A DNA stretch of 64,000 nt. Origin: Phlegmacium glaucopus (Eukaryota > Basidiomycota > Agaricomycetes > Agaricales > Cortinariaceae). This document shows positions 1-64,000 of this stretch, in pieces (position 1 is the stretch's first letter; the number at the start of each line of letters is the position of its first letter). The stretch covers positions 1-64,000 of the forward strand of contig MU130013.1 of assembly GCA_015039465.1 (NCBI GenBank). The letters run 5' to 3'. The notes under the pieces are model-generated. The model saw only the letters and a program-made list of their open reading frames with translations, searched no databases and was not told where the DNA came from. Both the position numbers and the translations under genes were made by a program.

Positions 1-887
1 CTTAGTGACTTACAACTTAGCGGTGCTTAGAATTTTCATTAAGTTATGATAAGTATGCCTAAGTGCTAGTAAGGAAAATCTAGATTTTCCTGATGTGTCG
101 TGTCTAGGTGAATATATTAGTTGTCATTTACTTTATTTCCCGACACTGAGGATCACGCCCTGTCGTGTCTAGATTACAGTGGTCCCAATATGGTCTCTCC
201 TAATGACAACAACCTTCGTTTCTATGTATTGGTTATTATTGAGTGAAGTCGAAGGTTACTTATCTTTAAAGCTGAAAAATGTTTTGAACTTTAGCTAGAC
301 AAGGTAGTGTTGGAATGAGTTGTTGAAATATACGAGTATAACCCGTTTATTGTTGTCCAGGTATTTTATCTTATCGTTTTTTTATTATCTATCATTTCGG
401 GTATTAGAATACATTACATAATCACGTTCATTTAGTCACGGATTTTCTTTTCTACAAGTCTCAACTTTATCCTAAAGTTGAGACGTGAGCACACTCGTTT
501 TATTTACATGACTCGTTAGCTAACAATTACCTAGAACTCTTCTTTTGTTCTAGGTAACTTACTATTAATATTAAACACAACTTTATCCTAAAGTTGAGAC
601 AACTCTTCTTTTGTTCTAGCTGCAATTTATTCCAACATGAGTATCCGCGTGCGAGCTGCAAGGAGCATGGACCAGCAGGTATTAATAAGCACGTAGTTAG
701 GGTATATAAGGATGAGTACAGTACAGTAGTTACTTATCCATTTGCAATGAGTTAACGCTATCTACTCTGCCAAACGGAATTGTATTAGGTCTACGAACAG
801 CACGACTAGTATTTTTACAGGTAGATGCCAGAAGAACTATTATTGCAGTACATATTATATGACAACAGTCGGGAACATCGACTTTGA
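1..887. other. Intergenic, palindrome-rich, no gene seen
   Basis: No convincing coding signal is seen here. An 18-nt perfect palindrome lies at 73-90 (GGAAAATCTAGATTTTCC). A 27-nt palindrome with 12-nt arms and a 3-nt loop (arm GTCTCAACTTTA) lies at 458-484, and a shorter copy at 578-600. A 19-nt stretch ending in TTGTTCTAG occurs at about 535-553 and again at about 601-620. The short ORFs here look random. Confidence 0.5.
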
Positions 888-2669
888 TTATTCCTGGCCC
901 TTGGCTTCTCGTCTGACATCCACGCAAAGCTTGACCAGTTCGTCAATCTCGAACAAAGCTTTTACTGTAGGGTTGGACTGGAGCGACTCTATGGATTCCA
1001 GATAGGGGAACATCGAATCCAAATACCTTGCCACATGGATTTGACATTGCAGGTTTACAATGTGATATGCCACCTTCAAAACTCCCAATCTGTGACGAAG
1101 GGCAGCGCTAGCATTATTGGAAGGCGGGATATCACTGGTAACATCCAATTGTATTTGCAAATAGCGCAGTTTAGGACAACTCTCCGCAATTTCCCTCAGA
1201 GTCGACAAGGAAATAGACATGTGATTGACACCGGCGGGAAGGATTAAGGTTTTCAACTTTGGCCACGAAGTCACCAGATGTCTCACTTCATCGTTCGTAT
1301 CTATCATCTTCCAGCCCTGTACATGGAATGTTTAACTTTGCATCCCATGGAGGTCTGTTAAGAACTTAGTGATGGAATTCGAAAATGTGTGGTAAAAGTG
1401 AAGCTGAAATTGTTCCGCATCGCCCACACTGTGTTGACCGATAACAAACTTCTCCAGAGATTGCAGCCACTTGGAACCGACCATCGCTATGGCATCAAGA
1501 AAATCCTTCTCAAGACGCCCCCTCTCGCAATTATCTTTAACCAACTCCCATTCAATGGCTGGATGGATCTCGATTGAGTTTAAGCATGGAGATTCAATTA
1601 AATTGAGGAGATGTAAAATGAGTGGGAAGAAAGTTGTAATGTGCAAAGTTTCTAGAGCATTAAAACACTTAGGACCCCCACTCTTGTTATTTGATCCCTC
1701 CCAAGTGTACCCCCAATGAGGTTGCCGCTCTGCCTGAGAGTTTATGACCTTCAGGGTTAAGTTTACGAGGAACGGTAGAGTCCCAATGACCTCCCATGAA
1801 GCAGGGTCGTAAACGGTATCCGAAGGCGCTAGCTCTAGAGATCGGAGTTGCCTGAACTGGGCAATAGATTCCAGAGTGCTGCATGACAGCCATCCGTTAC
1901 GAAGGACGATCCGTTTGAGCATCGGAGAGGCAAGAGTATCCAAAACTAGTCCAAGGAGGGTATTCTCGGACCCTGCGGTATTGGTGAGTTCAAGTAATTC
2001 AAGGGACGGCGAGAGGAAAAGGAAGACGTGAGATGTGGACCCAGCCTCCAACGAGCAGCAGAGGTGACGAAGAGATGGAAAGAGAGCAGATGACTGAAGT
2101 TGTGCAATTCGGATATAGGTTGGAGGAACAACCTTCGGACCTTTGGTATCGGATGGCATGGCTTTGAAAACCTTGACTTTTCGAGCATAATTTTCTAGTC
2201 GGTCCCAATTTGCCCGAGATACATCCCCACTGAGGACCTGAAGACAAGATAAGGTCATATAGAGATGTGTAGGACGTTTGCACATACGTAAGCCTTGTCT
2301 TCAACGCACAGCGCGGGTAATACTCTGAGTAGAGGTACTAAAGAATCTAAATTTTCCCATAATGCGTCGAGTGCTCCATCTAGGAAGTCTGCGGTCTGAG
2401 TATGAGAGTCGAGGGAATCCATCTTGTTCTTTCCCGGTGCCTTCTGGTAGATGGTATATGATCAACTTGAACGGAAGATCCAGTTGGTGAGGAGAGAAAA
2501 GCCAGCGCTTCAGCAAGAACAGCTTATCGATGGTACAAGTGACGTAAACCTGCCTCATGTCGTTGGATCTCTTGGAAGGCCTAGGCTTGCGATAGAAAAA
2601 TAGAAAGTAACCCACTGCCCAGAAGGCAGTGGCACAGATACTTCGTAGAGATGTGGTGATAACATACAA
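888..2669 (-). pseudogene. Damaged F-box/LRR-like protein gene, paralogue of the gene at 6221-7909
   Basis: Translated pieces align along the length of the intact paralogue at 6221-7909. A segment near 2300-2422 (LDGALDALWENLDSLVPLL) matches LEPALDRRWRSLDSLFPLL. A 50 bp GTATGT...CAG intron follows at the same place as in the paralogue, then VLSGDVSRANWD matches VLRGNVADEDWE. The rest runs through 1332-2240 and 888-1331. Two lesions are visible. An in-frame TAA at 1332-1334 separates LTDLHGMQS from the downstream segment. The F-box-like start (LDLPFKLIIYHLPEG, about 2455-2500) is in a different frame from the ALDALW segment. F-box proteins usually bind Skp1 through this N-terminal motif. Either the gene is decayed or it has unusual splicing that I could not resolve. 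Confidence 0.6.
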
Positions 2670-2931
2670 TCAAGCCTTTTAAGAGATCCTCCTCGTTCCT
2701 TGACCGTATCGACTTCTATAATATGACTGCAGGTTCTAATTCACATAAGCGAGAAGAGTCAATGAAGTTAGAAGTTTAGGGAACAAAAGAAACATAGTGC
2801 TTATTACGCACCCTGCCCAAGATTTGCCGGACATGTGAACGGGCACTGGACAACTTGTAAGTTTCCAACGAAAGTAATTAAGATTGTAGGCAAGATCGAC
2901 AAAGGTGGGGAACAATCCTCGATATATAGTT

Positions 2932-4392
2932 CTACTTGCCCTTGTTATTCGACTTCGCTTTACCCTTCCCAAAGGATTTTCCTTCGAAGCCTGGCCTGGC
3001 CTTCTTAGATAATCCCTTCTTTTTGTCGTTTTTCCTCTCATTGCGCATGGCGATATTGTCGTTGCGTTTTTTCTGTCTGGCGGCCATTGCTGCAGTGACT
3101 TGTTCCCGCTTTTCATCCCTGTCAGATGTCGCTGTTAAGAATGAGTAACTAAAGCAGGAAAAAATGCATACCAATCCTTTTTCGACTTGCTTTTCTCCTT
3201 CTCCTTCCGCTTGACTGCCTTCTTCAGTCGACTTTCATCATCGTGAATTTTCACACCTTCCAGACGTGCCTCAGCCTTTGCCCATTTCTCCCTGTCTTCG
3301 ATAGCTTTTCGCTTTTCTTCAGGGATGGCCGCGAGTTTTTCTTTGCGTGAAACCAATTGCTGCAGTGCTTGCTGAGGGTCGGCAGTAGTCTTAAGTTGTT
3401 GACCTTTCTTCGAAGACCCTGCCAAAGAAGAGTATGAGATGCTCGTCATCGTTGACTGTGGGCCTTGATATTGCTTTGAGCTGGGGCCTTGGTCAGGGAC
3501 GATGAGCTGAGTCTAGGAGAAAAATTCATAAGTTCGTAACTTCTGTACGATATTGGAACATGGAGTCAATTACCTTCGTTACATTCCCTTTATCTCTGCT
3601 TTCCCGTTTTTCTTTCTCTTTCTCTTTAGATTTTTTACCTTTCATCTCTTCCTCTCTTCGAATCTTTTCTCGTGTCTCTTTTCTTCTTCTTTCACGCATC
3701 GCGGCTCTCTGCATCCGTCTTTCCTCCAATAAATCGTCTTTGTCGCCAGCTTCCCCGCGGCCTCCTCGACGCAGCTGTGCCATGCGTGCATGTAGCTTCT
3801 CACGTAAAGAACCGATCCCACCAGAGACAGGCATTGGCAGGATTTCAGTATCACTTGCCCCATCGTCCTGTTCATTAGGTATATCATCTTTGTCGATGTC
3901 GATGTCGACGTCCATAGACATGTCGCCGTCTTCGTCGCCGCTTTCCTCAGCTGATAGAGGAGCCGAAGCCTTCCGTTTTCCTTTAAGGCTAGTATTCTGT
4001 TTCTTGTGAGCTTCGCTCTGAATATCAATGATGGACTTGTGGTTGGATGGATCCAGCTAGTACGTTTTTTTAAAAAAGGTTATTTTCTTTAAAATTTGTC
4101 TGTTTTGTGTAGTTTGAAAAGTACCTTGTCTCGTTTTGCTTTTTTTGACGCTTCCTTAATGGCCTGCTTTGACGGCTTTTGTTTCTTGCTGTGTTTTTGG
4201 TATTTAGAGGCTGCCTAAGAATCCTTTCAGCATCGTTTATGAAGACGAATAAAAGTTTTTCGTTTTCCACACCTGGTCCTCAGTCTCGTCGTTGACGATA
4301 TAAAATTGAGCTGGAATGAGTTTCAATAGAGATTCAAAGACATCGTTGTGCTTTTCCAGTGAAGCCCTCAGGACTGCTGTCGGAGTAGGCAT
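2932..4392 (-). CDS. rrp14: SURF6/Rrp14 family nucleolar protein (pre-rRNA processing)
   Basis: Five exons: 4273-4392, 4125-4214, 3574-4056, 3172-3512 and 2932-3118. All introns are GT-AG, phases agree, and the product is 406 aa. The N-terminus (LRASLEKHNDVFESLLKLIP, then QFYIV) matches the Rrp14 N-terminal domain. The middle is very rich in K, R and E. The C-terminus has the SURF6 signature: KKDW, KKRNDNIAMRNERK and RPGFEGKSFGKG, ending in a lysine-rich tail. Family members act in the nucleolus in assembly of both ribosomal subunits. The length is close to human SURF6 (361 aa). The final intron needs the second of two nearby AG sites to keep frame. The gene is divergent from PTPA with only 151 bp between the start codons. 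Confidence 0.9.
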
Positions 4393-4543
4393 GGATATAG
4401 CCCTCTCAGCGCTGGGCGCCGTGGACAGAGGTGTTGGTCGAGGTGTTGGTCAATGTTCAGAATGAACACAAAAAATGTAGGGTTAGGGTCACAACCCATG
4501 ATCAGGCATTCGGCTGTGACCTCCCTCTGCTTCGTTGTCCATC
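4393..4543. promoter_or_regulatory. Shared divergent promoter region of SURF6/Rrp14 and PTPA
   Basis: The start codons of the two genes at 4392 (minus) and 4544 (plus) are 151 bp apart with no other gene between. Both promoters must therefore lie in this interval or inside the 5' ends of the neighbours. No clear TATA box is seen. That the interval drives both genes is an inference from spacing. Confidence 0.5.
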
Positions 4544-6038
4544 ATGCAATGGCAGGTTCCCCGCAAAGCCATATTATCCAAAGAGCAGCTCGAATATTTT
4601 CAAGGATCCAAGACTTATCAAGATATCGTATCGTATATCGAAACATTGAATAATGCGGTAATTGGCGCAAAATTGACTGATGATTGTAACATTTCCTCTG
4701 TGAGTATAGTCACCCACTCTAGACTGTACTGTTAATGATGAACTGAAAAGGGGGTTACGGCTGTCTTAGATGTTCTTGACAAAATTGCTCAGATTGCAAA
4801 CGATATTCCACCTGTAGATAATGCTGCGTCTAGGTTCGGAAATCCAGCGTTCAGGACTTTTTATGATAAAGTCGCGGAAGTGAGGGTCCCAGGAACGTTC
4901 TGCGTTTCAAGGTATATGCTTATTTTGACAACTTATAGATGTCGGTATCTTTGCATGGTTTACTACCTCAACTCCCTCCGGAGAGTGTGCCGGAGATTTC
5001 TGTCTATCTCAACGAAGCCTGGGGAAATCGAATGAGGATCGATTATGGTAGTGGTATGGAATTAAACTTTCTGTGTTGGTTGTACGCTCTTAATCTACTT
5101 CTTACTTTTCTCAGTTGCTCATATTTCTTACCAATAGAATATGCCTTGAGCGTCTTCAAGTGCTTAGTGAGAGTGACCATAAAGCTATAGTACTGAAAAT
5201 CTTCTGGAGGTAAACGTGTTCTTTGAAATCCAGGATCGTTCTCATTAAGAAATATCTAGGTACATTCAAATCATGAGGGTTTTACAATCAACATATTGGT
5301 TGGAGCCAGCAGGGTCGCATGGTGTATGGGGATTGGATGATTATCACTTTTTACCATTTCTATTTGGTTCATCCCAATTACGAGGTAAGATGTTTTGTCA
5401 ATCCTCGGATGAGTTTACTCATGAAAATACTAGGTCACAAGTATATTAGGCCGAAAGCTATTCATGACCCGGAAATCGTAGAAGAATATTCGCAACACTA
5501 TATATACTTTGCCTGCATCGCCTTTATCAACTCGGTAAGCTCTGATAATTGGAACTTGGTTCGTCTGAGTCACATTTCGTACGGCAGATCAAAACTGCCT
5601 CACTACGGTGGCACTCTCCGATGCTCGATGACATTTCTGCGGTACGACTTTACGTTCTATCCCTGACAATTTACCGAATGTATCGGCATATAGGTAAAAA
5701 CTTGGGACAAAGTCAATTCAGGGATGATCAAAATGTATCAAGCTGAAGTTCTTGGGAAGCTTCCCGTGATTCAACATTTTCTCTTCGGGTCTATCCTTCC
5801 ATATGACGGTCCAGAAACGCCTATAGGAGATTCGAGTGTTGACGATGCCCATCGAGGTCATGCACACGCACAACCCGATCTCGGTGGAGCAGGTCAGATG
5901 GAAGTGGGTTGGGGAGACTGTTGTGGCATCCCTGTACCATCTGTCTTCGCAGCTGCTCGAGCTGAGCTAGAAAAGCAGAAAGATCCAGCAGGGTTGAAGT
6001 TGTCAGGCCCTGGTATACGACCTGTGCCTTTTGATTAA
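4544..6038 (+). CDS. Serine/threonine phosphatase 2A activator (PTPA/Rrd peptidyl-prolyl isomerase)
   Basis: Eight exons: 4544-4699, 4751-4879, 4939-5072, 5138-5209, 5260-5384, 5434-5534, 5588-5641 and 5694-6038. Phases agree and the product is 371 aa. PTPA family motifs appear in order: [54 protein letters not shown], then [19 protein letters not shown] and FGSILP near the C-terminus. PTPA proteins reactivate PP2A catalytic subunits and have prolyl isomerase activity, in cytoplasm and nucleus. ATG 4544 is chosen because the conserved [15 protein letters not shown] block follows at once. In intron 3 the acceptor at 5137 is preferred because it restores [11 protein letters not shown], which matches family spacing. 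Two fungal paralogues (Rrd1, Rrd2) exist; I cannot say which this is. Confidence 0.92.
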
Positions 6039-6220
6039 CGTTTTCCGCTGTGTTTACAAAATGTAATCTTTGTACAAATCCGGCAAATACGTGATAAATT
6101 ACCCGTTTAGCCTCTGCATTCCTCCCGCCATCATCCCATTTTAGCACCCATAAAAGCTTCAGAAAAAGTTCAACAGCGAGTTCAATGCACTTTTGAACCT
6201 CCCATAATTTGGAGAATCAG

Positions 6221-7909
6221 ATGGCATTGCAGGAAAATGAAGCGAAAATCGCACGATCTCCCTTTCATAGTAATCCCGACATTCTGGACGAGATCTGTGA
6301 ATACCTCCACGATGGACAGGATACGGAGCTGGACTCTGAAGCAGCCCGTACAAGCAGACGGAACCTCTTATGCGTCGCTTTGACCTGCAAAGCCTTCCTC
6401 GAACCGGCCTTGGATCGTCGATGGAGGTCATTGGATTCGCTTTTCCCTCTGCTTAGAATCTTGCCATCATTCACGCAAAGCGATGGGACCTATGTAAGTC
6501 TTTTTTGGCTTCCTGCATCCAGGCATACTTCTCAGAGTTCATGTTATCACAAGGTCTTGAGAGGAAATGTTGCTGATGAAGATTGGGAGCGATTCGATTA
6601 CTATGCTCGAAGGCTGCGAAAATTTTGTTATACTCGAGATCCGGAGAATCTGGACATTGCTATGCATGTTTACTTTCGCCTCGCTCAACTACGTCCAACC
6701 CCTTTGTTGCGTTCCCTTCGCCATTTGCACTGTCCATTCATGAGTCAGAGTGACTTCCTCATCTCTGGAATCTGTCTCTTCCTTTCCCCCTCTCTCCAGA
6801 GTCTCCAGCTTGAAAACATATCCAATGTTGAAGATAAACTTTGCGGGACCGTGCTTCACGCGTTGGGGTCCGACGGGGCGCAGATTGAGAAGATCGTACT
6901 TCGTGGGAATGGTTTATCAATGGACACGGTGTGGAAGGCAGTCAGGTTCGAACATCTCAACCTGTTGGAGCTGTCAGGGATGGGGAAGGCTATCAGCCTT
7001 GAGATTATGGAAAAAATAGGGTCACTTCCTTGGCTCGTCAATTTGGTCATTGATTTCACGGAATCACCGATGGCACCGTTAACACAGGACATTGGTTTGA
7101 AAGATCTTAAGAGTTTGATTATCACAGCTCCTGTCCCATTCATTGAAGCTCTTTTATCTCACATCGCTACGACTCAATTGGAAACCTTCGTCGCTGCTAT
7201 GCCCTCCAATCCTCCAGCTGACAAAAAGGAGTTCTTGACCAAGGTTGTAGATCGCTGGGGCCCAACGCTCCGTCGCATTGAGTTGGTGCACCAACAACTG
7301 GACGAAGCCGCCGCTGTTGAACATTTGCAAATAGATGCCCTCTCGCCGCTTGTCCCTCTTCGAAAATTGACGTGCCTCAGATTGGAGGGATATACGATGG
7401 AATTGACCGATGAAGACGTCTCTGATATTGCCGTCGCCTGGCCGGAGATGGATACACTGGTACTTCCCTTCGTCAGTGTAGATCATCCCTGCCCAACGGT
7501 TTTATCGCTACGCATCTTTGCTCGGCTATGTCCAAGTTTACGATATCTTACGGTACCGCTTAATACAGAGGAGTTCCAACCTTTCGTTTCCACTGGTGTC
7601 CCGCACATACCTGCACACGACTTGCATACGCTGACTATCTCCAGCGCTGATGACCCTTGGGATCTAAGAGACATGCTTCATATTGCACGGCATATCGACT
7701 ATCTTTTCCCGAGATTGAAGTCATTGTTTCTGTATGACCGACATGGCCGGTCACGGTGGATGCAGGTGCATGATATGATACAGATGTACCAGGCAGTACG
7801 GCAGGAGGCTATTGCATTTGAACGGGCGAGCATGGGGTCTAGTACTGTTTGGAATATGTCAACAGGTTTAATTGATCGTCATTCTACAATACACAGTTCA
7901 CCGTCATAA
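6221..7909 (+). CDS. F-box/LRR-like protein
   Basis: Exons 6221-6493 and 6554-7909, 542 aa. The 60 bp intron has GTAAGT at the donor and CACAAG at the acceptor; it is a multiple of three without stops, so retention would add 20 residues in frame. Its position is conserved in the damaged paralogue at 888-2669. The N-terminal F-box-like motif reads NPDILDEICEYL, then RRNLLCVALTCKAFLEPALD. The rest has irregular leucine-rich blocks (SPSLQSLQLENIS, RKLTCLRLEGY, CPSLRYLTVPL), as in the large agaricomycete F-box family. Such proteins are thought to be substrate adaptors of SCF ubiquitin ligases. ATG 6221 is the first methionine before the F-box. The substrate is unknown. Confidence 0.8.
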   Translation: MALQENEAKIARSPFHSNPDILDEICEYLHDGQDTELDSEAARTSRRNLLCVALTCKAFLEPALDRRWRSLDSLFPLLRILPSFTQSDGTYVSLFWLPASRHTSQSSCYHKVLRGNVADEDWERFDYYARRLRKFCYTRDPENLDIAMHVYFRLAQLRPTPLLRSLRHLHCPFMSQSDFLISGICLFLSPSLQSLQLENISNVEDKLCGTVLHALGSDGAQIEKIVLRGNGLSMDTVWKAVRFEHLNLLELSGMGKAISLEIMEKIGSLPWLVNLVIDFTESPMAPLTQDIGLKDLKSLIITAPVPFIEALLSHIATTQLETFVAAMPSNPPADKKEFLTKVVDRWGPTLRRIELVHQQLDEAAAVEHLQIDALSPLVPLRKLTCLRLEGYTMELTDEDVSDIAVAWPEMDTLVLPFVSVDHPCPTVLSLRIFARLCPSLRYLTVPLNTEEFQPFVSTGVPHIPAHDLHTLTISSADDPWDLRDMLHIARHIDYLFPRLKSLFLYDRHGRSRWMQVHDMIQMYQAVRQEAIAFERASMGSSTVWNMSTGLIDRHSTIHSSPS

Positions 7910-8386
7910 TAAACCAGTGACTGTAGCTAGTCAGTCCTCTCTTATATCATAAAAAAAACACTCTTGAAAGACTATGTACTCTGGGTGTTTTAAAATTATA
8001 ATAGCCTGTCATTTTTTTTGGTATCAATCATGATAGCGTGGAATAAATATTTTTTGGTACGAAAGATCCATCGATATTCCCCAATGCTCGAGCCGAACTG
8101 CAGCGGAGCTACGGCAACACCAGCCGGCACAAACACTCGGCTACCTCAAAATAATTGGCAAGCACTACTGCTCTTGTTTCAAGGACTTCCGTGGCCATAT
8201 TGTAGTTGTTGATGTTACCTTACATAATACGGTGGTCGTCGTGCGAAAATGAAAACTTGACTGCAGCATTCTAACCCCGCAACCACGACGACGAGCCCCT
8301 TCCCTTTCATTACCTTGCAAACAGCTTAGAAATCGTCCACAGAGGCTTTTACAGCGGTCTTGAGTGCCCGCTCAGCTTTCGTAACG
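7910..8386. other. Intergenic region between the F-box gene and chitin synthase
   Basis: It must hold the 3' end of the F-box gene and the promoter of the chitin synthase. No coding signal or repeat is recognised. Confidence 0.5.
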
Positions 8387-11300
8387 ATGAACAGACAATC
8401 CTCCGCCACGATGAGCGCACACCAGCGCCTCGAGGCTGCCACCGATCTCTCAAGACTTTCACCAGTTTCGGACGATATCATAGTAGCCTGTCTTCGTGAA
8501 AGGTTTATGACTGATACGATATATACAAGTGTGGGACCTTCAGGTCTTGTCGCTCTCAACCCCCACAAATACGTCTCGTCAAACGCCGACTCAGTCTTGC
8601 AAAAATATGCTGCAGACTACAGAGACTCATCAGACCACAAGGAGCCTCTTCCACCTCATATATTCCAAATTGCTAATAACGCTTACTATCATATGCGAAG
8701 AACCACACAGGATCAATGCATTGTATTCGCGTTAGTTTATCTACTCGGCCTAACATATAACCCTCGACTCACTCCTTATTCTCTTGCAGGGGCGAAACAG
8801 GCAGCGGAAAATCGGAAAATCGTCGACTAGCAATAAAGTCGCTCCTGGAACTCAGCGTCAGCAATCCAGGGAAGAAGGGATCAAAATTGGCAACTCAACT
8901 TCCTTCCTCAGAGTTCGTCTTGGAGACGTTTGGAAACGCTCGCACACTCTTCAATCCCAACGCCTCTCGTTTCGGAAAATATACTGAACTTCAATTCTCA
9001 GACCGGGGAAGATTGACTGGTGTCAAAACCCTTGATTATTACCTCGAGCGAAATCGTGTTGCTGCCGTCCCTTCGGGAGAACGAAACTTTCACATTTTCT
9101 ACTACCTTGTTGCAGGTGCATCGCCTGAGGAGAGGCAGCATCTACACCTTTTGGATAAAACGATGTATCGGTACTTGGGACCACGTGGGACGGCATTAGC
9201 CAGACCGAATGGGGGCCGTGATGATGATGGACTACGATTCGATCAGCTCAAAATAGCTCTCAAAACTATCGGTTTCTCGAAACGCCATGTGGCGCAAACA
9301 TGCCAACTAGTCGCAGCCATTCTTCACCTAGGCAATCTCGAATTTACTATCGACCGACATCGTAACGAAGATGCTGCTGTCGTTCGCAACACTGACCTTT
9401 TAGAGGTCGTTGCCGACTTCTTGGGGATCCAGCCGGCGGCACTGGAGGCGGCGCTTTCCTACAAGACAAAGTTATTGAAAAAGGAGCTATGTACAGTCTT
9501 CCTGGACCCGGATGGGGCTTCGGACAATAGAGATGATTTGGCCAAGACCCTTTACTCCCTTCTCTTTGCCTGGCTGAACGAACACATCAATCAACGGCTC
9601 TGCAAGGACGACTTCACCACTTTCATCGGTCTCTTCGATCTTCCCGGACCCCAGAACATGTCCAGCCGTCCCAACTCCCTAGATCAATTTTGCATCAACT
9701 TTGCCAACGAACGCCTCCAAAACTGGATCCAAAAATCCCTCTTCGAAAGACATGTGAACGAATACGCCCTCGAAGGCATCTCGCGTTTCGTCCCGCAAGT
9801 CCCTTACTTCGACAATGCTGAATGCATACGTCTCCTCCAGAACGTACCAGGAGGTTTGATTCATATCATGGATGACCAAGCCCGTCGACAACCGAAGAAA
9901 ACGGATCACACTATGGTGGAAGCGTTCACGAAACGATGGGGCAACCATTCGTCATTCAAGTCTGGGACTGCAGACAGATCTGGGTTTCCTTCATTTACAG
10001 TCAGTCATTACCATGGCGCTGTCACTTACTCTGCCGAAGGGTTCTTGGATAGGAACTTGGATGCTATTAACCCTGATTTCGTCTCTTTGCTTCGAGGTGC
10101 TGCTGATGGATTGGAGGGTACAGGCTCTATTAACCCCTTCGTGAAAGGCCTTTTCTCCGCCAAGGCCATTGCCACTCAGGCCCATCCGCGGAACGAAGAC
10201 ACCATTGTTGCAGCTCAGCAAGCAGTCAAACCGATGAGAGCACCTTCGACCCGGAGGAAGAACACCATCAAACGCATGCCTACAGTCAACGAAGGTGGAG
10301 ACATTGAGGAGCAGGACCGCGAGGATGATGAGAATAATCCTCCAGCGGCTACTCTCACTGGCGGAGCGAGCCCTTGTGTTGCTGGCGAGTTCAAGTCTGC
10401 TCTTGACACTCTTTTTGAGACCATCGAAGAGACGCAGCCCTGGTACGTCTTCTGTGTCAACCCCAATGATTCCCAGCTGCCGAACCAGCTTGAGGGCCGG
10501 AGCGTGAAAGGACAAGTCAAAGCCATCGGGATGGCAGAGATAGCCAAACGTTGTGTAAACGTTTTTGAAGTTGGGATGACCCCGGAGGAATTTTGTGATC
10601 GTTACAGGGAGGGACTGAATGCTGGAGGCGTCACTGAGGGACATGAACGGGAAATGGTGGCACAGGCGAGGACTGCCTTTGGTCTGGGAGAGAAGGATTT
10701 GGTTCTTGGACAACATAAAGTAAGCATGGCTCATCGTTCCTATATTTTCTCTCGATATTAATGCTTTTTCACAGGTGTTTTTAACACAGCAAGCATTCCA
10801 TAAGTTTGAGGACCAACTTCGTATTCGAGACGGTGATGAACAGAAGAGGAACCGCCTTCGTGATGCGGAAGCTGGGCTCGATCCTCGTGGAATTAGTGAT
10901 CCTTATGCCCCCTATCGTGCACCCACTGATGATTTGAGCGCCGGTCCCTGGAATGAAGGATATAGAGACGCTTACAACAGTTCCAATCAAGCATTACCGC
11001 TGGTGGCCAACGCCACTCCCTTCCAGCGATCTGATCTTTACGACGACGATTTCGAAGACAAATCCGTTCAGAGCGAGGATTACGACGCTCGAAGTAGATT
11101 CACGAGTCAGCATGATGATACTGCTTCTCATTTTGGTTCGGAATCGTATGCGCCTTCCCGAAATATGTTCCAGAACACCGATAAGCGGGGTTTAATGGAG
11201 AAGGAGGCTCTCGCTGGCGAGATTCAGGAAGGAGAAACTACTGAAGTGTTGAAGGAAAGTTCTGCACGTCGACGTTGGGTTGCCCTTTGTTGGCTACTCA

Positions 11301-14300
11301 CTTGGTGGATCCCAACTCCATGTTTGACGTATATCGGTAGGATGAAACGTATGGACGTTCGTCAGGCCTGGCGTGAAAAACTGGCTCTCAATATGCTCAT
11401 CTGGTTCATTTGTGCATGTGCCGTCTTCGTCATCGCTGTGTTGGGAATTCTCATCTGCCCTACGGAACATGTGTTCAATACTTCCGAGCTGGCGTCACAT
11501 TCTTCTACGTTGAGCCCAAATAACGTGTATACTTCAATACGGGGTGAAGTCTTTGATCTGACAGCGGTTGCTGCGACGCATGAACGTGTGGTTGGCGTTG
11601 TTCCTGGTAAATCAATATTGAAGTATGGTGGTCAATCGGCAGATAGCATCTTCCCAGTTCAGGTATGACAGGAATATGACAGGAATTGTCAAGGAACTGA
11701 TGTATCTTTGGTTGTAGGTCAGCGCTCTGTGCAACGGTGTTACTGGCTCCGTCAGCCCCTATGTCAGCCTGGATTCAAAGAACAACACTGATGTCAACGC
11801 CCAATACCATGACTTCCGTGCTTTCACCAACGATTCACGTCCGGATTGGTACTTTGAGCAGATGGTTGTGATGCGATATACTGCTCGTCGTGGGTTTGTT
11901 GGCTACACCCCTAAGGAAGTCCGGAATATGGCGAACACTGGCCGTTCTGTGGCTATCTACAACGGACTCATTTATGATATGACAACATACCTCTCGAGCC
12001 CTCCAGCTATCAAGTCTCCTCAGGGCACTGTTGCACCCTCGGGCATAGACGTGGATTTCATGGATAGCAGCGTCTTAGATTTATTCAAGTTCAATGCTGG
12101 CCAGGATATCACGAAGAAGCTCAATTCGCTCAGAATCGACAGCAATGTTCTTGCCTCGCAGAAAACTTGCTTGCGAAACTTGTTCACCATCGGCAAGGTA
12201 GACAATCGTCAGTCACCCCAGTGTCTTTTCGCGAACGATATCCTCTTGGTACTCTCTGTTATCATGGTCGCCATTATTGGTTTCAAATTTTTGGCCTCGA
12301 TTAACTTTGCTGCGGCTCGTGCCCCGGAAGATCACGATAAATTCGTAATTTGTCAAGTCCCTTGTTATACCGAAGGTGATGTTTCGCTTCGCAAGACTAT
12401 CGACTCTTTGGCTCAGATGAAGTACGATGATAAACGCAAGTTGTTGGTGGTCATCTGTGACGGTATGATCGTTGGATCTGGGAATGATCGTCCCACGCCG
12501 CGTATTGTGCTCGATATCCTTGGTGCAGACCCCAACCTTGATCCCGAACCTCTCAGCTTCATGTCTCTTGGCGAAGGTGCTAAACAACACAATATGGGCA
12601 AGGTTTACTCAGGATTATACGAATGCGCTGGTCATGTTGTGCCGTATCTCGTCATCGTCAAGGTCGGAAAGCCAACTGAGCGCTCGCGTCCGGGAAATCG
12701 TGGTAAACGAGACTCGCAGATGATGCTTATGCACTTCCTTAACAAGGTTCGTATTTTCCTGTCTCTGGCTCCGTTTTCCGTTCTTAAACCTCTTCTCTTC
12801 TGTTAGGTTCACTTCAATTCACCAATGAACCCGTTAGAACTAGAAATGTATCATCAAATCAAGAACGTTATTGGAGTCAACCCTTCCTTCTACGAGTACT
12901 TGTTCATGGTGGATGCTGATACAACTGTTGATCCTTTATCGGTAAATCGTCTGATTTCAGCGTATGTCTATTTTATTTTTTAGCCTTGACCATTCATTTG
13001 ACTGAAATGACACGACAGCATGATCCACGACAAGAAGCTGCTAGGTGTTTGTGGAGAAACAGAGTTGGCTAATGCTAAACAGTCATTGATTACGATGATG
13101 CAGGTAATGCCTAAGTTTTATTTAAATGGCATATCGTTAAATCGTTGGGTTTAGGTATACGAATATTTCATCTCTCACCACATGGCGAAGGCTTTCGAAA
13201 GTCTTTTCGGGTCCGTTACCTGTCTCCCCGGTTGTTTCACTCTTTACAGGTTGCGAACACCTGATACGCACAAACCTCTACTGATCTCGAATCAAATGAT
13301 AACCGACTACTCTGAAAATCGGGTAGACACGCTACATATGAAGAACCTGCTCCATCTTGGTGAAGATCGATACCTGACGACTCTCCTTTTAAAACACTTC
13401 CCACTTTACAAGACTCAATTTGTCCGAGATGCGCATGCGTACACCGTGGCACCAGATGATTGGAAGGTTCTATTATCCCAGCGTCGACGTTGGATCAACT
13501 CTACGGTTCACAATCTGGGTGAACTCGTTTTCTTGGAGCAGCTTTGTGGATTCTGCTGTTTCTCGATGCGTTTCATAGTTATGATTGATCTCTTGTCAAC
13601 GCTCACTCAACCTGTTACAGTTGCCTACGTAAGTTATTTCTTGTTTCACTCCACACACAGACTGATCATTTTGTCACCATTTTTAGATTGTATATCTGCT
13701 CTATCTCGTCATCGGACAAGGCAAATCTATCCCTACGCTATCACTAATCATGATTGCGGCCATTTATGGTGTTCAAGCTTTGGTCTTCATTATGAGACGG
13801 AAGTGGGATATGATTGGATGGATGCTCTTCTACATCCTCGCAATCCCTGCCTTCTCATTCTTCCTGCCACTCTACTCATTCTGGAGAATGGACGACTTCT
13901 CATGGGGACAGACTCGTGTGGTCCTTGGAGAGTCCGGGAAGAAGATGATTGTCCATGTAAGTGTTGCGTTAGTCAGCTGCAGTGATTGGACTGAGATGTT
14001 TTTTTCAGGATGAAGGAAAATTCGATCCCCGCTCTATACCTCTCAAGTCTTGGAATGATTATGTCAGTTTTTTTTTGTATATCACCTTTTATAACAATCT
14101 AAATGCATTCATTTAGGAAAACGAGCTCTGGGATAAAGAATCTAATCATAGCATTGGATCATGGGTACCTCCAGCGAAGATCAAAAACGAGGGATATGCA
14201 GAGTCACGGACGGCATCTCTATACGGCCGCGAGACGTACTATGAACCAAGAAGTTTCTCACCAGCGCCTTCTCAACGCGGAGTGTACCCTCCTCCTGGAT

Positions 14301-14632
14301 ACCAGTCTGGTCGCAATACTCCTCAATCACTTTTCCACCCAATGGCCGAAACTGCCCTGCTTCAGCCATCACTGTCACGGCCCGTTACCAACTACCTGGA
14401 TATTCCTATTCCGAGAACGCGAAGTCCAGACGATGGTGATGCTCTTGGTAGGGGTCCGTCCGATGTCGACCTCGAACGAGCTGTACAGGATGTGCTGCGT
14501 TCAGCTGACCTCAATTCCATTACCAAGCGAGAGATCCGTCGTCAGCTTGAAAGTCACTTTGGCATGGATCTGACATCACGTAAGGCAGTTATCAATGCCT
14601 CCATTGACCGCGCTCTTCTCGATCAGAACTGA
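8387..14632 (+). CDS. Class V (myosin motor domain) chitin synthase
   Basis: Ten exons: 8387-8730, 8790-10719, 10775-11662, 11718-12746, 12807-12961, 13019-13103, 13155-13628, 13687-13956, 14009-14062 and 14117-14632. Phases agree; 1914 aa. Residues 1 to about 790 are a myosin-like motor with P-loop GETGSGKS (about 116-123), switch I NASRFGKY and a switch II-like FDLPG. Membrane segments follow (about 922 [19 protein letters not shown]). Next come a cytochrome b5-like region ([14 protein letters not shown]) and the chitin synthase core: [23 protein letters not shown] (about 1547) and QRRRW (about 1586). A DEK_C-type C-terminal domain lies in the last 55 residues. The enzyme polymerises UDP-GlcNAc at the plasma membrane; the motor domain is known to help deliver it to growth sites. 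Class V is preferred over VI because the P-loop is present. Confidence 0.96.
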
Positions 14633-15283
14633 TTTGATCCTCTCCTATCACTGTTCCGCTATCATTAAACTCTATATCGTACTCCGACCTTTTCTTGGGA
14701 CAAAAAACTTCAACGAACAATCTTTATGTTGCCTTGTCTCTCTCTCTCTCTCACTAAATCAACAACTATATCAACCTACCTCCGGACCTTTTTTTGCTAT
14801 AACTAGCAAGCAGACGATTATTATATATAGACTTATAGGTAAAACCTGTCGTTCACTTGGGACTTTTTTGCACTTTTTTTTGTTTATATATACTATAATG
14901 GCATAACACCTTTCCGCATTACTCACACTCATTCTTTAGGATTCGGTCAGTATTATGCCATATCCTTTCTCGAAGCCCACGTGAACCGTAAATAGTTTAC
15001 GCGTATCTAATAAAATAGTCTTTGGACATTCATACTACTTAGACTGCTACATAAATTATTCAAGTTTATTATAATCATGAGTTAAAAACTCTTTGGAAAT
15101 TTCGTTGAAACTTGAAGGTTTCTGCAAGGGGTGAATTGCGAAGGCAGACCTCGCAATGCCTCATATGATCATCGATTGCTTACTAGCATTTGGATTAACG
15201 CAACAAGAACCAGTGATACCAGGACACAACCATCTGATTGTTAACTAAATAACAATTTGGAAAAACTCAATCGACATCGTAAA
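14633..15283. other. Convergent intergenic region
   Basis: This lies between the 3' ends of the chitin synthase (plus) and the DUF6533 gene (minus). It is AT-rich with no coding signal; it should hold both 3' UTRs. Confidence 0.5.
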
Positions 15284-17445
15284 TCAAACTACCGCTCTTT
15301 TAACATCACCCTCGCTTCTACTACTTCTGTCTTCCTGTATTATGGCCTCATCCTGTTCTTGGCGCCAGAGTCCTTCATCATCCCCATCATCATCATAATA
15401 CCCTCCTTCAAGTTCCCCTTCCTCTTCTCGAACCTGAGGAACACCTGTCCGAGACGAAATCGCTTGGACAGAATTGGCACTAGCGCTATTGGAACTACTG
15501 TGACCAGTAGTAAATGAAAATAGTGTAGGGAGGTGGGTCTGATGTGATAACATTGCGATGCCTCGTTCCACGGTAATAGCTCGGATGTTCATGCTCAACC
15601 TAGCAGCCTGGAATTTCCGTGGAAGAGGGTAAATTGTGAGTTGAATATACAGGCATAGGACGACATACAGCGATAGAGGTGAGGACAGATGTTGGTCTAT
15701 GGGGGGTTTACATCAGCCAGATAAATTCATCATAAATTGTAACGACGACTTACAAAGCCAAAGCCATACCAATCAATTTATATTGGCGAGCATATGTTAT
15801 ATTGAGTATGATGATACCTGACAACCTTTAAAGTTAATTTTCTGTGTTGACAACCCTCTTGGGGGAATTTTTTTGCATTCTGAACTGACTTGAAATGCAA
15901 ACAAAGTAAATGGCGGAATCTCGTGCCAGTATTTTGATGCTGTTTAAGAAGGATTAGAATTAAAATATAGACTCGGGGGACTGAGAGTTGGACGAACGTA
16001 GGGGTGAACTCTCCATATTTTCGGCACTTGTATATCGTAAGGACGACGAGAATGCCTGACATGAGATATTTGGAGGAGTTAATGAGATGAGTGATATTAA
16101 TGTTATTATTGGTGTGGACTCACTTTCGACAACAAAAAGTGGTGTCCATGTTAGGGAGGCCCAATTTGGAAGGTCATAAAGGCAACCTGTAAAAACGTCG
16201 CGTCCAACAATACCTTTGTAGTGATAATTTTTTTAAGAGGTTGGTTGATTTATAGAATTGCCTTCACTCACTTCTTGTTCTGGCAATCAAGAAAATCGCA
16301 AAGAAAGCACCCAAAATCATCTGGACTGGGACCGGATTCAAGTTAAATTAGTGATGACCAGCCACAGCAGAATCCAGAGTCCTTTGATCAACCCAACTCA
16401 CCGAAAAATTGAATGACAAGGAAACGAGCCAATGCCTGTCAGCCGCCAAATCAGCGACCAATTCTCCCTCTCGTGCAAGGCATTTGGTAGTAAATATACA
16501 CCATCCTTACCGATGAATTTCCATCTGATATAAAAATGTGGATGTTTCGTGATTATAAGAAATAGATTGATGTGGTTTTTGTAACTTAACTCACAAAGAG
16601 CAAGGACCCGTAAAATAAGCATGAGTTCAACGGTCAGGATCGCAGCGGACCTCGGGATGGGCGTGAAAATCCGGACATCACATCTATAGCAAATTTTTTC
16701 ATGAGCTCTTTAACGGAGGTCCAATAGTAAGAAAGACTTGCATCTGAGAGCAACATGGTCAATCTTGAAGTTTAGCGGGAAGTTGAAGATCAGGGTGAGG
16801 CTTACCGTGTGTCCCACATTCACCGCATTGGCTAATGATTTCAAAAAGTTTCAGTATTTTTCCATGGTCAGAACGGGTGTCGAAATTTTACGAACAGAAA
16901 CCTTCGAAACTTGTCATGTCATGGTCAGATGAACTCAAGCAAGCAATATATGCACGAAATTCACAAAAATATGGGCGGAAGGATGTACCGGTTGAACATA
17001 AAGAGACATTTTGGGAGCTTCCAGTGGAGTCTAAGACCCTTTCGTGAATAGCATTCGGGGGAGGGAAAAAAAAGCAGACATACGTCCAGATCCTTCTCTT
17101 CTGTGGAAGTTTACTTTATCAGTCAGGCACTGCTGCGAAACATTGAATTGGAAGATCCACCTCAAGGTTGAATGTAAGGCAGTAATCGTAGAGAAGGAGA
17201 GTCTAAGGTTATAGATATCCCGCGTGAGTTTTCAAGCCTATCACAGGAAGGGATGAATCGGAGGTACCAAAAGAGCGACTAGAAACAAAATTTAAAGCCA
17301 GCGATTAAGCTCAAGATCGTCTGTTTGTGCAAAGACACTTACCGTTGATATACTTCAAGGTTTGAAACGAATTAAGCAAATGACGGTCCTTGGCAATTAT
17401 TACAAGTTGGGCGTCCTCCCAACTTGGACTGTCTCCAACAAGCAT
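15284..17445 (-). CDS. DUF6533-type multi-pass membrane protein
   Basis: Fifteen exons, all phase-consistent: 17343-17445, 17268-17278, 17161-17202, 16965-17038, 16806-16831, 16595-16705, 16511-16524, 16402-16435, 16272-16325, 16124-16213, 15998-16055, 15890-15939, 15754-15817, 15669-15696 and 15284-15607; 360 aa. The spliced product has the DUF6533 pattern: LKYINVALLTLLLYDYCLTF, then LPKCLFMFNRYI, VELMLILRVLALYGNSS, a loop with GRDVFTGCLYDLPNW, ILVVLTIYKCRKYGEFTP, LARDSAIYFVC, PTSVLTSIA and RLSMNIRAI. This is a widespread agaricomycete family with about seven predicted helices and no established function. The cytoplasmic tail is acidic. Two exons are very small (11 and 14 nt). The start is inferred from the MLVGDSPSWEDAQLV block. 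Confidence 0.82.
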
Positions 17446-20332
17446 AGATGAAGGGACGTGTATCAAACAAAGTTCAGCTTTTGGTGCCAGTGGGAGTCTC
17501 TCTGGGTTCAAGAGAGTGGGAGAGCAAAGTTGTTTCCTCGCGATTAATTATGTATTCCTTGACAATTCAATACTGTGACGATATGAATTGGTAAACCTTC
17601 ATGATTTTCACGAAAGCACAGCATGCCAGAATATATAGGCAGGGTCATGTCAACGGTCAACTTGACTACGGTCCGACGGGTTGGACTTTGCCCGACCCTG
17701 GGCCTGAACATGCAGTTTGTCTTGGCCGCCACGCTCGGCATTTGGAGAAGCGCCACCGTCACAGTCGTCCACGTGTCATTTTTTTGACATGTACAACAAT
17801 TCGTCAGGATAGGCGTATTTACCAAGCGCCAGTTTGGAGAATACATTAAAAGTCAATCTATACCTCTCGGTAGACGGTATGAGAGGCAAATTTCGGTGAA
17901 AAATGATGACTTGGTCATGGTCGCGAAAAGGTATGGGCATACATCTTTATTCAGCCACACTATGTCACGGTGGCACATTTAAACTCCGGACAGTTGCAAG
18001 AATTATAACTCCGACTCGGCATGACAAATGCTGCCGGGAATTTATCCTGGAGGTCAAATTTTTTGCATGCATTTTGGGTCTGGAGCCCATCCAGAGCCAC
18101 GGGATATTATTTTTTACTGCTACAATGGTTCTGGTGCTAGTAGTAGCTAAATAAATATTGACTTGGATATGATTTTTCCTATTTTAATTTTTATGGGTTT
18201 TGATACCTCTCTTTGGATGAAAATTTGATGAAAATATACCTTATTTAGAAGGATGGGAAAGCCTTTACCTTTGTCACTTCACCACTTCACTGCATTTTTT
18301 GCATGAAAACTTGGAAAATACTGTAGTAGATTTTGGTGCTGGAATTGAGCAAGGGAACCCAATCGGACTTAGGTCGGGACGCCGGTCCGATAGTTCGGCA
18401 AGAGTTTCAGTTACCGGCATTAGATTCACGGTGACATACATATTAGGATATAATTTTCCAATTCGTTGCTCAGCACTATACACACCAGTCAGCGCTAGTT
18501 TGTGCCAAGTCAAGGCAAAAAATGCTAACTGTACCTAGGTGGGGGCAACGCCGCAGGCGGAGTTTTCCTTTTTGTGATAATAATCATTCAATTCAATAGA
18601 ATTTGAATAGAGTACTTTCTTGGAAAAGAGGGCCCGAAAAATGATATTCGTGATATATTGAAACCACAGGACATGAACAGAAGAGACACATTATCGAGAG
18701 CAATTTCTCATTCCTGAGCTGCCAAACGACGCACATTCAAATCATTGTCAACTTGAAACCAACGTCCAACACCAACTCCTAGTGTCAAAAATCAAGTCCT
18801 AGTCGACACTCAACCTTTCCAACCTTTCTGACTCGGAAAATGAAGAATGTGATTGGAGTGGAATCGCCGTATAATTCGCTGGATGAACGCACCACTTTAA
18901 GCTGCTCAGAAGCACTGTAAAGGACTGCGGCACAGAGTTGACAGAAAGTTAGATAAGATTAGATATACTAAGTACCGCAGTAGTTCCACGTGATCCTGAC
19001 AAATTTCAAAATATAACTCCGTCAATTTTTGTTTCCTCTCGTAAATCCAAGCATTTCTGTCAAAGGGACAAGAAAACGGTGAGAATTCGAGGACCAATTC
19101 CGGTTGTACAAACGTATGCACTATAACCTACTATAGCCTGCGTCGACTTGGAAGTTAAAGACGAGTCCAAATTTTAGTTCCAGACATTTATCGTATATCT
19201 GAAATTCCAATAGTGATCGCCCAGGCTTTTACCTCGGAATTGTCCATATCCAGCATGACTTCAAGGCCCTTCTTCCAGAATGCGAGGCTAGCCCGTGCCG
19301 CTACTAAGTACCTGGCACTTGCTCGGGCTATAAGCTCCCTTTATGCTTATCAGATCCTCTCATGTCTGATAGGGGCCTTCCATTCATCAATGTACATTTC
19401 AAATCAAATAAACAGCCGCCTCTTTGTCACGGTTTCAGGCAAGTTCCAGGCTGGAGTGTGAGGTAATCACAGCGATTCTAAAAATAGGTCGAAAGCATCG
19501 CAACCTCACCAGTTGTACATTCCTTAAGCGGCTACAACTACAACTTGACATATTGTCGTAATCCCGAATACCTTGTGACAATAAGCTTATCTTTGGGGGT
19601 GTATCCTCGTCCCAAGGCACTCGGAATATAAAACTCTTTTTGCGTCCGAGTCCCCTCTTTTTTCGAAATTCAAAAATTCAAACTCCAGCTCTTCAGGCTC
19701 GATGCACCAATGGAGGCGCCGTCTTGATTTGCATGATCATGGTCCGTCACCCCTTCTCGTAATTTAAAATCAGGTTCACTCATGGTTGGCAGAAGTGTTC
19801 TGGCATTGAGCGAAACAATTACAAGTGACCTGTACCCGCTCTCCGCCGCTTGATATATTTATATTTGGTTCTGAGTATTCCGTGATAAAGACCATTCCAG
19901 ACCATTCCCTAACATAGCCTAACATTCAAGTCCATTGATCGGCGTTGTTGAAGGACAATGCATACTTGATTCGTTACATATTCCTTTTAATTTGCCTCCA
20001 GTTATTGGCCCTAGGTTAACACATATTTTTGGACAGGTATACGCGATAACGCATATCATATTGTCTCTGAATACGATACTATTAGCTAGATCTAGACAAT
20101 AGGTCTAATATATTTGAGGTTTTATATGTTCCTTATATTACTCGTGATAACTGTTACCTCTCAGCGACATAATATCCAATTGAAATGGACCCCTCCACTT
20201 CAGTAAAGTGACCTGAACATGCCAAATAATCGCCATGGATACTATACAGGAAACTCTTGGTATATTAGAAAATGGGAATTTTTTTCTTTTCAATGAGTTG
20301 ATATTCTAATTACAAGGGAAAGCAAAATTGGT
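17446..20332. other. Long intergenic region, no gene recognised
   Basis: About 2.9 kb upstream of the DUF6533 gene and downstream of the complex I gene. ORFs are short, scattered and without family motifs. No terminal repeats were found by eye. It may hold old repeat fragments that I cannot classify. Confidence 0.4.
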
Positions 20333-23165
20333 TCATGCAAAAGCAGCTTGAGATCCTTTTCCGACTTGGCTAAAACCATAGTTTTCACCCCTCACAAACG
20401 CTCGAGTGCAATCCGCCATCGTCACAGATCTGGGGGTGAAACGTTTTGTGAGTTAATAAAAAATAAACAAAAAGTCGTTTTATGAAATGATCACTTACGC
20501 TCTTGATATAGGATCTGTTTGATAGAAATTGCTGATAGGCTTGCGGATGGGAGCACCGGTAGTTTTTGAACCGGCCGTCTTGTTTGCTATTGCCTTCAAT
20601 CCCGCGAGTGCAACGTCAACCGAGGTTGGCTCCGTGACATCATACCTCACCAAGGTAGGTGAAATCTCCCATAACCGATCTCTTAGTTCGAGAACATCGT
20701 CATATGGAAGAGGCGTTCCAATGACTTCAGACAGGGCACTGTGAGGGATATGAATTAAGCATGCAAAAAAAGACTCGGGATGATAGCAGAACTACCGAAT
20801 GATTTTCCAGTCCTCTCTTGCCGCTCCAGGTGGTGAAACAGCGGCCCTACCCATCTGTGGCCTGCCCTCGGTGTTCACCCATGTTGCCCCTTTCTCAGTG
20901 TAGGCTGCTGAAGGAAGACAGACGTCGGCCAGAGGTGCTCCGAGATCTCCATGATGTCCTTGATACACCACAAACGCATCTTGAGGAATAGTCTTGGGGT
21001 CGACCTCATCTGCGTTCAAGAGGAAGACGAATTTGGGTTTTGTCTGCGAAGCCCGTGAAGAAGGAATGAAGCCAACATCGTATGCCGCTGAGCGTGAAGC
21101 AACCTAAATCATGGTCAAGGTAAACCAAACATTTCTCTTTAGAAAACGGGTAATCCGTACCCTTTGTAGGACGCTGTACCCATTCCATTCTGGTGTGACC
21201 AGCCTTGCCTTATTCAGTTCCACGAACTTGGCAATCTCATTATACATGGCAGCACCATCCGGATGTTCTACCAGAGCACTTCCAACAATGATGAGCGGCT
21301 TCTTCGCCGCTTTGAATTTAGCAGCAAATACTCCTTTGCCAGCGACAAAATCGCTTAACGCCTTTGCACTATCACCCATATATTCATACCCATACGCCGT
21401 GTCTGTCCGTTCCCCAATCAGACCGATTTCAAGACCTGTATGTAGCCAACTCTTTCGGATCCGGGAGTTGAGGACAGCAGCTTCGTGGCGAGGGTTGGTA
21501 CCGACGAGGAGGATGGCATCGGCCTTCTCGACGCCTGGTATCGTGCAGTTGAAAAGGTAATTTGAACGGACATCCACTCCGTGTACGGGGGCTGAGGTAC
21601 CTGCAGGTTGATCGAGAGTGAGGTTGTCCGATCCAAGACGGTTCATGAGGTCCTTGAGCGCCACTAATGACTCCGTATCCGCCAAATGTCCGGCAACAGC
21701 TTGAATTTCATCCCCTTGGGCACCAGAAACGGTCAGACCATTGGCAATCGTGGCCAAAGCATCCTCCCAGGTGGTAGCTACAAATCTATCTCCACGCTTC
21801 ACCAAAGGTGTCGTCAGACGTTGGAATTTAAGCCCATCATATGCATATCGCGTCTTGTCACTGATCCACTCCTCATTCACGTCGTCGTTCGTTTTAGGTT
21901 GTATGCGCATCACCTGGACACCCCTCGAGTCGATGCGGATGTTCGACCCAACAGCATCCAACACGTCTACCGATTCGGTATTCTTCAGTTCCCATGGACG
22001 AGCGTGGTAGGCGTAGGGTTTACTGGTTAGAGCTCCGACAGGACATAGGTCAACGATGTTGCCAGATAGCTCTGAATCCATGGTTTTTTCAACATACATT
22101 CCGATCTGCATGTCGTTTCCACGTCCTGTTGTTCCGAGCTCTTCTACACCAGCGACCTCGTTTGCAAAACGAACACATCTTGTGCATTGAATACAACGGT
22201 TCATAGAAGTTTTGACGAGGGGTCCAAGGTCCTTGTTTTCCACGGCGCGTTTGCCAGTGATTTCGTGGAATCTCGTACGGTCGGAGCCATAACGCATGGA
22301 TTGGTCTTGGAGATCACATTCTCCTCCTTGGTCACATATAGGGCAGTCTAAAGGGTGATTGGCGAGGAGGAATTCCATGACACCTTCTCTGAAGAGATTT
22401 GAGCAGTGAAATTGATATGCAGGAAAAAAGGCTGTTACCTTGCTTCCTTTACCAAGGGTGTATCTGTGAATACTTTAGAACCGGGCATTGCGGGCATGGC
22501 ACTTTGTGGCTACTGGTCAGAACAACATGACCAGTGTTGAACATCGGTTTGGGGTGTACTCACCATGATGCAACGGGTTTGGGCGAACGTTCAACCTCGA
22601 CCAAACACATCCTACAAGGTTCGAATATGTTGAGCAAAATAATTATTTGACGCTTGATTGGAAAGACCCTTACCGACAGTTGCCAGCGATAGCCAGTCTT
22701 CACAGACAGCAAGTGATATTGAGCAAACGTCATAGGCTATAATGAAAGTATTTACCTGTCGTGATAACAAAACCTAATCGAGACGGGTCATATATAGGTT
22801 ACAGGTACGAATTTGGCCATTGTAACATACCTGGGTATTATTGCTCCTGCCGCCTCGCAAGCCTGAATTAATGCAGAACCTGACAAAAAAGATAACAAGT
22901 CAGTTCATAATCCTCGATACAGGCACTCGAAACCAAACCTTGAGGAACGGTAACCTCTTTCCCATCAACCGTCAGTGTGATGTCCGCGCCACGAGCAGAA
23001 GTCGAAGCAAACGTCCTACGACCTACACAAAGCCATTTTCAGCACACCAAATGGGATTGAAGAGAAGGGTCACAGACTGGTATGGGGTGTGTGAGCCGAC
23101 GCAGCGACCTTTCCGAGTAGTCCCGTCGAGGTAGGCCGCGACACTGTAGAAACAATGCGCAGCAT
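20333..23165 (-). CDS. NADH:ubiquinone oxidoreductase 75/78 kDa subunit, mitochondrial complex I
   Basis: Eleven exons: 23078-23165, 22939-23022, 22831-22879, 22756-22773, 22674-22697, 22564-22611, 22439-22501, 21161-22388, 20796-21103, 20499-20738 and 20333-20429. Phases agree; 748 aa. The first 30 residues are basic and hydroxylated, as in a mitochondrial presequence ([11 protein letters not shown]). Iron-sulphur ligands are visible: [16 protein letters not shown] and VASCAMPAMPG (2Fe-2S), [18 protein letters not shown], and [17 protein letters not shown]. The rest is a molybdopterin-oxidoreductase-like fold ending in [19 protein letters not shown]. It sits in the matrix arm and passes electrons from the flavin subunit towards quinone. 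The 18-nt fourth exon encodes FCYHDR. It is the orthologue of NDUFS1 / nuo-78. Confidence 0.95.
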
Positions 23166-23813
23166 AGATCAAAAGAAAAGGCCCAAAAATTGAACAATTT
23201 AATAAAAAGGGAGGCCCTTGCCAGTGGGCCGAGCGGCCGCAGGTGAGATTTGTCAAAAAAAAGAGGGTTGATCGTTGTTCACAACGGCGACCAACCACGT
23301 TATTCTTATTTCCCATATTTCCCACAGTTCAAGCGGAGTGTTAATACTCAAAATGTACGGCACGAGTGGAACGGTAGACACGAGTGACTTCAAATCGAGG
23401 TCCTATTGTCATTGACACTAGTAATGTTTTTTTTTAAAAAAAAGGATGTCGTGGAAACAAGTTGAAAGTAAGGAAGAAATGAGGTAATTGAGAGTGTCGA
23501 GAAATAAAGAGTCTGACTCGGAGGATGCTTTCGTCCATAAATGTTCTCAAGGGACTGGGTTATAGTGAATTATTGAAGAGAATTCACCTCTGTTTATTTC
23601 TTATCTTCATTTGTTCATCGTCATCTTGAGATATGAGCCGAAATACATTATAATTTACTTCTTATTCATATCACCTAGACTTGAAGATTCTAAAGCCTCC
23701 CATATCACATCGGTCGCACCACGGTTTTTGGAAATGGTCCTGGATACAATATTGAATGGGAAAATCTTACCACAATTTGATGCATGTACAAATCGAAAGA
23801 TTTATGCTGAAAA
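23166..23813. other. Promoter side of the complex I gene, otherwise empty
   Basis: The region upstream of the 75 kDa subunit gene. No coding signal is recognised. Confidence 0.4.
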
Positions 23814-24314
23814 GCAAGGGGGCACCGGGAATCAAACCCGGGACCCGGGGTTGGGGGGGGTGGGCTGCTGGAGGCTTAGAAAAAAAAAATTTTTGGGGGT
23901 CAAACTTTGAAAAATTGCATATAAGTACTTGCTAATGGTGTAGCACACGATAATACAGTCCCTGGACAGATCTATGGATTAGTTGTTCCCCATTTAGGTC
24001 AGCTGGGCCAAGTTTTTTGACTACTGATGGTCCAGTGAAAGGCAAGTTAAGACTTCGAAATAACTTAGACCATGTACTGCTCACATATTTACTGTTTACT
24101 AAATCCTCAAAGATGGTTAATTCTAGTTATCTAAAGTGTTGTGGCTTGGGCGGCTCAAGTTCTAGGTCAGAAGTAAGCGGAGCCCGAAAATGTGGGAAAA
24201 ACATACCATATTTGGATGAAAACATACCCGATATGGGTTGGGGAAGGGGGTTGGCAAGGCCTTAGAGAAAAAAATCCACCCCGTGTAGTTTTTTGAATCT
24301 TGGTGCCCCCTTGC
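23814..24314. mobile_element. MITE-like element with 13-bp terminal inverted repeats
   Basis: A perfect 13-bp inverted repeat, GCAAGGGGGCACC, lies at 23814-23826, with its complement at 24302-24314. The element is flanked by TGAAAA at 23808-23813 and 24315-24320, a likely 6-bp target duplication. It is 501 bp long with no transposase. Next to the left terminus is CCGGGAATCAAACCCGG, which on the minus strand resembles a Pol III B box. A 26-bp internal block (24204-24229) is 25/26 identical in inverse orientation to 47985-48010. Superfamily unknown. Confidence 0.65.
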
Positions 24315-24320
24315 TGAAAA

Positions 24321-26091
24321 GTAAATATAATGACAACTGCGGCAGTTCTGCGTTGCAAAAAAGAAAAAGAAAAAGACCATCATTCAAACCAAAAAAGTAC
24401 ATACAAGTGTGTGGAACCACTACGTTTTGCATTATTCAGTTAATCTGGTAGACGACAAGCCCTAAAAATTCAACTTACCTAGATAATCATACTGTAACCA
24501 TGGTTCAAACTCCTCGTCTTAGGTTTCCACAACCCAGTATCCGACATCATGAGACAACTGATAGCGTCCGGTGATAGTTCTTCGTTCGTCAACTGAAAAA
24601 GATAATAGACGGTCAAGGTGGGAGCTCATTTGAGGTCTTGATCGATAACTAAAACTTTTACTAGTAGTAAAACAAAAGGTATACTCACATGGAGCATTCG
24701 AGATAAAAACGAATAAATCGATCTCGCCCGCTTCTGGTCGCGGCTTCGAGTAGCTTCGAGTCCAGAGAAAAATCCTGTGTGATTTTTGTGTCCTACTAGC
24801 TCATAATTAAGGAGCTTCGATTTTGACCACCGTGCTGATCGGTCATCCCCAGTCAAAATCGGACCTAGTGTGAGCGAGGAGGAGTGAGACAAATCGATTA
24901 TATTAGCCGATATCGACTAGTGCAAGATAATTGATGCCATCACGCCATCATCAGACCAGGCTGAGTACTGCTTATTAATTTATTTCCTTAGCCTCTCTCA
25001 AAATGTGCCTCCAGTTGATTATTCTTAAAACTCTTTATTATTATTATAAGTAATACAGGATATGATATATACAGTATACAGTACAATAATTCCTCTACCA
25101 ATAGAATAGGAAGTGATGAAACTGAATCCATAATTAGTGCTATGTGGAAGGATGAATACATCTGACCATATAACCCTCTCGAATTATTACGCATCACTAG
25201 GTTGGCTAATGTTGGAGCCTTCCATATGTTGTAATCCATTGTGGGGCCGAAGAGTCGCCAGTCGAAGTGGTAGTCGCCAGTCGGAGGGGTAGTAGTTGCC
25301 AGTCGAAGGGGGAGTTGCCAGCCGAAGGGGTCATTTCTGTCGTCTCGGGAGTTCCTGAGCAGCCTGTTGTAGAACATAGAAATGGTTTGTGAATTACCTA
25401 AATGCCTGTTGATAGATGTTCGCTGTCTTCGAGTGAGAAGATATTTATGTGTATGTAAACTTGTGAAATTGGGCAACAACGTAACGTACATAACAACTGT
25501 ACTACAACTGCGTTCGATCTATCTCACTAGAACTCTTATTATCGTCTTGCCTTGTTCATTCTCGGCTACTTTAAGGTCCAATTTTGACTGGGGGTCATCC
25601 TCTAACGTTGTTCAGTGACTTTGTTCCGTGGTAAGTAGGATAAAGAGAAAGATACAGAAACAAAGGTCACAATCACTGATAGACGGTCCAAACGGGACGC
25701 CAAATGATTTGGCGGGGACTTGGCGCTTCGCGCCACCAACGATAATATTCTCCAACCAGCTAGGGTTCGTAACGAAACATGTATCATACTATGTAATGAC
25801 ATAGTGAGCGAGAAAGAAGGACAGCAAACGGCATTGTGTCAACTTGAGTAGTATTAGTAACGAGCGGAGATTACCGATCACGTGTTTGCGAAGGCCAATA
25901 GAATCCCAGAGGTAGGGCTCAATCAAGTCCATTTCAATTTTCGAACCGTCTGCATATTCCATGTCATTGTCAAACAAAGTATAGACCCATTGAATAACGT
26001 ACTGAAGTAATTAATTCCCCCATTATCCCACACACTTTTCTGTGTTCATATATAAGGGGTGGTGCAAGAAATTCGGTCAGTACTCCATCTC
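24321..26091. other. Intergenic repeat-like DNA before P450 copy A
   Basis: No convincing gene. A cluster of four 19-nt repeats lies at 25253-25331. The AT-rich stretch 24990-25100 resembles retroelement end sequence, but no second terminal copy was found. The last part should include the promoter of P450 copy A: a block AAATTCGGTCAG just before the start is shared with copies B and C. Confidence 0.4.
25253..25331. repeat. Four copies of a 19-nt tandem repeat
   Basis: The unit is approximately AGTCGCCAGTCGAAGGGGT, at 25253-25271, 25272-25290, 25294-25312 and 25313-25331. Copies 2 and 3 are separated by AGT, and the copies differ by a few substitutions. This is a small minisatellite outside any gene I can support. 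Confidence 0.8.
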
Positions 26092-27255
26092 ATGGATCCC
26101 ACTGTCAGGTATATCTCTTGCTTACCTCTAGTTGTTCTAGGGTACTGGCTGTGGAGGCTTGGTCGACGAGAGCGTCATTTGCCGCCTGGACCACCAACCA
26201 AACCAATTATCGGAAATGTCCACCTGCTTCCAAAGGCATTTCTACAACTACAGTCAGTAAAATAGACATAGACAATTGAAATCGTGAGCATGCTCATATA
26301 CCTCCTTAGATTTTCAGCATGGGCAAGAGAATATGGGCCCGTCTTTTCGGTGATTCTGTTTCCTCAGGAAGTCTACCCACTTCGTTGACTCTAGTATGAT
26401 TTAATAGATCAAGGTTTTCAATAGCACCATGATCGTACTCTCAAGTGCTTCTGCCGTCAAAGACATACTGGATAAAGCTGGTTCCTTGACCGCAGGTCGC
26501 CCTCGTTCACTTATGCAAGCCACCATGGACAATCTTTACATGTCCATGGAAAGTGCGAGTGGGTTAACCCGTGCCATTCCTTCATAGACGATGGTAGTCT
26601 GAGCTTTATTCATAGATACGGGTGTCTGGCGCCGTGGCCGAAAGGCTTTACAGATGTTCCTCACAGCAGAGGCAATTGATAGGCATTTGCCTACTCAAGA
26701 AGCTGAATCTATTCAACTCCTACACGATCTCCTCACATCCCCCGAGGTGTGCTCTAATTGTCTTGACTTTTCCACGTTTTGACACTGGACATTGATAGGA
26801 ACTCTACACCCATATCGTACGCACCACAGCGTCCCTGATCGCATCGCTTGTGTATGGGAAACGCTTCCCAGTTTTTAAAGGTACCCAAGCAGAGGTATAT
26901 GCCCACGCAGTTAAATTGGCGAATGAAATCAGCGACGCAGCCAGATTTCCTCCTGTTGAGATCGTGCCGTGGATCCAATACATTCCCCGCTGGTTGGCTC
27001 CGGTAAGGCCTTTCATCATCCACCTACCATCAGAATAGCTGATGATACAATCCTTTCAGTGGACGGCTCATTGTGACCTTATGAGGTTGGTCCGCAATCG
27101 CCTCTACGAATCACTTTTGGATGAGTGCGATCAAGCAATCAAAATGGGACGCGGTACGGGATGTTACATGGAGGAGGTTCTGAACCGCCAGGCAGAGTTG
27201 GGCTTATCACGAGGAGATATCGTGTCCGTCTACTGACTTCCTACATCCTGCCAAG

Positions 27256-27406
27256 TGTAATCCTAGGATTACAATTACTTAGTCATCACTTATATATATG
27301 ATCGATAACTACTCTCTCTCTCTCTCTCTTTTTCCCCTCTCATCTTGTACCCTCGTATTCCTTCTCTTAGTCTTTCAAAATATACTGCAATTCTCGTTTC
27401 CTTCTT
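27256..27406 (+). repeat. 5' LTR, first 151 bp (normal orientation)
   Basis: It begins TGTAATCC at a TG and contains a CT microsatellite. Its last 58 bp are repeated at 32977-33035. Its first part reappears reversed, not complemented, at 30390-30483 with only the CT run differing in length. Confidence 0.88.
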
Positions 27407-29605
27407 ATATCGGCATTACATTAAACCTCCGCGTTACCTGAGTAGCCCAACCGCAGAGCCATCGGTAAAAAGAAATTGGCAAACTTGGTTAAGAAAATTC
27501 CGGAGTCGGAACTCAACAAATAATTAAGATTCAACAACAAATTCACCATCAAATCGAAAACCAAAGCCTGCCTATTAAAGTCCTACATCATTCAATATTA
27601 AGCAGAAGAACAGTTACGTTCGGGCAAGAAATACTAGTGTTTGCTAACTTAAATAAAGTTCCTTTCCTTCGGGTTTTTATTATCCGTATGTTTCCAACCC
27701 ACGTTATTATCGTTTTTGTCAAGCTCTGCAGGTAACAGGTAGATGTCTCCACTGCGCCTCAAATTGTTTACACCTGTTCCTTTAGAGAAAAAATGTCCTT
27801 CACCTATAGCGTTGCAGTTGTTAAAGCCCCAACCCTTCACACATCTATGCTTCCGGTTCAAAATACTGTTCAAGTCCCGCTTACTCTTGGTACACCCGTG
27901 GTAACAGCTACTCCCTTCGTCTAAAGTTCCCTTTAAGTTGACGCCCTGGTAGTTAGTATGTCACGGTATGTATTACGAACCTAAACTTCACTCCTGCATG
28001 CCTTTATAGTGGTAGGCTCTTCGACCTCAACGGTTAGTGTCTTCATGATAAATCCAACGGTTTATTCCTTCGTTGCTTCAACCACAACCGTAGGAGCTCC
28101 AGTCAACTATCACAAAGGGGTCTTCACAAACGTAGACACTAACTACGCTGCCCTACTCTTCTTCTTCTCCCCCTTCAAAATCATAAGGATCATGCAACTC
28201 GGGCTGCTTGCAGTAGGTACCATTCACGGAATATTAACAACCGTCCTCCCTTCAGCGTTCCTACTGGACCAAAATGCTTGTGGAAGGCTGTGAAAAATGT
28301 CGGCAGTATAAACAACTAATTGAGAGCAAGTAGAAGTCACTCGAATCCCGTCTTCGCTCTACTTCTGCTTCTCCTACTTCTCCACCTTCTAACCCTTGCC
28401 AAGACTCCTCCTGCTAAGAGAAACCTCCTTAATTACACCCCTGCAAAACGCAACGCCTTTTGTAGGAGGCGCTACAGTGCAACAGCGAACCGTCTGTCAA
28501 AAGCAAAAAGTAGTGTTTCGCACTCCCACATCTTGTAAAGAGCTTCTCACCATCACCTCTTACGCAACCGAAGTGCTGGTTCCTATGCCTCGAGAAGTAG
28601 TTGTAATCGAAGCTAAACAAGAGCTTCGGCGACAAGCGACTCCACACTTAAACATAATGCTTCACACGTTAACTCACGCTCATCCCGTAAACGGGTGCAT
28701 GACTTCTCAAACATTCCTAGCTCGGATCTTAATTCCTAAACTGGTGCTTAAAACAGAAGGGTCAGTGCTCCCTCTTTAAGTCTTGCCTCAAGACACTACT
28801 TAAGCCTTTTTCTCTCACGACTATCCGCTCGCGCTACACTACGTTAGGTTAGGGCCTGCTCACCCAGGACCTTCGTACCCTCCTACGCCTAGTGGAAAAA
28901 CAGTAGTCCATCTCCCCAAAAGCGTAAGCGTTTTTTTAGGACCGTTTTGACAAGCTTCAGTATATACTATGCCCCACTATTTAAAGGTCCCCTCTGTTGC
29001 CCCCCAACCAACTTCTGTTCTACAAGTTGTCTGCGTTCTCTCCTTCCATTAACTCTGTAACAGCCAAATGCTTCCTACTATTTATCTAGACTAAGCAGAC
29101 TACTGGTCCATCTCCTTCCCCTTCTGCCTCCCCATAAAAAAACACCTACATACGCACCACTATACAAGCCTCATCCTCGTCACCATTGATAAACGCAACA
29201 ACCCCTCCGACTCACCCTTAAGCTCTCTCTTCATACCTCCTCTCCACATTCGCCTCTTAGACTAACTACATCCCCTTACTGTCACCCTCCCCCGCAACAT
29301 CGTGCTACACGTGCTCGGGATCATCTAGAGCCACGGTCGGACTTCCCGAACCTTCCTTTAATATTGGTGGCTTTGCTGCTACCTAAACGTTCAAATTCCC
29401 AAGTGTGCACACCTCTCGGAACTTCACTTTCAATACTTTCTCGCTCTAGCACTTTTCCAGCAACATCTGGATTCGTTTAGCGTTATTCAGCTCTACTCAC
29501 TGATATACGCCAAATATTCGTAAGTTGTTTGTCACATTTTTCTATGGACGATTCCCAGCAAAGTTTTTTCACCTTCCACCAAACAAGGTGGATGTGATTC
29601 TCGGC
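27407..29605. other. Mirror-reversed block (left of gap): LTR end, Gag and protease of the retrotransposon
   Basis: Read from 29605 down to 27407 without complementing, the first 35 bases equal the LTR 3' end at 33036-33070 exactly. Further in, the same mirrored reading opens a frame with Gag-like text such as YDFEQFCQDFF and KVIRILPCFQDPLVRDW. Nearer 27700 it gives a retropepsin C-terminal block (PIIFGLPFLEINSIV, then a CIDKK block). Read normally on either strand, the block has only weak, unrelated ORFs. Any gene called here in the stored orientation is an artefact. Confidence 0.9.
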
Positions 29606-30389
29606 NNNNNNNNNNNNNNNNNNNNNNNNNNNNNNNNNNNNNNNNNNNNNNNNNNNNNNNNNNNNNNNNNNNNNNNNNNNNNNNNNNNNNNNNNNNNNNN
29701 NNNNNNNNNNNNNNNNNNNNNNNNNNNNNNNNNNNNNNNNNNNNNNNNNNNNNNNNNNNNNNNNNNNNNNNNNNNNNNNNNNNNNNNNNNNNNNNNNNNN
29801 NNNNNNNNNNNNNNNNNNNNNNNNNNNNNNNNNNNNNNNNNNNNNNNNNNNNNNNNNNNNNNNNNNNNNNNNNNNNNNNNNNNNNNNNNNNNNNNNNNNN
29901 NNNNNNNNNNNNNNNNNNNNNNNNNNNNNNNNNNNNNNNNNNNNNNNNNNNNNNNNNNNNNNNNNNNNNNNNNNNNNNNNNNNNNNNNNNNNNNNNNNNN
30001 NNNNNNNNNNNNNNNNNNNNNNNNNNNNNNNNNNNNNNNNNNNNNNNNNNNNNNNNNNNNNNNNNNNNNNNNNNNNNNNNNNNNNNNNNNNNNNNNNNNN
30101 NNNNNNNNNNNNNNNNNNNNNNNNNNNNNNNNNNNNNNNNNNNNNNNNNNNNNNNNNNNNNNNNNNNNNNNNNNNNNNNNNNNNNNNNNNNNNNNNNNNN
30201 NNNNNNNNNNNNNNNNNNNNNNNNNNNNNNNNNNNNNNNNNNNNNNNNNNNNNNNNNNNNNNNNNNNNNNNNNNNNNNNNNNNNNNNNNNNNNNNNNNNN
30301 NNNNNNNNNNNNNNNNNNNNNNNNNNNNNNNNNNNNNNNNNNNNNNNNNNNNNNNNNNNNNNNNNNNNNNNNNNNNNNNNNNNNNNNNN
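29606..30389. other. Assembly gap (784 Ns)
   Basis: A run of Ns. It sits exactly between the two mirror-reversed blocks. The sequence truly missing from the retrotransposon appears to be the catalytic part of reverse transcriptase. Long ORFs spanning this run are meaningless. Confidence 0.99.
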
Positions 30390-32976
30390 GTTCTACTCTC
30401 CCCTTTTTCTCTCTCTCTCTCTCTCTCATCAATAGCTAGTATATATATTCACTACTGATTCATTAACATTAGGATCCTAATGTGAGAGGGGGTGAAATTT
30501 TTAAAACATACCTTTCTTCCTCTCTTTCCACGTTCATTATGGTACATGCCAAGCATCTCTCTTTCTATTTCCTCTTAACTTGTCTTATACATTAACACTT
30601 TCCCTCAATTATTTCTTCTTCATTAATTTCCACAAAACTCCTCTAGGTAAACAGGTTTCGAAGCGTCAGAAGTTCGAGGAAAACACCCTCGGTGTGCAGC
30701 AGGAGCCCTGGAACCGGCTAGGTAGAGTGTTCTATAAAGGTTGGAGGTGCCGGTGCATCGAAGAAGAGCAGCTATTAAAACAGCTGTTTCATAAGCTCCA
30801 GCAACAAGTGTTCCTGACCAAGCCCCCTCACGTCACGTGCCCTCCCTTTTTCCCGCAGTAACAAGAGCTACTTCCCATCATGAAGACTCTACACCTTTTG
30901 TCCTTTCTAAGCCACTCTTACTCCCTACAACTCCCACTGGCATCTTACAAGTCCCAGTTAGAAGCACTAGAACATTCCTGGTAGCATCGCTCCGTACTTA
31001 AAATGCTGTGCAAAAACCAGAGATCTAAACATAAGGGCAGAAGCTACATTGCAACATTCTGCTTGTGCGACTGGCTGAAGCTTTCCCTTAAATAGATTTG
31101 CCCTAAACAATCGAACAACTCGAACTCTCTAAAATCGGAATTATTCTAATAGAACTCGAAGGGTGTATAGTACGACCTAGGAAAGCTGCTATCGAAAGCG
31201 GGACGCAAGCCGACCATCCCACAGTCCTAATCTTCCACCGTTCTATCCTCCCTCCTCAGCTCCCGCTGCTGGTTTCGCTTCAACCTTCCCCCTTTTCGGA
31301 CACCTAAACAACTACCATAAGTACTATAATTTAGCATGTGCACCTTCTCGAGCATGGGTCGGGACGACCAACGCAAGCTGTACCTTAGACTACCGGACTT
31401 ACTGTCAAAATAAACACGCGAGCGACCTCGGTAGCCAGAGTCCCACCATTCTCCACCTGTAAAACTCAAACTATGGTCAGTTAAATACCTCCCGAAAGGT
31501 TTTAACGCTCTATTTCTCAAACAGTGCCAGTCTTTATTATAGATCTCCCTCTGGTAAAAGTGTTTTGGTAAACAGTTTCTTGTCAAGTCGTTCCACAAGA
31601 CGCCACTCCACATATCATCATCCCTACTAAACTTACAGACTAGGTTCTGCCAGGCACTTTCACTGTTACGTCAGCACCAGTGGCAGGAAACCGTTGCCGG
31701 GTTACTTTAGCTATCGCTGTCTTAGTGTCGCAACCAGTCCCTGTCCATTTCCCACATCTCCCGGGTATCCAAATGAACACCTCCTAAACAATGCAACTGT
31801 TAGCCCCGTTCTCCCTTACATCTTCAACAGGTAAAGCAACGCGTACAATCCGGTCATTATACTCAAGGCATTATAAAGTATACTGAACACGCGTGGTTTT
31901 ACTGGGTTCCTTAGCACCCGGTTAACCTTTTCCTCAAGAGCCTGTACTCCATCTGCACCATAATGTTCTGCTACTGGTTACTTGGTTTTGGGTAGTGCTA
32001 CTCAATATAAAAAGTACGGTCCGTAGCGTCGAACGTCCCTGAAACACTTGCCTAGGCGACGTATCAATAAAAATTAAAGTCGTTAGTTTACAACCAGCAC
32101 TCGTTCGCTCTCTTGTCATCCTCCTCCTCATTGGAGTCCTTCACTTCTTCGCCTCTCGCAACACCGTTATTTTTATCCCAAACATTCTACCAGCCTGCAC
32201 AACTCCTACCAGCGCTAAAAGGGTAATCGCATGTGTAGAACTTTTTGTCCTAAACGGTCTCTCAGTCGAAGAAACCTTCATAAGCACTTCACCTGGTCAC
32301 CACTCCCATATGCGCTATCCCGTAGTCGTTGTGTTAAGACAAGCGGAAATTGCATCTGTTAAAAAGGTAGTATAACACTGTATTTAAGGTAGGTCGCGCG
32401 AACTGCTGCTCTTTCCAGAAAAACTACGTACTTTAAGAGGTCACAAAACACTAGACACATTTACCACTTTCCATGTGGTTAGTTTAGTCGTGCGGTCGCA
32501 AATTCGCGTGCTTATTATCGTTCATTGAGAAAAAGTACGTGACCTATCAAATCGAGTCGTAAGAATTTTCAGTAACTTAGTTTCCGTTGGCCCGCTCGAT
32601 TAAGGGTTCTTCACGGTTTACTTTCATGCCGTGGTCTCGCCTCCAGTGATCGCAGCCACCACTCTATTTAAAATACAAGTCCGTAAAATCACTCTAGTTA
32701 TCAACAGTTTGTAAGTGCTCTTCAATGTTAAACAAATTAACTTAGTTTACGAAAAACCACTTGTCTCAAGGTACATCCTTTTAAGAACAGCGTTAGCAAC
32801 ATACATTCGAAACAATTCTGTTCTCATACTAGACGGTCAAAACCCTCCTTCCATCGTTATATAGCTTGCTCTGGTTCTTTAGGGGCCTGGAGACAACGCC
32901 TAAATCCCTACCCGGTCAGTTCCTGTGCAACTTGAAATCACAATAGTCGAAGATACGGGGCTGATCTTTATACTAA
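30390..32976. other. Mirror-reversed block (right of gap): RT end, integrase, PPT and LTR start
   Basis: Read from 32976 down to 30390 without complementing, it starts near the end of reverse transcriptase (VQRVLDWPIPKSATEVRGFL). Near 31680-31570 it reaches an integrase core (DCIVTFTDRLG, HLTAEHLAELFFDKW). It then gives a purine-rich tract (AAAGTGGGGGAGAG) directly before TGTAATCC, the LTR start, at 30483. The final base at 30390 joins without gap to the LTR continuation at 32977. This gives the block an exact right boundary. Confidence 0.9.
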
Positions 32977-33070
32977 TACCCTCGTATTCCTTCTCTTAGT
33001 CTTTCAAAATATACTGCAATTCTCGTTTCCTTCTTCGGCTCTTAGTGTAGGTGGAACAAACCACCTTCCA
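32977..33070 (+). repeat. 3' LTR, last 94 bp (normal orientation)
   Basis: Positions 32977-33035 match the 5' LTR at about 27349-27406. Positions 33036-33070 match the mirrored sequence at 29605-29571. It ends TTCCA, followed by CCAAC. Confidence 0.86.
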
Positions 33071-33244
33071 CCAACACTAATACCCAATCATTCAACCTCT
33101 AGGTTTCTTGGTGCAAGCCTTATGGATGCAGGGGCAGAAACATCAGCTTCTTTCCTACAGGGTTTTGTGCTCGCTCTCCTGTCATACCCAGAATGCCAAC
33201 AACGCATCCAAACCGAGATCGATACAGTCATAGGTTCCGGTCGT

Positions 33245-34140
33245 TAGTGATGTTAAGGCTCGGCTCGGCCTGGAAGCCTCGGCTTAGGCCCGGCTTTCAA
33301 GGGCTTGGGCTCAAGGAAAAGTCAAGCCCAAGCCGCAGGCCGAATCCCTACTCGGCTTAGGCTCGGCCTGGGCTCAGGCCCCGGCTTTCTCTGTGTAAAT
33401 GCATTAATGTGCAGGACATATATTTTTCATGATTTATTCATTGTTTTCGTTGCTTAGCTTGATCTTCTTTTGACACAATTATTATATTTATTGAATGTAT
33501 GTAAGATAGAGTAAGATACATGTAAAAGAGTTCCCCCTATCACCATTGTTTACCGTCATCATGGGCTGTTATTATAGCGTCATTGTCGTGTGATGTGTCG
33601 ACATGGTGAATGTGACGACGTGGGTCTAGGGACATGACAAGTGATGTGGAGGTGGTGGTGGTGGTAGCGGTGGTGGTGGTGGTTGCGTGGTTGTGGTGAT
33701 GGACTCCAGCCATGGTCGTGGTGTGGATCCGGTGGTGGTCTTAGTGGTGGAGGTGTAGGGCAGTCGTCATTATGTACTGTGGTTGCTCATAGTTAGTTAA
33801 ATAGAATTTAATCAAAAAAGAAAAAAGGAAAAAAAAATATCCTTACTTTGCATCGTCATTGGCGTCGTGTTCGACGTGGTGAGGGGTCATAGGTTGACGT
33901 CGGTGACTTGTGACATGCGATGGTTGTTGTCACACATTATTTGTTGTATTTTTATCAATAAATTGTCCCGGGCCCTGCGAGAACACCAAGCCGAGGCCTG
34001 AGCTGCGGCTCACGGCTTGAAAATATTGAAGCCCAAGCCGTGGGCCGTCCAAGCCCTACGCAACGGCCTGTGACGGCTTGGGCTACCGCGGCTCGGCTCG
34101 GCTCGGCTTGAGGGCTCAGGCCGAGCCTTTAACATCACTA
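33245..34140. mobile_element. Non-autonomous hAT-like element (896 bp) in an exon of P450 copy A
   Basis: Terminal inverted repeats start TAGTGATGTTAA(A)GGCTCGGC at both ends. An exact 8-bp target duplication, CCGGTCGT, lies at 33237-33244 and 34141-34148. The undisturbed site is visible in P450 copies B and C. The 8-bp duplication and a TIR starting TAGTGATG are hAT superfamily features. Subterminal regions carry many GGCTCGG/GGCTTGGGC repeats, and the centre has a GGT/GTG-rich microsatellite (about 33648-33735). No transposase is encoded. Confidence 0.92.
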
Positions 34141-35070
34141 CCGGTCGTATGCCGAATTTGGCAGACTATGAGACATTGCCATACTTGCAAGCTTTCGTCA
34201 ACGAGGTAAGTTATAATTTTCAACTTTTTACCACTTGGAAACAATCTGCTGAATAGATCCATCGTTTCAGACCTCTCCTGCCCCTTGCCTTGCCACATAT
34301 GGCGACTGAAGATATCCCTGTACGTTAGCAGTGACCCCTTTTCCGGGAGTTGGCATTAATCCTCTGTCGTAGTACAAGGGCCATGTCATCCCAAAGGGCT
34401 CTATGCTCTTTATGAATACGTGTATGTAAACAGTCCTTGCCGGTCCGTTGACAGTAATTTAACACACACGGCAGGGAGTATCACGCATGACCCTGGTCAG
34501 TTAAGATAAATGGGAATTTTACCCCGATGTTAACTGATAGTTTCCCTAGACCTTTTTGAAAACCCAGAGACATTCCGACCGGAGCGTTTCCTCGAATCTA
34601 GATTTGGGACCAAACCTGGGGCGGAAGTTACGGATTTCCGAGACAACTTTGGGTTTGGGGCGGGCAGAGTGAATTTCTATTCTTTTAGTAGAAATATATG
34701 TTCTGACTGACGCCCTGCTTAGCGGATTTGCCCTGGTGAAAGGATGGGCCGCCGCACAACTGTAAGCAGTCGAATAAGTTGTATTCTTCCAAGTCACTAA
34801 TCAAAAAATTTTGCAGGCTTTAAATGCTATGAATCTTGTATGGGCATTTGAGTTTAGTCCTTTGAACGCAAGCGAGCCCTTTGACTTGGCGATGAACCGG
34901 TATCTCGAGGTAATTATGTCCCATACCATGTCGGTATTTTTTTTTAATAACTTTTTGGGCCCCTTTAGCCTGGACTGGAGCTGGCACCCAAGCCATTTGT
35001 TTGTGATGTGAAAGTACGAGATGACAAGCGGGCTGCGATGATCAGGTCTTCGTTTTCTGCGTATCAGTAA

Positions 35071-36433
35071 ATAACAGGGAGCTCGCTTACTAATACTAGT
35101 ATGCTTTTCGATCTTAACAAGATGTCTGTAAATTTAGATGTTATATAGTATTGAGGTAGTCGTCACAGCTTGGTTCCGAGTCGTGACCTTGGGACACAAT
35201 TTTTGGCCTAAAATGTAGTTAAGTACGACTCCATACGAGCACTGCGGGGAAGGAGTCTTTGAATAATCAGTGGCAGTCACTCACATCTTTTGACCATCGT
35301 CTCAGAGCTCTAGAGCTCGTCTGAGTACACCATACCATTACACATCACGTTCACTTATAATTCCAAAATAATATATTTCATTTCCGTTCAGCGGCCAGCC
35401 AAATCGTTTCACCCAGTGTAATATAGCAGAAACCAAATCAACCGTGCTCCTAGTCTTCCGTACGGCGTAGGCAGACTTCATAAACTACTGATAATCAATT
35501 GATGAGTCGATCTCCTTCATATGCCATGAGTCTGCTCGTCAAAGATGTATATTCCCACGAGGACGCGTGTTGTTTGGGAATTCAATGGCGTCTTCAAATC
35601 CATCCCACAACGAAACACCCCAATATGTATCTAAAACACCTTTAATACTAGAAACCTTTTCGGGCACAGCATCGACATTTTCTACTACCTGGCAACAAAT
35701 ATATACCCCGACACTACCCCTATGGCACAACAGCGGCTCAAGCGCTCAAGCGCTCACGCCCATCACACTCGTTTCATCGACTCCAGCAACCCTTCAAATA
35801 CAATCACCACCCTGAAAAAACGGACCGAAAAACGCTCGAATGACGATGACCAAAACCCAGATACCCCGGCCCCTCAGAAGCTGCTGGTTCCATTGGACAC
35901 GTCAGACTAGAACCATTGGATGGATAACGCGTCTACGATAAGAGAGAAAGTGATCGGTTCGCTTTTAGTACGGTTTGGTGGCCGCGAGTAAGTATGTATA
36001 TGATTGGGACCGAACATTGTGTCAAGTTCACGACATGCTTTGTATAATACTATATCCACATCCACATTCACTGATGACTCCGAGTGCAGTGCAAATGCTC
36101 AGACATCCTGTATATTAACAGCAGCTGCATGGTTAGCTTCGTGGGACTCATTGCACTGCACTCCACTACCCATGCCTATCTATAGGGACGCTATTACAGA
36201 AAAAATGCCTCCCATCCAGGTGTACCCTCTGCTGCATCTGCTACTCAGCTTTCTGAAAAGACTAAGGGTTGTCGGCCATAAAATTTGCAAACTTTGCATT
36301 CGACAAGTGGCATTCCTACGATCTTTTTCCCGGAACTGCTTATCCCTGTTCATTCGCCGTTTTCGCACTTGAACCAAACGTCAAAGTCTAGATGTGGATC
36401 GTTTTAGCAGACTCCCTATATCGTTTCTAACAA
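35071..36433. other. Intergenic region with part of a dispersed inverted duplication
   Basis: No gene is supported. Positions 35160-35330 resemble the 3' flanks of P450 copies B and C. Positions 35466-35900 are similar, in inverse orientation, to about 47060-47532, including GAGTCGATCTCCTTCATATG at 35503-35522. Small ORFs on this stretch (for example at 35722) share words with the other copy (NPDTPA), which reflects common origin rather than proven coding. Confidence 0.5.
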
Positions 36434-37760
36434 ATGGCAGCAGAAGTCATTGCCGCTACACCACACGGAGCAACGCTATCTGTCAGTGCCGAAAACAGGT
36501 CCATCGACCTCCCAGGCGGCGGTCCCATATTCAACGACGCCTACGGGCGACATTCTCATACCGCTACACCACACGGAGCACCGCTATCCGCCAGAGCTGC
36601 AAACGGGTCCATCAACTCAGGCTTCCCAGGCAGTAGTCAATTATCCAACAACGCCTATGGATGACACGAGAATGTTGTCCCAACTCAAGTGTCACTAGTA
36701 GAGCAGAAGACGATCGTAACTATGATCCTCAATCACCTCCTGGACTTTGCAAAGAAATTCCGAGCCTTGTCGTTGTTTCATCATCTGGATTCGAGCGATA
36801 TGAGAGAGACTTCAAGTCGTATGTGTTTTTAGACAGATTATCAGTCATGAAATACTGGATTCTCCTTTAATAGTGAGAAACTCAACCACGACTCGTTCCC
36901 GTTGCTTATGAATTTCACAGAGTAAGTTGCTTTGGCATGCTTGTGGTTTTGATCCATATTCAACCGTAATCTAACCCGAACGTAGGCCGGAACTTCCAAA
37001 CCAATGGTACCATCCGGACGATGCTCCGTACTTTCTTGATGATTCTCGGGTAAGCACATCTCAATGCTTCTCATCGTCGAAGAAGCAACGCCGATACGCT
37101 TCTATACTACACAAAGTTCCCATCCTCACCGACGTTTGGATGTACGATGCAGATTCCAAAACAAAATTAGAGACTTATATCGAGCATAAATTTTCATATA
37201 TCGAAATTCCGGAGAGACGTGTCTTGTATTGGAGCTTAGGAACTCCAGGGGAATGTGGATATTATCTCGTGAATCATGCAAAGCGGTGCTTATTTTGGTT
37301 AGATTAATTTAATGGTATAGATTTCTTGGGCAAGGTCAAGGTTGAATATACTCCATCGCACATTGGCGAGTCCTTGATTTTATTACAGGTATAAATTGTT
37401 TTATTGACAGGCAATTGGACATAGGTCACACAATGAAATCTTTGTACTGGTCAGTTCAAGGGTTCAACGTTCAACGTTCAACTTATGCCACGGGAAGTTT
37501 TATTTCAAAATTGGACTGCCTTTATCGTCAGGCTTCATAACTATTTGTTTCCAAATTTTCGTCGGCTTCCATCCAGTGCCATTTCAGAAATAAAGGATGT
37601 CCTTATCAGTATGAAACTTCTTTACTTGTCTTACTTCAAAGCTCTCAACTGGGCAACATAGACTCGTTGACATCATCTCGAGGCCTGGCGCATGTAATTT
37701 GGAAGATCTACAGAAAATGCTTGATTCGGTGAACACCATCGAAGGTAAGGTTGTGGGTCT
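36434..37760 (+). pseudogene. Degenerate gene of an uncharacterised agaricomycete WW-like protein family
   Basis: Several blocks read like one family known from many mushroom genomes as uncharacterised proteins. These are a WW-like block (RPELPNQWYHPDDAPYFLDD, about 36985-37048), then ILTDVWMYDADSKTKLETYI, CGYYLVNHAKRCLFWLD, and after an in-frame TAA (37305-37307) FNGIDFLGKVKVEYTPSHI. Farther on is DSLTSSRGLAHVIWKIYRK. The stop interrupts a stretch that otherwise reads through, and the distal part has frame changes. The proximal part holds a 108-bp imperfect tandem repeat. Family assignment is from memory of the pattern and is uncertain. Confidence 0.4.
36453..36664 (+). repeat. Imperfect 108-bp tandem duplication
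   Basis: Unit 1 begins at 36453 and unit 2 at 36561, both with CCGCTACACCACACGGAGCA. Both are open in the frame that reads ATPHGA in each unit, which suggests the duplication arose in coding sequence. Confidence 0.75.
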
Positions 37761-37879
37761 TCCTGTAAGCTTGACTGACATCAAGGTTGGCATTAAACTA
37801 AGCGCAAGGTGAACTGGGGGCCGGTTCTATTGTTATCTGTAAGTGGTACAGTTAAGCCTGTCGATCTTGTCCAGTAAAT

Positions 37880-38124
37880 TTACAGCCGTTTTCATAACGA
37901 TAGGCCCCGACGTTTCCTCCTTGTTGAGACTGTGTTTGGCTGTATCGGAAGATCTGGTCCAAAAGAAGTACGAGCCGACGGTCTGCCGTCCGGGATCGGA
38001 TTCTTCCAAACGTTCGCCCATCGACGGCAGATCGTCGGCTCGTACTCCAGATCCTCCGATACAGCCAAACACGGTCTAAACAAGCAGGAAACGTCAGGGC
38101 CTATCGTTATGAAAACGGCTGTAA
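37880..38124. repeat. Foldback (long inverted repeat) element
   Basis: The two arms are about 110 nt each, running inwards from TTACAGCCGTTTTCATAACG at 37880 and from its complement ending at 38124. The loop is about 20-30 nt near 37992-38012. The arms are highly similar with a few differences. No clear target duplication is seen. Confidence 0.8.
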
Positions 38125-38586
38125 TAGCCTGAGCGCGCTTTCTCCAAAACTTTCGTAGGTTGATTAATATTATCACCACTCGGTTCCGTAAATGTAACTC
38201 CAAGAAACAATACGTCCAAGAATGTGCGCTAATTATGCTTGGAGCTTAGAATCGTCGAGTCCGGATGGCTCGACGATCACTTCTTTTATAACTCTTTCTT
38301 GGTGTATACGAACTTGCAATTACTACTACTAATTGCTTAGTCGGAGTCGAAATTTGAAGTTGACTGGATATCGGACAATGAAGCGGAGATAACAGGCCAT
38401 GTAATGCTCGGCTTGCACGCGGAGTTCGGTACAAGCCGCCTTCTCTGCCGGTAATTGCAAACAAAGCCTGATCCGCTTCGAGGGGCGGAGCAAGGGCGCT
38501 AGCCTATCGATAAGGAAACGGCTATTACTCCTCAGTGTAAGTTTATAACGTATGGTACGAGAAATTCGGTCAGTGTTCTTCATACC
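38125..38586. other. Upstream region of P450 copy B
   Basis: No gene is recognised. The last 40 bp, including GAGAAATTCGGTCAGT, are shared with the upstream regions of P450 copies A and C. Confidence 0.45.
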
Positions 38587-40818
38587 ATGGATCCCATCCG
38601 GTATATCTCTTGCTTACCTCTAGCTGTTCTAGGGTACTGGCTGTGGGGGCTTGGGCGGCGAGAGCGTCATTTGCCACCTGGACCACCAACCAAACCAATT
38701 ATCGGAAATATCCACCTGCTTCCAAAGTCACTTCTACAACTACAGTCAGTAAAATGGACAATTGGAATCGTGAGCATCCTCATATACTTCCCTAGATTTG
38801 CAGCATGGGCGAGACAATACGGGTCTGTCTTTTCGGTGATTCTGCTTCCTCAGGAGGTCTACCCACTCTGTTGATTGTAGTATGGTTTAGGTCAAGATTT
38901 TCAATAGCACCATGATCGTACTCTCAAGTCCTTCTGCAGTCAAAGACATACTGGATAAAGCCGGTTCCTTGACGGCAGGTCGCCCTCGTTCACTGATGCA
39001 AGTCACTACGGACGGTCTTCACATGGTCTTGGAAAGTGCGAGTGAGTTAACCCGTGCTATTCTTTGATAGACGATGTAGTCTGAGGTTTATTCGTAGATA
39101 CGGGTGTCTGGCGACGCGCCCGAAAGGCTTTACAGACGCTCCTCACAGCAGAGGCAGTTGATAGGCATTTGCCTACTCAAGAAGCTGAATCTATTCAACT
39201 CCTACACGATCTCCTCACATCACCCGAGGTGTGCTCTAATTGTCTTGACTTTGTACACGTTTTGACACGTTGGCAGGAACTATACGCCCATATCATACGC
39301 ACCACAGTGTCCCTGATCGCATCGCTTCTGTATGGAAAACGTTTCCCGGTTTTTAAAGGTACCGAAGCAGAGGTATATGCCCACGCAGTTAAATTGGCGA
39401 ATGAAGTCAGCGACGCGGCCAGATTTCCTCCTGTTGAGATCGTGCCGTGGATCCAATACATTCCCCGTTGGTTGGCTCCGGTAAGGCCTTTCATCCGCGC
39501 ATCATCAGAGTAGTTGATGATACAATCCTTTCAGTGGACGGCTCACTGTGACCACATGAAGTTGGTGCGCAATCGCCTCTACGACTCACTTTTGGACGAG
39601 TGTGATCAAGCAATCAAAATGGGACGCGGTACGGGATGTCATATTGAGAAGGTGCTCGACCGCCAGGAAGAACTGGGTTTATCACGAAGAGATATCTCGT
39701 CCGCGTACTGACTTCCTACATCTTGCCAAAACTAATATCCGATCATTCAACCTCCAGGTTCCTTGGTGCAAGCCTTATGGATGCAGGGGCAGAAACATCA
39801 GCTTCTTTCCTACAGGGTTTTGTGCTTGCTCTCTTGTCATACCCAGAATGCCAACAACGCATCCAAACCGAGATCGATACAATCATAGGTTCCGGTCGTA
39901 TGCCGAATTTGACAGACTATGAGACATTGCCATACTTGCAAGCTTTCGTCAACGAGGTAAGTTATAATCTTCAATTTTTTTACCACTTGGAAACAATATG
40001 CCGAATAGATCCATCGTTTCAGGCCTCTCATGCCCCTCGCTTTGCCACATATGGCGACTGAAGATATCCCTGTACGTTAGCTGACCATTTTTCCTGGAAG
40101 AGGCGATGTTAATCCTCCTTCGTAGTACATGGGCCATGTCATCCCAAAGGGCTCTATGCTCTTTATGAATACGTGTATGTAAACAGCCCTTTCCGGTCCG
40201 TTAACATTGATTTAACGCAAATCACAGGGGGTATCATGCATGATCCTGGTCCGTTAAGATAAACGGACATTTTACCTCGGTGTTAAACTAATAGTTTCCC
40301 TAGATCTTTTTGAAGAACCAGAGACCTTCCGGCCCGAACGTTTCCTCGAGTCTAGATTTGGGACCAAACCTGGGGCGGAAATTATGGATTTCCGAGACAA
40401 CTTTGGGTTTGGGGCGGGCAGGGTGAATTTCTATTATTTTAGTAGAAATACATTTTGGACTGATGTCCTGTTTAGCGGATTTGCCCTGGTGAAAGGATGG
40501 GCCGCCGCACAACTGTAAGCAGTCGAGTAAGTTAGATTCTTATAAGTGACTAATCAAAGATTTCAGGCTTTGAATGCTATGAATCTTGTATGGGCATTTG
40601 AGTTTAGTCCTTTGAACGCAAGTGAGCCCTTTGACTTGGCGATGAACCGGTATTTCGAGGTAATGACCTTCCATACCCATGTCGGTATCTTTTTTTAATA
40701 ACTTTTGGCCTTGTAGCCTGGAATAGAGCTGGCACCCAAGCCATTTGTTTGTGATGTGAAAGTACGAGATGACAAGCGGGCTGCGATGATCAGGTCTTCG
40801 TTTTCTGCGCATCAGTAA
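38587..40818 (+). CDS. Cytochrome P450 monooxygenase, copy B (intact)
   Basis: Fourteen exons: 38587-38726, 38796-38856, 38897-39041, 39098-39228, 39277-39480, 39535-39698, 39758-39956, 40009-40071, 40126-40174, 40228-40248, 40304-40422, 40476-40514, 40567-40659 and 40717-40818. Phases agree; 509 aa. Features in order: a short N-terminal membrane anchor (YISCLPLAVLGYWLWGL), the proline-rich hinge HLPPGPPTKPIIGN, the I-helix region AGAETSASF, ExxR (NEIHR), FRPERF, and the haem loop FGFGAGRRICPG with the cysteine ligand. It is an ER-anchored haem-thiolate monooxygenase of unknown substrate. Exon 10 is only 21 nt. The first donor (GT at 38727) was chosen because it joins GNIHLLPK to FAAWARQYG in frame. 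I cannot assign a CYP family number. Confidence 0.9.
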
Positions 40819-41481
40819 GAATAACATGGAATTCGCGAAAATTAAGTATGCTTTTCGGTCTTAACAAGATTTTTCCATCGTAATAAGATGAGTGTAAATT
40901 CATACGTTGTAGTATTGAGTCTGCTCAGACAATTTTCGAGGTGAAATAGTCGATTCGTGACCTTTGAACACAAATTCGGGCCTAAATCGTAGCGAGGTAC
41001 GAGCACAAGGGAGGTCCCGCGCTCACATCTTTCTGCCATTGTCTCAGAGCTCTGGAGCCCGTCTGAATGGATACCGAACAGACTAGTACATAAGTTATTA
41101 TTTAATGAGGATGCGTCGGATTTGGAAACCATTGAGCTCATGTTCGTTTCACAACTTTGGGGTCACATGTTGGACCAAACACACCTGTCGCGTCAATGGA
41201 AGATTTCAGGAGTCATCGCCTATCCAATATCCACACACTGGCTTGATGACACCTCCAAGAATGAGGTGTTTCGTTTCTCCCCACCTTCTGGAATTGCTCT
41301 ATGTCGAAATCTCACCAAAGATCGCCTCCCATACGACCCACATGATTATTCAAAGTTCTGTAAAACTTGAAGCTGTAGTGAAACTCTTGGGAATCGGATG
41401 GGATTGATGTGTCGTCGTTCTCATAGCGTGCGGCTGCCATATCTACAAGTCTGGTGCATTCTGCGTCTGAAATCTATGTGA
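40819..41481. other. 3' flank of P450 copy B
   Basis: Positions 40830-41080 match, in inverse orientation, the 3' flank of copy C (about 43790-44040), so the duplication extends past the stop codon. No gene is recognised. Confidence 0.55.
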
Positions 41482-42718
41482 TCATCTATCTACCATCTCG
41501 ATATCGTCACTTTGTTGAACGCCAATATCATCGTCTCTATTCACAATACCGACATTTTCCGTTTCCGTTTCCGTTTCCGATATTGAATTTGGATTGTTGG
41601 CCACAAAGTGCAAACTCCCGATGGTAGATTCTATCAGGGATTCCTTATCGTAGAAGGACAATCCCATGGAGACCCGCACCAGGATGATTGTAGGAGTTAT
41701 ACCCTAGACAGACCCATGGTTATCAGTAAAATAAGTAGCAGTGATAACTGATGTTGCAATCACGTTGAGCATTTGGTGGATATAAAAAACAATATCAAAG
41801 GTTTTAAAGCCAGCGTCTGTCGCTTGAAAAACGGTAGCCATGAGCCGAGCCAATTGGATTGAAAACAATATCATGCCAGATTCAATTACTATGAACATGA
41901 CAGTCCGAATTTTGCGCCCGCCAGTAGCGCCCAAACTTGGGTCATCCGAGGTAGACTTGACTTCACGGTAAATTTTGAAGATCTTGAACCCAATTAAGCA
42001 CGTCACCAGAGCATTCACGGTCATGGACATGGTGGTACCTGCCAGGTACATCGAATACCCCCAGTCAGGTACTACCACAAATTGGTCTGACAGAATGCGT
42101 TGTGAGGAGTTGCTTGCTAGCCAGGTAACTAGAGGCAATGAATCAAGATTGGCCTGTCAATTAAGATAGGTTGACTGACCTAAGTATACAAATGCTAGGA
42201 TTGAAGGAAGGATGACGACACGGATATTGCAACCCCACACAATCCAGCAACGGTAGATCTTTAATATTTGCATTAATAAAATAAGTGATAGGTATGGTAG
42301 TTTATACACACTAGGATAGATTGAGCTATGAAGTCGCAACAACCAGCTAGTGTGCCTTGAATAAAACCAGTATGGAGTAACGCCGTTGGATTCTGGTGAA
42401 ACTGCATTGAAAAAATGGTTATTGTTACTGATGGAATTGTTACCAACTGCATATATGTAAGATGCTGTATCAACCACAACATCACCAACAGATAGAACGT
42501 ATAGGACACAGAGAGCATAGAAAATGACATTTATCCTCTTGTTGGTGTCTTTTTTAGATGCTCCTTGTAAATACATGGCAAATATGCCAGAATAAATTCC
42601 TGGGACAGATTAATATTATACTTCTTTAGAAAGGGCTGTGCAAGTTGTAGAAAAGTATCTTACCACAGAGAAAACCTTCGAGACACATCCCAATGAAACT
42701 AAAGGCTGCAAGATCCAT
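41482..42718 (-). CDS. DUF6534-type multi-pass membrane protein with an in-frame stop
   Basis: The first exon is 42664-42718 (MDLAAFSFIGMCLEGFLCG), joined to 42600 (GIYSGIFAMYLQGASKK). Later blocks are family-typical: TLAGCCDFIAQSILV, KIYRCWIVWGCNIRVVILPS, VTWLASN, IESGMILFSIQLAR, MLNVIATSVITATYFTDNH, and ITPTIILVRVSMGLSFYDK at the C-terminus. The family has about seven helices and no proven function. Two problems are visible. An in-frame TAG at 41704-41706 lies between TDNHGSV and GITPTII where relatives read through. A frame change is also needed near 42400 between SISNNNHFFNAV and ALLHTGFIQG, unless an unusual intron lies there. The gene is probably decaying. It lies between P450 copies B and C at the centre of their inverted duplication. 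Confidence 0.7.
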
Positions 42719-44051
42719 GACTTCGTGTCTGTTGTAATGACCTACTGCGTCTCTGACCCTTGCTTTATATAAGAGTCTAGCATCTATATCAAATACAGTC
42801 AGTGAGATAAAGCTTGAAGTTCGTGATGATCTTAACAAATTGTTGCTGTCATAATCAGAATCAGATTTTCGGTCAGTAGGAATGTGTTAACACTAACTAG
42901 TTTGAGGCAGAAAATGGTTATGCAACTTGTTACCTTGGGTAACCGAGTTTTTTTAAGGTAAGTCTAGCCTCTACTAGTAGCTTCCTTCATTGAAATCTGT
43001 CACCAAAAAGATGATCATAGTGATTATCTATCAAACTTATGATGTATTCATCAACTTACCTCTATTTAATAGATTCAAACACTGACAAACCCAGGGTAGG
43101 TTTGAAATGTCGCTTTTCTAATGATTAACACACCGAGAGTCAACACTGCCATCTCCACCTCATCTCATCAATATTCGGCGGAAGATGAACAGATTTTGGA
43201 GAAGATGAAATAACGTTGTTATCTATTGTTGCTTTCAGTTGGGCTGATCTTCCCACGCGTCGGTATATGGTAAGAGTCATTTTGTATCTCGATTATGGTG
43301 TGCTTGTTGAGAACATATCGGATGAATCGCGTTGACAAGCACCATAGGCATGGCGGTACCAGATATCAATATATCACGTACCATCCTGGGAGTGTCCTTG
43401 AAGAAAGTGGGAAACGACTCTGCTCAATGGAAGATTTCGTTTCGTCAGTGTTGTACTTTTTATTCTCGCGTAATATACTGTTTTCATGAGATATAGAGAA
43501 GGCTTGATAAATAAACTGGCTGAACGAAAATTTTAACTCCTTGAGTAGCATCAACACCTCATCCATTCTTCGTTCCCAATGGTTGAGATTTTTGTTTCTG
43601 CAACTTCATGTCTGACGCATTTGGGTTGTCCATTTTCACTGATCACAGTAGCTTTCCTCTGGCGAGAATCGGATATGGGGTTTGCTGCGGAATTGTGGGG
43701 TGATAATGTGGTGGGTGTTATGGAGAAGGCAAAGTGCTGCTTTCTCCGTGAAATTTAATTTGGAATGTAAGTGAGTGTGATGAAACTAGCTGTAATGATG
43801 TACTCAGACGAGCTCCAGAGCTCTGAGACAATGGCAGAAAGATGTGAGCGCGGGACCTCCCTTGTGCTCGAACCTCGCTACGATTTAGGCCGGAATTTGT
43901 GTTCAAAGGTCACGAATCGACTACCTCAGCTCGAAAATTGTCTGAGCAGACTCAATACTGCAACGTCTGAATTTACAGTCATCTTATTACGATGGAAAAA
44001 TCTTGTTAAGACCGAAAAGCATACTTAATTTTCGCGAACTCCATGTTATTT
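42719..44051. other. Intergenic region with a flanking inverted repeat
   Basis: It contains one arm (43046-43245) of the inverted repeat that brackets P450 copy C, and the copy C 3' flank (43790-44050). Otherwise no gene is recognised. Confidence 0.5.
43046..43245. repeat. Arm 1 of the inverted repeat bracketing P450 copy C
   Basis: It is similar along its length to the reverse complement of 46393-46578. Both contain AATATTCGGCGGAAGATGAA and TTGTTATCTATTGTTGCTTT in the same order. A few small indels separate the arms. Confidence 0.85.
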
Positions 44052-46340
44052 TTAGTGATGCGCAGAAAACGAAGACCTGATCAACGCAGCCCGCTTGTCA
44101 TCTCGTACTTTCACATCACAAACAAATGGCTTGGGTGCCAGCTCTATTCCAGGCTACAAGGCGAAAAGTTATTAAAAAAGATACCAACATGGTATGGGAT
44201 GGTCATTACCTCGAGATACCGGTTCGTCGCCAAGTCAAAGGGCTCGCTTGCGTTCAAAGGACTAAACTCAAATGCCCATACAAGATTCATAGCATTCAAA
44301 GCCTGAAAATGTTTGATTAGTCACATATAAGAATCCAACTTATCGACTGCTTACAGTTGTGCGGCGGCCCATCCTTTCACCAGGGCAAATCCGCTAAGCC
44401 GGACATCAGTTCAAATGTATTTCTACTAAGATAATATAAATTCACCCTACCCGCCCCAAACCCAAAGTTGTCTCGGAAATCCATAACTTCCGCCCCAGGT
44501 TTGGTCCCAAATCTAGACTCGAGGAAACGTTCGGGCCGAAAGGTCTCTGGTTCTTCAAAAAGATCTAGGGAAACTATCCAGTTAACACCGAGGTAAAATG
44601 TCCGTTTATCTTAACAGACCAGGGTCATGCATGATACTCCCTGTGATTTGCGTTAAATCAATGTTAACGGACCGGAAAGGGCTGTTTACATACACGTATT
44701 CATAAAGAGCATAGAGCCCTTTGGGATGACATGGCCCATGTACTACGAAGGAGGATTAACATCGCCTCCGCCAGGAAAAATGGTCAGCTAACGTACAGGG
44801 ATATCTTCAGTCGCCATATGTGGCAAAGCGAGGGGCATGAGAGGCCTGAAACGATGGATCTATTCGGCATATTGTTTCCAAGTGGTAAAAAATTGAAGAT
44901 TATAACTTACCTCGTTGACGAAAGCTTGCAAGTATGGCAATGTCTCATAGTCTGTCAAATTCGGCATACGACCGGAACCTATGATTGTATCGATCTCGGT
45001 TTGGATGCGTTGTTGGCATTCTGGGTATGACAACAGAGAGAGCACAAATGCCTGTAGGAAAGAAGCTGATGTTTCTGCCCCTGCATCCATAAGGCTTGCA
45101 CCAAGGGACCTAGTAGAGAATGAATGGATCAGCTATTAGTTTTGGCAAGATGTAGGAAGTCAGTAGACGGACGAGATATCTCTTCGTGATAAACCCAGCT
45201 CTTCCTGGCGGTCGAGCACCTTCTCAATGTAACATCCCGTACTGCGTCCCATTTTGATTGCTTGATCGCACTGATCCAAAAGTGAGTCGTAGAGGCCATT
45301 GCGCACCAACTTCATGAGGTCACAGTGAGACGTCCACTGAAAGGATTATATCATCAGTTACCTTGTGATGCGTGGATGAAAAGCCTTACCGGAGCCAACC
45401 AACGGGGTATGTATTGGATCCACGGCACGATCTCAACAGGAGGAAATCTGGCTGTGTCGCTGATTTCATTGGCCAATTTAACTGCGTGGGCATATACCTC
45501 TGCTTCGGTACCTTTAAAAACTGGGAAGCGTTTCCCATACACAAGCGATGCGATCAGGGACGCTGTGGTGCGTACGATATGGGTGTATAGTTCCTGCGAA
45601 CGTCCAGCGTCAAAACGTGTACAAAGTCAAGACGATTAAAACACACCTCAGGGGATGTGAGGAGATCGTGTAGGAGTTGAATAGATTCAGCTTCTTGAGT
45701 AGGCAGATGCCTATCAATTGCCTCTGCTGTGAGGAACATCTGTAAAGCCTTTCGGCCACGGCGCCAGATATCCGTACCTATGAATAAGCCTCAGACTACA
45801 CCGTCTATGAAGGAATAACACGGATTAACTCACTCGCACTTTCCATAGGCATGTAAAGATTGTCCATAGTGACTTGCATCAGTGAACGAGGGCGACCTGC
45901 AGTCAAGGAACCAGCTTTATCCAGTATGTCTTTGACTGCAGAAGGACTCGAGAGTACGATCATGGTGCTATTGAAAACCTTGATCTGTTAAACCATACTA
46001 GAGTCAACAAAGTGGGTACACTTCCTGAGGAAACAGAATCACCGAAAAGACGGCCCCATATTCTCTTGCCCATGCTGCAAATCTAGGGAGGTATATGAGG
46101 ATGCTCACAATTTCAATTGTCTATGTCTATTTTACTGACTGTAGTTGTAGAAATGACTTTGGAAGCAGGTGGACATTTCCGATAATTGGTTTGGTTGGTG
46201 GTCCAGGCGGCAAATGACTCTCTCGCCGCCCAAGCCCCCACAGCCAGTACCCTAGAACTGCTAGAGGTAAGCAAGAGATATACCAGATGGGATCCATGGG
46301 ATGAATACTGACCGAATTTCTCGTACCACACGTTATAAAC
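43790..46340 (-). repeat. Inverted duplicate of 38540-41080 (P450 segment)
   Basis: The whole P450 gene, about 40 bp upstream and about 250 bp downstream are shared between 38540-41080 (plus) and this interval (minus). Introns are conserved as well as exons, which points to recent segmental duplication rather than retroposition. Confidence 0.85.
44052..46297 (-). CDS. Cytochrome P450 monooxygenase, copy C (appears intact)
   Basis: It starts at ATG 46297 (MDPIWYISCLPLAVLGYW) and ends with a TAA at 44052-44054. The 14-exon structure of copy B is conserved; I checked donors and acceptors along the gene and found no broken site or frameshift. The hinge HLPPGPPTKPIIGN without its first residues, AGAETSASF, ExxR, FRPERF and the haem loop are all present. 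It differs from copy B by scattered substitutions and ends SAHH instead of SAHQ. It is bracketed by a 190-bp inverted repeat. Function is as for copy B: a membrane-bound monooxygenase of unknown substrate. Confidence 0.86.
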
Positions 46341-46392
46341 TTACACTAAGAAGTAATGGCCGTTTTCTTATCAGGCTAGGTTCGTTCCATGT

Positions 46393-46578
46393 CCAACTCA
46401 AAGCAACAATAGATAACAACCTTATTTCATCTTCTCCGAAATCTGTTCATCTTCCGCCGAATATTGATGAGGTGGAGATGGTAGTGTTGATCGGTGTGTT
46501 AGTCATCAGAAAAGCGACATTTTAAACCTAGGTTTGAGTCGGTGTTTGAATCTATTGAATAGAGGTAAGTTGATGAAT
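46393..46578. repeat. Arm 2 of the inverted repeat bracketing P450 copy C
   Basis: It is the inverse copy of 43046-43245; see that entry. Confidence 0.85.
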
Positions 46579-47059
46579 AAGATGATAATACGAGACAGTA
46601 TAATATAGAATGGAAATAATTTAGAACAAATAGGAATGAGGATGGATGTTAACGAACAGGATATTCTCGTGTTAAATATACTGGGTGTGTCTGAGAACTG
46701 GCGGGTCGTGTACTGATGGCCCAGATATCGGAAATCCCATTTGAACTGAATCTCTTCAGATCAAAATTTTGGGGCAATCGGAAATTCCGGGAATCCTCGT
46801 TTCGGGAGAGCCGTCAAGTCCTGAGCATTGGATAAGCAGACGGCATCGTGTAGAGGCCGAAAACCAATCTAGTCGTACCAAACACTGAAGGGAGTAGGTG
46901 GGTGGGTCCGAAAAAAATTGTCTGATGAGATTCAGACGATGCCAGCAAGACCGGAAGAAAAGATGGAGGTCGATGCTTATCGTTGCGTCTGATCTTGTCC
47001 TATATTTGCTAGTATTATGATCAGACGTCAACGGATCTTGCCTGGCTCTATTTATTTTA

Positions 47060-47532
47060 TCTTATCTGACGTGTCCAATGCTTCCCACCGAAGCCTTTAA
47101 GTTCTCGAACCCCCGCGGATGGTAGATCTGCCATAAAATTCTCACTGACAGACTGCCCTTTGGTCTGCATGACTATCAGCTGGATTTTTCCGAGGTCTTT
47201 TAGGGCCGGAGTATCTGGATTTTCATCATTCAGGTGTCTTTTGGTCCGTTTTTGGTAGGGGTGGTACATAATTATATTTAAAGGTTTCTGAGGTCGATGA
47301 AACGAGAGTGTGGTGAAGTTGGATGGGATGTAGAGGGTGTGAGCAGCTGCTGTGCCAAAACGCCATTGAATTCTCAATAATCAAACGACCGGTCACCGCC
47401 GCGCCTCGTTGGAATAGATGCATGTCAAATATTAGTACGATTTGATGGTTCCCTGTAAGAGAAGACCTCCATATGAAGGAGATCGACTCATTGTCAACTA
47501 ATTACCGCTAGTTTACGAAGTCTGCCTACAGG
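47060..47532. repeat. Inverse copy of 35466-35900
   Basis: Its reverse complement shares several blocks in order with 35466-35900: a GCAGACTTC..TAAACTA block, GAGTCGATCTCCTTCATATG, GAATTCAATGGCG, C(T)CGTTTCATCGAC and CCAGATAC(C/T)CCGGCCC. Divergence is moderate with indels. Confidence 0.75.
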
Positions 47533-47984
47533 AGACTACGCCTGCTTGTCTTATGACTCATAAAGAGTGCCGTGGGGCAATGTTTGGTGACAGACATCGA
47601 GCAGGAATGATGAATGTTTCGTAAAACTCCTAATCTCTTTCGCCTGAAGAAGGTGCTATGGTGCACACAATACCTACAAATAAAACTGTTCCCTTCAGAA
47701 TGTACCCGATCTTTTGTCCATCTGGTAAAAATGCTTTTTATTACTATGGTCCAATTAATTTGACAAGAGCGATTGTGATAATACACAAGTTTTCTTTACC
47801 TGTGAGATTGGCCACATACTATATTGGGAATATTTAATAACGCAATTTGAATAGGTGATTGACGTCGATGGGTGCGGAAGGTTCTGAGTCTTCTGACGAG
47901 CATGGTTTTTCCAAGAAGGTCCGGGAATTATAATAATGGCACGGGGTCTGTAAAAAAAATTAAGACCCCCCTTCCTGCCAAAAA

Positions 47985-49468
47985 GGGTATGTTTTCATCC
48001 AAATTTGGTACGGTCGGATCATCAAGTTACAGGTGGTGTTTTCTGACTCTCCATATGCTTTTTAACCGCAGAAAAACATAATGATACATATATATATAAG
48101 GTCAGAAAAGTTGTCTAGTAAGATGACATGTGTTCAAGGTGCTATTAGAAAAAATAAATTAAGCCCTCGGGGGGGGTACTACGGTACCCCCACCTCGGGT
48201 CATGGACTAAAATCCCGGGACCCCCCTGGATTTTTCAAGTTGAGAAGTTTTGCTTCTCGAGCACGAGCACGAGCTAGGGATTGCTGGAATACCTTTTGCT
48301 TCGTCCCACAGGTGTTTAGTAGACAAAACGTAATACTAATATATTACGAGTCCTACGTAAGTAAAAGACCCGTTCTTTCTTAGTGCTATTATAATACTCG
48401 TTCATTAAACTCCCAAGCTAAAATATTGGTGGCGGCGTCTGGACCCTGGTGCTCCCTAGTGACATTCAAAGCAAAGTTGCGGTGACCAAATGTTGTGCAC
48501 TATATATGGTATAACAATATGTACCGTTGCCGACCAGGGTCATGGTCTGTTTTTACTTTTTGATTTTGATTTTGATCGTTGGGTTGATATCTTAGGTTCA
48601 TGAGTGAGATCCCCAAATATAGTCCCTGAGAACTCTTCATAATATCCTTTTTAATATCCCTGCGAGTTTTCATGGCTATCGGGATATTCGATCTTGAGGA
48701 GTTTCCCTCGGAATGTCAAAATATTGGCAGCAGCTACCCACGGCATGTCATCGAAGGTTCTTTTTTGTTTGTTCTGTGAGAAAAAAGATCTAGAGTCATC
48801 TAAAGAAGGCCCTCTTTAAGATGTACAATCTCATCATTGTCCAATGTCATTTCCCCGTTTTCATCTGATAAATCTGAGTCCAGTTCAGTTGATTTTTCAA
48901 TTTTGTCACTTGCTTCAAGAAGTCTCTTCCCTGGCCTGCAAATTGTGTATACGTGCTATAGTGGCTTTCCTCTTCCTGGGCATTGTTGATATGGGAGGGG
49001 GTGAGGCTTTTCAGACGTGTATCAATGCAATCTCTAGTTACCAAGTCTTATTTTGGAAACTACACCTTCAATTCTCAGATATATTTAAATTTACACGTGA
49101 ATTCAGCTAAATCAGTATATTTCGAACAAACCCCAGGGACCATATCTTTCAAAATCCATTGGGGGACCTGTTTTTGACACGCTTTTGGCCTTAATGAGCG
49201 TGTACTTTCCTTTTTGATCATGTCACATCTCACACACGTGACTTTGCAGGATGTGGATGACAACTACCTTATGTAACGGAGTACCACTAGGTAGAGGACC
49301 CCCGTCACTAGTCCATCTTTGTAATATAAATAAAATCCATTATGGAAGTTATGACCCTGGTCGGCAACGGTAAATATGTTAGAGGCATATGTATATAAAA
49401 TGTAGCATTGTCCTTGGTATTTCCACCAACCCTGCTTCAAAGCCTTCTGAATCGCAAGCTCATTAGAT
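47985..49468. other. Repeat-rich intergenic region before the small secreted protein gene
   Basis: Positions 47985-48010 match the MITE-like element at 24204-24229 (25/26, inverse). A GC hairpin GGGGTACTACGGTACCCC lies near 48173-48190. A perfect 21-nt inverted repeat pairs 48523-48543 with 49351-49371, 828 bp apart. No gene is supported here. Confidence 0.5.
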
Positions 49469-49756
49469 ATGAAATCAATTCTCATCACCTTTTTCGCCCT
49501 CACCAGCCTTGCCTCATACTGCCTCGCAATTAAACCTTACCTGGTCGCCTACTACCAAAATCCTAGCGGACGGCGCCAACTCTCGGAGTTCAGTACACCC
49601 AGGGACAAGGCCACTTTAGAGTCCTTCATCACAAATGACCTGAGTGGTACGACGGATGGTGATTGGTATCGACTTCCAGCAGAGGGTGCGATCAATGCTA
49701 TTATCGAGAGGACCTGGAACCTAGGGGGTGGTGTATACGACTTGCCCTACCGTTAA
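49469..49756 (+). CDS. Small secreted protein, 95 aa
   Basis: A single ORF with a strong predicted signal peptide (MKSILITFFALTSLASYCLA), followed by a short mature region starting about IKPYLVAYYQNPSGRR and containing GDWYRLPAEGAINAIIERTW. No cysteine remains in the mature part. No family is recognised. It lies alone in repeat-rich DNA, a common setting for fast-evolving secreted fungal proteins. The signal peptide and the clean ATG-to-stop frame are the only evidence that it is a gene, so it may extend by splicing. Confidence 0.5.
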   Translation: MKSILITFFALTSLASYCLAIKPYLVAYYQNPSGRRQLSEFSTPRDKATLESFITNDLSGTTDGDWYRLPAEGAINAIIERTWNLGGGVYDLPYR

Positions 49757-51006
49757 AATTAAACCTGGGCCTACTGTAAGCGCTATTGAGCCATCACCAT
49801 TCGTGTTTGCTGATCAAAGTTTACTTTGTTAAGATAACTCGTCAAGTTGTGAATTTAGTATTTATGTTCGAGTTGAAGATCTCCTGCTATGAATTACCTT
49901 CTATCCCCTTTTCATCATACAAGTCCATTTTCATACACAGAACTGCCCGGGGGGGGGGGGGGGGTGGTGTTTGGCGGCTTCAATTTAGCTTTGAGGAATT
50001 TGATCTATTCTGACCAGTTATATTCTTGCTCGCTTCCTGCTCTTTTACATTTCGTGTAGTCTTACTAGGGCTCTTAGCTTTATCGATAGCCATTTTGTTA
50101 CTTTTGAAAGATTTTTGTTTCAGTCCTATTTATTGAACTTGAGCAGCATCAGGAAGTTCACAACTTACTTGTTCGCTCTTTGCCGCTTTTGGGCTTTTGT
50201 CGGGTCCAAAAAAAAACTAGGCTGACAGGTTGAATATAAATTTGAACCAGATCAAGGGACATCTCGTTAGGAATTATGTACACGTGACAAGTTAGAAAGA
50301 GGATCAACTTCAACTTGTCACTTTCACGCTTTTTTCCGCTTTTATTTGCTTGCACAAGCAAAAAAAAAGTAAATTGTGAAACTACTGATGCCAGTAAGGT
50401 TTATTGTCTATGCTTGATATCGCAGAAGCCTTATCTTACAGGACAGTGGTGCATATACTGTGTTAGATACTGAAATAAAAACATTCATAACAAGTATATT
50501 CAAAATTACTGTATAAATAACCTATCCACGCACTAAGTTTTTCCGTTCGTCAACACCACACAAAGTCACCCGGGCCGGTCAACTGTGGGTTTGCACAAAT
50601 TATCACTCTTCACTTTCCGCTAGCACTCCAGGCCGACATGAACTTCATAAATATGGAAGGAAGACTCTGAACGGGTTTTATAAGCCCAACTTCAGGTGAT
50701 GGATAATTGTGAAGATGTACGTAGTTTGTAAACTTTACGCCGTCCTCATCCTCCGAAAATAACTTATTTAATATCATTGTCACCCAAGTCTGGGGATTTA
50801 CTTCCATTGAACATGTGATTGATACAGAGCCTAAAATCATATATACTAGTAGTACACAAGGAGGAAGAAAAGATATAAACTATCGTGATAGATTCAGAAT
50901 TTTTAGTACTAATATCCGAAACAGAGGTTGAAAAACGCGTCAGAAACTTGTGTAACCACTGCGTACTAGTTAGTAGTACGGTGTAAAAAAAAAAAAAAAA
51001 AGTCCA
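49757..51006. other. Intergenic region
   Basis: No gene is recognised. A 16-nt G run lies at 49949-49964 and a poly-A run of about 18 nt at 50984-51001. Both are prone to sequencing error. Confidence 0.5.
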
Positions 51007-52748
51007 TCAAGGAATATAAATCACCACAAGCGCATTCACTACCAACTTCTCCAACTCGCCATTCGAAACGAAATAAACCCGTTGTCTCCCGACGACAGGA
51101 GGTACACTCGGGTTGCTCCAATCACTGAGAACGGTAATGTTCGCATCTGCAAGCGATGCCGCCCCGCTCGCTTCCACTTTCGACCGAATCACATCAAACT
51201 CTTGATCGTTTGGATTAGAACCGAAAGCTCCTCGGGCAGGTGGTGATGATAATCCCCTTGGAGCAGCACTGAAAGGCATCCTCATCCCGCCAGTTCTTGA
51301 CGCGTTCACAGGGTCGTCTTCAAAGAACTCAAGGGTGCGATCTGCTGGCCAGATGTACCCACCAGCTGTCCAATGAAGCTCCGGCGCCAATTTATGAAGT
51401 TTGAACGCGTTATAAATCAGTAAATCTGCACCTTTGAGCTAAACATTTGATGAATATAGATGTTATAGCATGGTAATTTCACTCAAAGTCAAGACAAACA
51501 TACCTGAGGAACAAGGGAATTCGCAGTGACTTCCGCCGGATTGACTTGATAGTCGTGGTTCAAGTGGAAAGCGATATTTCGTCCACGAGACGTGTTCAGG
51601 ATAGGTGCCAACAAATCGAAGAATCCGTCAGACGGGATAATGAGAGCATCCGAGACGGAGGTAGCGGAAGGATTGTACGGCTTTAGGTAGACCGCGTAGG
51701 AGAAAGTTAGACAGCATCCTTTCTGGACTGTCTCGATTCTATATTCACAGTCAGCAGGAAACGCTAACCAATCCATATCCCCAGCTTGTCCTCCTGATCC
51801 TTGGAATCTCTCTTCGTGACCGAGAGAATCACGAACCACAAGACTGCCACCACGGAAACGTACGGGCAGGGTGACGATGATGGTCGCCGATCGGCCATCG
51901 TTGTTCAAAATGGCCGGGTTTTGGTTCGCCAAATGGCTTCCGGTGTTAATCACGTCCAATCTATCTCTAACGATAAAGAGATGGTTTCCTGGAGGAAGGT
52001 TGGGGAATAGTGCAGCACGCACGGAATCGAGGATAGGATGGTTGGCGATCTCGAGAGAGAGCGTGAGTGGATAACTCGGTGGGAAAAAGAGGGCATCCCG
52101 ATCCCCGTAGTTGCTAAAATCTGTCCTTGGATGAGGTTTGCAAGCCGCGATGAGGACATCTAATGATGGTGGGTTGGTATACCCAATATCGATGGGAAAA
52201 TCAAGAGAGTGCGAGACCCCATTCTGCAGATCGATGGATGAGGGGGAGGATCAGGTTTGCGTTATTTATAAAGGAGTATGGAAAAAAGAACCCACTTTGG
52301 TTCGGAAGAAAAGTACCATCTGAGCTGGTCCCAGTGGAATCCGTCCAGTAGTAGCGATCTGACGATCCTTTGCAGCGATTAGAGTTGCGACTTGTTGACG
52401 ATACATCAGCTCATCCCGATTGTATCCATCGGCGGGCTGAGGCATGTTGGGTCGACCATATGGTCCAGGGGACTTTGGTGCTTTCTCGATCTGAAACCCG
52501 GAAGTGCTGGTGGGTCTGCGGATGTCTGGGGAACGAGTGACTCCAGGTGGCACAGGGGATGACGCTCTGCTGATGGGTTTCATAGGCATCGTGGGCATCG
52601 GGGATGGGGCTCTGCTGAGAGGCCTCATGGGCTGCGGAGCCATGGGAGTATTATAGTAAGATTGGCCATCGGATGGTCGAGAAGATGGCATCCCATAGTA
52701 AGGAACTGGAGAGGAGCTCCTGTTGATGGGCATCGGTGAGGAATACAT
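51007..52748 (-). CDS. Conserved basidiomycete protein of unknown function
   Basis: Three exons: 52296-52748, 51504-52223 and 51007-51438. Phases agree; 534 aa. The first about 115 residues are low-complexity, rich in Pro, Ser, Met and Arg, with repeated SRA(P/S)SPxP words (LSRAPSPMP, ISRASSPVP). The remainder is well ordered: SLDFPIDIGYTNPPSLDVLI, SYPLTLSLEIANHPIL, FPNLPPGNHLF, IVTLPVRFRGGSLVV, GDMDWLAFPADCEYRIETV and APELHWTAGGYIWPADRT. I recall very similar uncharacterised proteins in many mushroom genomes. The RFRGGSLVV...DMDWLAFPADCEY pattern resembles a 2OG-Fe(II) oxygenase-like double-stranded beta-helix, but an HxD...H iron triad is not clear, so no enzyme function is claimed. Confidence 0.8.
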
Positions 52749-53415
52749 GATTCGAGATAGTAGACGATGTCGGAGGTTCCAAGGTCCAAGGTCAGAAATG
52801 GGGGTAGGGGTGTGGCTTTTGTACGCTGTCAAAACACGCACGCCAGTTACTTGATGGAGGACAGATATAGTTTGTCGATGCTTCCCAAAGTTATATATTC
52901 ATCGGAAATATCTCCATCATGGATCACGAAAGGAAATAAAGGACCGGCGGCACCGTCACGGTGGGCCATTCTATTTCAATATAATGGCAATCATCAAAGG
53001 ATCAACGACTACTCACATCTATTTATTTGATGATGCGTTGGGCATAAGATTGTTTATTAGTATTGCGCTTTGTGACTTGTCGACTATTACCAATACTTAT
53101 ACAAGTAAAAAAAAGAATGTAAAGCGAGTAGGTGGTACGAGAAAACAAGGACATAATCAACTACCCAAGAAGCATGATATCGATGAAATAAGGGGACGGT
53201 ATGGATATGATGGGGATTGGACCTCTTGAAGGTGCAGATGAAGTTAACACCCCATCTACGCGTGCACGCCCCTGACCACGGACAGAAGAAGTCAAAGGAG
53301 GAAACCGAGCATATAAGAAGTGCATAAAATAGATGCCGCCTGTCACGGTCGCATTTCAAAATTTCAACGTTTTCGGATTGTAAGAATAGTAATCCAGAAA
53401 TCAACTTACACGTAT
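52749..53415. other. Intergenic region containing a duplicated segment
   Basis: Positions 53034-53230 are a direct duplicate of about 55915-56120, sharing ATGCGTTGGGCATA, TTGTTTATTAGTATTG, AGAATGTAAAGC and GAAAACAAGGA in order. No gene is supported. Confidence 0.55.
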
Positions 53416-54833
53416 TCATTCATTGTTCTCCTCTTCTTTGGGTTGGTCCTCGTCGCTCTCCTCAAATAGACTCAACAACAACCAAAGAATATATTTTGGT
53501 GGAGTCCTGGTCTCCTCCGGAGTTGACTCCCATAGGACGTTTATTTCTTGCCGCAGCGACCACAAGAATCGTCGACCGGCGGTCTTGAAATACTCAGATT
53601 TTCCGTTGTCAATGATTGCTCTCAATGTGGCCCCAATTAGTCGTTTTGACTCGGGTGTCATCGATTTATCCTCAAGCGACCTGAAGGCTGCAAAGAACAT
53701 CTCGATCATGAATCCAACTCCCCCATGCCCCCCCATGTCTTGGAATCCCCAGAGTTGATTTGCGTATGGTTGTGGACCTTGTAGTTCAAGTCCACTTGCG
53801 GGCCCGACTGCTCGTTGAGTGTCAAAAAGCCTGTGCAACCCGGGATTGGTCAGTAGTCTACCCAGACCCACTAAGTCGATTCGGGACGTCAAAGGATCAA
53901 AGTTGGGTCGCCGTCTGGGATCGGCACAAACCAAGAGGTGACAAATTAACAAGCGGGGGGGTATCAGATGCGGTATGAACCACTCCAAGGGCTCAGGAGG
54001 TGTCCCCCCCAATTTATGTTTGTCCACATTGCCGGTAGATACATCTTTGATGGCCATTCATAGAAAATGCCTTCCAAATGCTCAAAAGGCGTCACAACGA
54101 AAAGGTAGGAATTAAGGTCCATTATTACTGAGTCGATTGCGGGATCCACTCGCTGGTCCAGGTCATACAAGGACCCTTCCATTGCATCAATGTGGTCCCT
54201 CCAAGAGGGAGATATGGATGAATGCCGGAATGAACTCGACTAATAGCGCCATGTGATTGCTAGATAACCCATGGAATAGATATTGCCGCATTCTTGAGCG
54301 CTCCAAAGAACCGCTAAGCCGTTGGAAAAGTTGTAGATAGTCGCGGACCCATTGCTGCACAAGGGTCGCTCCAAGTGCAGCGGTGATGCTGAAACCCAGA
54401 CCTATGTACCAAAAAATGTTGACCCGGAGGTCGGAAGCATTCAACGTAAACTGTTCCAATGGCTGGAGTGGTGATATGATAGTCTGGGAGCCATTGGGTC
54501 CGAGTTGTTGCGAGATCTGGGCGAGGAGAACCACGGTTTGGCTCAACAATGCATTTGTGCGATCTGTAGGATCTGGCTTGAGGTTCTTGGATGCATCAAC
54601 AAGGAAGGCGGTTAAAACGGCAGAAAAGAGACCAGCCTAAGTAAAGCAGATGAGTTTTAAGAAGAAATCCGGATTAGTGGAATGTATACTATACGCACGA
54701 AGATGATGATGCTATCCATGTCGTCTTTCCAAGTCTCCATGAGGGCTCTGTCGTAACTTTCTGCCTCCTTGTTGTATATAGACCATAATTTGTCTGCACG
54801 ACTGTCAAAATCCGCTTCGTTATCGGTAGACAT
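53416..54833 (-). pseudogene. DUF6535-type membrane protein gene, internally degenerate
   Basis: The exons 54699-54833 and 54187-54636 are well formed. They read KLWSIYNKEAESYDRALMET, then across an intron AGLFSAVLTAFLVDASKNL, SQTVVLLAQISQQLGPNGSQ, ASDLRVNIFWYIGLGFSITA and ALGATLVQQWVRDYL, the DUF6535 core. The frame then ends at 54187, just after FIHISLLEGPH, where family members continue with further helices. A separate ORF (53416-54057) encodes a C-terminal region typical of the same proteins (DPLTSRIDLVGLGRLLTNPG, GYG-like FQDMGGHGGVGFMIEMFF). The middle is missing or out of frame; a run of G/C near 54004 may be a frameshift site. Probably a pseudogene made by internal deletion. Confidence 0.6.
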
Positions 54834-55147
54834 CCCAGCAGCGTAGAACGAATGACTGAAGATATTCCTTCCGGAACCACACGTAAAACCGCAGGTTAGC
54901 TTAGGAAATAAAGGTACGACATGTTCAGCTTCATACGCTCTACCCTATTGCAGATGCAAAGCCAAAGCCAGAGCCAAAGTTAGACCCAGGATCGTCTCAT
55001 TGTCGTCTCTGAAGGTACGTAAGGTACCAGGAACCAGTAAACGTACCAAATAAGGTAGGTAGCGGAGGTTCGGCAACTTCGGCTTGGGTTACTACCGTAG
55101 CCCAAACAGTGGTAAATAACTGTGTACCGATTGTACATTGACATTGA
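54834..55147. other. Short intergenic segment
   Basis: Upstream of the DUF6535 gene. Short G/C-rich repeats (AGCCAAAGCCAGAGCCAAAG at 54959-54978) are present but no gene is seen. Confidence 0.4.
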
Positions 55148-55914
55148 TAAGGTAGAGGACATCCACATCCCACCAACGTCACGTGGCATTACTTTTGTGT
55201 GACGCTCAGCTCCAAATGAGGAAATTTAAGTTAAAAAAGCCTCTGCTGAGTCGAACAGATGCATTTTATCAGTTTTGCCTTATAAAATCTCTTTGAAATC
55301 ATGTTAAGATATTATATCCCCGACGGTTTACTCGAGCGATCAAAATTAAGTGAGCTGAATCAAGATTACGATGAGAGTAACGGTACTAGTACCAACTACC
55401 ATGACTGATAACAAGGTAATTACAAACTATGTACGCACTATATGAAGACTATATACTGTAAATGGACTATTGACTATATACTGATTAAAATAAGCTTTGT
55501 TAATAAATGGGTTGTTCATCAGAAATAAGGTAGGTTAGCCCTTCTCAAGATCATCCATTAAGCTTTCAGGAAGTATGCGATGGCCGGCCTTTCTTAATAT
55601 TTTCCATCCTCCGCGGAGCAAATTTGTGTTTACGTGCCATGTTCAACACGGTCGGGCAAGGCTTTCGAGACGCGTTGTGCCAATATGCACGCATTTGGCT
55701 CTAAAATTAGATTCAGCACTTTCAGATCAAACAGTATAGTATTATTTTCTATCTAGGGACTAAAATTAATCAGTTAAGTACAACTTTTATAAGATAAATT
55801 TGTGCTAAAGCACATGTAGCGGCTACAAAGTCAATTTTTAAGATTTTTTACTGGATTTGGGTGTGTCACAGCCGTGCACGTGACGTTGGTGGGATGTGGA
55901 TGTCCTCTACCTTA
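55148..55914. mobile_element. Tc1/mariner-like MITE (TA target duplication)
   Basis: Inverted repeats of about 36 bp run inwards from AGGTAGAGGACATCCACATC at 55150 and from its complement ending at 55912. They extend through CCACCAACGTCACGTG. Each side is flanked by TA (55148-55149 and 55913-55914), the target duplication of Tc1/mariner elements. The interior is AT-rich without a transposase frame. Confidence 0.8.
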
Positions 55915-56120
55915 GAATGCGTTGGGCATATGATTGTTTATTAGTATTGGACTTTGTCGAATATTACCAATAGTTATACAAGCAAAAAAAAAAAGAATGT
56001 AAAGCAAGTAGATGGTACAAGAAAACAAGGAATAGAATCAACTACCCCAAAAAGCAAAATGCCAAAAAGAAAGGGATGGATGATATCGATGGAATAAAAT
56101 GGAGCGATATGGATAATGAT
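55915..56120. repeat. Direct duplicate of 53034-53230
   Basis: It starts exactly at the right border of the MITE with a GCGTTGGGCATA block and runs towards the 3' end of the GT90 gene. See the entry for 52749-53415. Confidence 0.75.
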
Positions 56121-56176
56121 GGGTTAATGTCCGATGCAAAAACAAGAGCGTGTGTTGGGGTTTCTACAAAAATATA

Positions 56177-58382
56177 TCAAAGCGAGAAATTCATCGTATC
56201 ACGGTCATCTGCCCAGAGTCGTGCCCATTCCAGACATAGTCTATATACATACGCTGATAACATTACCTTAGTTGAGGTTTAAGGAAACAACGAAAAAAGC
56301 GATTAATTCTCACCTTCCATATCCACGGTCCGACCAACAGTCTGTTTCCATTGCTTTCCAGCCCTAGCAATCCTGCGTAACAAACGGTCGGCTTCTACTG
56401 TCTTTCGTTGCTCTGCAGGTACTGATGCTTGTGTCGAATTGGCTGCTTCCAATGTTGACTGCGATGGACCTGAAAAATAAGCATGGATATTGTATATCTC
56501 CCTGTACGTTGAAGAAAGAGGGATGAAATGAACCCTGAATATAGAGATAGTTAGATCAAAGAAAGAAAGAAAAAAGGTTACTACAGAGCGTACCAAGGTT
56601 GGATCCAATCTGAGAAGTATTCGTCGTAGACTGTTGCCTTGATGGGAACACTGTCACTGGCGAGGAATGCTAGGAAACGACCACTATAGCTCATTCCATC
56701 CATATCGATGAGGTATTTATAGGTCCAGTGTTTGCCAAGTGGCACCGTATCGCCGAATCGATGATCCCGCTCAAGCGCCGCCTGACCTCCAGGGTAGCCC
56801 TCTGAAGCAACAGCTTTGACGAAGGCAGCATTCATGATTTCTTCATTAAGCCTAGCGACAGGGACGGCAGCAGCGGCATAGTTAGAACTTGAAGACGCAG
56901 GTTCCGGGAAAGTAACAATTCGCGTTGCATTTGACTTGTCTGAAGCCATACGGAGGAATCTAGACCGAAATTTTAATGAACTGAAATCCCTGAAAAGGAA
57001 GGTTTAAACACACCTATGTCGTTGATAATAAGGAGCAAAGCCAGGCGGGTGACTTCCACCACCTGTTGTGGCCCCTCTCCAAAAGATCTTATCATGTTTA
57101 TACTCCCAAGGAACCTCCATCGGGTCAATGTCCCTTAGTTCTAGGTTAATTGGATCCCATCCGTACGTATACCGTCTCGTGCTTCCGTAATAGTAGTGGC
57201 TGGGAATCTTGATATCCAGGAAGCCTTTTGCCTTCGCAGGGCTGAATACGGGGTATAGTGCCGGTATTGAACGCCAGTCAGAGAAAAAGTGACCCTGGGT
57301 GTGATGGGTATAGGGTGTATCGCAGAAATCGAGTTTTGAAGAAGTATGTTTTGTGAATGAAAAGTCGGAACCGGGTTTTATGACCGATGATGCAAGATAG
57401 TTTTTCCCTTGAATAGTGGAATTTCGTAGTGAAGAGAAGAGACGCCGCGCTGAGCTTTGTGGAGTACATGTTCGTCGCCAGGCCTCCCAGAGGTTCCCGT
57501 CATCGGCCCAATCTGGTTTGAATGGACCCCCGAGCATTTTCTCAATGCCAACTGTAAGATATATCGTTATCGGAAAACTAGACAAAAAAGGATGGCAGAA
57601 ACGTACCTGAAGAGTTTTGTGACGTCGTAAGATTTGGAAACATTTGATGTTCCCAAGGGACTAGCACTCTTCCTTCAGCTTTAGCGTTGACTGGAAAGTC
57701 CATATCTGGGAGCTGGGCAAGAAGAACTTGTCAGAGGAATACTAGTAACCCAAGAGATATAACAACATACTGTGCCCGCAAACTTTGTCATCATATTCTT
57801 AAAACCCCGGGCTCTGGCACTAACTTCCGTGTCGTGAAAATCAGGATTTCCTTCGAGGGTTGCAGAACCATTTCGTATCCGGACCAAGTCGATAGATGGA
57901 AGATGGCCCACTTGTCCCGAACGTCGTCGAATTTCTTCACCAGATAGTCCCCAGAAAGGCTTCAGGTCATCGATCAGGCTATCATACTCGTCGATCATCT
58001 TCACTTTGTTTTCCTGCGCGAAATTCCACCATCCATCAAAGCCTTTCGGGGGTGCGCGACCGTAACGACGCCTGTATTCTGTCACAGCAGCTTTTAATGT
58101 CTTGCTCTGCCCTTCAAGCTTAGCCTTGTACTTTCTCTCCGCCTCTTGCATGAGTCCTGGTATAGGATGTTTTCGAATAACGCTCTTTTCATTTCCGACG
58201 AAAGACAAGAGGTTGTTAGGTTGTGAGTTCTGGTCAACTAGAGCTTCTTCTAGCTGAGCATGATAACGTCGACCACTGTGGAAGCCGACCTGCATAAAGA
58301 TGAAGAGAACGCAGAACAGGAAGATATATCCACTGTTCCGACGTAGAAGGCTGGAAGAAGTGAGGGGATTTCGAGACCGCAT
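56177..58382 (-). CDS. Glycosyltransferase family 90 (CAP10-type) membrane protein
   Basis: Six exons: 57771-58382, 57607-57712, 57014-57551, 56594-56959, 56314-56534 and 56177-56253. Phases agree; 639 aa. It has a type II topology: a short basic N-terminus, one membrane anchor (GYIFLFCVLFIFMQVGF), then the luminal catalytic region. CAP10-type blocks follow: GRAPPKGFDGWWNFA, IDEYDSLIDDLKPFWGL, DKIFWRGATTGGG, PLGKHWTYKYLIDMDGMSYS, GRFLAFLASDSVPIKATVY, EYFSDWIQPW, HFIPLSSTYREIYNI, and YVYRLCLEWARLWADDR at the end. Relatives include Cryptococcus CAP10 and xylosyl- or glucosyltransferases of the secretory pathway. The donor sugar and acceptor cannot be told from sequence. Confidence 0.93.
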
Positions 58383-59849
58383 GTTGGTGCCGTAGCACTG
58401 CTCGACGGCGAAGCTCGTCGTTTGTGACGGCAGAATTTATTTACTCTTGTTTTTTTTTTCTCCTTCATATCAGCGGAACCGCAGTAAGCATCAAATATTG
58501 ATGATCTCTGTCTGAACTGCATCTATCACTGTCGCGCCCAACCCCAGGCTCTGAAACTTGGTGTTGAACGTTGATGATTGTCTACCGCGTTGATCCAAGT
58601 TCTATTTCTTGCTTGCAATTTTATTCTGCCAGCTGGCAGCCTGGCACTCCCAAAACGGAAAACATAATGTAAGATAACTAAGAATATATATTTGCAAAGA
58701 CTTCCGCATTCCCTCGACTGGTTAAGGACCCAGATGGCGCACACCCTCAACACCCACCTTTAGTCTAAAAATTAACCAACCATCCTTCTGGCAACATTTA
58801 GCATCAGCGGGTTCCTTCATCAAAAGGCAGCGATCAGTATGGCTTTTGCATCATTTCTCCTACGGTAGTCCCTACCACCTAGCTCCCATGACAGGCCTCT
58901 ATTTTCTCCGAGTCTATATAACTTGCACGCATCAGATTACAGCTTGAGTCTAGCTATTCCCTCTGTCCATGCTCCCTTTAGATAATCCGCCTGCAGTAGC
59001 GCCGATGCCAGACTGATCATCATGATTGAAATATTTTAGAGGGGGCCCGGGTGAAAAGCGGCTAGAGTCAGTCAATGTATAAAGGTTCAATTTAGGGATT
59101 ATCTGTCTAGCAAGAACGATTCTACTACAGGACCTTTTTCATGCAGGTGGCAGTTCGGGAGGGTATCAGCCTAATTATGGAGGCCATGCGGATGACTGCT
59201 GAAAAGGGTTGAACGAGTCTGAGTTAGCACAGGCATGATGACTGCAATCGGAGTATTGGTTTTGCTGGGAAAAAATTGAACAGACGACCAAAGGAGGGGG
59301 GACACAGTGGACACTGGGAATAAAAATAAGGTGCTCGCGAGGTATCAGTGTGTGAAATAGATAGATAGATATGATACTTGGAGGTAGACCTGTAAAGCGG
59401 GACTTGCCGACTCGTGTCGCGCGCTATCTATACCAACACTCAAAGCAAAAGACCCTAAATAGGAAGGTATATTTTCTGCGACAGAGAATATCGGCTCTTT
59501 CACTCCTCTCATCGTTTAAACTTTCTAAACAACAAGAAAATGTACCTTTACACCCATCAACAACTCTGCAGAGCAGTTTCGCAACTCAAGCTTCTATGTC
59601 CCGGTTTTCAAGTTCTAGTCCTTATATCGAGGGTTTTCGATCCTCATATCAGGACTGGTCACGAGTCCATATAGGAAGGTGACATAGCCCACCTGCTGAA
59701 TGTTAATGTAAAGGTACTATGTACATAGTAGTGGGAATTGTGCCTGTGCACTGTGATTGAATCCCACAACTGCCGAACTTGTTAAATATAAAAAGTATAC
59801 GTCTGACTGATACCATCGTTTCTGTGTCACTCTGTTGTTCTTTCATACT
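58383..59849. other. Intergenic region with a fragment duplicated from the next gene
   Basis: Mostly without coding signal. Positions 59135-59205 closely resemble 60478-60545 in exon 2 of the following gene (shared blocks TCATGCAG, CAGTTCGGGAGGG / CTGTTCAGGAGGG, ATTATGGAGG). This suggests a small duplicated, non-functional fragment. Confidence 0.5.
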
Positions 59850-61041
59850 ATGAACTATCTTGATAAATACTCCTCAAATCTACCACGCCAAAACCCAAGA
59901 TCTCGAAGGCCAGCCACAATATCTGAGCTTGCGGATAGGGCGAATGTAGTGTGGGACGAATCCAGGGGATTCAGATATTATATAAGATTGGCTGAAAAAT
60001 ATCGAAATGAAGGCAAAGACCATGCAAGAGCTGGTGATATGGAAAACGCCTTTGTTGAATTTGCAAGAGCAGCCACACTCGTGATCGAGAGACTCCCAGA
60101 ACATCCAGATTATAGAGCAAGGCTGACTGATGATCAACGGCACAACCTAGGCTTGGTGTGTTTCTTTCATTTTATTTTCAAGTTAGAATGACTTTTATTT
60201 ACTTTTATTTTATCTGTTCTATAAATCAAATTCAACGTTCCTTAACTACAGCATAGCAGCGATATCCTTGATGCTCTTGCAGAGCTCAGGCTTGGCCTGG
60301 TCGATCGTTACGAAAAGTGGTGCCAAGAACATCCTAACTTTAATGGTATTGAAGAGAACGACACTACGCCGAATGCTCACTACCAACGGATAGCAAACGA
60401 AAATGCAGCGAGGAGGGCTCGTTTGAAAAGGGAACTGCAGCCCGGGGCGGAAGAAGCAGCCAGAGCGATTCGACAGGGCTTTTCTCATGCAGATGGCTGT
60501 TCAGGAGGGCATCTGCCTGATTATGGAGGTCACGCTGAACGAGTTAGGCAGCCACAGATGGAAGAAAGGGAGGAGATGGAACGGCTTCAAAGGGCATTGG
60601 AAGGTTGTTTTAAGCGAGATATGGAGGACGAGGGAAAAAATCGGTAAGCTGATGATTCTGGACGCAGGTTTCGCCATTCCCATACACTCACAGTCAAAGC
60701 CATGGAACCAATTACCCGCATAAATTATTTCCACCAACAGCTCCTCCTAACCACACCAGATCGACTTTCCGACCGCCAGGGATGTGCGTGATATGTCAAG
60801 ATGAGGACGCAAATATTGCTATTATCGATTGCGGGTTTGTACTATTTTTCCTCTCTCCCTATCCCAACGTTCAAGTTTCTCATTTCACTCATTCACTCAT
60901 GCTCTGTCTGCGTCATAAAGTCATATGGCAATGTGTAGGGCATGTTCAGAGTTGGTCATGGCAAGCTCGGAAAGGAAGTGTCCTCTTTGTCGTATAACCA
61001 TTATCACTAAGGCTCGATTACTTCAGATTTTTAGGGCGTAG
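59850..61041 (+). CDS. USP8/AMSH-type dimerisation domain protein with C-terminal RING finger
   Basis: Four exons: 59850-60155, 60252-60643, 60694-60834 and 60921-61041. Phases agree; 319 aa. Residues about 18-140 match the USP8 dimerisation / AMSH N-terminal helical domain: RPATISELADRANVVW, AEKYRNEGKDHARAGDMENA, RAATLVIERLPEHPDYRARL. A charged linker follows. The C-terminus is a C3HC4 RING: MCVICQDEDANIAIIDCGH, MAMCRACSELVMASSERK and CPLCRITI. The family knowledge is that USP8/AMSH use this domain at endosomes with ESCRT proteins; RING domains recruit E2 enzymes. A ubiquitin ligase acting at endosomes is therefore an inference. Exon 3 begins at the second available AG (60693), which restores phase. 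Confidence 0.82.
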
Positions 61042-61451
61042 AATCAGTGGTAAATGTTGCGGCCTGTGGGATCAGTATGATTTATAATTATTTATAAGAA
61101 CATCTTGAGCAGCTTGAAGCCCAGGGGCTATGTAGCTACAAGATGTATATTATAGATACTCAGGCCTATTTGTGCAGCTAAAGGTTAGAGAAACAGAATG
61201 ACAGCCGGCTAATTCATATACCTTTACAACCGTCAAAAACAGATGTGACAAGAGTGGCGCTATCTGAAGCGAGGTGACCTGCAGGTAGGAGTAGCAAGTA
61301 GCAAGAGGGGACTAGCGAAGAACGTTCTTGAGGAGTTATTACATATGACACCGTTGGGTAGCAGTTTTCCTTATATCCTCTGTCCTTATTTTCATATGCT
61401 GACGGGCCCACCGTGGGAAGAGCACGGCGCTCTCTCTTGACCATCATCATC
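61042..61451. other. Intergenic region
   Basis: Between the RING gene and the NACHT gene. No coding signal is recognised. Confidence 0.4.
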
Positions 61452-64000
61452 ATGTCGGGCGAAAGACCATCTAAGAACAATCGCATAACCAAAGCTATTC
61501 AATATGTCAAAGGGAAGCTCTCTTCCCCTCTTCCTTTGCCCACACCATTGTCGATCGACATGGGTCCAAGCTCCGATAACCGTAGGGCAACGACAGATGC
61601 TGGAACAAGGTGAGCAGCAGAATTCCCTATTTGCTTCATTATTTGCTCAAACTCCTCATTTTTAAGCCGCTTGCCACTCCAAATGGTCCCTCTGGTCAGT
61701 GTCGATCACGCTGCTGCAGCTGTTATGACCACGGAAGCAGATACAGTGTCCCTCCCAAATTCCGTACCAGTTTCAGTGTCGATACCTATTGTGCCCAGGC
61801 AACTTGATTCTGCTAGAGAATCTCCATCCATGGTCAGTGTCTGTGTTGCATTCGCAGTCGTCGTTATTAACGGCTCCTCGTTTAGTACACGGCGCCAAAC
61901 ATCCCTAGTCCAATGTCTGCCTTCCAAGGTGCTCACGACGTACGTCTGCATCACTCAACGATCAACATGGTCAACAGTGTAAGTGCAATTCCATCTGTAC
62001 AAAAAAACCAATCTGTGTACTAACAGTTCTATCATCGTTCAGATGACTCAGATCCACATGCATGCGCCGCCATCCAATGTTGATAGAGATGAGCAATCAA
62101 ACTCTCGAATCATAGTGAGCAATTTAATCTTTGGAGTTAATTAGTCAGTGCCGAATGCTGGTTCATAGGATGCTCTACATGAGAAGCTCTTGCCACGTGC
62201 TCAGTTTGCAGAATACGACGCAGCATCTCCACGAAACGCATGTACGGAGAATACTCGCAAGGCCATCCTCAATTCACTGCAAGTGTGGGCCAGTGATGAG
62301 ACAACCACAAAGGTGTACTGGCTCAACGGGATGGCTGGAACCGGCAAAACGACAATTGCTTACTCTTTTAGTGAAATCCTCCGTGAAAAGGGTTCCCTTG
62401 GCGGTACCTTCTTCTCTTCTCATCTCCGTGCTGATACCAGTGATGTTCATTGCATCATCCCCACCATCTCCCTTCAATTGGCCAAGTATCTCCCTTCTCT
62501 GCCCCACCTTATCTTGGATGTAGTAAAAGCTGATCTGAGTCCTGACTGCACATCTTGGAGGATTAGCAAACAATTCCTGAATTTCATGGTCAGACCACTG
62601 ACTGCATATAGGGATAGTACCAGAGGAGTAGTCCCAGTCATTGTTCTTGATGCCCTGGATGAGTGCTCTGACCAGTCCCTTGTGGCTGAGTTGCTTTCTG
62701 TGATCTTAAAGCATAGTAAATCTCTTCCAGTGAAGTTCTTCATCACTAGTCGTCCAGAGCTAATGCTCAAGGAGGCTTTTGATCATTCTTGGGATCATTC
62801 CAACTTTGTCCTTCATTAGGTTGAAAAGGAGATTGTCAGGGCTGATATTGAGCTTTATATTAGAGCTTGCTTGCTTGGTGGCCAAGTAAAGCACAATGGA
62901 CATAATTGGCCTCCTCAGGCTGAACTTGAAAGTCTTGTGAACATGTCTGGCACTTTGTTTGTTTATGCAGCAACTGTCTGCAAATATATTGCTCAGAGAG
63001 GCAGTCCTACCATGCCTCAGCGTCTTTCAGATGTAGTCAATATGACACTGGAAGCAACATCTGGTGTAACCCAGCCACTAGATATTCTTTATGAAAGAAT
63101 TTTGGATGTTGCCTGTACCTCTGCAAATCACAAGGAGAGGATAAATATAGACAAGGTTCTCACAGCTGTTGTATATGTCTATAATCCTCTTTCTATAGTT
63201 GCTATCAGTGCTTTGATGGAAATGCCCACAGAACACACTGTGGCTGCCCTTTCTTCTCTTCATTCCTTGATATATATTCCATCTCAAAACTCTGATATCC
63301 CTATCTCAACATTTCATGCATCCTTCTATGCTTTCATCAGTAATCAAATTCTTTCCTCAAAACACTACCTTGACCCATGTATTTCACATAAGCATTTAGC
63401 ACTTCAGTGTCTGTCCTTGATGGAGAAAGAATGGTCAGAGAAAGAAGGGGTATCTTACTTGGCAGAGAGGAGATATGGAGATATTTCTGAATCTCTTGCA
63501 TATGCTTGTGGTAGCTGGGTTTCACATTTCACATATCCAGATAACAACAATGAAATTGATGAATTGAAGTGTTTTTTCCAAAGACATCTTCTGCGATGGA
63601 TGGATTGTTTGAGTATTTTAGGAAAGTTGGGAATGGCAATGGATTCACTGCATAAGCTCGAAAGTTGGGCAAATGTAAGTGATCATATTTCCACAGATGA
63701 ATTGCACTTGTAACAAAAAATAGGCACAGAAGCGGTTGAAGATGACAGTGATTGATGCTGAAAGGTTCCTGAAAGAAAATTATGACTTTATTAAAGATAA
63801 TAGTCTTGAAGGATGTCCTTCAGCATTAGTTTGGCTGCCAGCCAAATCAGATATTTGGAAAACATATGGAAGTAGGATGGATTGTCCATGGAAGCTCTGC
63901 TTTGGAAGAAGAAAGGCATGGAGCATGACTGAAGCAGTTCTAAGGCATTCAGAAAGTGTCAACTCAGCTGTCTTCTCTCCTGATGGTATGTATGTTGTGT
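61452..64000 (+). CDS. NACHT-WD40 STAND protein, 5' part, with an in-frame stop
   Basis: It probably starts at ATG 61452 (MSGERPSKNNRITKAIQYVK), followed by small N-terminal exons that I could not resolve fully (61452-62170). From about 62170 the frame reads DALHEKLLPRAQFAEYDAA, then Walker A GMAGTGKTT, a Walker B-like VIVLDALDEC and FFITSRPEL. A NACHT-associated helical region follows (LDILYERILDVAC, FHASFYAFI). An intron at 63675-63723 leads to the pre-WD region and the first repeat start (LRHSESVNSAVFSPDG), where the window ends. A TAG at 62817-62819 interrupts FVLH and VEKEIVRADIELYI in the same frame, where relatives read through. Such proteins act in fungal self/non-self recognition and programmed cell death. 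With the stop, only the N-terminus and NTPase core would be made. Confidence 0.78.

Follow-up and report, generated by a model that had tools for sequence, protein, structure and literature searches.

Fungal chromodomain Ty3/gypsy elements carry LTRs, a frame in the gag position, RNase H, integrase zinc-binding and chromo domains, and a purine run upstream of the 3ʹ LTR, and the element described here resembles them in all of these. Gap filling and scaffolding are known to produce misassemblies such as wrong inserts, inversions, and overfilled gaps, and the fault described here is likewise an error of an automated gap step at a repeat. The window, by which we mean the whole stretch of 64,000 nucleotides analyzed, is the start of contig 15 (C15) of Phlegmacium (Cortinarius) glaucopus, whose assembly comprises 60.5 Mb in 259 contigs. 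An ordinary chromodomain Ty3/gypsy LTR retrotransposon occupies positions 27256–33070, and both blocks flanking the single N run of the window (29606–30389, 784 N), namely 27407–29605 and 30390–32976, are recorded with their letters reversed and without complementing. The features are given below, where L063 denotes an N-free copy of the same element, taken as the 9 kb (C135:18001–27000) around the best match of the mirrored integrase piece.

27251–27255, no strand: left target-site copy, CCAAG, in a P450-like gene; the empty site lies at 39726–39729 and 45142–45145 in the paralogues
27256–27406, plus strand: first 151 bases of the 5ʹ LTR in correct order, 94–95% identical to both LTRs of L063
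27407–29605, no strand: mirrored block 1, 2,199 bases, with the 5ʹ LTR end and a gag/protease-like frame (651 codons), letter-reversed; 97.96% to L063 only when reversed, and the seam to 27406 is continuous only when reversed
29606–30389, no strand: assembly gap of 784 N; the L063 counterpart is 765 bp
30390–32976, no strand: mirrored block 2, 2,587 bases, with a frame for RNase H, integrase zinc-binding, and chromodomain (783 codons), the purine run, and the first 94 bases of the 3ʹ LTR, letter-reversed; 98.46% to L063 only when reversed, with domains assigned by Pfam on the mirrored reading
32977–33070, plus strand: last 94 bases of the 3ʹ LTR in correct order, 100% identical to one L063 LTR and 98.9% to the other
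33071–33075, no strand: right target-site copy, CCAAC, its first four letters common with the left copy

The preliminary description had reported that both ends of the LTR recur beside the gap in mirrored form, and both matches were recovered when the letter-reversed window was compared with itself by blast. The LTR start matched with 30485..30390 against 27254..27347 (97.9% over 96 columns, E 6e-41), without mismatches and with a single 2-base gap, located in the CT run, and the LTR end with 29605..29570 against 33036..33071 (36/36, E 2e-11). The other mirror matches listed for the window were self-reversing stretches or were short (21 bases or fewer, E 0.19 or worse). Since, in ordinary order, the 59 bases of 27348–27406 are also identical to 32977–33035, each flank retains a correctly ordered part of its LTR and the absent LTR parts lie mirrored beside the gap. 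Read in mirror, the element runs from the LTR end through the gag/protease-like frame, the gap, RNase H, integrase, chromodomain, and purine run to the LTR start. The longest open frames were 651 and 783 codons in mirrored blocks 1 and 2, versus 128 and 147 in the stored order, and in 200 dinucleotide shuffles per block they reached at most 224 and 243 codons, respectively. Among 12 candidates, no protein record derived from a 147-residue stored-order frame of block 2 was present.

Comparison with L063 gave 97.96% identity over 2,207 columns for mirrored block 1 and 98.46% over 2,592 columns for mirrored block 2, with 66 mismatches and three indels (9, 6, and 6 bases) in the two blocks, while two further copies matched the mirrored blocks at 82.8–85.9%. 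The stored-order blocks had no match to these three copies (L063–L065) at E ≤ 1e-5. The two flank-to-block seams (14 + 14 bases) occur in L063 solely when the blocks are read in mirror, and the 784 N of the window correspond to 765 bases in this copy. The mirroring and the block limits proposed earlier are thus borne out by the 98% reversed alignment and by frames seen only in mirror. When the stored-order blocks were searched against the 60.5-Mb assembly, each matched itself alone and neither strand gave other matches. An inversion by reverse complement is ruled out, as the stored blocks match nothing but themselves on either strand. Plain complementing in place is ruled out as well, because the LTR end adjoins the gap and not the flank, so that the order itself is reversed.

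A score independent of homology was computed from a fifth-order Markov model trained on the remainder of the window, as the forward minus the mirrored reading in 500-base slices. It was negative in 9/9 slices lying entirely or almost entirely within the blocks, versus 11/115 normal window slices, and in 5/50 slices of the ordinary copies L063–L065; the score is noisy, with the lowest normal slice (−0.053) below every block slice, and serves as support only. A third mirrored block at positions 1–1000, where the score was low, was considered and dropped, as 321–638 matches locus L040 in normal order, and mirrored positions 1–3000 had no match among the loci compared.

The Pfam search was run on three mirrored pieces with a cut-off of E ≤ 0.001. 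In mirrored block 2, RNase H was recognized by PF17917 (E 4.6e-32) and PF17919 (E 4e-24), followed downstream by the integrase zinc-binding (H2C2) domain PF17921 (E 4.7e-15) and the chromo domain PF00385 (E 2.4e-9); a Tf2-1 SH3 match on the mirrored pieces was below threshold. The integrase core model rve (PF00665) was absent from the mirrored pieces at E ≤ 0.001. Of 463 candidate places in the genome, 97 were scored, and the mirrored integrase piece matched at least these 97; some of them are rve matches as well. C135 was the best at 98%, with at least 96 further places. The mirrored frame of block 1 matched no Pfam family at E ≤ 0.001. It contains what we take by eye to be a protease motif, and its position together with the motifs judged by eye points to a putative Gag and retropepsin in its 651 codons. 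No reverse transcriptase (RT) core was recognized in either block, and the core presumably falls within the N run. The Ty3/gypsy identity in the preliminary description holds, given the Pfam matches to RNase H, PF17921, and the chromo domain and the 98% copy in the same genome. Its claim of coding motifs in retroelement order stands in part: RNase H, integrase zinc-binding, and chromo domains are recognized by Pfam and the purine run is in place, Gag and retropepsin are putative, by position and by eye, and rve was not recognized.

The element lies in a gene predicted from its sequence to be a cytochrome P450. Element-free paralogues are present within the window at 38544–39899 and, inverted, at 44968–46337, and exon-sized frames from a paralogue matched PF00067 (P450) with E values of 1.3e-13 and 0.0021. 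The broken copy showed two frames, one matching PF00067 at E 0.0052 and the other without a match. The target site is duplicated as CCAA on both sides, with G versus C as the fifth letter, and the alignments to 38544–39729 and 39726–39899 overlap by CCAA, the same four bases. Two bases in the CT run are the sole difference between the comparable LTR pieces, so the insertion looks young. No obvious target-site duplication was seen at the ends of the L063 copy. Elsewhere in the window, the frame at 6209–7909 covers a Phlegmacium glaucopus protein along its full 542 residues with zero mismatches. It has 4 extra N-terminal residues and a 20-residue stretch missing from that protein, and this stretch looks like a retained intron. 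Strain AT 2004 276, recorded for this species, may be the one sequenced here. Scans of the window with Rfam (gathering threshold) and for tRNAs gave no matches.

The preliminary description had suspected the same fault at other gaps of the assembly, and mirrored edges were indeed found at C244 and C181, with mirrored blocks at C237, C78, C82, C92, and C62. A comparison of reversed with forward readings over 67 loci and the window flagged L038 (C244) and L054 (C181) in addition to the window. At the C244 gap only the left edge is mirrored, the right one being normal, and at the C181 gap the right edge is mirrored. The gap edges, with each gap present in two loci counted once and with loci L031 and L032, which are the window itself, excluded, were as follows.

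Mirrored edges: C15, both (the window); C244, left; C181, right
Normal edges: C244, right; C126, both; C148, right; C170; C10; C138; C195; C226
Edges without assignment: C181, left (last 287 bases without a match); C148, left (no match)

On the normal side, the first 111 bases of the C126 right edge and the first 27 bases of the C148 right edge had no match to normal loci. A mirrored edge was present at 3/10 gaps, the window gap among them, and the 15 edges comprised 4 mirrored, 9 normal, and 2 without assignment; because the places were drawn from integrase matches or mirrored queries and not at random, these fractions are not genome-wide rates. With 9/15 edges normal, the fault is conditional, and a normal edge may also be one that was not extended.

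Stored-order queries from the mirrored blocks matched C237, C78, and a short piece of C82, as well as C62, C92, C144, C212, C125, and C150. Direct comparison with normal loci found C237, C78, C82, C92, and C62 to be mirrored, with sharp junctions between normal and mirrored sequence at C82, C92, and C62. These five places had no N in the 0.8–1.8 kb examined, and gap adjacency is thus shown only for some places. The 129 bases immediately preceding the C244 gap matched five other places (81–83%) in the stored order, versus at least 40 copies in the mirrored reading, for which 40 of 132 candidates were scored. The ordinary-order query L028:1–594 had at least 40 copies, with 40 of 75 candidates scored, versus three long matches, including itself, for the mirrored query. 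Stored-order matches of 88–96% to the C62 block suggest that C144, C150, C125:71194, and C212 are mirrored. Similar matches to the mirrored C244 repeat piece hint at the same for C189, C243, C228, C18, and C125:417920; the C189 piece lies 107 bases from an N run, and C18 and C189 matched the normal loci compared in neither order. Altogether, eight mirrored places were read directly (the window included) and nine more are proposed from such matches. Short matches at C41, C164, C184, and C106 (58–101 bases) and weak ones at C53, C169, C224, and C105 (70–82%) were not counted as places.

In the window, correct order stops inside each LTR, and from there to the N run the letters are reversed on both sides, the rest being N. 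To our knowledge, no process makes mirror copies of DNA, which argues for an assembly fault. We consider it nearly certain that an assembly step mirrored the blocks, and our confidence varies from that level only slightly upward. The earlier proposal that the reversal arose during gap filling survives testing. A gap-patching step would have built flank extensions from reads and mishandled the strand for some of them, and the most likely tool would be PBJelly, run on an ALLPATHS-LG draft with PacBio reads. A minus-strand consensus complemented but left unreversed, or a plus-strand consensus reversed but left uncomplemented, would give exactly the stored order, and the mix of correct and wrong edges fits a fault dependent on the read strand. 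PBJelly is probably the tool, in our view, though well short of surely; which line of its logic may have failed we can suggest with less assurance still.

As to the tool, relevant passages of Miyauchi 2020 (PMC7550596) describe hybrid genomes as ALLPATHS-LG drafts patched by PBJelly with PacBio reads; Cortinarius glaucopus is named in that study, where those passages state PBJelly for the hybrids as a class. The passages of the PBJelly paper (PMC3504050) on gap extension describe flank-extension reads being incorporated and an appropriate number of N being left when a gap is only reduced. The anatomy of the window gap is of this type, with 2.2 and 2.6 kb added on the flanks and 784 N left versus 765 bp in L063. 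The differences of the blocks from L063 (66 mismatches and three indels) are cleaner than might be expected of early PacBio consensus, which counts against PBJelly. This cleanness, and the fact that the tool was deduced, leave another pipeline step, such as a gap closer, a scaffolder, or a format conversion, as a possible though somewhat doubtful source of the mirroring. In a further study that uses this genome (PMC8480192), the methods passages name other pipelines (Velvet, AllPathsLG or Falcon, finisherSC) for the Agaricales newly sequenced there. However, the PBJelly paper describes just such partial flank extension that preserves the N count (PMC3504050, in those passages), and the 2020 study names PBJelly for its hybrids (PMC7550596, likewise).

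A real biological process, unrecorded so far, that copies DNA with reversed polarity would take the record at its word, as the stored order is what the record shows and several places carry mirrored DNA. We regard it as extremely improbable: the window blocks end exactly at the N run, mirrored blocks adjoin N runs at C244 and C181, and the blocks reversed in place give seams that are present in the normal copy. Moreover, polymerases, recombination, and reverse transcription keep strand polarity. Chance similarity or mirror-symmetric low-complexity sequence, which the CT run of the LTR and some window stretches matching their own reversal might bring to mind, has a negligible probability and is already refuted by 98% identity over 4.8 kb and by long open frames that appear only when the blocks are reversed.

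Under the assembly fault, the locus holds biologically no real feature, being an ordinary transposon stored backwards, and the data fault is real, repeated in this assembly, and systematic. Our literature search on mirror-reversed assembly or gap-filling faults, with most subscription papers and code repositories outside its scope, found no report, and among the matches listed for PBJelly with bugs, errors, or mirroring, no title concerned a mirror fault. The phrase "reversed but not complemented" occurred, in the text available, in a legend on control motif matrices. It is conceivable, and we advance it tentatively, that mishandling of strands in a long-read gap-patching step in wide use has introduced mirror-reversed DNA into this genome and into many other public ones patched in the same way, unseen by homology checks. 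Having no homology match on either strand, mirrored DNA can be mistaken for lineage-specific sequence, can contribute unique k-mers, and can conceal transposons and broken genes. Detection is simple, as the letters beside each N run can be reversed and searched again, and other assemblies from the same pipeline are worth testing.

An ordinary orientation error yields a reverse complement, which is still visible to homology searches. Compared with such misassemblies, the fault in the window is a plain reversal, invisible to those searches, and compared with fungal chromodomain Ty3/gypsy elements, the window element differs only in the order in which it is stored.

Sharp junctions between normal and mirrored DNA, the latter stored letter-reversed without complementing, were found in three stretches fetched from other contigs of the assembly: L074 (C82:79401-80200), L076 (C92:120601-122300), and L077 (C62:750701-752500). 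As none of these fetched stretches contains N, mirrored DNA may also lie inside fully closed gaps, or at a greater distance from an N run.

Near the start of the contig, positions 309-634 were picked out by eye as a possible solo LTR with the ends TGTTGGAAT...ATTCCAACA; positions 321-638 match L040, another locus of this assembly, at 80% in normal order. Further along, long frames matched the following Pfam domains:
8887-10758, Myosin_head
11862-12803 and 13182-13982, Chitin_synth_2
The stretch 8887-13985 is probably a single myosin-motor chitin synthase gene with introns.

Within the window, a P450-bearing segment is duplicated in inverted orientation (38509-41066 versus 43804-46372, 93.4% over 2,580 columns), and a third, diverged copy is scattered across 26051-35123. 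The P450 gene carrying the Ty3/gypsy element also holds a second insertion:
33245-34140 (within region 33237-34148), 896-bp insertion; its inverted ends read TAGTGATG.../...CATCACTA, and it comes with a duplication of 8 bases, CCGGTCGT
In the window self-comparison, both P450 paralogues lack this insertion, indicating that the gene is disrupted twice. The 896-bp insertion is presumably a hAT-like non-autonomous element.
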